56,405 nucleotides of DNA from a virus. The DNA is taken from IMG/VR virus record IMGVR_UViG_3300030333_005663, positions 1-56,405 of that record; one strand, written 5' to 3'. Numbering within the stretch: the first letter of the stretch is position 1; the number at the start of each line of letters is the position of its first letter. The position numbers were made by a program, and so were the translations under genes. The notes under the pieces were generated by a model, which had not been told where the DNA came from, made no database searches, and saw only the letters and a list, made by a program, of their open reading frames with translations. Positions 1 through 56,405 of the stretch are shown in pieces.

Positions 1-98
1 GCTGTCTTCACTAGTAAATGACCCATCTTCCATCAGAGGTCCGTGAAGTTCTGGTTCATCATCAGGCAACACTCGATTTTGGTCATATGTAGGGTTTT
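1..98. repeat. Terminal direct repeat, left copy (98 bp)
   Basis: Bases 1-98 are identical to bases 56307-56404; the next base differs (c at 99, t at 56405). This is either the end overlap left when a circular genome is assembled or a short physical terminal redundancy. The reading frame of the gene spanning it is preserved when the ends are joined, giving a unit of about 56306 bp. Confidence 0.95.
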
Positions 99-2301
99 CA
101 TCGGCAGGGCCTAAGTCATCAGGTGCATTGCCTGTCATAACATCATTTAATAAATCTTGAACTGGATGTATCCCTTTATCAGCGGTAGGGGCTTCTGTTG
201 CTAATTTAAAATTACTATCAGCTCCCCATAAGTCTTTAAATTCCTTTTTATATAGTTTGTTCTTTTTAAACTCTTCCCAGCTTAAGTCTCCACCTCTCTT
301 TTTAAAATTAGCAAATTTTTGATATCGCTTTCTATTAGCGCCTTTAGGTAGGTAATAAGTATCCCCAGTATTTACGTCAACAATCTTTCTTCTGCTAGTT
401 GCTTCTCTTGCAATTTTACGGGCATCTTTCTCTTGTTTTTTAAATTCTTCCCAACTAGTATAACTATCTATAGTATCATCTTTTCTAGCTTGGATATATC
501 TAGCATACCTATCCTTATTAGCAAATGCTGGTATTTTAATTACTGTACCATCTGGCATTTGAACATTTCTAGTCGCACCATCTATACCCACTCGCTCTTT
601 AAAAGCTTTAAAGCCAGGAGTTTCTTTGCCTGAAGTTGTTATAATACCATCTTTCCCATGATAATCATAGCCTTTCTTATAATAGGCTCTTTTAGCTTTT
701 TTATCAGCAAAATGAGCTTCTGCTTGAGCTATATTTTTATCACTTCTCTCATCTTCTGCAGTAGCTCTTTTCTTTTCTCTGTTCGCACGATACGTATCTA
801 TCATATCTCTAATAGGTCTTTTCTTTGAAGGCACAAGTTTAGTAAAAGTCTTTCCGTCATATGTCACAGTTTCTGGATCGTCAGAGCCTTTTCCAGGCCA
901 TCTAGATAAAGCATTCTTTTTAGCCATTTGCCTTTTATACCAAGTATTAGTAGTGACGTTATCTATATTCTCTTTAGCCTTAGCTACTGCTTCTTTAGAA
1001 AGCTTTCTATATTCTTCTTTATCAATTACGCCTTCTTGAAGTAAAAAATAAAGATCCTTGTTTTTTTGTATTAAGGTTTGTCTTGCTTCTTCATTAGCTG
1101 CGTTTATCTTAGGAGTACCAAATATATTCTGAAGAAGAGTGGTGTTTTCATCGCTTTTAGGGAATATAGTTTTTCGAATATCTTTCTTAGTTTGCTCTAT
1201 ATCTTTGCCAAACTGTTCAAATCCACCTTCTCCAAAAAACTTTAAACTTTTATCTAATAATCCTGCACCTGCCATCAGTTCAACTGTTCTTTGAGCTCCT
1301 GTAAGACCTTTCCTTCCAATAGGATTGAAATATCCAGCAGCTCCTAAAGTTGCAGCCCCAATTGCTTGTTGAGCAGGTTTTCTCCACCAAGGAACCTTAT
1401 GCCCTGGAGCCGAATCATTCATAGCATCCCATCCAGTTCTAAATCCCTGAACCCTACTCATTAATCCACCTGGATTAACTTGGAAATCACCATCTTCACC
1501 AATAGTCCAGTCTAAATCATCAAGCTTTGGATATGTTCCAGTGGTTTCAACCTTTGTATTACCGTCCCATCCTTCTATATATTTATTGAATTTTTTACGC
1601 TGAGTGTCTTTATCCATGTCTTGCCAGCCAGGATTTACCTCTTTCCACAGTGCTTCTAGTTTTTCGAAGTCTTGAAGGTCCTCGTTACGTCCAACATATT
1701 TGCCTTGTCTAGCTCCAGCAATTCCACTCTGCCAGAACTCTTTATCAAATAATGGCATAAGCTTTCCTGAATATTTATCTGTCGGAGCCCCAAGCCATCC
1801 TCTCATTACTGTAGGAGATGTAGCTTCGTCATATCTTTTATATTCATCGTAGAATTTTTTATGTAGTTCAGGGTCTTCTAGCCTATTCCATATTCCCTCT
1901 TGAGCGGCGGTAATTTTCGCTTCTTCAGTAGTACCTAACCAATCTGTAAGCCTATCTATCATTCCATCACGACCAGTTCTAGACCTAAACTGAACCTTCC
2001 CTTTGTTATCTACTTCAAATTGAGGCTTCATTGTTGTGTAGAAATCCTCATAATCATCAAACATTGCCATTGAAGGATGGTCTTGAAGTTCAGTCTCCCA
2101 CATATCCTTAATTATCTTATCACTCCAAGCTCTTTTAGAGCCTTCAAATTCAGGCTTGAAAGTCTTACCCAATAAACCTGTAAGACCTCCCTCTACAGCC
2201 TTGCCAAGCATTGCTCCTTGAGTATAGCCTAAGTCCTTCCATGTCTCAGCCATCTGAGCATTGGAGTAAGCTATTGGTGAAAAATCTACATTAAATGCCA
2301 T
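1..2301 (-). CDS. Ejection/internal virion protein, N-terminal 767 residues (gene continues at the other contig end)
   Basis: An open frame starts at ATG 2301 (ribosome site in the TAGGAGAATAA leader) and runs without a stop to base 1. It continues in frame at 56306 down to 55749, so the complete protein is 952 aa. The first ~430 residues are helical and mixed charge, with a short Ala/Gly-rich stretch near 315-335 (AAGYFNP). The lysine-rich central part holds two copies of an Arg-Tyr...Ser-Trp-Glu-Glu-Phe-Lys-Lys unit around residues 600-690. The C terminus, at the other end of the window, carries an NPGN peptidoglycan-hydrolase-like domain. It sits between a 238-aa and a 415-aa protein that also look like ejection proteins, just after the tail nozzle gene. 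The role is inferred from position and the hydrolase-like domain; most of the protein resembles nothing I recognise. Confidence 0.85.
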   Translation of the reverse strand, partial: MAFNVDFSPIAYSNAQMAETWKDLGYTQGAMLGKAVEGGLTGLLGKTFKPEFEGSKRAWSDKIIKDMWETELQDHPSMAMFDDYEDFYTTMKPQFEVDNKGKVQFRSRTGRDGMIDRLTDWLGTTEEAKITAAQEGIWNRLEDPELHKKFYDEYKRYDEATSPTVMRGWLGAPTDKYSGKLMPLFDKEFWQSGIAGARQGKYVGRNEDLQDFEKLEALWKEVNPGWQDMDKDTQRKKFNKYIEGWDGNTKVETTGTYPKLDDLDWTIGEDGDFQVNPGGLMSRVQGFRTGWDAMNDSAPGHKVPWWRKPAQQAIGAATLGAAGYFNPIGRKGLTGAQRTVELMAGAGLLDKSLKFFGEGGFEQFGKDIEQTKKDIRKTIFPKSDENTTLLQNIFGTPKINAANEEARQTLIQKNKDLYFLLQEGVIDKEEYRKLSKEAVAKAKENIDNVTTNTWYKRQMAKKNALSRWPGKGSDDPETVTYDGKTFTKLVPSKKRPIRDMIDTYRANREKKRATAEDERSDKNIAQAEAHFADKKAKRAYYKKGYDYHGKDGIITTSGKETPGFKAFKERVGIDGATRNVQMPDGTVIKIPAFANKDRYARYIQARKDDTIDSYTSWEEFKKQEKDARKIAREATSRRKIVDVNTGDTYYLPKGANRKRYQKFANFKKRGGDLSWEEFKKNKLYKKEFKDLWGADSNFKLATEAPTADKGIHPVQDLLNDVMTGNAPDDLGPADENPTYDQNRVLPDDEPELHGPLMEDGSFTSEDS

Positions 2302-2312
2302 TTATTCTCCTA

Positions 2313-3029
2313 TCACGATCCATCAGGTAAAGTTTCTGTTGCAGACCAGTCCCAAGCATTAATAAAATCTCCACTAGCTCCTGCTAGTCCCTGGGCGAAT
2401 CCACCCCACACATTAGCGTTGTGCATATTCTCGCCAGTTATTTTATTTATATAAGCATTAGCCATTGTTGAACCATATGACTGTTCTGATTGTAATTGCG
2501 TATTAAACATTGTAGCACCCATTCCATACAAGCTGTTAGCTTGTTTTTGAGTATCCATTAAATAATTTCTCCAATTATTCGCTAAAGCAGTATCTGCATT
2601 TCTATTTAAATTTTGGTTTTGAGCTATAACTTGCGAGGCATTTATACTTCCATCAGCAGAAGTCAGATTTCTGTTTTGATTTCTTAATATCATAGCCATA
2701 TTATTAGCTGAGTCTTCTTGAAAATAGTTTCTTTGTGTCTGGTTATATTGGCTAGCAGGGTTCCATAAGTCTTGAGCTTTGCCCCACAATTCTGCACCTC
2801 TAACTCCAAATTGATTGCCCAGTTCCCTTGCGTTATCAAGATATCCAGTACCAGCATCATTACTTAATTGAGTTAAGTCTAAACTTTGATATGAATCTGA
2901 AGCATGTTGAGCAGCTAAATAAGACCCAATCAAACTAACCCCACCCATTATAAGCGGGAGATATTGTTTATCATTACCCATAGGGCCATTCTGAACCCAA
3001 CCTTCAATATTATTTAATAATTTATTCAT
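2313..3029 (-). CDS. Probable ejection (DNA transfer) protein, 238 aa
   Basis: The product has one hydrophobic stretch near residues 24-42 (LPLIMGGVSLIGSYLAA) followed by a long Ala/Asn/Gln-rich helical region, and a Gly/Ala-rich segment near 210-225. This is the composition of P22 gp7/gp20-like DNA-injection proteins, which ride inside the capsid and help DNA cross the envelope. It lies directly downstream of the tail nozzle region and 11 bases upstream of the 952-aa hydrolase-bearing protein. I see no catalytic motif. Function is inferred from composition and neighbours. Confidence 0.6.
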   Translation of the reverse strand: MNKLLNNIEGWVQNGPMGNDKQYLPLIMGGVSLIGSYLAAQHASDSYQSLDLTQLSNDAGTGYLDNARELGNQFGVRGAELWGKAQDLWNPASQYNQTQRNYFQEDSANNMAMILRNQNRNLTSADGSINASQVIAQNQNLNRNADTALANNWRNYLMDTQKQANSLYGMGATMFNTQLQSEQSYGSTMANAYINKITGENMHNANVWGGFAQGLAGASGDFINAWDWSATETLPDGS

Positions 3030-3071
3030 AATATGCCTTTATTCTTAAAATTCGCCAATATAATATATGAA

Positions 3072-3680
3072 TTATCCAATAGTTTTTCCAACATTAATAT
3101 CCATATCTACCTCTTTTTCAATATCTTTCAAATTGAATAGTTCTTTATTGCTTAGATTTCTAAGTAATAAGTTTAAATTATTAGTCATTTGTTCTAATTG
3201 ATTTTCAAGACTAGCAATCCTATCAAATTGTGCATTAAAGTGAGTTAATTGCCCAGCAGTCAATTCTCCAGTTTCTAACCCTTCTGAAGGAGGGTCAGAC
3301 TTCCATGTCGAAGGAACCTCATAGCTACGTAATTCCTCGGGCATTTTAGCGGAAAAAGTTTTCCAATTATCAGCTCCCATTATCTCGATAGCATTAGTTC
3401 CAAATCCATCTCCTGTTTCCTTAATGCGCATAGTTCCTGTTTCACTAGTAAGTCTTCCCATTTGGGGGTTTCTAGCTTCTCTAACTACTCTTCTTTTAGC
3501 AGGTTGAACCATTCTATTTTGAAGATTCCCTAAAACTTCCCATATTTGATCTAAAGAAGATGTAACTTCATAATCGTCAATATCCCCAACTCTTTGCTCT
3601 ACGTGTACAGGATTCCTGGAAGCTGAACTTCTTCTAGCTATAGGTTTTCTTGTACTTCTTTTTAAGGTTGAATTAGACAT
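3072..3680 (-). CDS. Virion-associated hypothetical protein, basic N terminus and C-terminal coiled coil, 202 aa
   Basis: The first 25 residues are strongly basic and Ser-rich (RSTRKPIARRSS), followed by a mixed central region. Residues ~150-185 form a heptad-like coiled coil (FDRIASLENQLEQMTNNLNL). Its start overlaps the stop of the 2403-aa tail protein by one base, so the two are translationally coupled. Position between nozzle and ejection proteins suggests a structural or chaperone role. No family recognised. Confidence 0.6.
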   Translation of the reverse strand: MSNSTLKRSTRKPIARRSSASRNPVHVEQRVGDIDDYEVTSSLDQIWEVLGNLQNRMVQPAKRRVVREARNPQMGRLTSETGTMRIKETGDGFGTNAIEIMGADNWKTFSAKMPEELRSYEVPSTWKSDPPSEGLETGELTAGQLTHFNAQFDRIASLENQLEQMTNNLNLLLRNLSNKELFNLKDIEKEVDMDINVGKTIG

Positions 3681-6600
3681 TATTTTACAGGTTTCCTTCT
3701 ATATATAATTTCAAAAGATTCAAGTTTTAATTCCCCATGCATATCAGTATGGTTAGACTCTATAGGATATCCTCCAGCTTGGTCAGTAGCTTTTGGTCCA
3801 TGAAAAGCAGCTTCAGCTGTTGTCTCTTCATTAGGGTCTCCAAAATATACAGCTATTGCATTTCCTTTAGCATCAGAATTAAGATGAAACTCTACAACAC
3901 AAACATCGTATATATCATTCTTACTAGTCTCCCATTGTTCTTGAGTGAACTTTTTGGGTAACATTCTAATTCCATCAACATATATCCCAATAGCTCCTCT
4001 ACATTGCTCTATAGGATTTGTCTGAAGGTTGGCAACTGCCTCTTGATTGATTTCAGTTTCTTTCATCTCTCCAGTGCTTGCATCTCTAGAATGCTTAATA
4101 TATTTCCATGCATATTTATTCCAAGCATAATTAGCATCACCTTCTCCTGGCTCATGTTTCAATGCGCTTGTGCCTGAATAATTATAATTATGTATCCATA
4201 CATTCGATAAATCTTCACTAGGCTCTACCTTTGGAACCAGTAATTTAACTTTAACTTTTTTAAATACTTTAGTTTGAGTAGAAGATCCTAAATTCATTTC
4301 ATGAGATTTCCATCTCCATTTTTTGTTATACCAATCTTCTTCATAGCTTTCAGGAAGCGCGTCACCACCACCTACAGTTACAACCCTAGAATAATTTTCC
4401 CCAGTTATAGTAAGAGTTTCATTCTTCATGCCAGTAGTAGTGGTATTCATATTATATAAAATATCATTTATTCCATCTTGCTGCATGTCCCATCTTTGGA
4501 AAGTCGTATTATAAGACCATCTATGCTCTTTAGATAAAACAAAGGTAAAAGCTTGATTTTTTGGATCATAATATACAAAAGGCTGGAAATCAGAGTGTTT
4601 TTTTAATAAGTCGAATATCCCTGTATGATGAACATTATCTTTCCTAATTGGCATACCTATGGGCTCTACACGACCTCCTTGCATCATATATATGTTATCT
4701 GGACCAAGCCATGCCATAATATTTGCAGTTGAAGTTACGCAATTCTTATTTTTACACCCAATATAGTTATACTCTTCTTCAATAGATAAAGATTGAGGAT
4801 TAATTCTAAACATTTGATTAGAAGTGAACACAAAAAGCCTGCCATTAAAATTGTGCATAGCTGTAGGTTTTGCTTTTAGTGTAATGAAATCTTGAGCCCA
4901 GTTAAACTGAGACCAAGCTCCCCCAAGAGCAGATTCTCTATTAGATACAAATATTGTTCTAGGCCATTCACTGTCTTCGATTCCAAAAACAGCGGCTTCC
5001 CTAGGAACATCTACATCTCCAACAAACAATGTACTTCCCACATTAGCAGCTAATCCATAATTTACATATGAAGTGCCAAGAGTTTCTGGCATTCCATTTA
5101 ATATACTATAAGTTGCAGCAGGATTGTTTTCACTTAATACTGTAACCCTATAATATTGAACCTGATAACTCGATTGAGCTCCTTCAGGCCAAGAAATCAT
5201 CTCGCCTTCAGTTGTTTTAGCATCAATTTCCTTTAAAAGTCTATATTCTCCCCATTCATGATTATTTATAGGGTCAGTTGAAGAAACATATATGTTTACA
5301 TGAGTTACCCTTGGATTTAAATTATCTGCAAAACCTCTATATAATAATACATTAAGTTGAATAGCATCATGAGCAGTAGTAGCCTTAAAGCTATCTCCAT
5401 TGATATCTTGTTTAACATCCATTTCGTAGTAAAATTCAGTTAAAGGACTTTCCTGATGTCCATCATATGTTAACGATGTTTTAAACCTGTATTTCCTATC
5501 AACCTTCCATAAATGGCTTAATAGCGCTACATCCGTATTTCCATAAATTAAACTATTTTGCAAATCAATGTCTTCATAAGCTTGGTCATGCCATTCAGTA
5601 GTATCTGCATAAGTTCTGCCATCTGTCATGCCAGTTGCTGGATGAGCATGGGAAGACATTCCAGTTGCTGTGACGATTATATTCGGTTGTTTTTCATTTT
5701 CACTTTCAATAGAGGTTGGATCTTCTTGATGCACTTCAACAGTTTTGTTCGAGGCATTCGCCGTAAAAGGAATTGTATGCCAAGTAAGAGGATTGCTAGT
5801 TTGATTAGATGAGCCCATAGCTCTAAAGGGACTAGACCAAGATATAGCATCTGCGAATGGACCACTATACTCAGTAGTATAATCTGTATCATCATCTAAA
5901 TTAGCAACACCTAAATTTGAAGGTGACATCCCCACCTTCAAGTTACTTAAAGAAAAGTCCCCTGAAGATTCTACCATTTTATAGGTATTGGTATCCAAAG
6001 ACATCGATGCTGATGCAAATATTGGCTTTACGACACCCATTTGATTCCATTCAGTAGAATTTCCTCCTTCTGCACTCAAGTCAACAGTATCTTGATTAAC
6101 AGTAATGGAATTGCTTGTATTTGTATGCCCTCCCATAGGTGGATCAACTGTAATTTTCTTCCCACTTATCATAGGTGCTATTCCCCAAGGAATAGATTCT
6201 CCACCCGTGTAAGTTCCACCTTGCTTCCCAGACTTATGATTACTATTAGCTAGGTCTCCAGTAAAATCTCCTAACCAGAAAGAATTTAATTTAACTCCAC
6301 CATTTGCTGCTTGAAGCATTAGGGTTAATCTTCCTCCTTGAGTATTTGTAGAGCTTCCAGACCCCAATGTTCTATTGCTAGTAATTAAAGATGAGATTGT
6401 TTCTGGATTAAAAATACTATCTTCTGGGTCTAATACATCGCATTGATTAGTAACCCAACCTCCCATTATATATTTAGTACCAGCTTTATTAACAGTTTCT
6501 CTGCCTATAACACCCATAGTACTAGACGTAGACATCCAACTCAAACCACCAGAACCACTAAGGCTATGCAAGTGATTTCTCCAGTCATCTTCCCAATCAG

Positions 6601-9600
6601 CAGCACCTGTTCCATTATCTATATCTCTAACAAGCCCAGCATTCCAAGTAGGGCCTTGTAAGTTATTCCACGTTCCACCAGGATTCGTACTAGATGATGC
6701 ATATCCCGTGACATCACTCCAGACCACTGAATGTGGGCTGCCAATATAGTATTTCACGCTATCTGGAGTTAATTTTAATGTATCAAATTGCGCTTGACTT
6801 TTCCATTGTCCTTTTAAACTAGCAGTATTAGTATCTCTTGTCCAGAAGCCCTTACCATCTTGCTCTCCAGTTGCTTCTATTGGAGTCATACCCCATTTAC
6901 CACCTGCACCACCTGTTAAACTTATAGCTGTATTTGTCAGAAGAAACATTCTTTTTTTCGTATTATTATAGCATACATTCTCTGGTCTAGCTACATGATT
7001 CTCTTCTCCGTTATATCTTGTTGAAACTCCTCCAGTCTTTTTAACTAAATGATGATATAATCCATCTAGTGGAGCTGCATTGATTGTCCATTCTTCTGTA
7101 GCATCAATTCCAATCTCAGGAGTTAACCTTTCTTGAGGCATATTTAAACACTTCAGAGAAATAGTACCATCTCCATACCAATTTTCATAGCCAGCCTCCG
7201 CTGAACTATTAGTAGATATCCCAGAACTTCTAGGAATAGGCCATCGTCTTTTATGGGGAAATTTAGTTCCATCGTTAGGCGTAGTTTCGAAATTAGCAGC
7301 ACCTTGGTTTGGAAACTCGTAACTAGGGTCGTCATCAGCATATTCGCAGCCATTACAATCATATCTATTTATAAATATTACTGTGCCTTGTGGAGATGCA
7401 TCCACTGCATCTCTAGTTGTTTTTTGCGGAAAGTACCAGCTATTCTCATTAGGATGTGCTTCTTCTGTATTTACATTATGAGGTGTTGTATTATGAGCTA
7501 TCCATTCTGGCCCGTCAGTTCCAAAAAAGGTATCATATGCCCAGCTAAATGTAAATAATTCATAACCAGCAATCCAATTTGCTCTCCAGTTCTGTGAGCT
7601 TTTACCTATTGCAAATGGGAAAAACACCATATTCCATCCAAATGCATTATCTGGATGCCAAAAATCTCCATTGGGAGGTTGCTCAGAAGAACTATTTATA
7701 TCACCGCCAGCCCATAAAGTTCCATCTCCATTTCTAAGATAGTCAGTATAATTAGAACCACTAGTCCAATCTCTTTCTATATAAAGATTACTTACAGGTT
7801 CAAAGTACTTTAAGCAAAAGCCATAATGAGTAGCATAAACATGCTCGCCTCCACTACCACTTGTATCTCCCCACCATCTAGGGTTACTTGGAACTCCAAA
7901 AGAAACTTTACCCACCTCTGTCATTAAATTATCATCATCATTCAGACCATTAGCTAATGGATAAAAAACTCCATCTGTTATTTGAGCTCCACCTGGTTGC
8001 CCATCTGCATCGTATGTATGTGTTGTTTCATATAATGAGCCTTTAACCATATCTCCTTGACCATTACCAGCCCACTCTCCAGGGTAGGCTCTACTGTAAG
8101 GATTAGCAGCATTTGTATGTTTGTTTTCTTGCCAATTATCACTTTTATATGTTTTTAACCCGCCACCAAATAAACTAGTAAAAGCTCCTTCAAAACTCAT
8201 AACTAACCCTACATAATTCTCATGTTCAGGGATTCTTACTAGTGGAAATCTAGGATATGCTATTTTGGGAGATTCCATTTGAGTTATAGCCCATCCATCA
8301 TGAGCAGGACTATCATGTCCATTTCTTTTATCTGGATCTAAATTAGTAAAACAATTAAACATCTTTGGAAATTCTCTTGGCCCTAATGCATTCATCATTC
8401 GAACTCTATTAACAATACCCACTCCAGCATTAGATGCTCTTGATTGAACCAAATTATCTCCCACATTATACATTTCTGGAGCTTTTGAGCCATATGCAAC
8501 TGAATGTCCTGCAGTTAATTCAAAACCTTCATCATAAAAAGGTTCATCATCAGTATGTGGAGGCCAATTGTCTGCAGAAGTACTGTCTGAGGCCTCTATC
8601 GTATTTAATTCTTTTTTACTATACCAATTTCTCCAATTCATTAAACCAGTCCAGCCTATTCCATGCCCCATAGTAACTCCTTCATACGGAGTATTATAAG
8701 CATCATATCTATTTCCTTGAGTTAAATCAGACAGCCCGTCTCTATATACACCTGAAGGGTTGGTAGTTTCATTGTATTCTCCCATAAACTGATGAATGTC
8801 AAATCTCACCCTAGTTCCATCATGAGGTCCTAAAGAATATGTAGGGAAAAAGCCAGGGTTCAAATCTATAACAGCATGTTGTTCGTTCCCTATATAGCTA
8901 TCTAACCATTCTGAATATCTTCCAGGCCAAGCTCTCATAGACAAATGCCCACCTTTATCATGTCTATGAAACCATCCTGATGTTATTCCAAACATACCTA
9001 CTCCACCTGCAGTTGGCCATTCATCTGCTCGAAAAGGATGTCTCCTCATTTCATACCAAGGACTAGATGAGCCTTCAGTGTAATTAGCAAGCCAATGAAT
9101 CTTATTAGCTCCTAACCCATTGTCAACATATCCCCATGGTCTATGAGTATAAGAAGTATAACCATATGTAGAAACAGCGTCACCTACACTATTTCCTCTA
9201 GGGATTAATACTGTTCCAGTGTTGTCCATAACTGTACCTTTGTTAGTCCAGTTTTGAGCAGCAGGAGAAAACTTTGTCCAGCGATATAACCACATCATAT
9301 CGTAAAAAATCCATTGAGATAATCCATTTTTAACTGGAGTGTCATAATACCACTTATGACCTCCAGAATTATTACCAGGCCAATTGTTCCATAAATAAGA
9401 ATCTCCATAAGTAGGTAAAGCAGCTTGACCTCCACGCATCCATCTAAAATCAGGATTCGTCGTCCCAGCTAATTGATATCCTATTTTAGGATAATGCCAA
9501 TAGCTAGATCTATCTCTAAACCTCACACTTTTTAGGTCCGAAGTTATAACTGTTTTTATTTGGCTGGACAATGTTTGAGAGTCATCGTTTAAATCTGCGT

Positions 9601-10891
9601 TAGTACAATTCCATAAATTTCTAGCACTGTGATTCGGCTTATGCCAAATATTATTCTTAAAAACATCTCCTCTATAGCTATCTTCAGCGTGTCCAGTATT
9701 TACTCCAAATAAATATTTATGAGGATTGAATGTAGGATGATTATTCCAACTTCCTCCAATATTACAAAAATGAGTCATAGCATCTGGAGTTTCAAGTAAT
9801 CTGGATTGCTCTTCAGTTATCCAGCCTGTCATGCTTGGGGCTACTGGCATATGGTCTGCAGGATTTCCTGGCAACTGAGTGTTTACAGTACAAACCCATA
9901 TAATCTCTTCATCAGCAGATTTTTTAGTGGTTAGTATATCTCTTCCACCTTTCATTATATAATTATCGTAAAATCCAACTAAAGAATCATTTATTGCAAC
10001 TACTATATTATTATTTACATAGTCCATGTTAGTTTCGTTTCTAAGGTCATCCGTTCCGTCTGCACTAGTAAATCCTAGGAGGCATTCTCTAGTGTAAAGC
10101 TCCATTGAAGAATCGAAATTATTTAAATCTATTTTATATTTTGTAATAACATTGCGTCCTTCTACTTCTTTTAATACCCAGATTATATCAGTTTCAACTA
10201 AACTGTCTGTAATTGATATTATCTTACCTCCTAAAGAAGGAGAAAAACTTCCTTCTACATCATCTGCAGATTGTTTCCATAAAAACAACCTGTCAGGCAT
10301 TGTAGCTGAGTACCCTATATTAGAAGCTGGATCACTGAAAGTAGTAGTATTTGTCACTACTTTATCAATATCTGATAAAAATGAAGATGCACTTAGCTCA
10401 CCTAAGCAAAGCTTATAACCTTGGTTATTAACTCCAAATTGCTTCGTATCAAAATATTTAACAAAATAAGAAGGAGCGTTAGGTCCTAATCCTATAAATA
10501 GAGAATTAGCTTTTTTCTCAAAGCATATATTAGTATGTCCAGCAGTGGCTAATTTAGATATATTTTCTACAGTTGAGTAACTATTGTAAAAGTTCTTTAT
10601 TACTTTCAACCAGCCATCGCTTTTATCATAATAGATAATATCTTTTGAATCTACAGTATCTCCAGCGACAGTTTTGTGAGTGTCTAACACATCCATAAGC
10701 CAAGCAGATGTGAAGGAACTAGCAGGATGTATTAAGTCGGAATCAATTCCCTTTAATAATCCTTTTTCTGAAACTGGCTCTATATTTTTAGCATATACGC
10801 TAGCTTCTCCAAGTCCCTCCATATCTTCTCTTGAAGTTACTGTATAGGTACCTTGAGTAAACTTTTGTACTTTGTACGATTGTTTAGGCAT
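3680..10891 (-). CDS. Giant tail nozzle/stabilisation-like protein, 2403 aa
   Basis: The N terminus (residues ~10-60) resembles podoviral tail nozzle/stabilisation proteins, which close the portal-adaptor stack and present beta-propeller blades to the ejected DNA. The C-terminal third (about 1800-2250) has the conserved look of these proteins: an Ala-Trp-Ser...Phe-Asn-Trp segment, then the blades NGRLFVFTSNQMFRI and the Gly-Cys-Lys...Asn-Cys turn near 1980-2060. Between residues ~330 and ~1750 lies an extremely Trp-, Gly- and Asn-rich region with no motif I know. Known nozzle proteins are usually about 450-1000 aa, so this is several times longer. The start follows the 57-aa gene directly (TAG-ATG). 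The insertion may form receptor-binding or side-fibre structures; that part is inference. Confidence 0.65.
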   Translation of the reverse strand: MPKQSYKVQKFTQGTYTVTSREDMEGLGEASVYAKNIEPVSEKGLLKGIDSDLIHPASSFTSAWLMDVLDTHKTVAGDTVDSKDIIYYDKSDGWLKVIKNFYNSYSTVENISKLATAGHTNICFEKKANSLFIGLGPNAPSYFVKYFDTKQFGVNNQGYKLCLGELSASSFLSDIDKVVTNTTTFSDPASNIGYSATMPDRLFLWKQSADDVEGSFSPSLGGKIISITDSLVETDIIWVLKEVEGRNVITKYKIDLNNFDSSMELYTRECLLGFTSADGTDDLRNETNMDYVNNNIVVAINDSLVGFYDNYIMKGGRDILTTKKSADEEIIWVCTVNTQLPGNPADHMPVAPSMTGWITEEQSRLLETPDAMTHFCNIGGSWNNHPTFNPHKYLFGVNTGHAEDSYRGDVFKNNIWHKPNHSARNLWNCTNADLNDDSQTLSSQIKTVITSDLKSVRFRDRSSYWHYPKIGYQLAGTTNPDFRWMRGGQAALPTYGDSYLWNNWPGNNSGGHKWYYDTPVKNGLSQWIFYDMMWLYRWTKFSPAAQNWTNKGTVMDNTGTVLIPRGNSVGDAVSTYGYTSYTHRPWGYVDNGLGANKIHWLANYTEGSSSPWYEMRRHPFRADEWPTAGGVGMFGITSGWFHRHDKGGHLSMRAWPGRYSEWLDSYIGNEQHAVIDLNPGFFPTYSLGPHDGTRVRFDIHQFMGEYNETTNPSGVYRDGLSDLTQGNRYDAYNTPYEGVTMGHGIGWTGLMNWRNWYSKKELNTIEASDSTSADNWPPHTDDEPFYDEGFELTAGHSVAYGSKAPEMYNVGDNLVQSRASNAGVGIVNRVRMMNALGPREFPKMFNCFTNLDPDKRNGHDSPAHDGWAITQMESPKIAYPRFPLVRIPEHENYVGLVMSFEGAFTSLFGGGLKTYKSDNWQENKHTNAANPYSRAYPGEWAGNGQGDMVKGSLYETTHTYDADGQPGGAQITDGVFYPLANGLNDDDNLMTEVGKVSFGVPSNPRWWGDTSGSGGEHVYATHYGFCLKYFEPVSNLYIERDWTSGSNYTDYLRNGDGTLWAGGDINSSSEQPPNGDFWHPDNAFGWNMVFFPFAIGKSSQNWRANWIAGYELFTFSWAYDTFFGTDGPEWIAHNTTPHNVNTEEAHPNENSWYFPQKTTRDAVDASPQGTVIFINRYDCNGCEYADDDPSYEFPNQGAANFETTPNDGTKFPHKRRWPIPRSSGISTNSSAEAGYENWYGDGTISLKCLNMPQERLTPEIGIDATEEWTINAAPLDGLYHHLVKKTGGVSTRYNGEENHVARPENVCYNNTKKRMFLLTNTAISLTGGAGGKWGMTPIEATGEQDGKGFWTRDTNTASLKGQWKSQAQFDTLKLTPDSVKYYIGSPHSVVWSDVTGYASSSTNPGGTWNNLQGPTWNAGLVRDIDNGTGAADWEDDWRNHLHSLSGSGGLSWMSTSSTMGVIGRETVNKAGTKYIMGGWVTNQCDVLDPEDSIFNPETISSLITSNRTLGSGSSTNTQGGRLTLMLQAANGGVKLNSFWLGDFTGDLANSNHKSGKQGGTYTGGESIPWGIAPMISGKKITVDPPMGGHTNTSNSITVNQDTVDLSAEGGNSTEWNQMGVVKPIFASASMSLDTNTYKMVESSGDFSLSNLKVGMSPSNLGVANLDDDTDYTTEYSGPFADAISWSSPFRAMGSSNQTSNPLTWHTIPFTANASNKTVEVHQEDPTSIESENEKQPNIIVTATGMSSHAHPATGMTDGRTYADTTEWHDQAYEDIDLQNSLIYGNTDVALLSHLWKVDRKYRFKTSLTYDGHQESPLTEFYYEMDVKQDINGDSFKATTAHDAIQLNVLLYRGFADNLNPRVTHVNIYVSSTDPINNHEWGEYRLLKEIDAKTTEGEMISWPEGAQSSYQVQYYRVTVLSENNPAATYSILNGMPETLGTSYVNYGLAANVGSTLFVGDVDVPREAAVFGIEDSEWPRTIFVSNRESALGGAWSQFNWAQDFITLKAKPTAMHNFNGRLFVFTSNQMFRINPQSLSIEEEYNYIGCKNKNCVTSTANIMAWLGPDNIYMMQGGRVEPIGMPIRKDNVHHTGIFDLLKKHSDFQPFVYYDPKNQAFTFVLSKEHRWSYNTTFQRWDMQQDGINDILYNMNTTTTGMKNETLTITGENYSRVVTVGGGDALPESYEEDWYNKKWRWKSHEMNLGSSTQTKVFKKVKVKLLVPKVEPSEDLSNVWIHNYNYSGTSALKHEPGEGDANYAWNKYAWKYIKHSRDASTGEMKETEINQEAVANLQTNPIEQCRGAIGIYVDGIRMLPKKFTQEQWETSKNDIYDVCVVEFHLNSDAKGNAIAVYFGDPNEETTAEAAFHGPKATDQAGGYPIESNHTDMHGELKLESFEIIYRRKPVK

Positions 10892-11065
10892 CTACTTCTT
10901 TTTACTTAATACAGCTTCTAATACTTCCATAACAGCATCAAATAAAGAATCAAATATTTCTTCTTCTTTAGCTTCTGATACTAATGGAATATTAACTTTC
11001 TTATTTATACCGTCTACTATTTCATCTTTATTAGACTTTAAATAAGTAATAATCATATCAACCAT
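10892..11065 (-). CDS. Small hypothetical protein, 57 aa
   Basis: ATG at 11065 is preceded by a good AGGAG ribosome site, and the stop abuts the ATG of the nozzle gene. The product is acidic and helical (KEEEIFDSLFDAVMEVLEA) with a lysine tail. It could be a tail chaperone or a small lysis/assembly factor. No family recognised. Confidence 0.6.
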   Translation of the reverse strand: MVDMIITYLKSNKDEIVDGINKKVNIPLVSEAKEEEIFDSLFDAVMEVLEAVLSKKK

Positions 11066-11083
11066 TGTTTTCTCCTAATTTAT

Positions 11084-11149
11084 GGTAAGCCCAAGGCGGG
11101 AGTATTTCATAGCAACTTAGAGCGGCAAATGAGCTACCCTGAGCTTACC
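11084..11149 (-). other. 66-nt stem-loop element between holin-like gene and next gene
   Basis: On the minus strand a perfect 7-bp stem (GGTAAGC with GCTTACC) encloses about 52 nt. The 5' arm contains the stop codon of the 98-aa membrane protein and the element ends just before the next ribosome site. It looks superficially tRNA-like in length and acceptor-like stem, but I see no T-loop or clear anticodon arm. A transcript-processing or translational-control element is the likeliest reading. Confidence 0.5.
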
Positions 11150-11441
11150 AATTTCTTTCTTTACGTTTAACGAACTTCTCTTTTAGGCCATTACCGCTTA
11201 AACTGGCCATAATTTCAATAATTGCTGCTATCTTAGACTTAATCTCAGCTTGATTGATTTGCATCCCTTTTTGGGCATCTATAAGCTTAATAAGAATAGC
11301 TTCTAACCTTCCAAAAGACTCTCTTAGTTCTTTTTGCAATTCATCTTGTATGAATTTGTTTTGCTTCCAGATAAAAAATCCAAAAGCGATACTCATCGCA
11401 ACTGGAACACCAAAAGTCTCTATTACACTAAGAATATCCAT
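11145..11441 (-). CDS. Holin-like membrane protein, 98 aa
   Basis: One N-terminal transmembrane segment (residues ~9-25, VPVAMSIAFGFFIWK) is followed by a charged coiled coil and a basic tail. This is the layout of YvrJ/BhlA-type small phage holins, which collect in the inner membrane and trigger lysis. It starts in a stop/start overlap with the 43-aa membrane protein. The endolysin itself lies about 20 kb away at the operon start, so the lysis genes are split. Family match is by topology only. Confidence 0.5.
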   Translation of the reverse strand: MDILSVIETFGVPVAMSIAFGFFIWKQNKFIQDELQKELRESFGRLEAILIKLIDAQKGMQINQAEIKSKIAAIIEIMASLSGNGLKEKFVKRKERNW

Positions 11442-11572
11442 TATTTATTGTATTTATCCATTTGACGTTTTCTCTTAGCTTCTTTTGCTTTCTTATCTTT
11501 AAAATAAGTATAAGCAGAAGCAGCGTAAACTCCAACTATAAATGTTATTACTATTCCTATCATTACTGACAT
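11441..11572 (-). CDS. Small single-pass membrane protein, 43 aa
   Basis: ATG at 11572 overlaps the stop of the metallophosphoesterase gene by one base (TGATG), and the stop overlaps the next ATG (TAATG). Residues ~2-23 are hydrophobic (MIGIVITFIVGVYAAS), followed by a Lys/Arg-rich cytoplasmic tail. Its position between lysis-type membrane genes suggests a holin partner, antiholin or spanin-like role. No sequence family recognised. Confidence 0.6.
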   Translation of the reverse strand: MSVMIGIVITFIVGVYAASAYTYFKDKKAKEAKRKRQMDKYNK

Positions 11573-12351
11573 CATCCCTTAATTAATTCTCCCCATAAAG
11601 ATGCTTCTCCATTAATAATTTGTATTATATGCACAGTAAAGTGCCCTTTACCAAAAAAATCTACTATTGCAAACGCATGAGACCAATTATGATTCCTATA
11701 GTCTAACCATTCATTTGCCTCAGTACTCATATCCTTTAAACAGCCTATACTCCATGCTGACTTAGGGCCATCCATATGAGTTACTGAGTGCTGTTGTAAA
11801 TCATGCCAATGTCCGTACATTACATTACAACACATTTTCCGCAAATGATTAGCAGCGTGATATTGACCTCCATACTGATGTCCATGATAGAAATATAATT
11901 TTCCTATCTTTAAATGTTTTCCAAATGGATGATACTTATAACCTCTTTCATCCAATTTAACTGAATCTTTAAATAAATAATGCTTTAAATAAGGATACTT
12001 TTGAACAGCCATATTACACCAATTATCATGATTACCTTCTGTAATATGCTTTTCTTTGCATCCTGCTTTATCTAAGGACTCATCTATCATATCCATACCT
12101 GCATTTACATCTTTGACATCTTTGTCAAAATCAGGTATTAGATACTCTAAAGGAGGAGCTATCCTTCTTTTATACTTCCAATGTGAAAAAGCTGCCCATT
12201 CACCTACATCACCTAAATCGACATAAGCATCTGGCTTTACTATCTCTATCGTCTTTTTTAATACATTTATTGCATCTTGTGCATGAAACGGAAAATGCTT
12301 GTCTGGCGTGACAATCACTCGTTTTACTACTCCACCATCTTGTTTTGGCAT
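11572..12351 (-). CDS. Calcineurin-like metallophosphoesterase, 259 aa
   Basis: The product has all the metal-binding blocks of the calcineurin-like phosphoesterase family in order: D17-x-H19, G47-D48-x2-E51, G106-N-H-D109, H156-G-H158 and G180-H-W-H183. It should therefore bind two metal ions and cleave phosphomono- or phosphodiesters; the substrate cannot be read from the sequence. It is encoded between a zinc-ribbon protein and holin-like membrane proteins in the late operon, which is unusual for a purely structural block. Possible roles are nucleic-acid processing on infection or counteracting nucleotide-signal defences; neither is shown. Confidence 0.9.
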   Translation of the reverse strand: MPKQDGGVVKRVIVTPDKHFPFHAQDAINVLKKTIEIVKPDAYVDLGDVGEWAAFSHWKYKRRIAPPLEYLIPDFDKDVKDVNAGMDMIDESLDKAGCKEKHITEGNHDNWCNMAVQKYPYLKHYLFKDSVKLDERGYKYHPFGKHLKIGKLYFYHGHQYGGQYHAANHLRKMCCNVMYGHWHDLQQHSVTHMDGPKSAWSIGCLKDMSTEANEWLDYRNHNWSHAFAIVDFFGKGHFTVHIIQIINGEASLWGELIKG

Positions 12352-12363
12352 ATATATCTCCCA

Positions 12364-12684
12364 TTAATTATACTCACTTTTTGGGGTTGCTCCCCAATCG
12401 CTAGGATTAGTCCATAATCCAGAAACTTCTTTTAATAAAGTTTCCATTCTGTCTAAATCATATTTAGCAAATCTAGATTCACATCTACGACATTCCCATA
12501 TAATAGGTTCTGGCACAGATCCTAATACCTCATAAGAACGAAATCTAACAGAATGACAAGTTGGGCACTTCTTAGGTTTCTCTTGAAAGATAAATTTTTT
12601 ACTCAGCCCTACTCCTTCACAAAGCGTAGAAGCTTCATCTTCTACTATTAGGTCAACCGCTATAGCCATTGCATCTTTATTCAT
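12364..12684 (-). CDS. Zinc-ribbon protein, 106 aa
   Basis: Two Cys pairs spaced like a zinc ribbon are visible around residues 39-78: CPTC (before HSVRFRS) and CRRC (before ESRFAKYDLD). Flanking regions are helical. The start overlaps the end of the XhlA-like gene by a few bases. It may be a small DNA- or protein-binding factor; the precise role is unknown. Confidence 0.6.
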   Translation of the reverse strand: MNKDAMAIAVDLIVEDEASTLCEGVGLSKKFIFQEKPKKCPTCHSVRFRSYEVLGSVPEPIIWECRRCESRFAKYDLDRMETLLKEVSGLWTNPSDWGATPKSEYN

Positions 12685-12877
12685 ACTTAAACCATCCTAA
12701 CACAGCTGTTATTATAGCTATTGTTAAAGTGCCAAACCCTTTTATAAAAGCAATTGAAGACTCATTCTTCCTTACTCTTCCATTAATTCTATCTAATTTA
12801 GCAGCATTATCATCTACTCTTTCTTTAATATACATTAAATGCTGTTCCACTAATTTTCTATGGTCTTCAGTTTTCAA
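12677..12877 (-). CDS. XhlA-like membrane protein (holin accessory), 66 aa
   Basis: An N-terminal coiled coil with alternating charged residues (residues ~5-40) is followed by a single C-terminal transmembrane helix (residues ~44-62, GFGTLTIAIITAVLGWF). This topology is that of the haemolysin XhlA/holin-accessory family, which anchors a soluble coil to the inner membrane. With the 98-aa and 43-aa membrane proteins nearby it forms a plausible membrane-lysis set. Identification is by topology. Confidence 0.55.
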   Translation of the reverse strand: MKTEDHRKLVEQHLMYIKERVDDNAAKLDRINGRVRKNESSIAFIKGFGTLTIAIITAVLGWFKYE

Positions 12878-13052
12878 GACTATTCACCTTATCTACCAAC
12901 TCGTTAATTTTATTTATAAGCAAATCCCACATATCTTGTTCTTTTTTTCTAGTTACACTCATATCTACTTCTGTAATTACTTCTGATGGAACTTCCTTTT
13001 TAGCTATTTGCTTATAAGTATCTGAGGTTTTCCCAATTTTATTAATAGCCAT
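12867..13052 (-). CDS. Small coiled-coil protein, 61 aa
   Basis: I chose the ATG at 13052, which overlaps the stop of the upstream fibre gene (TAATG), rather than an in-frame start at 13085 inside that gene. The C-terminal half is a leucine/isoleucine heptad pattern (WDLLINKINELVDKVNSLEN). Its last bases overlap the start of the XhlA-like gene. It may be a fibre chaperone or a membrane-complex partner. No family recognised. Confidence 0.55.
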   Translation of the reverse strand: MAINKIGKTSDTYKQIAKKEVPSEVITEVDMSVTRKKEQDMWDLLINKINELVDKVNSLEN

Positions 13053-14785
13053 TATCCTGCACCTCCTATAATAGAAGCAGAGCAATATACTTGAGATATT
13101 GCAGGAGTAGTTACATGGTCAATATCACTATCATCTCCTAACCATCTCCATATTATCACAACTGGATTCCCTGCATATTGCATTGTCTTGTCAATTGGTA
13201 TAGTAAAATTAAAAGCTCTTTCATTTCCATCAAGCCATGAACTATCTTCATATATCTCTTGACTACTTCCTAATTTTTGTAAGGCAATTAAAGAAGCTGA
13301 TTGAAGTTGACCTGTATCAAAAGCTGAAGTACTGGTTATTGTTTTATTAGCTTCATCTACAATATCTGGTATAGATGAGCCAGAAGTGAATTTGCAAGTA
13401 CCACCATAAGCATCAAGCCTAAATGGAATATCTTGCTGGTCACTATTAATACTAGTATCAGTTACTATCCTAACCAATATTTCTTGTATATGTGTATTAT
13501 CAGTTGCTGTTATATAAGGCAACTTATATATATTTGTTTCATTTCCTAGGTACAAATATTCATCAGTATCAAACTCAGAAACCCCTGGAGTAAAAGCTTC
13601 GTCATAATTTCCCGACGATAAATACGATGTACCATCATATATAATCTTTGAATTTTGCTCGTCAACTTTATGAGAATCTAATTGATCAGTTAAAGTTATT
13701 TGAGCATAAGTTCCACTACTAACATCATTAGCAACAGAGATATCAGAGCCAAAAGCATTAGCATGTTCCATAGCTGCTTTTAAATTATCTCCAAAATCAG
13801 AAGCTCTAGAGAAAGCAGTTCCACCAGTTTCTATTCTAACCGCTATAGCAGCCCCACCATCAAGAGAATCTCCATTAGAACCTGAGGTTGTACCCCTGAA
13901 AGCAAATTCTTTCGTAAGAGCTGAATTTGTGTAAGGTATCCTTACTACTATATGATCGTTCTCAGACATAGAATCAGTCATTCTAATAGATGCTGTTGAT
14001 TTGGTATTAGGAGATGAAGTGCCTAATGCTTTAGCGCTATTTTTATAAAATTGAGACAAAAGAAGCCCAGGGGCATCAGACCAATCTCCTCCAACCGCAA
14101 ATATAGAGCCTAATCTAATTCTATCGCTTCCACTAGTAAACCACCCTGATTGTATCTTAAAATCTTTCTGCATTTGCCATAAAACATCCTTCTCCCTGCA
14201 AAACTCTGAAGCTTCTGCTAATCTGCTTACCATTTCATTGTCAGCTCTATTTTTAACACTTGTACCCGTATGCGTTGTATCTAAGAGCCTTCCTCCAGAG
14301 AAAGAAGCAGGAGGGTTAACACTACAAGAATCATTAAAATTGGAAGCCACTGTAATATCTGTATTCCCATTGTCACCTCCTATTAATTCTTTATTCCAAA
14401 TATCTACTATACCAACACCCCTCACATTTGCTTGACAATGCCAATGAGAAGGCAAGGCATCTTTGAAATTTTGAGCAAAGCTAAAAGCATCAACTCCAGA
14501 ATCTACGGACAAATTAGTATTTCCTCCGCCTATAGCAGCTCCATTATTACTTGAAGTAGTTTGTACCTCTAAAGTAACAGCCGTAAGTCCAGTAGACAAT
14601 TGTATAGTACCTCCATTGGTTCCTGCTCCACTGGCAGTAAAAGAAGCATGTGGAAGGTATCCATCCTTATTCTCTGTTTGTTTAACAATATAACCTTCTA
14701 TATCAGTATCATTAGGAATAAGAGCAAAGTTGGATCCAATCCCTTTAACTGATGCTATTATATTCTTATTTAATAACTTTCCCAT
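13052..14785 (-). CDS. Tail/fibre protein, 577 aa
   Basis: The protein is rich in Ser, Thr, Gly and Asn, with short beta-prone segments. It shows two similar blocks (AAIGGGNTNLSVDSGVDAFS with NFKDAL near 90-115, and GGAAIAVRIETGG with DNLKAAMEHANAFG near 310-345), suggesting repeated modules. It follows the 288-aa fibre-type protein by 8 bases. Composition and place in the fibre block support a baseplate or tail-fibre role. It lacks the Trp-Lys-[Gln/Lys]-Leu N-terminal signature of its neighbours. Confidence 0.6.
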   Translation of the reverse strand: MGKLLNKNIIASVKGIGSNFALIPNDTDIEGYIVKQTENKDGYLPHASFTASGAGTNGGTIQLSTGLTAVTLEVQTTSSNNGAAIGGGNTNLSVDSGVDAFSFAQNFKDALPSHWHCQANVRGVGIVDIWNKELIGGDNGNTDITVASNFNDSCSVNPPASFSGGRLLDTTHTGTSVKNRADNEMVSRLAEASEFCREKDVLWQMQKDFKIQSGWFTSGSDRIRLGSIFAVGGDWSDAPGLLLSQFYKNSAKALGTSSPNTKSTASIRMTDSMSENDHIVVRIPYTNSALTKEFAFRGTTSGSNGDSLDGGAAIAVRIETGGTAFSRASDFGDNLKAAMEHANAFGSDISVANDVSSGTYAQITLTDQLDSHKVDEQNSKIIYDGTSYLSSGNYDEAFTPGVSEFDTDEYLYLGNETNIYKLPYITATDNTHIQEILVRIVTDTSINSDQQDIPFRLDAYGGTCKFTSGSSIPDIVDEANKTITSTSAFDTGQLQSASLIALQKLGSSQEIYEDSSWLDGNERAFNFTIPIDKTMQYAGNPVVIIWRWLGDDSDIDHVTTPAISQVYCSASIIGGAG

Positions 14786-14793
14786 ATTCTCCC

Positions 14794-15660
14794 TTAAGCT
14801 GGTCTAATAGTTATTTGCAATTTAATCTGACAGTTTCCAATAAAATATTGATTATTTGATGAATCATTATTGCCAACACTTAATGTCCATCTTTTAAATA
14901 TCTGAGGGATTACTATAGTATTACTATTAAAAGATGGCATACTACTTGTATGAAAATTATTTGCATTCCCGCTTATCAAAACACCTTCTCCAGCTGGATT
15001 TCCAGATATATATCCTGAAGTAATAGTATTTCCACCCTCTGTAGTTGCTGTATTTACCAATGCATTATCATGACTATGAATCTTTATAGCGTTAGTTTCA
15101 TTATAAGTTTCAACATTAGTACCAGCTATATTGGATTGCTGTAGTAAATGCTCCATAGATATATCATCTGCATCATTTGTATAATAATCACCCATTTCTT
15201 CCTGCATTTGCACATCTTGTTCTACATATAAAGAAGAGCCAAGATCTGCATAAATAAAGTCTAAATACCAACTCTGCTTTATAAATGGGTAAGTCATTGT
15301 AACACTTGTGCTTATTCCTGGAATCCACATCTTCCAATTAACACTACTAATTTTCCAATTAGAATCTTTATATGGATTTAACATTCCCTTCTCAAGCATC
15401 GCAGTACAAAATCTTGGCTTCCAATGAGTCAAAGTATTGTTCTTTTTAGTAGGGGTAACATTTTGCCATCCATCAGTTGTAGGGAAGTAAGATGCTACGC
15501 AATAATTTCCCGCATCTGTAGTTAAGTTGTTATTACAATTATATACACCTAAAAATGGATATACCACTGGAGGAGATATACTTACGACTGTAATGCTTTG
15601 TTCTCCTACATAATTATAAATATCATCTGTAGTGATTAATTGTTTCCAACCCACGCTCAC
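14794..15660 (-). CDS. Tail fibre/appendage protein, 288 aa
   Basis: A GTG start at 15660 overlaps the stop of the preceding 50-aa gene (GTGA). The N terminus has a Gly-Trp-Lys-Gln-Leu signature (residues ~4-8) shared with the 841-aa protein and, as Trp-Lys-Lys-Leu, with the 241-aa protein. The rest is beta-rich with many Asn, Thr and Tyr residues. The shared N terminus is probably the virion-attachment end and the variable remainder the exposed part. No enzymatic motif seen. Confidence 0.6.
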   Translation of the reverse strand: MSVGWKQLITTDDIYNYVGEQSITVVSISPPVVYPFLGVYNCNNNLTTDAGNYCVASYFPTTDGWQNVTPTKKNNTLTHWKPRFCTAMLEKGMLNPYKDSNWKISSVNWKMWIPGISTSVTMTYPFIKQSWYLDFIYADLGSSLYVEQDVQMQEEMGDYYTNDADDISMEHLLQQSNIAGTNVETYNETNAIKIHSHDNALVNTATTEGGNTITSGYISGNPAGEGVLISGNANNFHTSSMPSFNSNTIVIPQIFKRWTLSVGNNDSSNNQYFIGNCQIKLQITIRPA

Positions 15661-15809
15661 TTATCGCCTTCTTCTTTTTTTATTAACGTAGAGATGTGCT
15701 TATCTAACTTGCATAACATATCATAAACCATCTTTGAATCTTTCCCTAAAAATGTACTTTTCTCTAGCATGAGAAATAGCATTTGACCTTCTTCTTTAGT
15801 TATTTGCAT
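15657..15809 (-). CDS. Small helical protein, 50 aa
   Basis: ATG 15809 has a GGAGT ribosome site. It overlaps the preceding 49-aa gene by 14 bases, and its TGA overlaps the next GTG start. The product is Lys/Met/Leu-rich and helical. It is paired with a similar-sized helical protein; both sit between fibre genes and could be fibre assembly chaperones. No family recognised. Confidence 0.55.
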   Translation of the reverse strand: MQITKEEGQMLFLMLEKSTFLGKDSKMVYDMLCKLDKHISTLIKKEEGDK

Positions 15810-15945
15810 GTTTTAACTCCTTTAACATTTTTTGTAACTTATCAAACGTTCTGACTGCTTTTTCTAAATCCACTCCATGAATATTCTTGCTCTCCACTAT
15901 TGTTTTGAGCAAGAATATTAACTCATCTTCAGTTAGCTTATCCAA
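15796..15945 (-). CDS. Small helical protein with probable TTG start, 49 aa
   Basis: The frame opens after the 841-aa fibre stop and has no ATG until far in; a TTG at 15945 is the best start and the ribosome site is weak. The product is acidic-basic helical (DKLTEDELIFLLKTIV). It is adjacent to and similar in size to the following 50-aa protein. Start and coding status are less certain than for its neighbour. Confidence 0.45.
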   Translation of the reverse strand: MDKLTEDELIFLLKTIVESKNIHGVDLEKAVRTFDKLQKMLKELKHANN

Positions 15946-15950
15946 TATTA

Positions 15951-18476
15951 CTAGTTACCTGGTGGCATATAAACAAATATTCTATCTTTACCTGCTCCCA
16001 TAACTTCTCCATTAGCTTCACCATTTTCATAATATCCTTTATCAGCTATATGCCCAGCTACGGCTATAACGTGTCCGCCTCCCTCAGGTACCATGTCGAA
16101 CCAAGCATTTAATATACTAGTACTTAACGCCATTGTGCCTTCATCCGCAGCATCACCAGATATGTCCTTTCTTAAAAAAGCATCAGATTGCGCCCATAAA
16201 GAAACCCAATTATTAAATGTGAACCCACCAGTCGTTGTTGGAAAGCTCATTCCTTGCCACAACGCCGAGCCACTAATGCCCCACGCATCACCATCGTTAT
16301 GCCAACCAAGGTACTCAAATTGAGAAACACAACCTTCCATTGTTTTATCAGCTTCAACTCCACCTGTTACTTGAAAAACAAATTCATCGTCTATAGCTAC
16401 TTCATCAGCCATCGTAGAACCAACTTGACCTGTCTCAAGAAACATTTTAGCATTAGGCTGACTACTTGCGTTTTGAATTGCAATCATATAATCAGTTGGA
16501 CCAGCAGAATCAATATCTATCATCATTTGACCATCAGTATCTCCTATAGCTGTTAAGCCGTTTACATAATCTATATGTTGCTCTACAGCTGTCAAATCAG
16601 TATCAGCCCCGTAAGCAGATGATGAGAGATTGAACGTTACAGTCTGAGCATTTGAATTGTCAACTACAAACTTAGAATTAGTTGGATTATCTACTGTTGG
16701 ATTAGCTAAAGGATTCCCAGAGAATCCAGTTCCCGTATCATGCAACTGACATCTTCTTAGGTTTTTAAATCTAAATTGCAATCTATTGTTAGAAGTGTTC
16801 ATAGTACTCGGGTTTATCGTACCTCCACAAGTAGTTCCACCACCAGCATTAGCTACTTTTATTATAAAAAATCTACCTAGAACCTGCCAATCTAATGTAG
16901 TTGAGTTTATATCTACAACACCCCCTTCGTTACCAAAAGGAAGGTTCCCAGGGTCATCGAAGCATCTATTGTTCCCCTCATCTGCATCTGGATTACTCCA
17001 CATTTTAAGTGTAGTACCTGTTCCACCTCCTTCAGCCTGTGGAAACCATGCAGAGTTCTGATTAGCATAGAAAAATGGATAACAATATTTAGTATAAACT
17101 TGTACCTCTGACCCTGAAGGTGCAGTTTCATCTACAGTTAGCCAAAAAGTACCAGCAGGGCCTCTGTGGCCTGATAAATTATCAGTATCAAGCTCAGTTC
17201 CAGAAGAAGTAGTATGCGAATATGCTAATCCTACTACTTTTTGCTTGTCAGCAATAGAACCAGAATACATATCTTGGTAAGTCTTTCTTATAAGAGATAA
17301 TTTATCGGAACTCCATATAGCTCTTCTTGCTCCACCTGGGTATGGATGAGTCATCCTATTATTTGAATTTGTTGAACTGTAGAACTCTCCTTTAGTCCAA
17401 TGAACCAGAGAATCGTAATTCTGGTCACTCGTATTACTACCTATAGTTGTTCCACCACCAGGAGAGCCTCCTAGTTGATAATACCAATCACCAGAATCAA
17501 CTAAAGATGTACCGTCATTAGTCTGAGGCTGAGTACTATTTTGATATGCCCTAAAGAAAGAGTATACATACCAAGTATCACCAGCACTAGATGTAAAAGA
17601 TTGCATAAATTGTTCTGGTCCTAAATAAACAATTCCATCTATATCATCATTTGCATATGTTTGAGTTTCATCTATTCTTGTTACTTGTGGACCTTTTTCG
17701 CCTATTTCTATATATCTTTCATCGTGATGATGATTTGGTTTACCTGCATCCTCTCCAGTTTGTATTAAACAAGGTCCATATATACTAGACATGGAGCCAG
17801 ATGCATATCCTATGCATGGTCCATGATCCAGTAAGCCTGTAGCAGTCCTAGCGCTATCAGGCATAATTCCACTCTCTATATAAAGAACTTTATTTCTAGG
17901 GTATATAGTTATTTGATTATTCCCTTCCGAGTTAGGGCCACTATCATGTATATCCCAAGCCATCGTACCACTTCCATAACTAGAAGGTGCTCCAAAATTA
18001 TCCGAATTATCTCCGTCACACGAATCTTTAAATCTTTGAGTTTGACCAGATCCTACCCAGGCATGAGCATGGGCACCAGCATTGCCAGCATGGCAATTTC
18101 GAGTTATTGGGAAACTCCACTTTCCTGTAACACTATAAGTGTTTGAAGGATGATCTGAGGTGAAATTTCCACCAGTTAATAAAGCATCCGTACCATTTGT
18201 AGTTAATCCCATATTTAAAACACCGTAATTAAAGCCGCCAGCATTTTTTATTCTCGCTCCATGAGTTCCCCAGTCAGACTCACTTATCCATGGAGTGTGC
18301 TGCCACATCATTGTGCCTCGTTCCCAATTTGTGGTTATTTGATGACCTTGAACCGTACCAGTAATTCCTCCATCCATTAAGGTATGATTTGCAACAGTTT
18401 TTGATACACCCGCCCAATCATCAAAAGTGGATGTCCCACTTACACCAACATTACTTACTAATTGCTTCCAACCCAT
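15951..18476 (-). CDS. Large tail fibre/receptor-binding-type protein, 841 aa
   Basis: Starts with Met-Gly-Trp-Lys-Gln-Leu, the N-terminal signature shared with the 288-aa protein. The body is Gly/Ser/Thr/Asn/Trp-rich and beta-prone, with His-rich turns (NHHHDERY near residue 250) seen in many fibre proteins, and a compact C-terminal domain. It is the largest product of the fibre block and the best candidate for host-receptor contact. No lyase or peptidase motif recognised. Confidence 0.65.
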   Translation of the reverse strand: MGWKQLVSNVGVSGTSTFDDWAGVSKTVANHTLMDGGITGTVQGHQITTNWERGTMMWQHTPWISESDWGTHGARIKNAGGFNYGVLNMGLTTNGTDALLTGGNFTSDHPSNTYSVTGKWSFPITRNCHAGNAGAHAHAWVGSGQTQRFKDSCDGDNSDNFGAPSSYGSGTMAWDIHDSGPNSEGNNQITIYPRNKVLYIESGIMPDSARTATGLLDHGPCIGYASGSMSSIYGPCLIQTGEDAGKPNHHHDERYIEIGEKGPQVTRIDETQTYANDDIDGIVYLGPEQFMQSFTSSAGDTWYVYSFFRAYQNSTQPQTNDGTSLVDSGDWYYQLGGSPGGGTTIGSNTSDQNYDSLVHWTKGEFYSSTNSNNRMTHPYPGGARRAIWSSDKLSLIRKTYQDMYSGSIADKQKVVGLAYSHTTSSGTELDTDNLSGHRGPAGTFWLTVDETAPSGSEVQVYTKYCYPFFYANQNSAWFPQAEGGGTGTTLKMWSNPDADEGNNRCFDDPGNLPFGNEGGVVDINSTTLDWQVLGRFFIIKVANAGGGTTCGGTINPSTMNTSNNRLQFRFKNLRRCQLHDTGTGFSGNPLANPTVDNPTNSKFVVDNSNAQTVTFNLSSSAYGADTDLTAVEQHIDYVNGLTAIGDTDGQMMIDIDSAGPTDYMIAIQNASSQPNAKMFLETGQVGSTMADEVAIDDEFVFQVTGGVEADKTMEGCVSQFEYLGWHNDGDAWGISGSALWQGMSFPTTTGGFTFNNWVSLWAQSDAFLRKDISGDAADEGTMALSTSILNAWFDMVPEGGGHVIAVAGHIADKGYYENGEANGEVMGAGKDRIFVYMPPGN

Positions 18477-18485
18477 TATTTCCCC

Positions 18486-19211
18486 CTAACTAGTCTTTAC
18501 AGACATATATAAATTGCCAGAAGAGTCTTGCGCCCATACGCCTGCATGTTCAACACCAGCCGCTGTCGGATTGTCCGATGGGGTAATAGTTGTTTGGCAA
18601 TATGTTTGTATTACTCTTTGAGTTTGTTCATATTTCCCTACAGTCCAGCCTGCGCCTCCTCCATAAATGGAATTACTCCATAAGACACATGGGTCACCTG
18701 CTTCTGGCGAACCATTGTTATCGCCATCTGCATCAATTATCCAGCCACAATTATGGCCATTATTAGAAGCTCCATTTCCCAGAACTCCATTATTTACTGC
18801 TGTAGCAGTTATTTCTCCCACGTTTGCGAAAGCTACACTACCAGTAACCTCTAATGCCCCATCTACATGAAAACTACCTACCATAGTTTGAGTATCTTCC
18901 GATGTTATATTTAAATAGTCTTCATCATGATTATGAGACTCTGATATTCGCAGCCACTGCCAACCCCCAGTTCCATCACTTACAATCATTTTCCCAGCTT
19001 CATTTCCTGGGGAAGGAGACCATTCTGCTCCCTGATTCCCCATCATTAATATACTACCCATTGAACCACCTGACAAATCGGCTCCTGTACCGCCATCTGC
19101 AAGTTCTACGTTCCCTTCAATACCACCATAAGCAATACCTGTTATAGAACCTTCTATTCTATTTGGTTCTGCTGCGCTATATGTGGCTAGCTTTTTCCAT
19201 GTTGTTGCCAT
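18486..19211 (-). CDS. Tail fibre protein, 241 aa
   Basis: Begins Met-Ala-Thr-Thr-Trp-Lys-Lys-Leu, a variant of the shared fibre signature. It contains typical fibre turns (ADGGTGADLSGG; SESHNHDEDYLN near residue 95) and an Ala/Val-rich beta region. It follows the 164-aa gene by 8 bases. It may form the virion-proximal part of the appendage completed by the 841-aa protein. Confidence 0.6.
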   Translation of the reverse strand: MATTWKKLATYSAAEPNRIEGSITGIAYGGIEGNVELADGGTGADLSGGSMGSILMMGNQGAEWSPSPGNEAGKMIVSDGTGGWQWLRISESHNHDEDYLNITSEDTQTMVGSFHVDGALEVTGSVAFANVGEITATAVNNGVLGNGASNNGHNCGWIIDADGDNNGSPEAGDPCVLWSNSIYGGGAGWTVGKYEQTQRVIQTYCQTTITPSDNPTAAGVEHAGVWAQDSSGNLYMSVKTS

Positions 19212-19219
19212 ACTTCCTC

Positions 19220-19714
19220 CTAGTTTGCAGCCTTAATAGCTGTTAATTTAGTTGTTACATTATCTAGATTTACATTGTACCTACCTGCCCTTATTCTATT
19301 CAAACGATTATTCGCACCTTCTTTCTCTCTTACTATGCCAATTTTATAAGCACAATATTCTTCTAAAGTTTCCTTAACATCAGCAGCTAGTGTACCGCCA
19401 GATAAGTTCCATACATATCCATTATATACTATAAATGGAATTGCCTTCGTGAAAAACATAGCAAAAGAACCAGGTTTCTCCATCCATCTTCTTAATTGAG
19501 GATGAAGCTGACTTAGCTCTGCATTACTCTCAGCAATTGTTTTTTGCATTGTATCGTGCAAAGTTTTGTCACTTGTAAGAAGATCGTTTATAACGTGATT
19601 GACAGACTCTTTTAAAAAAACCATTTTGTCCGAACCACTAATCTTCTTAAGTTCCAATGGGGAAACTTTCGCCTTCCTTGCACCTGCTCTTAATATATTC
19701 CCTTTTAATGACAT
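19220..19714 (-). CDS. Hypothetical virion-block protein, 164 aa
   Basis: Mostly helical and basic (about residues 1-60), with a Leu/Val-rich middle and an Arg-rich C-terminal segment (NNRLNRIRAGRYNV). It sits between the adaptor genes and the fibres, spaced 8 bases from each neighbour. It could be a fibre-connector or assembly factor. No family recognised. Confidence 0.5.
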   Translation of the reverse strand: MSLKGNILRAGARKAKVSPLELKKISGSDKMVFLKESVNHVINDLLTSDKTLHDTMQKTIAESNAELSQLHPQLRRWMEKPGSFAMFFTKAIPFIVYNGYVWNLSGGTLAADVKETLEEYCAYKIGIVREKEGANNRLNRIRAGRYNVNLDNVTTKLTAIKAAN

Positions 19715-19722
19715 AAAGCCTC

Positions 19723-20085
19723 CTAATTTCTAATATACATCCCTCTTGCAGTTAAAGCAACATTACCCATAAAATTATGCATCTCATTATAATCTGCCTC
19801 ACCAATATAGAGAGTTTTATCTTTTTTTAATTCTAATAAACTATGATTTGTTAAGTTGTTTTTAAATTCCAATGATTGTTGATCATTACTAATCCCTATA
19901 GAGAAGTCAGTATGATATCCAAAGTAAATATCTCTTTCATCTCCAATAAATACATTTAAATCTAAATCTGTTATAGAAGATATCATACTTCCTGCGATAT
20001 TCACTGTTTCTTCAGTTAAGCCTGGTATCGTAACGCCATGGTCTCCTGCCATTGGATTATTAACCGATTGTGGTAAAATAGGCAT
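19723..20085 (-). CDS. Hypothetical virion-block protein, 120 aa
   Basis: The N-terminal ~30 residues are Pro/Gly-rich, followed by a beta-rich region (LDLNVFIGDERDIYFGYHTDF) and a short C-terminal segment. It lies 8 bases from the flanking genes in the head-tail connector part of the operon. No family recognised; a neck or tail-completion role is inferred from position only. Confidence 0.5.
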   Translation of the reverse strand: MPILPQSVNNPMAGDHGVTIPGLTEETVNIAGSMISSITDLDLNVFIGDERDIYFGYHTDFSIGISNDQQSLEFKNNLTNHSLLELKKDKTLYIGEADYNEMHNFMGNVALTARGMYIRN

Positions 20086-20093
20086 ATATCCTC

Positions 20094-20480
20094 CTAAAAA
20101 TCTACTGGCGTAATAATACCGCCAGATGTGTGTTGCCTTCTTGCATATTTCTTTCCTTCCTTAATCATCCTAGCAAACATATTATCAAATTGTTGTGCTA
20201 GTTGAGGGTTTAAGTTTTGGGGAGACAAATAACCCATTGCTATAACCCTATAAGCAAGAGCCTCGTGAAATTGTGGAGGTATCTCGCTCTGCTCTGTTAA
20301 ATCAGTTGTAAAATCATTAGCTCTTCTAGTTACAAGAAATCCAGCCTTTAAACCAGCGCTTGCGCCAGAAGGAGGAACTAAACAGCTTAAATCCTCACCT
20401 TTGGCATATTCCATAATGCCTACACGCTCACGTTCTACCCACCATACATAGTTTGCTGGTAATTTACTTTGAAAACTCAT
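20094..20480 (-). CDS. Head-tail adaptor-like protein (C-terminal half?), 128 aa
   Basis: Residues ~65-115 form a helical unit (FHEALAYRVIAMGYL then NPQLAQQFDNMFARMIKEGK) resembling the helical C-terminal part of podoviral adaptor proteins that stack under the portal. Its start overlaps the stop of the 103-aa gene by 4 bases (ATGA). The two small genes together have the size of one adaptor, so this may be a split adaptor. Assignment is by pattern and position. Confidence 0.5.
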   Translation of the reverse strand: MSFQSKLPANYVWWVERERVGIMEYAKGEDLSCLVPPSGASAGLKAGFLVTRRANDFTTDLTEQSEIPPQFHEALAYRVIAMGYLSPQNLNPQLAQQFDNMFARMIKEGKKYARRQHTSGGIITPVDF

Positions 20481-20788
20481 GTGGCTAATATATCCTTATC
20501 TAATAAAGGTGGATCTCCCTTTAACCTAGGAATCACCTCTTCATTAATATCTACTCTTTTAATAGTTATAATAGGATGGTCTCCCTGTATGGGAGAGTTC
20601 CCTAACCTATAAAAAGATTGCCCACTAATTAAAGTATCTACAAATAAAGATTCTACAATGCCTGTAACAGAGCAAAATTCAGACTGAGCCCTATTTAGAG
20701 CTCTTCTAACTTCTTCTTCCAACATATGAGGGTGATGCCCTCTAATAAGTTCGATTAATTCTTGTTGTTTTAATGCTCCGTACGCCAT
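20477..20788 (-). CDS. Head-tail adaptor-like protein (N-terminal half?), 103 aa
   Basis: An N-terminal helical region (QELIELIRGHHPHMLEEEVR) with a conserved-looking aromatic/Cys segment is followed by a short beta part (ITIKRVDINEEVIPRL). This is the usual start of gp4-type portal adaptors. It overlaps the next gene by 4 bases and the preceding one by 1, so the three are translationally coupled. Confidence 0.5.
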   Translation of the reverse strand: MAYGALKQQELIELIRGHHPHMLEEEVRRALNRAQSEFCSVTGIVESLFVDTLISGQSFYRLGNSPIQGDHPIITIKRVDINEEVIPRLKGDPPLLDKDILAT

Positions 20789-21936
20789 TATACTTGCCCT
20801 GTTTCACGTTTTTGCTCTAAATTCTCACTCATAAATATATCACTATATAAACTTTCTACCAATCCTTTTTGTTGCTGATACCATTGATATCTTAAAACAA
20901 ATGATTGCTGCTCGGCATTCAACGAGCCAATTAAAGCTTGAGTCAACTCACTATCTTCCTCTTCTTCTACATAAAATCTAACACGTTCCCATCCATGAGA
21001 AGTATCAGCTGCTATAGAAGAACTGCTCAATGAAGCATAATCTACATTTTTAGGAAGGTCTTTTTGCATTGACATCATTCTGTGATTTAATAGCAAAGAT
21101 GCAACCTTTAATGCTACAGCCCTAATCAATAGGACTTCCATTACATATCTTCCTTCTGCTTTCATTGATTCAAAAGTAGTTTGATACCACATGTAATTTT
21201 CAGTAGTATTATTCTCATATTGCACATCTGGTATAAAAGTATGTGCAAAAGCTGCAATTTTTCTATGACCTATAGGAGCTCTAGCTCCATTAACACTATC
21301 ATCGCCTTTCTCTACTTCATTGTATACATCAACTATTTCTGTAAATTCGCCGCCTTCCACAGTATTTCTAACGACTGTAATTGAATTTGCTGGTTTTGCT
21401 AAATATGACAACTTAAAAAAGTGGTCACCCGCTGGAAAAGCGTGGAACTCCCCATCGTTAATAACCCAAATAGGAGTACTTTTTCTAACTTGAAATATAC
21501 TATTTGTATCAGAATATTCACCTATCTTATGCCAATCTCCTTTTACAGCAGCTCTACTATATGCAGGAGAAGATGTATAAAGAGTTACATTCTCTATTGA
21601 ATCGTAATTATTTTGATGAATATCTAAAGTTAATGGCATACTATTAGCTGATATAGATTGCTTATGACTAAGCATTCTTACCCTATTGCTTTCGCTGGAA
21701 AGAGCCCAAGCCTTAGTAAAAGTATCACTTACAGCTAATTGAGTCCATTGGTCCATTTGTTTACTTAATGAACCAGCACTATCCCATCCAACAAATGTAG
21801 GGAAATTGCCTTCTCCTTCGTAATCCTTTAAATAATACTCACCAGTACCAACTGTTAAGTCAAGGTCAGTATAATCTGCAACTCTCCCTGCTATCGAATC
21901 ATGTGATGTTCTGATATCTCCTAAGCCAAAAGGCAT
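20788..21936 (-). CDS. Head/connector structural protein, 382 aa
   Basis: A beta-rich N-terminal two-thirds is followed by a helical C-terminal segment rich in Gln (LNAEQQSFVLRYQWYQQQKG near 340). No signal peptide or catalytic motif is visible. It follows the polycationic 33-aa protein and precedes the adaptor-like pair, which places it in head completion or the connector. I do not recognise the family. Confidence 0.55.
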   Translation of the reverse strand: MPFGLGDIRTSHDSIAGRVADYTDLDLTVGTGEYYLKDYEGEGNFPTFVGWDSAGSLSKQMDQWTQLAVSDTFTKAWALSSESNRVRMLSHKQSISANSMPLTLDIHQNNYDSIENVTLYTSSPAYSRAAVKGDWHKIGEYSDTNSIFQVRKSTPIWVINDGEFHAFPAGDHFFKLSYLAKPANSITVVRNTVEGGEFTEIVDVYNEVEKGDDSVNGARAPIGHRKIAAFAHTFIPDVQYENNTTENYMWYQTTFESMKAEGRYVMEVLLIRAVALKVASLLLNHRMMSMQKDLPKNVDYASLSSSSIAADTSHGWERVRFYVEEEEDSELTQALIGSLNAEQQSFVLRYQWYQQQKGLVESLYSDIFMSENLEQKRETGQV

Positions 21937-21939
21937 TTA

Positions 21940-22041
21940 TTATCTTCTCCTACTTGCTCTTTTTTTAGTTCTTGTTTTGCCGTAAGACCTACGTCTACTT
22001 TTAGCTTTTAAACCCTTACGTTTTTTTCTTCTTTTAGCCAT
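21940..22041 (-). CDS. Tiny polycationic protein, 33 aa
   Basis: ATG 22041 follows a GGAGG-like site; the stop lies 3 bases before the next ATG. About 20 of the 33 residues are Lys or Arg (MAKRRKKRKG... ending KKRASRRR), with one Tyr and several Ser/Thr. It resembles protamine-like or ribosomal-tail sequences rather than a folded enzyme. Encoded among capsid genes, it could bind packaged DNA or line the capsid interior. The AGA/AAA-rich coding strand makes chance an alternative, but start, stop and spacing fit the operon. Confidence 0.6.
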   Translation of the reverse strand: MAKRRKKRKGLKAKSRRRSYGKTRTKKRASRRR

Positions 22042-22058
22042 TTTACCCTCCTAAGGTA

Positions 22059-22535
22059 TTACATTGGCACAATTGCCAATTTTATTTTTTTATTTAAATT
22101 CCAGGTTTCCCCAGTATTCATGTCCCATCCAAATTTAAACCTAAATCTCATTATATTTGCAGAACTAACTGCTCCTGAAGCCAAATCTATATCGGGTACT
22201 ATAGTGAAAACATGGTCTGGCAGTAGTGAAGTAAACATTTGATTAGCACTATAATCAGTTTCTGTCTCCACAACACCTGAAACAATAGCGGTGTTTTGTG
22301 CTTCTCCCGAAGGATCCCACTGCAAATCTATTGATACTCCTAAACTATCATTTGAGAGTCCCGTTCCCGATAAATCAACATCCAAATAATTAAATACAAA
22401 AGTAAATTCTCTGAAACTCTCTCCGAAATCAGAATAGTTAAACCAATCACTATATGAAGTAGCGCCTGTATCCGTCACTGGCGGAATAGTATGAGTGTCA
22501 TGATAAAACCCTTTAGTATCTTTTTCCCAGGCCAT
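22059..22535 (-). CDS. Capsid decoration-like beta protein, 158 aa
   Basis: The third of three similar-size beta-sandwich-like proteins after the capsid gene. It has alternating hydrophobic beta strands (FREFTFVFNYLDVDL; LGVSIDLQWDPSG) and a C-terminal strand pair (KIKLAIVPM). It overlaps the 142-aa gene stop by one base. Like its two neighbours it probably coats the head or forms head fibres. Confidence 0.5.
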   Translation of the reverse strand: MAWEKDTKGFYHDTHTIPPVTDTGATSYSDWFNYSDFGESFREFTFVFNYLDVDLSGTGLSNDSLGVSIDLQWDPSGEAQNTAIVSGVVETETDYSANQMFTSLLPDHVFTIVPDIDLASGAVSSANIMRFRFKFGWDMNTGETWNLNKKIKLAIVPM

Positions 22536-22963
22536 TATACCATATGGTGAGGTACTACAGTTAAATAAATATCTTCTTGTGCACTCGCACCTAAATTGCC
22601 ATCTGGATCTAGAGTGATTCTCATATGTGGAAATACTCCTTTGGTATCATAATCATAAACATGTACGCCTGTCTGAGCCCCTGAAGCCAATACATTAGCC
22701 TCCTCGTAAATCTCAAACCAAGTATCACCATCAACAGAAGCTTCAAATTTTACATCTACATTATTATCTGAATTATTTAGTGCGCCTGAACTAGTTAATC
22801 TATTTTCTAAAATAAGAGTAAAGTCTCCTTGCACAGCCCAATAAAATGGCTCTGTAGTAGTATCCGTAGATGCATTACTATACTCCATCTTACATTGATG
22901 CTTTACTCCCGTTCCTCCTAAGTCAGCTTTAGTCTTTAGCCATTTCCCTGCTGTTGCTGCCAT
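22535..22963 (-). CDS. Capsid decoration-like beta protein, 142 aa
   Basis: Beta-rich, with a segment VDVKFEASVDGDTWFEIYEE and a late PHMRITLDPDG strand that resemble the corresponding parts of the 157-aa protein (VTVDVHQDDES; PYLRLRLSRAS). This suggests duplication and divergence. A stable hairpin lies just upstream. Probably an outer-capsid or decoration protein. Confidence 0.5.
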   Translation of the reverse strand: MAATAGKWLKTKADLGGTGVKHQCKMEYSNASTDTTTEPFYWAVQGDFTLILENRLTSSGALNNSDNNVDVKFEASVDGDTWFEIYEEANVLASGAQTGVHVYDYDTKGVFPHMRITLDPDGNLGASAQEDIYLTVVPHHMV

Positions 22964-22980
22964 TATTCTCTCCTTGTTAT

Positions 22981-23004
22981 ACTAGCCCTCCGAAGAGGGC
23001 TAGT
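22981..23004 (-). other. UUCG-tetraloop hairpin in the capsid transcript
   Basis: On the minus strand a perfect 10-bp stem (ACTAGCCCTC with GAGGGCTAGT) closes on a C(UUCG)G tetraloop, an exceptionally stable RNA fold. No U-run follows it on either strand, so it is not a standard intrinsic terminator. It sits between two decoration genes downstream of the capsid gene and may stabilise or process the upstream capsid mRNA. Confidence 0.75.
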
Positions 23005-23013
23005 TATTATTTA

Positions 23014-23487
23014 CTATGATGGGTCTGCGCCTACTCCACCAATCGTCATTTTCGATTGAGAGAAGTTGTCAGATTTGTAAATCACATCCATAGCTGTAGT
23101 ATTTGCTGCAGTTCCACTAGCTCTAGAGAGACGAAGTCTCAAATAGGGCATAACAGTGTGGTTCGCATTAACATTATCTCCATATCCATAAAGATAGTTA
23201 GTTGATGCTGCTGCATCTGTATCAAGAGAAACTGAATAAGCACTTGTAAAAGTACTTTCGTCATCTTGATGCACATCTACAGTCACGTTGCCAATTGTGC
23301 CAGCTCCAAGTTGTAAACCAACCTTTACAGCTCCACCCTTAGCTAAATGATTTTTAACATCTGCTGGGAAGTCAGGAGTAGTAATTGTATCTGCTGCAGT
23401 TGTAGACCAAGTCTTACTGCAAGACCATTTTCTCCATCCATCACCCAATTCGGTTGCAGTCCATGCTGTTGTTGATAAATCAGCCAT
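23014..23487 (-). CDS. Capsid decoration-like beta protein, 157 aa
   Basis: The first gene after the major capsid gene. It is Thr/Ser/Ala-rich and beta-prone throughout, ending in a Gly-rich tail. Position, size and composition fit head decoration or cement proteins that lock expanded capsids. It shows patchy similarity to the 142-aa neighbour. Conclusive family not recognised. Confidence 0.55.
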   Translation of the reverse strand: MADLSTTAWTATELGDGWRKWSCSKTWSTTAADTITTPDFPADVKNHLAKGGAVKVGLQLGAGTIGNVTVDVHQDDESTFTSAYSVSLDTDAAASTNYLYGYGDNVNANHTVMPYLRLRLSRASGTAANTTAMDVIYKSDNFSQSKMTIGGVGADPS

Positions 23488-23498
23488 TTTCTACCTCC

Positions 23499-24962
23499 TT
23501 AAGACCATTTCATGACAGCGTGTGTTTCTGGAAGTTGAATCTCAAGACCTGCCTCTGTTATGATTTGGTCTTTTCTTCCATCAACATCGTTATCCTGAAT
23601 GTTGGTTTCAATAAAAGTATCTCTGTTAATACCATTGCCAGCTAGTGGTCGATACGCTACATTTTTCATATCTACACCAACGCAATAGTTTTCCCAAGGA
23701 CCTCTAAGTAATGGGTCTGCAATAAAATGCAAATTACCATAAATAGTATTAACCTTAGTAACCATATGTCCAAAGCTACCTTTGATATTTTGAACATCTA
23801 GTCTATACTGGTCTGAGCCAACTGAATTGTTCAAGAAAGAACCTTGACCTAATTTATTTAGGTAAGTAATTACTTTTCTTGAAGCAAGTACTAGTTTGTT
23901 CCCAGAATTACCGCCTTCAGGTGCAAAGAAATCTTCCATTGCATCTAAGAAAGCATCGTATCCAGAAGAAGCATAGCTAAAGCTATAAACTTTACCGTTG
24001 TTCTCTGTGTAAGGAAGAATCCCATGAGTAGTTCTAAGTGGAGCTCCTGTACCATCAGTAGCAGCACCTGCAGCTGCACCATTTGGATGTCCTACACCAA
24101 ATAAAAATGCATGCTCTAGGTCCATTTTATGTTCCATAAGCTTCTCTGTCCATACTCTTTGATACTCATTAGCTATACCTCTATACTTAGTAGCCATAGC
24201 TGTACCAGAGAATAAGTTAATTGCAGTCTTAAATATCTGCGTATAACCTTCTCTGTCAAATAGAGAATCTTCCCAACCAACTGGAGCTTTAGTTCCTTCA
24301 GCAAATGCACTACCAATCACTTGACCTTTATCACCTGGGGCGACAACAGAGTCTTGAGCTAGTGTATCTACTACTTGTAAAGCTTCAGATGATATAGTTG
24401 TAATTCCTGCATCAGTCTCGTGATAAACTACTAACGCTGTATCAGTCACTACTGTATTATCACTATCAGCTACTGCTGTTGCGTAGTCTTCAGTTGCATG
24501 TCTTACTACCACTGCACTTGGGTTAATTCGAAGTTTTGCAACTCCTTGATCTGTTTTAACAGCTATCACTTGGCCAGGTAGTATAAAATCACATGTTTTA
24601 GCTGTATCTGAAATTCTACCATCATTTGTATAAAAACATGATATATGTAGGTTTTCATTAGCTGCTAATGTGTTAACGCTTCCACCTGCTATTTCTCCTG
24701 CATCAGCCAGTGTATCTCCTAGAGCTGCCGCTATTTGGAAATTTCTTCGCTGCCATTGATGTCGCTGTTCTAGAAATTTAAATACTGGGTCGTCTGTAGG
24801 CTTTTTAGCTACCTTGCTTAAGTACACAAAAAATGGACTTTGCTGAGGAGCTAATTCGGCGATTCTTTCCCCGAAGTTAAACATCCTTCGGTTATCATTA
24901 ATCCCGATACCTTGTGGCGCCGCACCAGTACTATTACTGTATGGTCCTGTATAATCTGCCAT
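23499..24962 (-). CDS. Major capsid protein, 487 aa
   Basis: Size, position after a Gln-rich scaffold gene and before decoration genes, and the alternating helix-beta composition all point to the HK97-fold major capsid protein that forms the icosahedral shell. A long spine-helix-like segment (EYQRVWTEKLMEHKMDLEHAF near 265-285) is visible. The first ~50 residues may be an N-terminal arm. I do not see clear sequence similarity to a named family. Confidence 0.75.
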   Translation of the reverse strand: MADYTGPYSNSTGAAPQGIGINDNRRMFNFGERIAELAPQQSPFFVYLSKVAKKPTDDPVFKFLEQRHQWQRRNFQIAAALGDTLADAGEIAGGSVNTLAANENLHISCFYTNDGRISDTAKTCDFILPGQVIAVKTDQGVAKLRINPSAVVVRHATEDYATAVADSDNTVVTDTALVVYHETDAGITTISSEALQVVDTLAQDSVVAPGDKGQVIGSAFAEGTKAPVGWEDSLFDREGYTQIFKTAINLFSGTAMATKYRGIANEYQRVWTEKLMEHKMDLEHAFLFGVGHPNGAAAGAATDGTGAPLRTTHGILPYTENNGKVYSFSYASSGYDAFLDAMEDFFAPEGGNSGNKLVLASRKVITYLNKLGQGSFLNNSVGSDQYRLDVQNIKGSFGHMVTKVNTIYGNLHFIADPLLRGPWENYCVGVDMKNVAYRPLAGNGINRDTFIETNIQDNDVDGRKDQIITEAGLEIQLPETHAVMKWS

Positions 24963-24987
24963 CGGTTTTTACCTCTTACCTTTCCCT

Positions 24988-25896
24988 TTACCAGGGGTTA
25001 TTTTTTTTATAATTGTTTAACATACTGTCCATAATCTGGTCTTCATCTGATTTGTTTGTTTCTCCACCAGATGAAGGCATGACACCCATAGGAGAGGGAA
25101 CTTGCTGAGCATTAGCTGTTTGCTGAAATGCTGGGCTAGGTTCCTGAGAAACTGGATTCTGCGTACTTCCTGCAGAATTTTTCATTCTCCATAACTGAAC
25201 CAAATTATCCATAGACAATGATTTTGGGTCAGACATCTCTTGCATGAATTGTTGAGACTCTTCAGCTGTTAAACCATAATGTCCTTGAACATATTGGTCT
25301 ATTTCTTGAGCTTGTCGTTGCTGTTGCATCATAGCTTCTCGCTGTTTTATTTCTTTTTGGCGATTTGCCTCAATAGCATCTACGCGTTCTTGAACTATAG
25401 CTGCTTGATATTCGTTCTTCAATGAATTATATTCATCCATCTCAGCCCTCCAATCATCTTGAGCATCTAAATATCTTGCACTTTCGCTGTCTGGATCATT
25501 ATACGCCTCGCTTCTACTAAAGTTACGTGGCCTTGCGGGTCTTTCAGGTGGTGGAGGAAACGATTCCATGCTTGGAGCAGGCTCTTCAGCTACAGGTTGT
25601 TGAACCTGTTGTGGCGGAGGTGCCTGATTCTGCATTTGATTTAATTGATTTTGCAACTTATCAGCTCTAGATTGCCAATATTGATATCTTTTCTCATCAT
25701 TGCTTGGGTCAACCTGCTGAGGTTGTTCAACTGTTTCTTCCGTCGAGGGTTGTCCTTCTACTGGAGCCTCTTCCTGAGTTCCAAAAAATGCATCCTCTAC
25801 AGACAAATTCTCTGAAGAGCCCTCTCCGAATGGTTCAACTTGTTGAAAGCCTTCCTGCTCTTGAGGGGTATCTTGTGTGTTTTGCTGTTCTGTCAT
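24988..25896 (-). CDS. Scaffold-like protein, 302 aa
   Basis: The product is highly acidic and Gln/Pro-rich (runs of QQ and PPP), with long coiled-coil helices at ~130-200 (RQKEIKQREAMMQQQRQAQE). This is the usual composition of internal scaffolding proteins that direct capsid assembly and then leave. It lies between portal and capsid genes and overlaps the portal stop by 4 bases. Function is inferred from composition and gene order. Confidence 0.65.
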   Translation of the reverse strand: MTEQQNTQDTPQEQEGFQQVEPFGEGSSENLSVEDAFFGTQEEAPVEGQPSTEETVEQPQQVDPSNDEKRYQYWQSRADKLQNQLNQMQNQAPPPQQVQQPVAEEPAPSMESFPPPPERPARPRNFSRSEAYNDPDSESARYLDAQDDWRAEMDEYNSLKNEYQAAIVQERVDAIEANRQKEIKQREAMMQQQRQAQEIDQYVQGHYGLTAEESQQFMQEMSDPKSLSMDNLVQLWRMKNSAGSTQNPVSQEPSPAFQQTANAQQVPSPMGVMPSSGGETNKSDEDQIMDSMLNNYKKNNPW

Positions 25897-28103
25897 TTTT
25901 TCTTTCCTTTACTTTTGCTTGCCTTGTCATCGGGTGAAGCGGTGTCTTTGATAGCATTAGCTACCTCGTTTTTTATATTAGAGAAAGTGTCGTCCAATCG
26001 CTTTTCAAATACGGTGCCTGCGGCTTTTGCTTTGTTGGCGACTTGGTCAAGTTTCCCTTTTGTTTTCTCAACTTCAACCTTCTTACGTAGATTGACAGAT
26101 TCTCTGTCTCTAGTTTGAAGGTCTCCTCTGAGTTTCTTGTTCTCTTCAGTAGCTTGTTTTAATTGGTTTTGAAGTTGTTGTACTAAATCAGTTCTTTGCA
26201 TAACACCTTCAATGTCATAGACTTCAGTCTTCTTAAGAACCTCTTGTCTATCAATGATACCCTTAGAGAAAGCATCCATATGGAACTCTAACTCAGCATA
26301 TCTATTAGAAGGTAATGTGCTACCAGCTACTACGATAACATCGTATAAGCCAGTGCCGACATCATTTAGCACTTCGATTTCGCCACTTTTATCATTTACA
26401 AGCCTCTTGTTGATAACATACTCATTTATTGAGTTATTAGGGTTGACGATCCTAAAAATCTTTTCCTGTGTATATAATTGCTGTATCAAAGGTATGGCTA
26501 CTTGGCCTACTCTGGTTAGTCCAGCCTCAATATCAGCTAATTTTGACTTCATTTTTCTTTGCCCAAACTCATCTATAGATATAGTTGCTTTATAAGTTTG
26601 AGGCGCTGCTTGAGCATTTCCCATCATCATTTCATATAAGCCTAATTGATGATCAATATCATTCTTAGCAGTCATTTCGTTTTGATATAATTCGTTTGGC
26701 AACGGAGATGGTTGCACAGGTACAGGAGGCCCATCAGTCGGGTCATACGGTATTGCTACTCCTGGCTGCGCCCATTTCTGTTCAAATTCCTTCATATCAA
26801 CACTTCCATCAGGAACTAGTATCTTCGTATTAGTACTAGTAGTCGCATGAGCTATTATTAAAGAACGAGTTTTATTAATATACTCTTGCGTTCCTTTTAC
26901 CATCCTTACATCGCTAGTAGGGAATGGTGTCCTTGTATGAATATTCATAAAGGGAACAATAGGATACCTATCAATTGGTAAAATCCTGCTAAATAAATAT
27001 TTATCGCCTACGATAACGCACATCTTAATACGACAAACATTTACTTGCACTACCTGGATTTGCCCTTGTTCTACCAGATCCTTATATGTGATCTGCTGTA
27101 TCTGAGGTTCAGGAGGGTCTGGTGGGAGGGCGTCGGGGCCGTATCCCAATTGAGCCATCTCCTGTCTCTGCTGTTGCATCTGCATCATGGCTTGTTGCTG
27201 TAGCTGCTGTATAACAGCCTCAACCTTTGCTCGGTCAGTAAAGATTTGACCCTCAACTACCCAAGCTGGTTTTTGTATATACAATTGATAGGCATCCTCT
27301 TCAAGCATTTCCTCTTTTCCAGAGAATTTTTCAAATACTCGATATCTATCTACTTGTACTTTTTCATATCTTTCATATCCACGTATATACTCTTGATTAG
27401 GCATAGTCCCCACATCTTCAGGGAATATGACAGAATTACTCTCATCTGAACGCCCAGTACTTGGCATATCGTGACTTTGACTAAAGTTACCTACTCCAGC
27501 ATTCTTAATTGCCTTTTCGTACATAGGCCAAAGTTTTTTAGCCTGTTCTCTAGTATATAGCTTTGAAATAATTATGTTTTCAGCATCATCCAAAAATCTA
27601 TGACGACTATTAGGGTCGACATATACGTCTAATGGGTCAACATCTTGTATGCAGACTTCGCCTTTTCCGTTATCTTTCATAGGGTCTTGGAAACATTGTA
27701 TATATCCTACCCCGCAAGTATAATAATCATCAACACATTGTCTAATAACCTGTCTACCATCTGACTGGTCGTATATAAACGACAAAAGCGCACTCATAAC
27801 CTGAGCTACTTTGTTATCAGAGTCTTCTCTAGCTGCGCACCTAAATGAAGGACGGTTAGCAGTTAGCATAGCTTTTGCTGCTTCTACCGCAGGATGTATT
27901 CGATTAACAACGATAGGAGCTTGACCCCTAGCCTTTAAAATGTCAGCCTGTTCTTGGGTCCACTGCCTACCTAATCTAAACTCTTTATCTTCTTTAACAT
28001 TCCTTGCCCACATGTCTCTTTCGGAACTATAAGTCCTAAAAAGCTCGTGAGTTTCTTCAACTAGTTTTTTGTAGCTTTTTGTGTCTTTTTTGCTGTACGC
28101 CAT
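25893..28103 (-). CDS. Portal protein, P22-like, 736 aa
   Basis: The length matches the P22-type portal (about 725 aa). The N-terminal region contains recognisable P22-portal features: RLGRQWTQEQADILKARG near residue 45 and PIVVNRIHPAVEAAKAML near 63-80, followed by the YTCGVGYIQC segment. A Gln/Met-rich insertion occurs near 300-330 (IQQLQQQAMMQMQQQRQEM). The C-terminal ~110 residues are helical and Lys-rich, as in a portal barrel. It forms the dodecameric DNA gate at the capsid vertex. Confidence 0.85.
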   Translation of the reverse strand: MAYSKKDTKSYKKLVEETHELFRTYSSERDMWARNVKEDKEFRLGRQWTQEQADILKARGQAPIVVNRIHPAVEAAKAMLTANRPSFRCAAREDSDNKVAQVMSALLSFIYDQSDGRQVIRQCVDDYYTCGVGYIQCFQDPMKDNGKGEVCIQDVDPLDVYVDPNSRHRFLDDAENIIISKLYTREQAKKLWPMYEKAIKNAGVGNFSQSHDMPSTGRSDESNSVIFPEDVGTMPNQEYIRGYERYEKVQVDRYRVFEKFSGKEEMLEEDAYQLYIQKPAWVVEGQIFTDRAKVEAVIQQLQQQAMMQMQQQRQEMAQLGYGPDALPPDPPEPQIQQITYKDLVEQGQIQVVQVNVCRIKMCVIVGDKYLFSRILPIDRYPIVPFMNIHTRTPFPTSDVRMVKGTQEYINKTRSLIIAHATTSTNTKILVPDGSVDMKEFEQKWAQPGVAIPYDPTDGPPVPVQPSPLPNELYQNEMTAKNDIDHQLGLYEMMMGNAQAAPQTYKATISIDEFGQRKMKSKLADIEAGLTRVGQVAIPLIQQLYTQEKIFRIVNPNNSINEYVINKRLVNDKSGEIEVLNDVGTGLYDVIVVAGSTLPSNRYAELEFHMDAFSKGIIDRQEVLKKTEVYDIEGVMQRTDLVQQLQNQLKQATEENKKLRGDLQTRDRESVNLRKKVEVEKTKGKLDQVANKAKAAGTVFEKRLDDTFSNIKNEVANAIKDTASPDDKASKSKGKKK

Positions 28104-28119
28104 CAGCCTAATATAACTC

Positions 28120-29622
28120 CTACATTGTCATCCAATCAAGGATTTTCTTTATTTTGTTGTCTTTTACTATATTTGGGTCAAAATCTTCTTCAGAAAGACG
28201 GCAAGGTTTAGCTCCTTCTAAAGCTGTCCACACCGCATCCATAACATCATCATGCTGGCCTTTAGGATATGATAAAAACTCCTGCTGAGCTGCTATATCT
28301 TCAGGTCTAAAATGGAATTGCTGTCTTGCAAACATGGGTACTAATGAGAGGAGTCTTTCTGATTTTTTTGTTCTAGGCTTAACACCAGCCTCTAACCCTG
28401 GAATATATAGGTCCTCTTCTCTCATTAGTTCCCTTGTACCAGTTCTTAACGCTTCTTGATACCCTGTTGTTTCAACTTTAACTCTTCGTGGTCTATATTT
28501 TTTGTAATAATCAATAATCTTCTTAGGTTGCAAAGACGGATTAATTCTTTCTCTAAATATATCGACAACGTATTTATTGTTTTCATTGTCCACTCCTATG
28601 ATTGCAATAACAAAAAAGTCAGCTCTAATAGATAAACTACTAGCTGGATCTACTCCTGCATATATTTCAATAGGAATAATCTTCTTTTCATCCCCTAAGT
28701 CTTGAACTAAGCAATTCTGACCATTGATTCGCTCGTAGTCATAATGATGCATTTTTACCCATTCAGGTTTAAACGGAGCAGAATCGGGGGATTGTGCAAT
28801 ATTCATGTATTCTTGATAGAATCCGTTGATATTACCTATACTTGCGAACTCATCTTTTATCTGAAGTATCCTCTTTTTAGGGAATCTTTCAGGCCAAAGG
28901 CTCTTTTCGTTCTCATCCCATATAGCATACCAAAGTACATGCCAAGCTTTTGACTCTTTTATCCAATAAAGAAAGCAATCTTCTGATATAACAGTCCCAA
29001 TCATCGCGATTTTGCCGTCATCAGACAATGACGGAATAACCGCTTCGGTCATCCACTTCTTGTTTTTAGCTCTAGCTTCTGGTGTATTAGCATTAAGCTC
29101 TGATTCAAAGTCATCCACTATAATAAGATTGGGACGAGTATCTCCTTGTAGGAATCCTCTAACTCGCTGACCTGTTCCAACAGCTACAATACGAGTGTTA
29201 TTGGCTAAGATTATATCTGTGTGGGTCCATCTACTAGCAGTTTCACTACCTAAATTGCCAAAAAGCTCATGAAACATCTTTGAATTATCTAAGTGATATT
29301 TAATACGACTAAGGAAGTTTATGGACTGAGCTTGCGATTCTGAGATAATTACTATAAAAAGGTCTTCATTGCTCTTTTTAAATGCTGCTCTCCACAAAGG
29401 ATATACGAGTGTGGTTGTGGTGCTTTTCGCAGTTCCACGAGGAGCGGCTATTGCTACTCTACGTTTTTGACCTGCTAAGGATGAATATACTTCCGAATGG
29501 AAGGGAGGTATCTCTTTATGGAGAGCTGTTGGAAAGCAAGTACGCCCAAAAAGGGCCATATTGTGATATAATTTACTTAATACTTGTTTCTGCGCATATT
29601 GTTGTTCATAGTCACTCATCAC
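28120..29622 (-). CDS. Terminase large subunit, 500 aa
   Basis: An N-terminal packaging ATPase and C-terminal RuvC-like nuclease are both visible. The variant Walker A lies at residues 60-68 (APRGTAKST, K66) and Walker B at 167-173 (IIVDDFE, D170/D171/E173). The nuclease domain starts with AGVDPASS (D325), continues with VKVETTGYQ (E384) and ends with HDDVMDAVWTA near 465. The start overlaps the end of the putative small terminase by about 11 bases. It pumps DNA into the prohead through the portal and cuts it. Confidence 0.92.
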   Translation of the reverse strand: MMSDYEQQYAQKQVLSKLYHNMALFGRTCFPTALHKEIPPFHSEVYSSLAGQKRRVAIAAPRGTAKSTTTTLVYPLWRAAFKKSNEDLFIVIISESQAQSINFLSRIKYHLDNSKMFHELFGNLGSETASRWTHTDIILANNTRIVAVGTGQRVRGFLQGDTRPNLIIVDDFESELNANTPEARAKNKKWMTEAVIPSLSDDGKIAMIGTVISEDCFLYWIKESKAWHVLWYAIWDENEKSLWPERFPKKRILQIKDEFASIGNINGFYQEYMNIAQSPDSAPFKPEWVKMHHYDYERINGQNCLVQDLGDEKKIIPIEIYAGVDPASSLSIRADFFVIAIIGVDNENNKYVVDIFRERINPSLQPKKIIDYYKKYRPRRVKVETTGYQEALRTGTRELMREEDLYIPGLEAGVKPRTKKSERLLSLVPMFARQQFHFRPEDIAAQQEFLSYPKGQHDDVMDAVWTALEGAKPCRLSEEDFDPNIVKDNKIKKILDWMTM

Positions 29623-30409
29623 TACTTTCAGTTATTCTTTCTATACCTATTGCCTTTTCTTCCTCTATAATCTCATCTAAAAGCTTAGTACTAGAAGTTG
29701 CCTCTAATTTCTCTGTAGTTTTGACTAAATGCTTATCTTTCATACCATGCATATCCTGTAAGTTTTCTACAGCTCTCATTAGACTCGGGACGTCTTTCTT
29801 GTCCTTAGCCATAGATATAGCTGTTTCCAATAGGTCTAAGGTATAATCCTCAGTCATATTATGGTCTTGAAGACGTTTAGCTAATTCTTCTCTTTTCATG
29901 CTTTGAAATACCTCCGATTTCATTGTTCTTTTCCATTTTCTACGCTCCCAGTCCTTGATGTTCTTCCCTAGTACCTCATCAATTACTTTATCGGGATGCG
30001 CAAAATGTGCTGCCGCCATAGCTAAATCTCGCATGATTTGGCTATTTTTATGTGCTTCTATATAACTTTTACCACTTAAGGTCGTATTAGTCTTTCTACC
30101 AGCTGCATTAAGAGGCTTACCGCTGTACTTAGGATTAAAAAAGGTATAACCCCAAGCAAAGCGAATATAGTCCATAGGTTTACCTTTTGGCTTGTAAGTT
30201 TTCCTTTTGATAACCCGTGACACATACCCATCATCGCTAGCCCCATACTCGCCTTCCTGGGCTTCTTTCCAATGTTTATAGGGGATTTTTTGCTCATTTG
30301 CCTCCTCAAGTGAAAAGACGTCGTATACTTTCGCACCGACGTCTTTATGTTTAATTGTTATAGTATACAAACTCTTATCTGTTAGGATCGTACATGGTCG
30401 TAGGTTCAC
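29612..30409 (-). CDS. Putative terminase small subunit, 265 aa
   Basis: The C-terminal ~130 residues are helical and charged (KDWERRKWKRTMKSEVFQSM then MTEDYTLDLLETAISMAK), with a small-terminase-like appearance, and the gene directly precedes the large terminase. A GTG at 30409 lies inside the preceding gene with no clear ribosome site. A TTG at 30370, just after that gene's stop, is a reasonable alternative start. Subunit identity is inferred from position; DNA recognition is not shown. Confidence 0.55.
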   Translation of the reverse strand: MNLRPCTILTDKSLYTITIKHKDVGAKVYDVFSLEEANEQKIPYKHWKEAQEGEYGASDDGYVSRVIKRKTYKPKGKPMDYIRFAWGYTFFNPKYSGKPLNAAGRKTNTTLSGKSYIEAHKNSQIMRDLAMAAAHFAHPDKVIDEVLGKNIKDWERRKWKRTMKSEVFQSMKREELAKRLQDHNMTEDYTLDLLETAISMAKDKKDVPSLMRAVENLQDMHGMKDKHLVKTTEKLEATSSTKLLDEIIEEEKAIGIERITESSDE

Positions 30410-31061
30410 CTATTTCTTTTATCGGAGAACGCATCCCTAAATCCATCATTAAAGCTCTTTCAAGCCAATTATAGTTAGGTGGCCCTGTTTCTTGCCAGTC
30501 ATCCCATGTTATGGGTTTAGCTGTAAATGGATTTTGAAAACCCACTTGCTGTCGTTGGTACATATGGCCACCCTCTGGCCCTCTTACAGGCTGGTCGCCT
30601 TGATAAGCATATCTGTTACGATATATAGCAGGGGTGTTTTTTTGTATGTAATTTTTAACACCTGCTCGCATATCATTGATTTTCTGTCCTCCAGCCTGAC
30701 CTATTCTTTGTAATCCATATAGTAACTTCTCAGCTAAACTATAGTCTATCTCTGGTGGGGCAGTTATTTGAGGAAAAGTACTAGGGTCTATAAAGTTAGG
30801 CGTTTGCACTGGCCATGTTCGTGACTCTACCATCTCTCTTTGAGGAGGTGCTGATGGATCATAACCCTCAGGTCCTTGTGGAGTAGCTGGCATTGGAGAC
30901 ATATTAGGGTTAACGGGGTCTATTGGCTTTGGGGGTACATACTCTATTTCAGGAGGATTTAAACTATCCCACTCTCTTCCTCTCTCTAAAGGGCCTTGAA
31001 ACTCCCCTGGCATAGCGCCATCTAACATTCTTTCAGCCATTTCTTCATCATATTCTGCCAT
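30375..31061 (-). CDS. Proline-rich hypothetical protein, 228 aa
   Basis: Rich in Pro and short charged segments in the first ~130 residues (PPKPIDPVNPNMSPMPATP), with a more structured second half (YAYQGDQPVRGPEGG). It sits between endolysin and terminase genes. Its disordered character suggests a scaffold-associated or regulatory protein. No family recognised. Confidence 0.5.
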   Translation of the reverse strand: MAEYDEEMAERMLDGAMPGEFQGPLERGREWDSLNPPEIEYVPPKPIDPVNPNMSPMPATPQGPEGYDPSAPPQREMVESRTWPVQTPNFIDPSTFPQITAPPEIDYSLAEKLLYGLQRIGQAGGQKINDMRAGVKNYIQKNTPAIYRNRYAYQGDQPVRGPEGGHMYQRQQVGFQNPFTAKPITWDDWQETGPPNYNWLERALMMDLGMRSPIKEIGEPTTMYDPNR

Positions 31062-31063
31062 TA

Positions 31064-31456
31064 CTACTCCTTTATCTCAAAATGTGGAAAATCATCAAAT
31101 CTATTGTCCATTACTTGAAAATCCATATCCCAGTCACCACCCCAGCGCAACTTAATGCCCATAGACTGAGCAATACCGAGAACAAAACCAGCAAAAAGAG
31201 TTTGCCTTTCCCTATCTTTCCAATCAACGGGGTAAGGAGTGACGTCCACAGCATTCGAGGGAGCCATGTTATGACGCCCATTAGGAAACTTAAGCTTTGT
31301 TTTACCTTCTTCATATAATTTATCTTGCCTTTCTTGACCTCTATGCCCTTCTAGGACACTACAGTCAACGTATTTGATTACTTCATTAAACACCTTTTGC
31401 AACCGCTCATCGCAAGTTGCCAATCTTTGTTTAGATCTAGTGCCAAATCTAGGCAT
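31064..31456 (-). CDS. Endolysin: L-alanyl-D-glutamate peptidase (M15), 130 aa
   Basis: A single M15 peptidase domain. The metal and catalytic pattern matches the T5 endolysin type: H62 (in RHNMAPSN), D71 in NAVDVTP, and D122-x2-H125 in DDFPHFEI. A WGGDWDMDF segment precedes the last block. It should cleave the peptide bond in peptidoglycan stems after release through the membrane. No signal peptide, so it needs a holin. The start overlaps the stop of the 35-aa gene. Confidence 0.88.
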   Translation of the reverse strand: MPRFGTRSKQRLATCDERLQKVFNEVIKYVDCSVLEGHRGQERQDKLYEEGKTKLKFPNGRHNMAPSNAVDVTPYPVDWKDRERQTLFAGFVLGIAQSMGIKLRWGGDWDMDFQVMDNRFDDFPHFEIKE

Positions 31457-31556
31457 TTTTAACCTTTTTAGCAGGTTTAGGGCGTCTAGTATTGGGTTTT
31501 ATCCCACTAAAAGGCTTCCCCGTGCTTATACTGTATACCGTTGGATAATCAGCCAT
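31449..31556 (-). CDS. Small basic protein, 35 aa
   Basis: ATG 31556 overlaps the previous stop (TAATG), and its own stop overlaps the endolysin start. The product ends in a Lys/Pro-rich tail (NTRRPKPAKKVKNA). Its overlapped placement supports real translation, but no function can be assigned. Confidence 0.5.
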   Translation of the reverse strand: MADYPTVYSISTGKPFSGIKPNTRRPKPAKKVKNA

Positions 31557-31735
31557 TATTCTTCTCCTACAGGTTTCTTGGCGTCCACTACTATCCAGGC
31601 TTTTTGAAGAAATACCTCCCCATAGAGGTCTTTATACTTCTTTTGTAAGCTCGAATGGAGCTTATTATACTCTTCTTCCGTCAAAAGAGACAATCCCTGG
31701 TTTTCGTAGGGCCCTTTATTTTCTAAAACAGACAT
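31556..31735 (-). CDS. First gene of the leftward operon, small protein, 59 aa
   Basis: ATG 31735 opens the minus-strand virion operon. The product is acidic-amphipathic and helical (LTEEEYNKLHSSLQKKYKDL), with a hydrophobic C-terminal strand (KAWIVVDA). It could be a small DNA-binding or regulatory protein. No family recognised. Confidence 0.55.
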   Translation of the reverse strand: MSVLENKGPYENQGLSLLTEEEYNKLHSSLQKKYKDLYGEVFLQKAWIVVDAKKPVGEE

Positions 31736-31921
31736 AATATAACTTACTAATACTACTAGGTAATAAGCAAGTACTTATAAAAAAGCTTATATTTAGGTCA
31801 CTTTAACCTAGTACTACTAGTATAGTACTACTAAAATAAACACATTGGGGAATTTTGCAAGAAAAAAATAAAAAATTTTCAAAAAATGTAACTAGAATGC
31901 GTGCACCTGATACACATCAAC

Positions 31922-31951
31922 CCCCACCGCTCGAAAAAACGTGCGTTGGGG
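31922..31951 (+). other. Hairpin in control region
   Basis: CCCCACCGC pairs with GCGTTGGGG over 8 bp with one mismatch, enclosing a 12-base A-rich loop. It stands upstream of the rightward operon. Phage virion polymerases such as that of N4 use hairpin promoters, so this is worth testing, but a terminator or protein site is equally possible. Confidence 0.5.
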
Positions 31952-31979
31952 TCCACTTCGTGTTGAAATTCCCACTCTA

Positions 31980-31995
31980 GTGTTGCGAGCAACAC
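31980..31995 (+). other. Short perfect hairpin GTGTTG-CGAG-CAACAC
   Basis: A perfect 6-bp stem with a CGAG loop lies about 50 bases before the first plus-strand start. Its size matches small promoter hairpins used by some virion polymerases and it could also be an operator palindrome. No U-run follows it. Confidence 0.55.
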
Positions 31996-32045
31996 GTGCT
32001 CAATTAAATCAATTAATTAACAATAAACATAAGGAACTATTTATT

Positions 32046-32249
32046 ATGAATGAATTAATTCAATTACTCAGAACATTTGGCTCTCTTACTATCACACCTA
32101 AAGGTCTGACAGTATTCAATCCAACCAATGTGGACTTGCAAGCTGTAACTGCGCTTGCTACACCACTTGGGTTCACAGTTCGTCATCAACAGCCAAAGGC
32201 TGGTGAACAGTATTACGATAAAGCTAGTAATACTATGAAGAACAGTTAA
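32046..32249 (+). CDS. First gene of the rightward operon, 67 aa
   Basis: I chose ATG 32046 (AAGGA site about 10 bases upstream) over an upstream GTG at 31941 that runs through the control hairpin. The product has a beta-rich middle (SLTITPKGLTVFNP) and a Lys/Ser-rich tail. As first gene of the early operon it is a likely host-takeover or anti-defence factor, but no family is recognised. Confidence 0.6.
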   Translation: MNELIQLLRTFGSLTITPKGLTVFNPTNVDLQAVTALATPLGFTVRHQQPKAGEQYYDKASNTMKNS

Positions 32250-32255
32250 CATTTA

Positions 32256-32321
32256 CTACAAGTAGGTAAAGCCACTGAAGTAACCGATGATAAAGCTATC
32301 GCTCATCTTCAGTCCTTGTAG
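32256..32321 (+). ncRNA. Nested three-tier stem-loop, candidate small RNA or leader
   Basis: Three nested stems are visible: CTACAAG with CTTGTAG, ACTGAAG with CTTCAGT, and GATGA with TCATC, with an inner AGC/GCT pair. Such nesting is unlikely to be chance in a 66-base gap. A strong terminator-like hairpin follows at 32341, so together they could be an RNA gene or an attenuator. Confidence 0.6.
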
Positions 32322-32340
32322 GAAATAGTTCTTCCTTGTT

Positions 32341-32380
32341 GCCTTGCGTCCACATATGTGGGCGTGAGGCTTTATATTTT
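32341..32380 (+). terminator. Intrinsic terminator-like hairpin
   Basis: GCCTTGCGTCCACA pairs with TGTGGGCGTGAGGC (up to 12-14 bp with G-U pairs) over a short AT loop, followed by TTTATATTTT. This is a good rho-independent terminator for the first short transcript, possibly partial, since genes downstream are on the same strand. Confidence 0.75.
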
Positions 32381-32436
32381 ACTACACATATAATGTGTTG
32401 TGTATTTTTTATTTAATTAACTAATTGGAGGCATTT

Positions 32437-32559
32437 GTGGCTAAATATAAGGTAGTTAGTAAAGGCTTAGTGACCATAATAATAGCACGTTCTTGGATTG
32501 ATTGTGTTAAGAAAGCTAGGTCTTATTTTGGACATAATTTCTTTTATGTAATGAATTAA
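32437..32559 (+). CDS. Small early protein, GTG start, 40 aa
   Basis: GTG at 32437 follows GGAGG by five bases. The product is hydrophobic-basic (VVSKGLVTIIIARSW) and ends YVMN. No family recognised. Typical of tiny early accessory genes. Confidence 0.5.
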   Translation: MAKYKVVSKGLVTIIIARSWIDCVKKARSYFGHNFFYVMN

Positions 32560-32599
32560 TATAGGAGATCATTATGAAAAAGTAATGGCATATAATAGG

Positions 32600-32627
32600 T
32601 AATGCCTAGGCTTTGGTCTGGGCATTA
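32600..32627 (+). other. Intercistronic hairpin
   Basis: TAATGCCTAG pairs with CTGGGCATTA (10 bp, one G-U) over an 8-base loop. It lies between two tiny genes. No U-run follows it, so a processing or stabilising element is likelier than a terminator. Confidence 0.65.
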
Positions 32628-32646
32628 TCACAACTAAGGAGAAAGT

Positions 32647-32769
32647 ATGATAGATTCACTGTATGATATACTTTGGTTAATAGAAAGCAGTCTTGATATT
32701 ATGTTGAAAGGCTGTCTTTTAATGTTTATTTTAACGTGGTTTAGTAAACCGTCTGGAGGTAATAAATGA
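32647..32769 (+). CDS. Small membrane-type protein, 40 aa
   Basis: ATG 32647 follows AAGGAG. A central hydrophobic helix is visible (IMLKGCLLMFILTW). The stop overlaps the next ATG (ATGA). Probably a single-pass inner-membrane peptide of the early region. Confidence 0.5.
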   Translation: MIDSLYDILWLIESSLDIMLKGCLLMFILTWFSKPSGGNK

Positions 32770-33035
32770 TAATATTCACATTGTTTGGAATGTTAGTAAC
32801 AGCTAGTATAGCTGGGTTATTATGGTATAAAATATCTGAAGAACAGAAAGATATTAATACTATTGAAGAATTAAATGGTACTGTTCAAAGTTGGCAAGAT
32901 TATAAGGCACAATACATTGAGCCTGATTATGATGATAGCTTGCCAATGTTATGTGCTCATTGTGAAAGTATACATAGTGATGATAGAGATTACGTTATTT
33001 GCGCTGACTCTTACAATAAAGGAGCACAAGCATGA
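32766..33035 (+). CDS. Membrane-anchored protein with a Cys pair, 89 aa
   Basis: An N-terminal transmembrane helix (residues ~2-22, IIFTLFGMLVTASIAGLLWY) is followed by a soluble acidic domain with LCAHCES near residue 63, possibly part of a small zinc site. It is coupled by overlap to both neighbours. No family recognised. Confidence 0.5.
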   Translation: MIIFTLFGMLVTASIAGLLWYKISEEQKDINTIEELNGTVQSWQDYKAQYIEPDYDDSLPMLCAHCESIHSDDRDYVICADSYNKGAQA

Positions 33036-33232
33036 AGAAATATTTGGTTCAAATAAGTTATAAAACGCTAGTTTACGCTGAGGACGGTAAGCTAGCGATT
33101 AATCAAGCTGTAGGTAGGATAAATGGTCATAGCTTAATAACCAACCTGCAAGCTGAAATTGTACCTCAAAATGATAATATAATTGATATCGATAATCACT
33201 TAAATAAGGAGAATAATAGTGAAAACAGTTAA
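33032..33232 (+). CDS. Small early protein, 66 aa
   Basis: A compact beta-alpha-like fold prediction (KKYLVQISYKTLVYAEDGK), an acidic Asn-rich tail, and a 4-base overlap with the previous gene. No known motif; function unknown. Confidence 0.45.
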   Translation: MKKYLVQISYKTLVYAEDGKLAINQAVGRINGHSLITNLQAEIVPQNDNIIDIDNHLNKENNSENS

Positions 33233-33488
33233 GCGCTTACTATATAAGTTAAACCCGTTTAAAAGCAGGAGAAATGGTCGTTTTATGAGCAAACTATATC
33301 ATACATTTGTTACTTATGACTCTTTTAATAATGAATCAAGAGAACTAAGGCAAGACATAAGAGAGCTCAAAGGCCTAGTTAATCAGTTAGCTGCAAGGGA
33401 CAAATTAAAACATTTAAATGGTGTTTTAATGACTGAGAAAGAGTATAAAGAGGCTAGTGAAGCCATAGATACATATTATGGCAGATAA
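33219..33488 (+). CDS. Small early protein, GTG start, 89 aa
   Basis: GTG 33219 has AAGGAG seven bases upstream. The N terminus is very basic (KTVKRLLYKLNPFKSRRNGR) and the rest is a coiled-coil-like helix (RELRQDIRELKGLVNQLAAR). Possibly nucleic-acid-binding. No family recognised. Confidence 0.5.
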   Translation: MKTVKRLLYKLNPFKSRRNGRFMSKLYHTFVTYDSFNNESRELRQDIRELKGLVNQLAARDKLKHLNGVLMTEKEYKEASEAIDTYYGR

Positions 33489-33630
33489 TCAAGTAAGAAT
33501 GAGATATTCGCAATATTGCCCATATAAATACAAGCATGAACTTGTTAAATGGGCTAATTCTCGTTATCCTACCAAAAAACACGATAGTTGGAGTAAGAAG
33601 CGTCTCTACGCATTATACTACAATTCGTGA
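33478..33630 (+). CDS. Small basic early protein, 50 aa
   Basis: ATG 33478 overlaps the previous stop. The product is Tyr/Lys/Trp-rich (RYSQYCPYKYKHELVKWANS). No family recognised. It closes the cluster of tiny genes before the ubiquitin-like cassette. Confidence 0.5.
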   Translation: MADNQVRMRYSQYCPYKYKHELVKWANSRYPTKKHDSWSKKRLYALYYNS

Positions 33631-33639
33631 TTTTCTATT

Positions 33640-33706
33640 GTGCTGGCGTGAGAACCTCCACCAATCCCGTCCAGACTGGTGAAAGAATAGCCATCCATGT
33701 CAGCAC
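33640..33706 (+). ncRNA. 67-nt stem-loop element upstream of the Ubl gene
   Basis: An 11-bp closing stem (GTGCTGGCGTG with CATGTCAGCAC, two G-U pairs) encloses an inner CACCA/TGGTG hairpin. It is placed in the largest gene-free gap of the plus-strand operon. It could be a small RNA, a leader that controls the cassette, or a processing site. It lacks a T-loop, so it is not a tRNA. Confidence 0.55.
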
Positions 33707-33766
33707 ACCCCTTTTTATAGGTAAAGATGAACCCTTTTGGGATAAAATGTTAATACTTTGCCTACT

Positions 33767-33806
33767 GGGAGCATAGTCTAGATTAAATACGCGTCGCTAT
33801 GCTCCC
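33767..33806 (+). other. Hairpin with 10-bp perfect stem before the Ubl gene
   Basis: GGGAGCATAG pairs with CTATGCTCCC around a 20-base loop. The 3' arm ends about 45 bases before the Ubl start. It may be an operator, attenuator or promoter structure controlling expression of the conjugation cassette. Confidence 0.65.
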
Positions 33807-33852
33807 TAATATTTTGTTAACAAACAACCGTTCAACCATAAGGAGAAAAAAA

Positions 33853-34134
33853 ATGGCTAGAACATCAAATAGTAGTACAAGTGATACACCAGCACCAGCA
33901 GAAAGAAGAATACAGGTCTTCGAAGGTGGTGATTGGGTGGATAAAGTAATAACAGGTAATACAATAGGCGATGTGCGTAATGCACTATCTATTCCGCATG
34001 ACAACCAAGTCAGAGTGAATGAAGTGACCTATACAGATAACTCTTCTGAATTACCTGAGCAAAGAGTTGATCAAAATGGTAATATTATACCAGATTTGGT
34101 TGCTTGGCAGTCTAACACCAAGACTGGGGGATAA
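33853..34134 (+). CDS. Ubiquitin-like modifier with C-terminal Gly-Gly, 93 aa
   Basis: ATG 33853 is chosen because AAGGAG lies seven bases upstream; an earlier ATG at 33799 overlaps a hairpin. An N-terminal Ser/Thr/Pro-rich disordered segment of ~17 residues is followed by a beta-grasp-like pattern: RRIQVFEGG strand, GNTIGDVRNALSI helix, QVRVNEVTY strand. The protein ends exactly in Thr-Lys-Thr-Gly-Gly, so it is already in the mature conjugatable form. It is followed by genes resembling E2, a JAB peptidase and an E1. In bacterial Bil/BUB systems such modifiers are attached to target proteins by the E1/E2 pair. The same-operon context raises the confidence well above what this short sequence alone would give. 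Confidence 0.75.
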   Translation: MARTSNSSTSDTPAPAERRIQVFEGGDWVDKVITGNTIGDVRNALSIPHDNQVRVNEVTYTDNSSELPEQRVDQNGNIIPDLVAWQSNTKTGG

Positions 34135-34142
34135 ATAAAACC

Positions 34143-34218
34143 TAAGGAGTCTGTGAAATCCTACGCCAAAGATTAAGGCATGATGGTGATTGCTTTATTA
34201 AAGGACGCAGACTCCTTA
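34143..34218 (+). other. Long-stem element between Ubl and E2-like genes
   Basis: An 11-bp perfect stem (TAAGGAGTCTG with CAGACTCCTTA) encloses about 54 bases. The 5' arm contains an AAGGAG-like ribosome site that could be masked. It could set the modifier-to-enzyme expression ratio by RNA processing or partial termination. Confidence 0.65.
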
Positions 34219-34233
34219 TAACCTGGAGATAAC

Positions 34234-35910
34234 ATGACAAGCTTAAATTTATTTGATTGTGAAGTAAATAAGTTTGACAAGTATACTCAAATACCATTTA
34301 CAGAGGATAAATTAATACAAGCAATTCTATATAGAGATGGACATAGCCGTTACAATGCAGAGCGAAAAGATTATGATATCTTACCCATAGAAGAGTTGTT
34401 TAATTTTATTAATGCAGATGATATTGTTGAGATATTATGTCAAAAACCAGTTACTGATTTAATGGAAGCAGTAGAGATATATAATGATGATATACAATAT
34501 ATTGTTCAGAGTATGAAAATGAAGAAATTGATAGATTATTCTGAATTTAGATTTGCTTTGACTAAAAACTTTAACTGGAAAGCTGGAACATATCCTTTCA
34601 TTCATAAATTGTTAGATTATTTTGAAGGAAGATATATGAGAGCATCAGGTATAGATAGTTTATTTAAAAGAAGACTAAATAATGAAGGTTATTTAGATAG
34701 TCATCGTGTAAGATTAAATAGATTAGATAAACTAAGAGCTACAGCTAAAAGAATGGTTGGTTCTAAAGAGTCTGATGCATCAGAGTATAAAGAAAGAATG
34801 CTCGAGGTGCTAGAAACTATTAATGAAAATACATTAAAAGGCAACAAGGTTAGTGATAAAATAAAGTTTACTCATTATTTTACTACTAATGGCTATAGTG
34901 ATAGTAATCAATACACATTTCTTGATTTGTGGTTAATTACAAAAATAGATATCGCTCCTATGGATATGTATTACACTAAAAATAATGATGTTGTATTTCA
35001 TTTGACTCAACCAGCAATGACAACATTCCTTCCAAGACCATTGTATAAAGTATTAAATAATGATGTAAGAGGAGCTCGCGCTTCTTATTTATACGGATAC
35101 TCACAAAATAAGCATGCATACTTGCAAGATTATTCTATGTGGGAAAGAGGTGGTAATGGTACTATGCATAGACAACCTTGGAGTAGTGTTTGTTTATCAG
35201 AACATGGTGATGGTGTAATTAGAACCATGGGACGTCATAATTATGCAGCAGCAGCGCATAATTTAACTTTGTGGGGTAGTTCTTATAGTTTAGAGCATAC
35301 AAATCCTTATAATGGGCCTAATCAAATAGCCTATGAACAAGGAATACCAGAAATACTCCATGATAGTCCAGATGATATCAAGACATTTAACGCTCTTATA
35401 GGATTTAGTCCTGAAGATTGTTACAATCAAAGGATAGCAAAACATAGACATGTATTCTTTGCCGAAGAGCCATTAGCAGGAAGAATAATAAATGATATAG
35501 ATTATAGTCTTTATTCTAATCTTGAGTTATATGGCGATGAAATGATAGATGAATGTGTTAATTGTCCTATTAAAGAGGATTGCTATAGAATGTCAGAAAG
35601 AGCAATGTATTATGCAACAAAACAAGAGTGGGGTCCTATAGTTGAAGCACTTATTGCAGAAATGTGGGATGCTGGAGAATTTTCTAATCGTTATGGTCAG
35701 CTTTATTGGTATATCCATTATCTACATAAGCTTTCATTGAAAGATTATGATGAAGGATGGGGATACATTATATGGGCCTTAGATGATAAGACTGATTTCT
35801 TTAAAGAACCCTTAACCGCAGAAGAGCAAGCTTTAGAAGATGCTCGGATTGCACAACTTAACGCCCGAAGAGAAATGGAACAATGGGCTATTGGAGGTAC
35901 TAATGGCTAA
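34234..35910 (+). CDS. E2-like conjugating enzyme candidate, 558 aa
   Basis: The N-terminal ~200 residues are helical. In the centre (about 230-370) a beta-rich stretch ends in H312-x7-C320, in the segment HRQPWSSVCLSEHG. This resembles the His-Pro...Val-Cys-Leu active-site region of prokaryotic E2 proteins, in which Cys forms a thioester with the modifier. An HNLTLWGSS helix follows. Downstream is a C441-x2-C444-x5-C450 cluster that might bind metal. It overlaps the JAB gene by 8 bases. No strong family recognition: the E2 call rests on this local motif and the gene neighbourhood. A target-recognition or scaffold protein of the cassette is the main alternative. It is longer than usual E2 proteins. 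Confidence 0.5.
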   Translation: MTSLNLFDCEVNKFDKYTQIPFTEDKLIQAILYRDGHSRYNAERKDYDILPIEELFNFINADDIVEILCQKPVTDLMEAVEIYNDDIQYIVQSMKMKKLIDYSEFRFALTKNFNWKAGTYPFIHKLLDYFEGRYMRASGIDSLFKRRLNNEGYLDSHRVRLNRLDKLRATAKRMVGSKESDASEYKERMLEVLETINENTLKGNKVSDKIKFTHYFTTNGYSDSNQYTFLDLWLITKIDIAPMDMYYTKNNDVVFHLTQPAMTTFLPRPLYKVLNNDVRGARASYLYGYSQNKHAYLQDYSMWERGGNGTMHRQPWSSVCLSEHGDGVIRTMGRHNYAAAAHNLTLWGSSYSLEHTNPYNGPNQIAYEQGIPEILHDSPDDIKTFNALIGFSPEDCYNQRIAKHRHVFFAEEPLAGRIINDIDYSLYSNLELYGDEMIDECVNCPIKEDCYRMSERAMYYATKQEWGPIVEALIAEMWDAGEFSNRYGQLYWYIHYLHKLSLKDYDEGWGYIIWALDDKTDFFKEPLTAEEQALEDARIAQLNARREMEQWAIGGTNG

Positions 35911-36883
35911 TAAAAGTCAAAAAGCTAAATTTATCATAAGTGAAGATGCATGGAATACAATGCAACAATATGCCAAGCTTGCTTATGATAAAGATGGAAA
36001 TGAAATATCAGGTATATGCTTAGTTAAAAAGACTAAGCATCCTATAGATGATACAGATGTATGGGAGTTATTTGAGCCTTGTATTCTCAAGCAAGAGAAC
36101 TCAACTACAAATACTATACTTGACAAAGATGTATTACCACCATATTATATTGACATGGCTGTGAAGCATGGTACTGATATTAGGTATTGTTGGTGGCATT
36201 CACATCACACAATGGATGCATTCTGGAGTGGAACTGATCAAAATGAGATAGAAGCATGGAAGAATAGCTCTTGGTCATTAGCCCTAGTTATTAATTTAAG
36301 ACAAGAATATTGTCTGAATGTTAGTACATGGGATCCTGTTGAACACAGTGAAGATGTTCCTCTTGAGATAATACGTCCAATACCTGAACCATCAGCTAAA
36401 ATGATAAAAGAGTATAAAGATAAATGCTCTAATATTGTTACTGCAGTGTCAACTTATAACCATAAGAAATATGGATATGGTTATGGATATAATCAAAAGA
36501 ATGGTCAGCTCAGCATGATTCGGTCTGAAGGTATACCTGAAGATTTAGTCTTAAAATGGGGAGCTGGTGATTTATTAGATGATTATGCTAAAGTTTACAG
36601 TCAGGCTGTAGATGGTTTAGATGATTTGAATAGCGAGTTCTTAATTGATAGAATAAAATACGCTCAGTACAAAAAGAAAGTACAAGCATGCAATAAGCAA
36701 TTAAAGAAAGTTAATGCTAGATTTCAAATCAAAATCTACCCTAAAGCTAAGTTAATAGAAAAATGCTCTACTGATTGCCCTGATGAGTTCTTCGAGTATG
36801 ATAACGATGAAACAGAAATGGCATATATGAGTGTTAAGGCTCATCAAGAATCTCTAGAATATGGAGGTTATGGATGGGTATAA
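35903..36883 (+). CDS. JAB/JAMM metallopeptidase (deubiquitinase-like), 326 aa
   Basis: ATG 35903 has GGAGG five bases upstream and overlaps the E2-like stop; an upstream ATG in frame lies inside that gene. The JAMM motif is complete: E34 in GNEISG, then H99-S-H101-x7-S109-x2-D112, the zinc ligands and catalytic glutamate of Mov34/MPN/PAD-1 isopeptidases. It therefore should cleave Ubl precursors or remove conjugated Ubl. As this phage's modifier already ends in Gly-Gly, deconjugation is the likelier role. A Tyr/Gly-rich stretch (YGYGYGYN, ~200) and a helical C-terminal part of ~170 residues extend beyond the catalytic domain. Confidence 0.9.
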   Translation: MANKSQKAKFIISEDAWNTMQQYAKLAYDKDGNEISGICLVKKTKHPIDDTDVWELFEPCILKQENSTTNTILDKDVLPPYYIDMAVKHGTDIRYCWWHSHHTMDAFWSGTDQNEIEAWKNSSWSLALVINLRQEYCLNVSTWDPVEHSEDVPLEIIRPIPEPSAKMIKEYKDKCSNIVTAVSTYNHKKYGYGYGYNQKNGQLSMIRSEGIPEDLVLKWGAGDLLDDYAKVYSQAVDGLDDLNSEFLIDRIKYAQYKKKVQACNKQLKKVNARFQIKIYPKAKLIEKCSTDCPDEFFEYDNDETEMAYMSVKAHQESLEYGGYGWV

Positions 36884-37545
36884 ATATGCGTAGTGAAGGG
36901 TTAGTAAACAGTTTGCATGAATATACATATCATATATTAGGTTGCGGGGCTATTGGTAGCTCTGCAGCCACTCAATTAGTACGCTCTGGTGCTACTAAAT
37001 TTGTATTATATGACATGGATACAGTGGGAACTGAAAACATTGGTGTATCTCAATATTTTGATGAGCATATTGGAATGCAGAAAGTAGAAGCATTGAATGA
37101 ACATATGCTCGGTATTAACTATAATGCAGATATTATGATGGTAGATGAATACTTTAAATTATTCAGGTATCAAAATAATAATGATATAGTTATACTTGGC
37201 TTTGATAGTATGAAGTCAAGGAAAGAAGCAGTAGAAGAGATATGTAGAAGAAAGAATGAGAAACCCTTTCTTTTAATAGATGGTCGTATGGGTGGAGAGC
37301 ATTATCAACAGTATGTATTTACTGATGTTAAGCTTAAATCTTATATGGATACTTGGTATTCAGATGAAGATGGAGACCCTGAACCATGTAATGTAAAAGC
37401 AACTAGTTACTGTTCTAATATGGCAGGTAGTTTAATAGTAAATGCTATCAGGAAAATAGTGTGTAAACACCCCTATGAAGAGTTCCTGACATTTAACTTC
37501 CCTACTATGTCAATAGAAAAGAAAACAGTTGTTCCTCGATCATAA
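36874..37545 (+). CDS. ThiF/E1-like activating enzyme, 223 aa
   Basis: A single Rossmann ThiF-type domain: G23-C-G-A-I-G28 nucleotide loop, Y46-D-M-D49 after the second strand, the NIGVSQYF segment (55-62) followed by DEHIGMQK (K70), and D111. Two Cys (C172, C180) in PCNVKATSYC lie where E1 proteins carry the catalytic Cys. It should adenylate the Ubl C-terminal glycine and pass it to a Cys. It is a minimal E1 without extra domains. The usual E1 Arg in the N-x-N-R-Q segment appears replaced. GGAGG lies six bases before ATG 36874. It overlaps the JAB gene by 10 bases. Confidence 0.88.
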   Translation: MGINMRSEGLVNSLHEYTYHILGCGAIGSSAATQLVRSGATKFVLYDMDTVGTENIGVSQYFDEHIGMQKVEALNEHMLGINYNADIMMVDEYFKLFRYQNNNDIVILGFDSMKSRKEAVEEICRRKNEKPFLLIDGRMGGEHYQQYVFTDVKLKSYMDTWYSDEDGDPEPCNVKATSYCSNMAGSLIVNAIRKIVCKHPYEEFLTFNFPTMSIEKKTVVPRS

Positions 37546-37559
37546 TAGTTGTAAATTAT

Positions 37560-37584
37560 AGCCCTGGTCATTAAGGTCAGGGCT
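37560..37584 (+). other. Hairpin after the E1 gene
   Basis: AGCCCTG pairs with CAGGGCT (7 bp) around an 11-base loop, ending the ubiquitin-like cassette. No U-run follows, so a partial terminator or processing site. Confidence 0.6.
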
Positions 37585-37599
37585 TAAACGGGAGAAATC

Positions 37600-38289
37600 A
37601 TGGCGATTAAAAAACAAAAGCGTAAAGCTGTGTCTACTAATCCTCAATTACTCTTATTATATGGTGCCCCTAAAGTAGGTAAAACTACCATGTTATCACA
37701 ATTAGATGATTGTTTAATTGTTGATACTGAAAGAGGTGCAAATATGCTAGAAGGGTATATTGAAAGTGTTACTAGTAGAGATGAGCTATTAGATCTGCTT
37801 ATTCAGTTAAAAGATAGTAAAGATGTTAAGTATAAGTATATAGCATTAGATACTATTGATAAAATAGCTGATTGGGCAGAACAGAGAACGTGTGAAGAAG
37901 AAGGAGTCAGGTCATTAGCAGATTTAGCCTTTGGTAAAGGTTATGGCATAATGAGAGAAAAGGTATCTAAAACGATAGAAGCCTTTCTTGACGTTACAGA
38001 GCATCTTATAATAGTAGGGCATAGAAAGCCAGCATTTGCAGTTACAGATGGTAGTCCAATAGTTGTACCTGAGTCACTAGATATGACAGGTAAATTAAAG
38101 AATATCATAATGTCTCGTTGCGATGCAATAGGGTATGTGTTCAGAGAAGAAGATAGCTTAAAAGTATCATTTCAAGCAAATGAAGCTGTTGAAGCTGGAA
38201 GCAGATGTGAACACTTAAAAGGCAAAATAATCGATTTCAAATGGAATCACATTTATAAGGAGAGTAAAAATGGCAATAGTAAGACCTAA
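37600..38289 (+). CDS. Sak4-like RecA-fold ATPase (single-strand annealing/recombination), 229 aa
   Basis: Walker A at residues 22-30 (GAPKVGKTT), an IVDTE strand at 33-40, and a Walker B-like LDTIDKIADWAE segment near 85-95, followed by VGHRKP. This is the layout of phage AAA_24/Sak4 ATPases, which anneal single strands with an SSB partner. The putative SSB follows immediately (overlapping start). Initiates with a GGGAG ribosome site. Confidence 0.85.
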   Translation: MAIKKQKRKAVSTNPQLLLLYGAPKVGKTTMLSQLDDCLIVDTERGANMLEGYIESVTSRDELLDLLIQLKDSKDVKYKYIALDTIDKIADWAEQRTCEEEGVRSLADLAFGKGYGIMREKVSKTIEAFLDVTEHLIIVGHRKPAFAVTDGSPIVVPESLDMTGKLKNIIMSRCDAIGYVFREEDSLKVSFQANEAVEAGSRCEHLKGKIIDFKWNHIYKESKNGNSKT

Positions 38290-38866
38290 ATCCTCTAGTG
38301 GAGGTGGAAATAAATACTATGGTATTTGTGAAGCAAATATTATAGGATATACTGATAAGAGTGCAAACTTTCATTGGGCTGATATCTTTATTGAAGTTGA
38401 GATAAAGCAAAAAGACAGTGATTACACTAAAAAGATGCAAATCGCTGGAAGCCTTGAAAGGGATTCAGATAATAAAGTATCTGGTGGTTCAGTATTGAAT
38501 AGAATGTATAAGTTCTTTGATGTTATTGGATGCAAAGCTGGTGTTAATATAGATGGTCACTTTGAATTAGAAGATGGCACACCTATACTAGATATAGCTG
38601 AGTATCTTAATGAGAACTTTGTTCATGAAAGTGAGCAATGTCCATTCTTGGTATATGTTTACAAGTCTATTCCAAAACCAAATGAAACTCAATCATACAC
38701 TAGAGTAGTGCCTAAGATTCACTTGAATACTCAAAAAGGCATGGAGCAAATGGAGAATGATATAGCTTATATGAAGAAGCAAGGTATCATTAAAGAAATT
38801 GATCCTAATGTTAAGCCTAATGACCAACAAGTAAACTTAAGTAATGGGGCTTTAGATAATCTGTAA
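38270..38866 (+). CDS. Putative single-stranded DNA-binding protein, 198 aa
   Basis: Position directly after Sak4-like ATPase, a Gly/Ser-rich N terminus (SSSGGGNKYYGICEA) and an OB-like beta-rich core with an acidic, helical C-terminal tail. Sak4 proteins usually act with an SSB encoded next to them. Sequence evidence is weak, so this call depends on context. Confidence 0.5.
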   Translation: MAIVRPKSSSGGGNKYYGICEANIIGYTDKSANFHWADIFIEVEIKQKDSDYTKKMQIAGSLERDSDNKVSGGSVLNRMYKFFDVIGCKAGVNIDGHFELEDGTPILDIAEYLNENFVHESEQCPFLVYVYKSIPKPNETQSYTRVVPKIHLNTQKGMEQMENDIAYMKKQGIIKEIDPNVKPNDQQVNLSNGALDNL

Positions 38867-40623
38867 TGATTATAGAGATTGCTAAAAACTCTCCAAGTGC
38901 AAGAGGTATGTTCATCCAAAAGGATGAGCTGCCTCAGCACATTGATACTGAGGAACCTTTATTTCGTTCAACCTATTTATATCCTGATGACGTACAAGAA
39001 CATCTTGATAAGCATGGTTCTATAAAGGATTATTTTGGAGTTAGAAGTATCGATAATATTATTATAGATATTGACAGAAAAGATAATTCTGATGAATATA
39101 CATTAGAGCAATTAAAAGAAGTTGTAGATATATTATATAGCTTTGATGTAGACGATGAATCTATGCAGCCATTCTATAGTGGAACAGGATATCATTTAAT
39201 AGTATCAAATGAAGTATTTGGATTTGAAGCATCAGAACAGCTTCCAATGATAGTAAGAGCTACTATGAGTAAGTTATTCCCTGATATAGATAATAGTATT
39301 TATATGAGAAGCGGGATATACAGAGTGCCTCATACTATTAATAAGAAGTCAAAACTCTACAAGATACCAATTCATATGGATGAGGTATTTAAAGAGAAAG
39401 CAGAATATATAAAGCTATTAGCACAAAGTCCTAGATTAGACTATAAGTACCGACCTTTGGTTGGTTCTGGTCAATGTAAGGATGAAATAGTAATAGCTGA
39501 TAGTAAAATATATTCTATGCAATCTGTTGCAGAGCCCAATAAAGTAGTTCCATGTGTGCAAACTATGCTTATGCAAGGACCACAAAGTGGAGAAAGGCAT
39601 AATACTGTATTACGAATATGTAGTCATTTTAAGCGTAATGGTATTCCTAGCGAATACGCTAAAGCATCATTAATGCATTGGAATAAAGGCCAATTGCATG
39701 AAGATGAAATAAATAGGCTTATAAAGAATGCATATGATGGTAATTACAGATATTCATGTAACGACCCGTTGCTTAAAAAGCATTGCAAGACTAATTGCAT
39801 ACATTTCAAAAGAAAAGACTATCTAGTAGATGTTAAAACAGCAGAAGAATTGCAAGAAGATTATGCTAAAAGACTTACAACTAACTTTAAAGGTAGAACT
39901 ATTCCTTTATCAGCAATGTTAGGCGTAGATGTAGACGTAGATATATTTCCTGGCGAATTAGTTACTATATTTGGGCCAACAGGCTCAAATAAAACTACAT
40001 TAGCTCAGAATCTAGCTCTAGGAGTTGATTTTGTTAATGATAGGATAAACACTGATTGGCAAATACCTACATTATTTCTATCGCTTGAATTGTCAGGTTG
40101 GTATGTACATCGTAGACATCTTCAAATCGTATCAGGCTTATCTAAAGATGAAGTCAATAATGATTATGAGGAAGTATATGAAGGTCATAAGGATAAACTT
40201 AGCAATATAGTAATACAAACTGTAGCACCAACTGTACAGCAGATACAAGAAAAAATAAGAGACTTACAGCCAGCTATGGTAGTTGTAGATTATATTGATT
40301 TAGTAGATGTGCCTTTTAATAAAGGTGGAGAACATCAAGCTATCAAATATATATCGCATACACTATCTAACATGGCAGTCAATATGGATATAATCATAAT
40401 ACAAGTATCGCAAGTAAGTAGGGAATACAGTAGAAACGAGGTTCTAGACCTGTATGCAGGGAAAGGATCTGGTGCAATTGAAAACGCTTCTAGGAAGGTT
40501 ATAGGGCTTAATGGACAAGCTAATTCACATCGAAAGAACGTGCATATGTTTAAGAATACTGATGGAGAATTGCTTGACTGTGAGCTTGAATGGCGTCCTA
40601 GTTTTAGATTAAGGAGAATATAA
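38866..40623 (+). CDS. Fused primase-helicase (AEP-like primase plus DnaB-type helicase), 585 aa
   Basis: The N-terminal ~170 residues show archaeo-eukaryotic primase elements: IIIDIDR (D68, D70), SGTGYH (105-110) and R153 in IYRVPHT. Residues 298-315 hold Cys residues of a likely zinc-binding or PriCT segment (CNDPLLKKHCKTNC). The C-terminal half is a DnaB-like helicase with Walker A GPTGSNKTT (K376), MVVVDYIDLV near 470 and IIIQVSQVSRE near 515. It primes and unwinds the phage chromosome; no phage DNA polymerase is encoded nearby. Confidence 0.85.
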   Translation: MIIEIAKNSPSARGMFIQKDELPQHIDTEEPLFRSTYLYPDDVQEHLDKHGSIKDYFGVRSIDNIIIDIDRKDNSDEYTLEQLKEVVDILYSFDVDDESMQPFYSGTGYHLIVSNEVFGFEASEQLPMIVRATMSKLFPDIDNSIYMRSGIYRVPHTINKKSKLYKIPIHMDEVFKEKAEYIKLLAQSPRLDYKYRPLVGSGQCKDEIVIADSKIYSMQSVAEPNKVVPCVQTMLMQGPQSGERHNTVLRICSHFKRNGIPSEYAKASLMHWNKGQLHEDEINRLIKNAYDGNYRYSCNDPLLKKHCKTNCIHFKRKDYLVDVKTAEELQEDYAKRLTTNFKGRTIPLSAMLGVDVDVDIFPGELVTIFGPTGSNKTTLAQNLALGVDFVNDRINTDWQIPTLFLSLELSGWYVHRRHLQIVSGLSKDEVNNDYEEVYEGHKDKLSNIVIQTVAPTVQQIQEKIRDLQPAMVVVDYIDLVDVPFNKGGEHQAIKYISHTLSNMAVNMDIIIIQVSQVSREYSRNEVLDLYAGKGSGAIENASRKVIGLNGQANSHRKNVHMFKNTDGELLDCELEWRPSFRLRRI

Positions 40624-40829
40624 TGTTTGCATTCATGTTAATGGACAGTGGCATAAGTATAAAGCTCTTTTGGATATTTCGACTTACTATCTGCTCTACA
40701 GAGTGGGAGTATGGGAAATGTACAAATCTAACAGTAGGTATATGGAAACCAGAGATAACCTTATCTTTAGGATGGAGAACTAAAGAACCTTCATTAGGAG
40801 ATATAGATACAAATGGTGCAGAAGCGTAG
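40623..40829 (+). CDS. Small hypothetical protein, 68 aa
   Basis: Start overlaps the primase-helicase stop (TAATG). A hydrophobic N-terminal segment (FAFMLMDSGISIKLFWIFRL) is followed by an Trp-rich stretch. Its last bases overlap the HNH gene. No family recognised. Confidence 0.5.
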   Translation: MFAFMLMDSGISIKLFWIFRLTICSTEWEYGKCTNLTVGIWKPEITLSLGWRTKEPSLGDIDTNGAEA

Positions 40830-41310
40830 AAAACAAGTAAGTTCTCGACTACTTCCTTGGAGTGAAAAGTTTATGCCGATTCTCAGCAAGATACATGGGA
40901 ATCATGCTAAAAACATATTTCACAGAACAATGAAGAAAACTAGTACGTTGAGATCTTCTTTAAAGCGAAGGAGTAAAGAATATGAAGTGGAGTTCAATGT
41001 CACCCTTAGTGAAATACGTCACCTTACGTTATCACAATATGGTAAACCATGTAGGTATTGTAGGTGTAAAATGGATGTTAGGAATATGGTTTGTGACCAT
41101 ATTTATCCTCTTTCTATGGGCGGCAAGTCAATTATTAACAATCTTCAGATGATATGTGCCTCTTGCAATACAAAGAAAGGCCCATTAACTCATAAGATGT
41201 ATAATGATTTGCTTATATTCTTAAAAGAACAACCGCAAGAGATGCAAGAATATATCTTGCGAAAACTGGCGAAAGGAGACGTATTCTCTAATGTATTACA
41301 ATACAAATAA
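40813..41310 (+). CDS. HNH endonuclease, 165 aa
   Basis: The HNH zinc-finger core is clear: C80-x2-C83, D95-H96 in VCDHIYPLSMGG, N109/N110 and C115-x2-C118 in ICASCNTKKG. The N terminus (1-60) is very basic, suited to DNA binding. It may nick DNA for recombination or packaging, or be a homing-type nuclease. It is encoded within the replication module, which is typical for free-standing HNH genes. Confidence 0.85.
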   Translation: MVQKRRKQVSSRLLPWSEKFMPILSKIHGNHAKNIFHRTMKKTSTLRSSLKRRSKEYEVEFNVTLSEIRHLTLSQYGKPCRYCRCKMDVRNMVCDHIYPLSMGGKSIINNLQMICASCNTKKGPLTHKMYNDLLIFLKEQPQEMQEYILRKLAKGDVFSNVLQYK

Positions 41311-41587
41311 GGAGACAGGGAAAACTTTAAAAAGGAGTCAAAGAAAAGCTAACAGTCAAGAAAATATGATACTAGCTATTTTCAAGGAAAACCCTAGAGC
41401 AAAGTTTACCCCTGAAACTGTCTTAAAGAAACTACAAGCAGTTCATTTGAACTATCCTATTACAAGCATTAGGAGAGCGATGTCAAATCTTAAGGATGAT
41501 GGCTACCTCGAAAAAACTAATGAAAAAGCTAATGGGGATTGGGGTAAAAAGGTACACTTGTGGAAAATAGGTAAGCGTCCAGGGTAA
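41291..41587 (+). CDS. Winged-helix protein, 98 aa
   Basis: Residues ~30-90 fit a winged helix: helix QENMILAIFKENP, TPETVLKKLQ, recognition-helix-like SIRRAMSNLKDDGYLEK, then a wing (GDWGKKVHLWK). The start at 41291 overlaps the HNH end; AAGGAG is ~11 bases upstream. Likely a DNA-binding regulator of the early operon. Confidence 0.6.
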   Translation: MYYNTNKETGKTLKRSQRKANSQENMILAIFKENPRAKFTPETVLKKLQAVHLNYPITSIRRAMSNLKDDGYLEKTNEKANGDWGKKVHLWKIGKRPG

Positions 41588-41614
41588 CTCATGGATGTTT
41601 GCTCGTCGAAAAGA

Positions 41615-41672
41615 GAAGCGGGAGTTGTAAAACCTAAAAGAATTTGAGATTTCTATAGGTATACTCCCCTTC
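41615..41672 (+). other. Nested stem-loop element
   Basis: GAAG-C-GGGAGT pairs with ACTCCC-CTTC, with an inner ACCTA/TAGGT stem and an A/T-rich loop. It lies in the ~100-base gap before the HTH gene, comparable to the other plus-strand intercistronic structures. A regulatory or processing element. Confidence 0.6.
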
Positions 41673-41689
41673 TTAAACTAGGAGAAACA

Positions 41690-41824
41690 ATGAATAAGAA
41701 ACTAACTTGGTATGATAAACTATCAATACAATTCAGAAGGAATGTACTTGGATGGAAAATAAACAGAATCGCAAAAAAGTATGGTGTGACTACAAGGACG
41801 ATTTACCGTGTGTTAGAAGATTAA
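41690..41824 (+). CDS. Tiny helix-turn-helix protein, 44 aa
   Basis: AGGAG precedes ATG 41690. Residues ~25-43 form an HTH (INRIAKKYGVTTRTIYRVLE), like the C-terminal DNA-binding part of resolvases, but without a catalytic domain. Probably a small transcriptional regulator. Confidence 0.6.
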   Translation: MNKKLTWYDKLSIQFRRNVLGWKINRIAKKYGVTTRTIYRVLED

Positions 41825-41887
41825 TAAAATATCAAGAAAAACTATTTAACGTAACCTATCGAAATGGTAGATGGGTAAGGAGGTATA

Positions 41888-42040
41888 ATGCCAAAAAGAG
41901 TGTATAAAGAATCTATGCCCTCACATGAAAGACGCGTAAAAGCAATAAAAAAAGCTGCAAATGGTTGTTGGTGGATTGAAATGTATTTAATGGATAGCTT
42001 TGGTGTGTCTACAGGATGGAGGAAGCATGACAAAAGATGA
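41888..42040 (+). CDS. Small basic protein, 50 aa
   Basis: A GGAGG site precedes ATG 41888, and its end overlaps the start of the exonuclease gene. Basic, with Trp-rich middle (NGCWWIEMYLMD). No family recognised. Confidence 0.5.
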   Translation: MPKRVYKESMPSHERRVKAIKKAANGCWWIEMYLMDSFGVSTGWRKHDKR

Positions 42041-42785
42041 ATATAGTAAAATAAAAGTAGAAAGAAAAGATAGTGGATTTAGATGGTATAGGATTCCAGG
42101 CGAGAAATGGATACCATCAGTTACTACAATATTAAATGTAATAGCCAAGGGCGTAGGATACGAACAATGGCTAGGTAATCAACCAAGTTATAAAGCAGCT
42201 TGTGAAGTGCGTGATGAAGCAGCAGAAAGAGGAACTATTGTTCATGACTCTATTGAGAAACTACTCAAAGGAGAGTCTATAGAAGCAGTCAATGATGAAA
42301 TAGCGAAGCATTTGATGTGTTTTACGAAGTTTTATGCTGAGAACGACATAGAGGTCATTGACCAAGAATTGTTCCTAATAGACCCGAATTATGATTTTGC
42401 AGGAACTCCAGATTTAATTTGCAAAGCCTCTGGTAAGACTTGGCTAATTGATTTTAAGACTGGTAATTTCTACAAAACTCATCCATTGCAATGTAGAATG
42501 TATGCATTGTTATATGAGAGTATATTCGGAATAAAGATAGATTGTATAGGTGGTCTATACACTAAATCAACTTGGATTAAGGAGCCTAACTACACATTAA
42601 AGCGATTCCCTTATACTGATAAGGCTATTGCTAAATATGATACATGTATATTAGGAGCTGTTAGTTTGTGGAATTATATGAATGGTACTACAAAATTGGC
42701 AGACCCTTATCCTAAAGATCCAGTAAAAATCGATAGCGTATTTAAATTAGGAGGAGTAACTAATGACAGCTATGAAGAACTTTGA
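42027..42785 (+). CDS. Cas4/RecB-type PD-(D/E)XK exonuclease, 252 aa
   Basis: ATG 42027 with a GGAGG-like site is chosen over an upstream in-frame ATG in the preceding gene. Nuclease motifs follow the Cas4/RecB order: RGTIVHD with H73, GTPD with D129, IDFKTG with D142 and K144, and Q155-x3-Y159. Without the Cys cluster of Cas4 it fits a phage RecB-like exonuclease that recycles host DNA or resects ends for Sak4-mediated recombination. It is the exonuclease partner of the recombination module. Confidence 0.85.
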   Translation: MTKDEYSKIKVERKDSGFRWYRIPGEKWIPSVTTILNVIAKGVGYEQWLGNQPSYKAACEVRDEAAERGTIVHDSIEKLLKGESIEAVNDEIAKHLMCFTKFYAENDIEVIDQELFLIDPNYDFAGTPDLICKASGKTWLIDFKTGNFYKTHPLQCRMYALLYESIFGIKIDCIGGLYTKSTWIKEPNYTLKRFPYTDKAIAKYDTCILGAVSLWNYMNGTTKLADPYPKDPVKIDSVFKLGGVTNDSYEEL

Positions 42786-43020
42786 AATCAATGAAAAGCT
42801 ACTAAGCCTTGAATCTGAAATAGCAAGATTGAAAGAGGTGATTAGTAATTATGAAGAAAAGTGTAAAGATATGGAACTAAATGACATGATAGAAGAAATT
42901 CCATATGCAGAAGATAAGATGGCACACGATTTGCATGATTATTTAGCAGCGACACATAGAATGAATAAGTATTTTGAAAATAAAATAGAATCAATAAACA
43001 AGGAGAAAACTAATGGCTAA
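42763..43020 (+). CDS. Coiled-coil protein, 85 aa
   Basis: GGAGG before ATG 42763. A long heptad pattern spans most of the protein (EKLLSLESEIARLKEVIS). Starts overlap neighbours on both sides. Possibly a replication or recombination accessory factor. Confidence 0.5.
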   Translation: MTAMKNFEINEKLLSLESEIARLKEVISNYEEKCKDMELNDMIEEIPYAEDKMAHDLHDYLAATHRMNKYFENKIESINKEKTNG

Positions 43021-43315
43021 AAATAAACCAAAAAAGCCTACTATGAAAGAAGTAACCAGCACTATTGATCAAATGATGAGCAATATGAATTGGTTAAAGA
43101 ATAACATAGAAATGATAGGTAACCTTTTTGACTTATATGTCCTCTTTAAGAAAGATGATGAGAAGTTTAAGGTTTTCCTAGAAGAAAGAAAAGCTAAATG
43201 GGAAAAAGACCAAGCAGCATTAAAAGATGTAAAGGAGGAAGCTACAAATGAACAAGCAGAAGATGGACAAAGTGATGACCAAGATTCTGAAAATAGTTCA
43301 ACAGACCAGGAATGA
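43013..43315 (+). CDS. Acidic-tailed hypothetical protein, 100 aa
   Basis: A basic N-terminal ~12 residues, a central helix (NMNWLKNNIEMIGNLFDLYV), and a strongly acidic Asp/Glu/Ser-rich C-terminal 25 residues. The charged tail recalls SSB- or chaperone-like tails. No family recognised. The start overlaps the previous gene. Confidence 0.5.
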   Translation: MAKNKPKKPTMKEVTSTIDQMMSNMNWLKNNIEMIGNLFDLYVLFKKDDEKFKVFLEERKAKWEKDQAALKDVKEEATNEQAEDGQSDDQDSENSSTDQE

Positions 43316-43589
43316 GGGTCAACTAGAGTACGCTTCTGAAAAAGATGTCTTTGCAGACTTCAAGGATACAGCAGAGCTGGTAGGTATTCCAAAGGAATCA
43401 GTTCTGCTGACCTTTTTAAATAAGCATATACGAGGTATAGCTGCTTATGTTAAAGGTCACGAGAGCCAAAGAGAGGATGTTAGAGGTAGAATAACAGATG
43501 CGATAGTATACCTTTGTTTATTATGGGGTATGGTTGAAGAGAATTTAGACGAACGTGTTCCCGAATGGGAGTCTGACTCTTCGATATAG
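43248..43589 (+). CDS. MazG-like/DUF1599-like protein, 113 aa
   Basis: AAGGAGG precedes ATG 43248, inside the end of the previous gene. The C-terminal REDVRGRITDAIVYLCLLWG segment (about 75-96) resembles all-alpha NTP-pyrophosphohydrolase-related phage proteins, but no clear metal-binding ExxE is visible. It is the last gene of the rightward operon. Identification is tentative. Confidence 0.45.
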   Translation: MNKQKMDKVMTKILKIVQQTRNEGQLEYASEKDVFADFKDTAELVGIPKESVLLTFLNKHIRGIAAYVKGHESQREDVRGRITDAIVYLCLLWGMVEENLDERVPEWESDSSI

Positions 43590-43597
43590 TTCCTTAG

Positions 43598-43621
43598 AGG
43601 GGGTAGTTTGTACTGCCCCCT
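43598..43621. terminator. Hairpin between convergent operons
   Basis: AGGGGGTAGT pairs with ACTGCCCCCT (10 bp, one G-U) over a TTGT loop. It stands in the 61-base gap where the two operons converge. No strong U-run follows on either strand, so it may act bidirectionally with another factor, or as a roadblock. Confidence 0.65.
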
Positions 43622-43650
43622 TCACTATCTGGGTCAATACAAAGTGCAGG

Positions 43651-45204
43651 CTATGCGCGACGAGTAATTATAAGTTTCGCAAGTTTAAGTAAATGTCTAT
43701 TGAACCAATGCTTAGAACCAAATTCTGATATAATTCTTCTAGAAGTATTCTTACCTAATCGTTTCATAGCTTTTAAAGCTTGAAATCCATCCTTATTCTT
43801 GATTGCATCTTTTAGAATCTGACTATTTGCCACATAAGCATCGGGCTTCTTGAATAAATTGTCAGCTTTGCTAGATGCATGAGAATGGATAGTTATATGT
43901 CTACGCCTTTGAATACCACCTTCCCCTACAACTTCTTCAGGTCCTTTTAGATCATATTTGTCCGTAGTAAGCATTGACCATCCAACTTGTCCATTTTTCT
44001 TTTTCCAAAAAATACCATCAGTATTAACCCCACCAAGCAGATAGCTAGGCTTAAAATCAGGACTAAAATTAATATGAAGCCTTCCATTCTTAACATAATA
44101 ACTTTTCATGAATCGTTCTACTGCCCTTATATAATCATCTTGAGGATGTATTCTACTTGAAGCGTCTAATAAATGTCTACTAGTTCCAAATGAAGCTGCC
44201 CTATGCTTTGCCCATTCAAACACTTCTTTAGGATTATTTAAGTCTTTAGCATTCCTAGTAACATATTCTGCTAATTTAAACATAGAGTCTTTTTTATTAG
44301 CTAAAGAAATAGGAGCTTTATCTACTCCTCCCATAGAACCTATAGCACTATCTGTAAATCTAGATATAGTAATTCTATCATGAGGGAGTAATTGCCATTT
44401 AGCAGCTACCCCTGCATGAGGTCCTTTAAATACATTTTTTGTAATTTGTTTTTCAGGGACAGAGTATCCTGCAGCTTTTAATTTTTTCTCATCAAAGGGC
44501 TGGTCAGTAACGGCCTTATTCAATTCAGTCTTTATGATTTCATGTCTAGTTTGTCGCTTCTGAGCTCCTATACCACCTACTACTTTATCAGGCTGGAGAT
44601 TTTGCCTTTCATACATATAATCTAGCTTGATTGTTTGTAATAGTTCTCCAGGGCTACCATAAGGTATCTTTCCTTTCTTGATAAGGTTTAATATCTTATT
44701 AACATCTCTCTCCGAAACATTTCCATTCTTGACAATAGTCCTAGGGTCTATTTTTTCCCCAGCAGGCAAAATCTCGTTTATTGCAGTTAGTTCCCTTAAA
44801 GCCATTCCGCCCATATGGCGAACAGTTCCTTTTAAAGGTCTTCCTCTTCCATGAAGAAATAATTCTTGAGTAGCATCAGCGTGTGCTTGCTTTAAAAATT
44901 TAGCAGTATCTCTTAATTCACTTCTATTAGAACCAAAAAAGTGATCTTTTTGTAGCATTAATTTCTGCCAATTAGTGACACCAGCAGCATAATAACCTTT
45001 TAATATATTATTAGCAGTAGAAGCTCTAGATGCTATAGCTTTTTGTACAAAAGGAGTTCTCCTAGCAGCCCACTTAGCTACAGGAACGCCTCCATATGCA
45101 ACACCTAAAATACCTAGCCCTGTCCCTACTCCAGACCCAGAGCTTTCATTATCAATGCCATCTACCTCATCTTTATAATGTTCTAATAATGTAGGTTCTT
45201 TCAT
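43651..45204 (-). CDS. Last gene of the leftward operon: ejection-block protein, 517 aa
   Basis: The N-terminal ~25 residues after a short acidic stretch form a Gly-rich hydrophobic segment (GTGLGILGVAYGGVPVAK); the middle is basic and helical, and the C-terminal half alternates beta and helix. It overlaps the 3098-aa gene by one base. It is probably an internal virion protein co-ejected with the polymerase-like protein. I see no catalytic motif I can defend. Confidence 0.55.
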   Translation of the reverse strand: MKEPTLLEHYKDEVDGIDNESSGSGVGTGLGILGVAYGGVPVAKWAARRTPFVQKAIASRASTANNILKGYYAAGVTNWQKLMLQKDHFFGSNRSELRDTAKFLKQAHADATQELFLHGRGRPLKGTVRHMGGMALRELTAINEILPAGEKIDPRTIVKNGNVSERDVNKILNLIKKGKIPYGSPGELLQTIKLDYMYERQNLQPDKVVGGIGAQKRQTRHEIIKTELNKAVTDQPFDEKKLKAAGYSVPEKQITKNVFKGPHAGVAAKWQLLPHDRITISRFTDSAIGSMGGVDKAPISLANKKDSMFKLAEYVTRNAKDLNNPKEVFEWAKHRAASFGTSRHLLDASSRIHPQDDYIRAVERFMKSYYVKNGRLHINFSPDFKPSYLLGGVNTDGIFWKKKNGQVGWSMLTTDKYDLKGPEEVVGEGGIQRRRHITIHSHASSKADNLFKKPDAYVANSQILKDAIKNKDGFQALKAMKRLGKNTSRRIISEFGSKHWFNRHLLKLAKLIITRRA

Positions 45205-48200
45205 TACAATAATCCTTTAGGATAAGGCTTTTCTTTGGGTTCTTTTTTATTTTTAGAAACTGCTTTTTGCAATTGTAATAAAGGCATGCCAGTCCATCTC
45301 ATAATAGCATTTAATGGATTTTCTATAACATTACCTTCATTTAAAGGGGAGAAGTCTCTCAGGAGCCTTCCAAATGGAAACATAGTATAAACATAATATT
45401 GGCTCAATCTAGTATAATCATCATCTACTATACTTCTTATAACAGAATTAGGTATTCTAGCAATAGGTGGAGTTATCGCCTGTAATGGTGCTAATGGCCC
45501 TTTGTAGGTGCCAAAGAAAGCTTTATCTCTTTCATCCTCATCTCCAAACAACCACTGTGCGGTATCTTCAAACCAGTTATATGGAGCTGGCATAGCAGTA
45601 TCAAATAATGAATAAGCAAAGATATTCCCTAGTGCAAATACAAACATATCTATTTGAGTTTGTCTTGCAAACCTATTAAACTCATCAGTACCAGGTCTAT
45701 AACCATAAATCCTCGCTTGTCTTCTAACATCATTCCTAAAACTAACAGCATTCCATGACCATGTTTGAAAACGTGTCATCACCTTACCAAGCGCTGTCCT
45801 AGAGAAAGCTGGCCTATAAGGAGCAGAATATAAGAATTGAGTAGCTTTAACTCCTTTCCTAGCTAATTCTAGCAACATAGGGTCATCGTATCTCTTTATT
45901 CCACCGCCAAACTTATTCCACCAATGAACATAATGAGCCATAAAAGCATCACGCCTAATTTTTCTCTCAGGAATTGACATCCATTTAGCAGCCCAATTTT
46001 GAACTTTCTGAGTTACTCCATATTTTTTACTAATAGATAATAGAGTATCTTCTTTCATCTCAGGATCTCTAGTCATTTTTTTAGCGACATCAGCAATAAA
46101 TTGCTTATTCCTTTCAATTGCACCTGCTTTTGTTAGTCCAAATTCATATAACATTCTTTCGGGGTATATTCCAGAGGATACCACAAACCTATCCACTGCT
46201 TCAGCATTAGTCCATTCAGGGTTAATTTGAGATAAATACTCATAATTAAAGGAGTTTCTCCAATTTCTCCATCCTACTGATTGTATAGTATGGGTAGTAC
46301 CACCAAATATATTACCTGTAACACTTTTAGGGTGCACCAATAAAGAAGCCATTTCAAACTGTGCTTCTAGATTACTCCAATGGCGCAATTGATTCAGGTC
46401 AAATTGTCTTAACTCTTTCGGTAGATGCTTACCCTTTTTAAGTAATCCTAACTTAGAAGCTATCTTATTTACTCTATTTAAGACTCTATCGTCAGCCCAC
46501 CTTGCATATAATGTTCCTTGAAGCTTCATATCTCTATTTTTTAATACATCAGTAGGGATAATATCGGGAGAGCCCATTGCGCCTTGAACGTAAAGCTTCA
46601 TGAAATTACTCCAAGCTTGAGTTTGTCTTTCTCCGTATTTGGGAAGCATATTTTTCCCCATTTGATTGATAATCTCCCTGCTAAATATTTGTGACAATTG
46701 CCTGTAATAAGTATTTGTCAAGCTTCTTATGTATGATTCAGGGACAGAAGCATCTACAGAATGTCCTGCTACATGAGTATTTCTACTAAACATAGCTCCA
46801 GCTCTTTCATCTGCATTAAAATGTTTGATTTTATCGGGCTTAACTTTCTTCTTCTTTCCGATATCAGCCATAATTCTATCAAATGACTGCCATTCCATAA
46901 TATCTCCAAATTCCCAGTCACCTGTTAAAGATTTATTTTTATACATTAATTTTGTGACTTGTTCAATCTTATCTTCTTTTGTTAATGTTGGGTCATTTAA
47001 AAGATTTTTAGCTGTTTTTTCTAAGTATTCTGATGCTTTTTTCTTGTTAAAATGCATATGAGGCCAATAGTACTCAAAAGGTATTTTACCAGTAGATTCA
47101 AGCATTGACAGTCTAAATCCTTTAACTATATCAGGATCACCTACCATTTCACCCATCATTTCCCTAGCTATCATTCTCAAATTATCTATACCATATTTAG
47201 AAGATACATCTTCTCCTCTTTTCCAAGCATCTTGTAAATCAACAATAAACTTTTTATAGTCTAGCTTAGGATAAAGCTTTTGTTTATCATAATAACCCTT
47301 AATATAAGGTTTCATAACGCCTTCTTCACCACGAATCATTTCATGCATTTCTTTGGCGGTTTGAGTATATTCAGCGTTAATTTTTTTAACCAATTCTTGC
47401 CCTGTTACTTTAACTCTTCCTTCTCCAAAGTCAACAGTATATTCTTTTTTCTTTAATTCTTCCCAATTATACTTCTTGGTAGCATTGTTGTATTCGGTAA
47501 TATAGTCAGAGATTTGAGCATGTTTTCGAGCAGGGTCTATTTTATCATTATTAGCCAATACGTTCTCAGCATATCCTTTCTCTCTTTGCCTTACTGCTAT
47601 TTCTCTTAAAGCTTCTCCGTCTTCAATAGAATTAACAAATAATAACCTTTTCTGCAAATCTTGTATTTTTTGATCCCCCTCATGTACAGCAGAGTTGTTC
47701 ATTCTACCTATCCAAGATTGAACAATATCTATATACGAAGAAGGTCTTGCTATATCTCCTTGAACCAACTTGCCATCTACGGTAGAAAACCAGCCTTTTT
47801 CATATAAAAGCTGCATATCTTCCTTCATCTGTTCTCTACTTATAGTTCTAGGGAATAAATACCAATGTCTCTTACTTAATCTTAATTTGCCTTTTTTGTC
47901 GAATAAACGCTGCCATATAGTCCCTGTTTGAGTATCCCTTAGCCAATCTCTAAAAATCCTAAAATCTTCCTTATTCATGGCATTTAGCTCTTTTCCAAAT
48001 AATCCTCTAGTTAACTCGCTTATACTATTTCTAACTTTAGGGTCATATACTTTGAGCATATCAGCTGTCTCTAATATAACCTTTTTCATCTCAGCGTCAA
48101 CAGGACCTTTCTTTAATCCTTCGTATCCTGTTCCTTCATAAGCCTTTTCAACTAAAGTTTGGACTTCCCTATTTCCATCAAACTCTAAAGTAGGGTCTTT

Positions 48201-51200
48201 ATCTATATTCTCACTTATTTCCTTAACTTCTTTTTCAGTAATATTAGTACGAACAGTTGAATCAAACTTTTCTGCAATATCCCCTAAAAATGAACGAATA
48301 CTTTTATCTGAAATTTCTAAACTTTGAAATCCTAATCTACTCATACCTGTTCTAGAAGCTTCTCTTCTTAAAGTCATTAGATAATCTCTTATAACAGGAG
48401 TCTTCATATCCTTCTTATAAACCCTTTTAATCAATCTATCGATTTTATCTAAATTACCTCTATTTAAAGAGCCTAGCATGAGAACATCAAAAGCCTCTTT
48501 TTCTAATTCAGTTAAATTTTCTTTAAATTCTCTGATTTGTTTGTCAATCTCGATTTGATCTATTTCTGTTGATGTCTTTTGGCCTAATTTCTTAGACTTA
48601 GGTTCAAATCCCCTAACCCATCCTAACTCTTTGACGGCAGCTTCATGTAGCTTTCTAATTTCAGCATCCGCAGCTAATTGTTGCAAACTTTCTGCAACAG
48701 GCAAGTCAGCCATATTCTTCCTAGCTTTAGCCATTAAAGCACTATTCTTCTTTAAATACTCTATCTTTTTGTGAATATTAGTTAGATTTGCTAATTGTTG
48801 CTCATTCATTCTCTCAGCTATATTAATAATTCTTTGTGCAGTAACTGCATCTGTAATATCATTAATAAAGAAATTATTAGACTCGTTATGAAGCCTCTTT
48901 ATTATATTCGCTCTATATTCTTTACCAGTGATATTATCTGCTCCTTTTTTATAAGCATCAGGTATGTCAAACATAGTTCCTTTGATAGCTTTTACGAATA
49001 CCTTATAGTCTTCAATTGCTAAATCTCTACCATCTTGAGTATTTAATTTATATTTTAAAACATTATCTATATGATTGTTTAATGGTACTCTAAATGTATT
49101 ACGACCTAATATTTTTTGAAGCCATTCATAGCCTTTAACAGAAACTTCAATATCATCATACATTTCTTTTAATTTATCTCTATCGGCTCTATTTATAAGG
49201 TTATCTTCCATGTATTTAGTAGCTGTGTTTAATAATCTACCCACTTTAGTTAATAAAGTATTATTTTGGCTAGCATCTAAATCCCAAACCCCTTTTGACT
49301 TTTCATGTATATCTGAAATAGACCATTTTCTCTGAGAGGTATGATCTCTTCCATAAAAAGCACTATTCATTTCTGCTAATTTACCATATGTTCCCCCTTT
49401 TAATTCCCACATAGAAAGTTTTTTCTCTTTAGCATCAGTAACTTTCTTCCATATATCGACACCTTTTACATTTCCTGCGTATTTCTGGACACTAACAGGC
49501 TTAAAATGAAGATGCCATAAAGCTTTAAACCAAGTCTCCCCACTCTTTAATCCATTTTCATCCATAGGGTCTGAACCTAATGCTACTTGTGCTCTCCCCA
49601 TTTCTCTTGCAGCTTGCTGGGCTTTGGGGTCTTTGCGAATACCTATAGTAACTTTGTACCTTTCCCACTTATCAGGTCCTGTTTTTCTTTGGAACTCATA
49701 TGTTTCCTTCCCATTATTAGCTGCTAAAGCTGAATAGAGAGAGGACATAATTTGTTTTTGTGTAACAGCTATACCTAGCATATTTCTGCCTTCTACTGTT
49801 CTTCTAGAAACCTCTACTCTATGTAGAGGATTATATTTGTATAATATGCTGCTTTCTAATTTATCTTGCTCGGGGGTTAATTGCTCTGCTAACACCTCAT
49901 TATACCTTTTACCTTTATTTACACCCCATTCTACTTTTTCAGTCTTATTATCCCCAACTATCCCTCTAAAATTCTTTTTTGCCTTAGCAGATAACGCATC
50001 ATACTCTTTCGGAGTAATCGTCTTCTTCCCATCGGTATATTTATAGAACTCCCTTTTATTATTGCCAAACGCCTCTTTCCACTCAGGTTTAAATCCTCCT
50101 TTACCACCCATAAAGAACCAAGCCTCATCTCCATCTAAATCAGCTCCACCTAAAGCTCTCATAGCCCTTGAATGCATTAATATTCCATGACCTTTTCTAC
50201 CTGTAAAACCAGCAAATTCTAGCTTATGAGCTCCAGATATAGAGTCCATAGGAACTCTCATTACAACTGAATTGAAGATTTCTTCTATTTGCTTTTTAAC
50301 AGCAGGGTCTTGCTTTTTGTGCATTTGAGTATAAGTATCATATAAAGTTTGCAAATCTACCCTACCTATACCCTTAATCCCTGTATTTATCATAACTTTT
50401 TTATAAGCATCATCTAAGAAGAATATCTTATCATTAGTGTTAAGTTCTTTTAACCTAGGGTTCACATTATCAGCATCTACCTGTAAGAACTTATCATAAG
50501 GTCTAATCCTTGCTACTCCTGAATTGACTATTTTAGGTTTAGCTGTTTGATCTACAACATAATTACGAATAGCTTGCATTCTATAATGAGTAACAAATTT
50601 ATGTAAAAATGCTGATATAGCACTCACATCTTTTCCTCTGCTTCTTTGAGCAGCTGTCCATTCTCTACTTCTTTGCAACATTCTATCAGCTATAGATGTA
50701 AATTCATTTATCTCTTGCTTAGCTGCATGATATTCTGAATCTTTTATTTCGCCTGATGCTAGTTGCTCTTGCAATCCCTTAGCATTAAGTTTTAAGATTT
50801 GCTCCCAAGCTATCTCTGTAAAATGATGATTATTAGGCATTCTCATAGCTTTTAATAATTGAACTATCCCAATATCATCCATATTTTTTCTTAATTCTTC
50901 TAAGCTTTTACTCGCTTCTTGCTTACTATAATCTTTCGAAGATATTAAATCAATATGTGATTGAAGCATTTTATTAGCTGCATCTGTCCCTAAAAACCTT
51001 CTTTCTATAACATTATCAAAAAAGTCATTAATAGTATCTTGTTTTATGTTCCACATTGCATGATTAACTAGCGAGCCCATTAATTGCTTAGGGATACGTT
51101 GAGGCTCTAACATATGATTATTTTGCTTAGTAGACATATTATACTTAATATGTTCAGGGCTTAAATCATTATAAATAACATCATAATCTCTTTCACCTCG

Positions 51201-54200
51201 CTGCTTAGCTGCAGAATCATATATTTTAAAATGTAAATTATCTTGCTGCATCATCTTTGTTTGCTTAGAACCAGCAGCATGCATCATATATTTTCCTAGC
51301 ATAGCTCCATGTTTAGCATTTGGGCTAACTATGAAAGATTTGTTTTGACCAGAATCTGGCATCCCAGCATCCGCATTAATAGCATCAATCACATCATCTC
51401 TAACGATAATAATACCATCAACATGTTCAGGTAGCTCTTTGTTTTTCAAGTCAGTAAATCTATTGTCTTTTTTACTTAAATAACGGTCATCTACCAGTCT
51501 ATACCTAAAGTTGCCATTATCTAGGTCACTTACCCCACCTTTCATTTCTTTTAGATACTTAGTGATAAAAACACCATCACCTGGATATGAATTATTCCAC
51601 CATATTTGTGCTCTTTTATTAAAACCTAAAGCATTGGGAATATATCCCTCTTGGTTTACCTTATTTTTTAATTCTTTGAAGCTTTTATTGACATTACTTC
51701 TATCAATTTTAAAACCATTCATTTCTATGTCATAAAGAATATTAGAAGTCACACCTTTTTTTAGCGTTTTAATATCTACTCCAAACTCCTTCGCTGATTT
51801 ATCATAATCACCTTTAAACAAATCAGCTGTATTTACTTTATCTGTTAAGGGATGGTATCGAACAAAGAAAACTTGGTCTTTATCTGCTTTACCTCCAAAC
51901 GCATGATATCCTTCTCTGTGCATTTGACTTATAACTTTACCCATCCATTTTTTATATTCAGCTACAGCTTGTTTTGGATTAGAACCACTAGCCATCTCTC
52001 TTCTTATGTCAGATAAGCTTTTATCTTGATATCCTCTGCCTTTTACAAATTCAGTAACAACATCTAATACAGCGTAAGCTTCGCCTTTGCCTCCTGCATC
52101 CCTAAATACAGTTTCTAATATCTTTTCTGGTTCTCTTCTTTGCCTAGAATTTCCAGCCTTTGTAATAGGATTATCTATGTCTAGGAAAGATATTTTTCCA
52201 AATGGATCTACGGAAACAGCTCTAACTGGTTTGTCGAGGTTTCGTCTAGTCATCCATTGGCGCATTTCTAATCTAGCTTCTTTACCTAAAGTTATCTTAG
52301 AACCATATTTCTCTTGTAACCAGCCTTCTAATTTATTCGCCCATTCTGCCGACCTATTTTCAGTCGAGCCAGGATTAAGATAATCTTTCAATAAACTTTC
52401 TATTTTTTGGGAAATTTTATACTTTTCAACTGTTTGAGCAGGAACATCTGGAGCATTTTTCCATACTTTAGATAAGTGAGTGTCTGTAAAGTAATAAGAG
52501 GTCTTACCTATAGTAACATCGTCAACCATACCAATATCAGTATCAGAATCTTTCTGCTCGTTTAATTCTGTAGAATCGGTTTCCTTGCTATCAGTAGCTT
52601 GTCTGATTGACAACTCTTCATCCTCTAACCTTTGTCGTTCTTCTTCTAGACGCTCCCTTTTCCTCGCTGATGTATTAGGTCTCTCCAGCTCTTCAGCGAT
52701 TTCAATTTGTCGTTCTAAAATTTGATTTACTCTATGCTCATCTTCTGGAGTAAGGTTTTTATCTACTTCTGATTTAGCTTTTTTTACATTCTTAAAATGT
52801 GTTTCAAAAAAGGAAGAAGCCTCTTTGAGTCCTGGCTTAGTAATAGTATCCCATTCACCAATCATCGCCAATCTTCTAGGAGGTTTAGGGGGTTTTTTGA
52901 CATTTACAAACTTATTTACAGTCGGCTCATATGAATACCATTTACTTCTTTTTAAATCGAAGACATGCACAGGCTTTTTATTGTTAATAGCCATTTGAGC
53001 CGCCCATCCTGGCCCTTTATTAACTCTAGTATTATCTCCCTTTAAAGTACCAAAGATATATACTGAATCTGAACCTTTAACTTGATGCCAATTCCTTCTT
53101 GCTTGATTCACTTCAAAGTTAGAAAGGTCTCCTACTTTAGCATCTAATTTACTTTCAGCTTTAGCAAGCTCTCTATTAGATTCTTGTAATTGTTTTTCAG
53201 TTAATGGAATTTCTGCACCATGCATATCTGAAGGCTTGGAGCCTTTCTTTGTAACATAGTGAAAAAGAGGAATATTATACTGGTTCGCTAAAGCTGCAAT
53301 AGCTTTTTCCATGCCTCTACTTCCACCAGAAACAATATAATGTTTATATTTCTGAAGAGTATCTTTGCTTATCTTGAGCTGACGTTCACCTTCTACATAC
53401 TTCTGGGTTATCTCTACTCCTTCATCGGTGATAATAGGCTTTTCTTTTATCCTATGCCCTTGACCTGCTTGAACAGCAAACAATTCTGCTATAGCTAATC
53501 TTTCAGCAGGGTCTCCCCACAGCCTCTTGGCCTCTTTCTTAACTAAAGGCTTTACCTCAGGGGGTAAACTCTTCCATTCAGGCAACATTTCTGGATCCAT
53601 AGCTACAGATAGCTTAGGATTTTTTGCTGCCTCTTTGCGCATTTTTACTATATATTTTTGCTGCTTAGCTATTGTCCATGGGGTCTCTTTTGCTCCAAAG
53701 TAAGCCCCAAGTAAATATTCATATATTTGCTCAGGAGTAGTCGCTCCTCTCATTGTAGCAGGTAATCCTTGGAATAAAGATCCTGCCATACTTCCTATCA
53801 CCTTCTGACCTGCGCTTGGATTAGCGCTTTTTAAATTTCCTATAACTCTAAAAATACCACCAGCTTGAGCTCCACCCATAAAAGCATGCATCATCTGGTC
53901 TACTCCACCTTGCCAAGATGATACTGAAGAAGCAACACCTAAATGAAAAGCTCCTTCCATAATATGCCTAGCTCTATCTCCTGCTATAAAATTAGATACA
54001 GTCCCAGCAGCACCTGCTCTACCAGCTAGTGCCTTACCGAAAATAGGTTTAGCTATATCTTTAGCTTTTTTAGTTGCTATTTTAGCTATAGCCATAGGAA
54101 CTGATTTGTCATTCAAGGACTGAAACATTTTAGCAGCACCTTTTAAACCTAAAATCTTACTTGGCCCAGCTAATATACCAGGAGCAAATCCAGCTAAATG

Positions 54201-54500
54201 CCCCATATTACGTATAATAGCCTCGTATTCATTGTCAGGCTGGTCTGCTATATTTAAGGTCGTAAAACCCTCTACAAAACCCCCTATAGCTTGCCAAATA
54301 GCCTCGTCTACATTAAACTCTCCATCGTAATATGGTATTTGATAATAATGAGCATGCTGCTCAAGGTTTGCTTTTTGTTCTTCAGTGAATTGAAAAGGGT
54401 TCTTTTTGAGGTAGTCTAAAGCAGACCTAGTTTGATGTTGGTCCATTTTGGGTTGAAAATCAGGAACAGATTCTCCCTGTTGTTCCATAGGATATGCCAC
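45204..54500 (-). CDS. Giant polymerase-like virion protein with SLOG domain, 3098 aa
   Basis: N-terminal ~240 residues: Ala/Gly-rich amphipathic segments typical of ejection proteins. Residues ~386-525: a Rossmann-like SLOG/molybdenum-carrier-type domain with S391-G-G393, SDSVYIFG (477-484) and the KKPVHVFD strand (508-515). Residues ~1000-1110: a beta-like barrel candidate starting D1028-G-I-I-I-V with Lys 1054, 1063 and 1070. Residues ~1340-1470: a second barrel candidate with GVARIRPYDKF, then R-V-P...GHGILMHS and A-D1454-L-D1456-G-D1458. This last arrangement parallels the catalytic Asp triad and flanking segments of RNA polymerase beta-prime. The last ~450 residues contain the conserved-looking region of large phage polyvalent/internal proteins. 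It is likely an injected single-chain RNA polymerase; activity is inference. Confidence 0.7.
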   Translation of the reverse strand: MAYPMEQQGESVPDFQPKMDQHQTRSALDYLKKNPFQFTEEQKANLEQHAHYYQIPYYDGEFNVDEAIWQAIGGFVEGFTTLNIADQPDNEYEAIIRNMGHLAGFAPGILAGPSKILGLKGAAKMFQSLNDKSVPMAIAKIATKKAKDIAKPIFGKALAGRAGAAGTVSNFIAGDRARHIMEGAFHLGVASSVSSWQGGVDQMMHAFMGGAQAGGIFRVIGNLKSANPSAGQKVIGSMAGSLFQGLPATMRGATTPEQIYEYLLGAYFGAKETPWTIAKQQKYIVKMRKEAAKNPKLSVAMDPEMLPEWKSLPPEVKPLVKKEAKRLWGDPAERLAIAELFAVQAGQGHRIKEKPIITDEGVEITQKYVEGERQLKISKDTLQKYKHYIVSGGSRGMEKAIAALANQYNIPLFHYVTKKGSKPSDMHGAEIPLTEKQLQESNRELAKAESKLDAKVGDLSNFEVNQARRNWHQVKGSDSVYIFGTLKGDNTRVNKGPGWAAQMAINNKKPVHVFDLKRSKWYSYEPTVNKFVNVKKPPKPPRRLAMIGEWDTITKPGLKEASSFFETHFKNVKKAKSEVDKNLTPEDEHRVNQILERQIEIAEELERPNTSARKRERLEEERQRLEDEELSIRQATDSKETDSTELNEQKDSDTDIGMVDDVTIGKTSYYFTDTHLSKVWKNAPDVPAQTVEKYKISQKIESLLKDYLNPGSTENRSAEWANKLEGWLQEKYGSKITLGKEARLEMRQWMTRRNLDKPVRAVSVDPFGKISFLDIDNPITKAGNSRQRREPEKILETVFRDAGGKGEAYAVLDVVTEFVKGRGYQDKSLSDIRREMASGSNPKQAVAEYKKWMGKVISQMHREGYHAFGGKADKDQVFFVRYHPLTDKVNTADLFKGDYDKSAKEFGVDIKTLKKGVTSNILYDIEMNGFKIDRSNVNKSFKELKNKVNQEGYIPNALGFNKRAQIWWNNSYPGDGVFITKYLKEMKGGVSDLDNGNFRYRLVDDRYLSKKDNRFTDLKNKELPEHVDGIIIVRDDVIDAINADAGMPDSGQNKSFIVSPNAKHGAMLGKYMMHAAGSKQTKMMQQDNLHFKIYDSAAKQRGERDYDVIYNDLSPEHIKYNMSTKQNNHMLEPQRIPKQLMGSLVNHAMWNIKQDTINDFFDNVIERRFLGTDAANKMLQSHIDLISSKDYSKQEASKSLEELRKNMDDIGIVQLLKAMRMPNNHHFTEIAWEQILKLNAKGLQEQLASGEIKDSEYHAAKQEINEFTSIADRMLQRSREWTAAQRSRGKDVSAISAFLHKFVTHYRMQAIRNYVVDQTAKPKIVNSGVARIRPYDKFLQVDADNVNPRLKELNTNDKIFFLDDAYKKVMINTGIKGIGRVDLQTLYDTYTQMHKKQDPAVKKQIEEIFNSVVMRVPMDSISGAHKLEFAGFTGRKGHGILMHSRAMRALGGADLDGDEAWFFMGGKGGFKPEWKEAFGNNKREFYKYTDGKKTITPKEYDALSAKAKKNFRGIVGDNKTEKVEWGVNKGKRYNEVLAEQLTPEQDKLESSILYKYNPLHRVEVSRRTVEGRNMLGIAVTQKQIMSSLYSALAANNGKETYEFQRKTGPDKWERYKVTIGIRKDPKAQQAAREMGRAQVALGSDPMDENGLKSGETWFKALWHLHFKPVSVQKYAGNVKGVDIWKKVTDAKEKKLSMWELKGGTYGKLAEMNSAFYGRDHTSQRKWSISDIHEKSKGVWDLDASQNNTLLTKVGRLLNTATKYMEDNLINRADRDKLKEMYDDIEVSVKGYEWLQKILGRNTFRVPLNNHIDNVLKYKLNTQDGRDLAIEDYKVFVKAIKGTMFDIPDAYKKGADNITGKEYRANIIKRLHNESNNFFINDITDAVTAQRIINIAERMNEQQLANLTNIHKKIEYLKKNSALMAKARKNMADLPVAESLQQLAADAEIRKLHEAAVKELGWVRGFEPKSKKLGQKTSTEIDQIEIDKQIREFKENLTELEKEAFDVLMLGSLNRGNLDKIDRLIKRVYKKDMKTPVIRDYLMTLRREASRTGMSRLGFQSLEISDKSIRSFLGDIAEKFDSTVRTNITEKEVKEISENIDKDPTLEFDGNREVQTLVEKAYEGTGYEGLKKGPVDAEMKKVILETADMLKVYDPKVRNSISELTRGLFGKELNAMNKEDFRIFRDWLRDTQTGTIWQRLFDKKGKLRLSKRHWYLFPRTISREQMKEDMQLLYEKGWFSTVDGKLVQGDIARPSSYIDIVQSWIGRMNNSAVHEGDQKIQDLQKRLLFVNSIEDGEALREIAVRQREKGYAENVLANNDKIDPARKHAQISDYITEYNNATKKYNWEELKKKEYTVDFGEGRVKVTGQELVKKINAEYTQTAKEMHEMIRGEEGVMKPYIKGYYDKQKLYPKLDYKKFIVDLQDAWKRGEDVSSKYGIDNLRMIAREMMGEMVGDPDIVKGFRLSMLESTGKIPFEYYWPHMHFNKKKASEYLEKTAKNLLNDPTLTKEDKIEQVTKLMYKNKSLTGDWEFGDIMEWQSFDRIMADIGKKKKVKPDKIKHFNADERAGAMFSRNTHVAGHSVDASVPESYIRSLTNTYYRQLSQIFSREIINQMGKNMLPKYGERQTQAWSNFMKLYVQGAMGSPDIIPTDVLKNRDMKLQGTLYARWADDRVLNRVNKIASKLGLLKKGKHLPKELRQFDLNQLRHWSNLEAQFEMASLLVHPKSVTGNIFGGTTHTIQSVGWRNWRNSFNYEYLSQINPEWTNAEAVDRFVVSSGIYPERMLYEFGLTKAGAIERNKQFIADVAKKMTRDPEMKEDTLLSISKKYGVTQKVQNWAAKWMSIPERKIRRDAFMAHYVHWWNKFGGGIKRYDDPMLLELARKGVKATQFLYSAPYRPAFSRTALGKVMTRFQTWSWNAVSFRNDVRRQARIYGYRPGTDEFNRFARQTQIDMFVFALGNIFAYSLFDTAMPAPYNWFEDTAQWLFGDEDERDKAFFGTYKGPLAPLQAITPPIARIPNSVIRSIVDDDYTRLSQYYVYTMFPFGRLLRDFSPLNEGNVIENPLNAIMRWTGMPLLQLQKAVSKNKKEPKEKPYPKGLL

Positions 54501-54501
54501 T

Positions 54502-55749
54502 TTACTCCTCTTCGGATAGAATTTGCATTATATCATATAAATCTTTAACTGTCCAAGCCGCCATTAGTCCTGTAAGTAGACCGCCAGAAAGAGCAGTTGC
54601 TCCACCACCAATTACAAGCTTTCCTAATAGCCTTAGAGCTTTGCTATAACCTACCTTTTTTACTGTTTTTTTCCAAAGGAATTTTTTGCCTTTTTTCTTT
54701 AAAGCTTTACTAAAAGCATCTGCTGTTAATTTAGCTCCTATTGCAGCAGAGGCTGATTTTTGTGCTACTTCTCCAACAGTCTCATCATCAGAAATAGCTC
54801 CAGCAGCCTGTCCTATCATCATTGGACCTACCATATAAGCTCCTACTCGAGTTCCAACACCTAATTTACCTTTCATCCACTTAGAGTCCTTGAAAGATTG
54901 ATAACGTGTTTTCTGCGCAGCTCTATGAGTTTGACCTGCAGAGCCTATTTTCTTAACATGTTTTGCAAGTTCTTCTTGAGATTTTTTCAATTGACTCTGA
55001 GCAGTAGCCATTTTCTTTTTCCATACTTTGTTTTGAGCAGGTATTCCTTTTCTAATCTTTTCATTTTGCAAAGCAGCTATTTTAGCCTTTGATTCAGCTA
55101 CTAGCTCTCTAGAAGCTCTAATATCTCCTCTAACTCCTTTGATGGTACTTTTATAAGCTGCTCTTGCCGCATCCTTTGTTTCTTGAGGAACCGAACCTAA
55201 ATAATTAGCACCAGCTCCAAGAGCCACACCAGTTCCAACTGTAGCAGCTGAATAGTATCCAGGTGAAGCAGCTATCTTTTCGCTTAATGTAGGCCCTGGC
55301 AAAAATTGATGTAATTGTGCTGCTAATTCTGGATTAGTTGCAGACATATTAATAAGTTTACTATGAAAGCCTTTATTTTTTCTAGCTAAATTCTGTATAT
55401 CTTTAGCAGTTGCTCCAGCATTTGTAGCATAAGATAAGTCTTGTAATGTTTGCTGGTCCCTTAATTGCTGTACTTGCTTGTAACCTTCTTGAAAGGCCAT
55501 ATAATCTGGCTTAATGAATTGCTGTTGAGCTTGAGTTCTATATACATTCCAAGCTTCATCTAAACTAGGGAATCTGTCCGATACTGGGTCAAAACTAAGG
55601 TCTCCACCTACTGTTGAATGAAATCCTGATGATTCTGCCCTCTCAATCAACGAGGCGAAAAAAGATCTATTGAATTTCTGAGCTCTCATTTGAGAGATAT
55701 CATGCATTTCACTGCCTGGTCTATAAAGCTCTTCCATTGATAATGCCAT
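54502..55749 (-). CDS. Membrane-active ejection-type protein, 415 aa
   Basis: Several hydrophobic Gly/Ala-rich stretches (SAATVGTGVALGAGANYLG near 165-185; VGAYMVGPMMIGQAAGAI near 310; LGKLVIGGGATALSGGLL near 385) alternate with coiled-coil helices rich in Lys/Arg. Such proteins can form or line a channel in the inner membrane during DNA and protein ejection. It lies between the hydrolase-bearing protein and the giant polymerase-like protein. No sequence family recognised. Confidence 0.6.
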   Translation of the reverse strand: MALSMEELYRPGSEMHDISQMRAQKFNRSFFASLIERAESSGFHSTVGGDLSFDPVSDRFPSLDEAWNVYRTQAQQQFIKPDYMAFQEGYKQVQQLRDQQTLQDLSYATNAGATAKDIQNLARKNKGFHSKLINMSATNPELAAQLHQFLPGPTLSEKIAASPGYYSAATVGTGVALGAGANYLGSVPQETKDAARAAYKSTIKGVRGDIRASRELVAESKAKIAALQNEKIRKGIPAQNKVWKKKMATAQSQLKKSQEELAKHVKKIGSAGQTHRAAQKTRYQSFKDSKWMKGKLGVGTRVGAYMVGPMMIGQAAGAISDDETVGEVAQKSASAAIGAKLTADAFSKALKKKGKKFLWKKTVKKVGYSKALRLLGKLVIGGGATALSGGLLTGLMAAWTVKDLYDIMQILSEEE

Positions 55750-56405
55750 TATATTTTCCTCCTTGGTGTTGAAACTTCCCTAACGTCATACGGAGTATAA
55801 TCCACCTTTCCCTTTGTTGGCTTCGATTTGTCTTTTGCCTTTTCTAATATTTCATCACTTTTTTTAACTTTTTTCTTAGTGTTATCGCTTTTATCCTTAA
55901 CTTTCTGCGTAGGATTTAAAGACTCTAAAGAAGGAGCAAATTCATTGTGAGATATAGTTCCTTCCATAATACCTATAGCCGTTACAAGTGCTTGTTGGTT
56001 TAATTCACTGATAGGTGTATCAGCAGGAACTCCAAGCCTACTTGTTATAAGCTGGATATATTCATCTTGATTGTCTTCGCTATATCCACCAGTACCATCT
56101 TCACCTTTTATGAATGTTTCTATTGTGTCACCCCTGTCAGCGTCTAAAGATACCTGTCTATATAAAGCTCTCCATCCATCTTCCATTGTAGGAAATTTAG
56201 CAAACCCATTACTATTAATAGCTCCGTTTTGACCAGCAAATTTTAAATTACCAGGGTTGTTATTTTTATTGCCTAGAGTATCTTGCTCCGCCACTGTATG
56301 TAATAAGCTGTCTTCACTAGTAAATGACCCATCTTCCATCAGAGGTCCGTGAAGTTCTGGTTCATCATCAGGCAACACTCGATTTTGGTCATATGTAGGG
56401 TTTTT
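55749..56405 (-). CDS. C-terminal part of the 952-aa ejection/hydrolase protein
   Basis: Continuation of the frame that reaches base 1. The true residues here start at 768 (position 56306); the stretch beyond is the repeat of the contig start. A domain beginning NNNPGN (784-787) with GFAKF and WRALYRQ segments resembles virion-associated peptidoglycan hydrolases (lytic transglycosylase-like). It should open the cell wall for DNA entry. A Lys-rich tail follows and ends RRKI. Confidence 0.8.
   Translation of the reverse strand, partial: KNPTYDQNRVLPDDEPELHGPLMEDGSFTSEDSLLHTVAEQDTLGNKNNNPGNLKFAGQNGAINSNGFAKFPTMEDGWRALYRQVSLDADRGDTIETFIKGEDGTGGYSEDNQDEYIQLITSRLGVPADTPISELNQQALVTAIGIMEGTISHNEFAPSLESLNPTQKVKDKSDNTKKKVKKSDEILEKAKDKSKPTKGKVDYTPYDVREVSTPRRKI
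56307..56404. repeat. Terminal direct repeat, right copy (98 bp)
   Basis: Identical to bases 1-98. The final base of the window (56405, t) does not match base 99 (c), consistent with an assembly-end error or a variant read. Confidence 0.95.

Follow-up and report, generated by a model that had tools for sequence, protein, structure and literature searches.

A candidate ubiquitin-like conjugation operon beside the replication genes of a marine-type phage, with counterparts in crAss-like and Flavobacterium phages

The window analyzed in this study, 56,405 bases long, is an entire IMG/VR virus record from an uncultured marine-type phage. It carries genes for a terminase, a portal protein, a major head protein, and an endolysin. 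Four open reading frames located between positions 33853 and 37545, all on the plus strand, encode a small ubiquitin-like protein (Ubl), a protein of 558 amino acids, a JAMM (JAB) protease, and a ThiF-type E1 (Table 1). On their 3' side lie genes for a Sak4-like ATPase, a 198-aa protein, and a primase-helicase. A preliminary description of this DNA had placed the four genes at these positions, and the only coordinate that we changed is the start of the JAB gene. Its longest reading frame spans 35840-36883, but the real start is the ATG at 35903, which has GGAGGT upstream and near which the homologs also begin. The JAB gene overlaps each of its flanking genes by about 8-10 nt. The Ubl ATG is preceded by AAGGAG, and ribosome sites are plausible for the operon genes inspected (Ubl and JAB). 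Elsewhere in the window, the minus strand encodes two giant proteins of 3098 aa (45204-54500) and 2403 aa (3680-10891), neither of which has a Pfam match.

Table 1. Features of the operon and of its 3' neighbors
Feature	Coordinates	Strand	Details
Ubl modifier, 93 aa, K-T-G-G end	33853..34134	+	Gly92-Gly93 at 34126-34131
Stem-loop in the Ubl/E2-like spacer	34143..34218	+	z -4.0, strong hairpin
E2-like protein, 558 aa	34234..35910	+	H294 at 35113-35115, C320 at 35191-35193
JAMM (JAB) protease, 326 aa	35903..36883	+	E34 at 36002-36004, H99 at 36197-36199, D112 at 36236-36238
Minimal ThiF-type E1, 223 aa	36874..37545	+	C172 and C180 invariant; C180 at 37411-37413
Sak4-like ssDNA-annealing ATPase (outside the cassette)	37600..38289	+	
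Primase-helicase (outside the cassette)	38866..40623	+	Used for the core-status test

The C terminus of the Ubl is exactly Lys-Thr-Gly-Gly. Choosing Ubls by their GG tail would make any estimate of its conservation circular. The tail was therefore assessed a second time in Ubls recognized by profile, with reading frames of similar size as controls. A GG tail is present in 62 of 62 Ubl-profile hits, compared with 11 of 513 (2.1%) small control frames from the same loci. In the relatives, K(T/V)GG ends the Ubl or is trailed by up to about 12 residues, and the 1-12 residues that some carry beyond GG are as in a precursor. Judged from these sequences, the K-T-G-G tail is under strong constraint. 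An AF2 model of the Ubl has a beta-beta-alpha-beta order and is beta-grasp-like. The top Foldseek matches of this model include ubiquitin-like, Mth1743, and TtuB folds, all of them weak (E 0.02-0.03) and none at E below 0.001, and the protein belongs to no family in Pfam, NCBIfam, PHROGs, or PADLOC. The Gly-Gly-ended, beta-grasp-like modifier proposed earlier is retained, with an exact KTGG end, a GG tail in every profile hit, and a weak fold match.

The two better-known enzymes of the operon were assigned as the preliminary description had proposed. The JAB protein carries the full JAMM metal motif (E34/H99-S-H101-x7-S109-x2-D112 in the numbering of the 326-aa protein), and each of these residues is invariant in its relatives. 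Its nearest match in the PDB is RPN11, and its Pfam score is below threshold. The E1 lies above the cut-off for Pfam ThiF (2.9e-20), and its best NCBIfam match is to the ThiF sulfur-carrier adenylyltransferases (2.8e-22). In the PDB it is nearest to UBA5 (2.7e-15), and in PADLOC it matches CBASS E1-E2 models (6.5e-15). Both C172 and C180 are invariant in relatives. These families and motifs, together with the genomic context, support the presence of a Ubl, a JAMM protease, and an E1 in one phage operon that adjoins replication genes.

The 558-aa protein required a closer examination. Its E2-like core comprises about residues 180-360, and four residues (C320, W347, Y351, and P358) are invariant across 45 sequences, with C320 found in 45/45. 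Of the E2-like pair H312 and C320 suggested previously, only the cysteine stands. H312 was rejected because it is unconserved in relatives; the conserved histidine is instead H294, within HPY(I). Across the relatives the segment around C320 reads [HF]PYI...(G/S)xVCL[DS], which resembles the E2 signature HPN(I/V)...GxICLD except that Asn is replaced by Tyr and the loop is longer. UFC1 is an E2 without the HPN Asn. Profile alignment with five eukaryotic E2s places C320 on the catalytic Cys with a score of 24.8, versus a maximum of 20.9 in 100 column shuffles, and the hhalign E values against eukaryotic E2s are only 0.013-0.036. The AF2 model (pLDDT 82.5) has the order helix, strands, active-site loop, and helices, a predicted arrangement that is compatible with the UBC fold.

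The profile and structure searches that had been proposed for all four proteins were informative for the E1, JAB, and Ubl proteins (UBA5, RPN11, and beta-grasp-like folds, respectively) but not for the 558-aa protein, which has no match in Pfam, NCBIfam, PHROGs, or PADLOC. A PDB sequence search with its profile returned nothing, and a Foldseek search of the PDB with its model returned no E2 and no other match. Foldseek does recover homologs from phages; a weaker match is a protein of the crAss-like phage cr128_1 whose 435 aa equal the length of the E2 candidate of that phage. Searches of cultured phages by tblastn with the 558-aa and JAB proteins found no match. On balance, we consider it probable that this protein has an E2-like identity. 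Beyond the E2-like domain, a second conserved cluster, C-x(2-5)-C-P-x4-C (C441, C444, and C450; 35554-35583), is possibly a metal site or a target-binding part.

Relatives were collected by viral scans seeded on E1 and JAB. The alignment-based E1 scan reported 304 hits, of which 80 were kept; scans with the single 558-aa or primase-helicase protein gave no relatives, whereas alignment seeds worked. Some loci are the same contig repeated, and counting was therefore by distinct E1 sequence. The full order of Ubl, E2-like, JAB, and E1 genes was found in 50 loci distinct by E1, and this conservation rules out chance reading frames. Mean pairwise identity within the clade of the window falls from 77% for E1 to 53% for JAB, 51% for Ubl, and only 30% for the 558-aa protein. 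The putative transfer enzyme thus evolves fastest while its motif residues stay fixed, a pattern that would fit a role in target choice.

The association of the operon with replication genes was examined by using the primase-helicase as the seed. E1 is present in 33/33 of these loci that have over 3.5 kb of upstream sequence, and all four genes are present in 18/18 that have over 7 kb. In three of these 18 loci the Ubl tail is a variant (KRGGK, VKGGK, or NTGGAA). These counts are to be read with the overlap between the primase-helicase-seeded and E1-seeded sets in mind, as several contigs are common to both. The cassette behaves as a core neighbor of the replication genes rather than as occasional cargo.

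Operons with the same gene order also occur in the crAss-like phages crAss001 (gp79-gp76), cr85_1, cr111_1, cr128_1, DAC15, and others, and in Flavobacterium phage Fpv3, where the genes bear no annotation beyond ThiF, metalloprotease, or hypothetical. In crAss-like phages they adjoin a primase or a uracil-DNA glycosylase gene, and in Fpv3 the latter. The E1 (1.4e-33) and JAB (2.7e-9) proteins are homologous to those of the window, as is the Ubl, which scores above 100/100 shuffles. Whereas the window Ubl ends at GG, the Ubls of these phages continue for about 110-200 aa beyond a KKIKSG or KQVKSGG sequence, an arrangement that would suit release by a protease. Their E2 candidates are shorter (371-444 aa, versus 558 aa) and contain H-S-H...C-x-G; in hhalign comparisons with marine or eukaryotic E2s they do not score above shuffles. 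Because crAss001 and Fpv3 are cultured, their homologous genes make the operon testable in culture.

A scan of bacterial genomes found no close relatives of the operon; the hits were four rumen MAG contigs, with identities of 33-36%. Two or three of them have distant E2-like (H-x-C-x-G), JAB, and E1 genes next to one another in the same order. The contigs with this gene set (L112, L113, and L115) were assigned to bins of rumen or gut bacteria. In L113, a small beta-grasp-like reading frame without GG lies ahead of this set.

Among the known systems closest to the operon is Bil, an antiphage system of bacteria that resembles ISG15 conjugation. The preliminary description had held that the gene order differs from that of Bil, but this is incorrect, since BilA is the Ubl, BilB the E2, BilC the JAB, and BilD the E1 (PMC11354881), and the four genes of the window stand in the same order. 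The proteins differ. BilA comprises two Ubl domains, and BilD pairs an inactive with an active adenylation domain (PMC11354881), whereas the window Ubl is a single domain of 93 aa, its E1 is a minimal 223 aa, and its E2-like protein is far larger. Furthermore, BilABCD is a host defense island, whereas the genes described here are core to the phage. PADLOC gave no BilA, BilB, or BilC match for the Ubl, E2-like, or JAB protein, and BilD is absent among the best 25 matches of the E1. Bub operons have the same kinds of parts but are distant. The E1 profile matches Citrobacter BubCD (PDB 9ea4; E 9.3e-7), which is a fusion chain, whereas JAB and E1 are separate genes in the window. The phage cassette is predicted to work like Bil and Bub, yet it is outside Bil by protein family and by E1 architecture.

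Three other systems were compared. Ubl, E2-like, JAB, and E1 genes occur together in the row 6d type of operon (Iyer 2006; PMC1779556). UBA5, the nearest PDB relative of the E1, belongs to the eukaryotic UFM1 pathway, to which the E2-like protein has no sequence link. PRTRC models, which we take to represent the row 6d type, fall far below their cut-offs (A, 11.9 of 101.8 bits; ThiF, 29.4 of 144.75 bits), and there is no other PRTRC match. Type II CBASS was rejected, as E1 and the E2-like protein are separate rather than joined in an E1-E2 fusion (Cap2) and no CD-NTase was found among the scanned proteins. Within the literature searched, which included only a minority of subscription papers, no phage cassette of this type is described.

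The best explanation for these findings is a core phage operon with a ubiquitin-like cycle of its own, and comparative sequence data make this reading probable. If it is true, then E1 would adenylate Gly93 and form a thioester with it, for which Cys180 is the probable site. The modifier would then move to Cys320 of the 558-aa protein, which would join it to lysines of target proteins. The fast-evolving extensions of this protein might choose the target without a separate E3. JAB would take the modifier off conjugates and, in relatives with longer tails, would trim it after Gly-Gly, a step that would be superfluous for the window Ubl. Conjugation of the Ubl most likely would occur on proteins during early infection. 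The position and universality of the operon favor phage replication or recombination proteins, or early-infection host proteins, over the virion.

Several alternatives were weighed against this conjugation cycle. The Ubl could be a sulfur carrier of the ThiS/MoaD/TtuB kind, with a GG thiocarboxylate as the sulfur source for modifying a nucleotide, tRNA, or DNA, JAB trimming the precursor and the 558-aa protein serving as the acceptor enzyme. The best NCBIfam match of the E1 and the likeness of the Ubl model to Mth1743 and TtuB, among others, would agree with this. However, the window proteins that were scanned include no sulfurtransferase, desulfurase, or thiolase-type enzyme, an E2-like Cys site is present in the 558-aa protein, and UBA5 ranks first for E1 in the PDB, which leaves a sulfur carrier unlikely. 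Tagging of the phage's own virion as a maturation step appears more unlikely still. Virion substrates are possible because Bil-type conjugation is reported to affect tailed-phage assembly (Hor 2024, cited in PMC13288928), but the operon lies in the plus-strand replication block, whereas the structural genes are on the minus strand.

Least probable is that the operon is Bil-type defense cargo that excludes rival phages or spoils their virions. The parts and order of BilABCD, and the match of E1 to CBASS E1-E2 models, would fit such cargo. Nevertheless, there are no BilA, BilB, or BilC model matches and no close relatives in bacterial genomes, and the operon is not sporadic. Wherever the lineage could be tested, the operon is present beside replication genes, which favors a core function over an accessory weapon. 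A broader proposal is that marine tailed, crAss-like, and Flavobacterium phages carry, within their core replication machinery, a Ubl conjugation system that is viral rather than host-defensive and that tags proteins for phage replication or host takeover; on this our judgment is evenly balanced. In bacteria, ubiquitin-like operons are best known for defense against phages; a complete cassette among the core genes of phages would mean that phages use protein tagging as well. Exact residues for testing and mass-spectrometry signatures are now at hand for phages already cultured.

RNA structure is also evident at these loci. The stem-loop between the Ubl and E2-like genes may set the ratio of Ubl to enzyme, and several relatives have hairpins in the same spacer with different stem sequences. 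Separately, a structured RNA motif, AAYAACUGGUCCU(R)UAAGUCC...GGCAAAGGAAUAUGUGAG, is enclosed by a strongly covarying outer stem in related phages. Neither the Ubl/E2 spacer nor this motif corresponds to a credible Rfam family. Sites include L140:5121-5210, L050:4409-4492, L133:3924-4005, and others, both in the Ubl/E2-like spacer and at other intergenic positions. In the outer stem, 46 cells show two-sided changes, a count reached in 0/500 shuffles, and an exact pattern for the motif matches 81 IMG/VR stretches.
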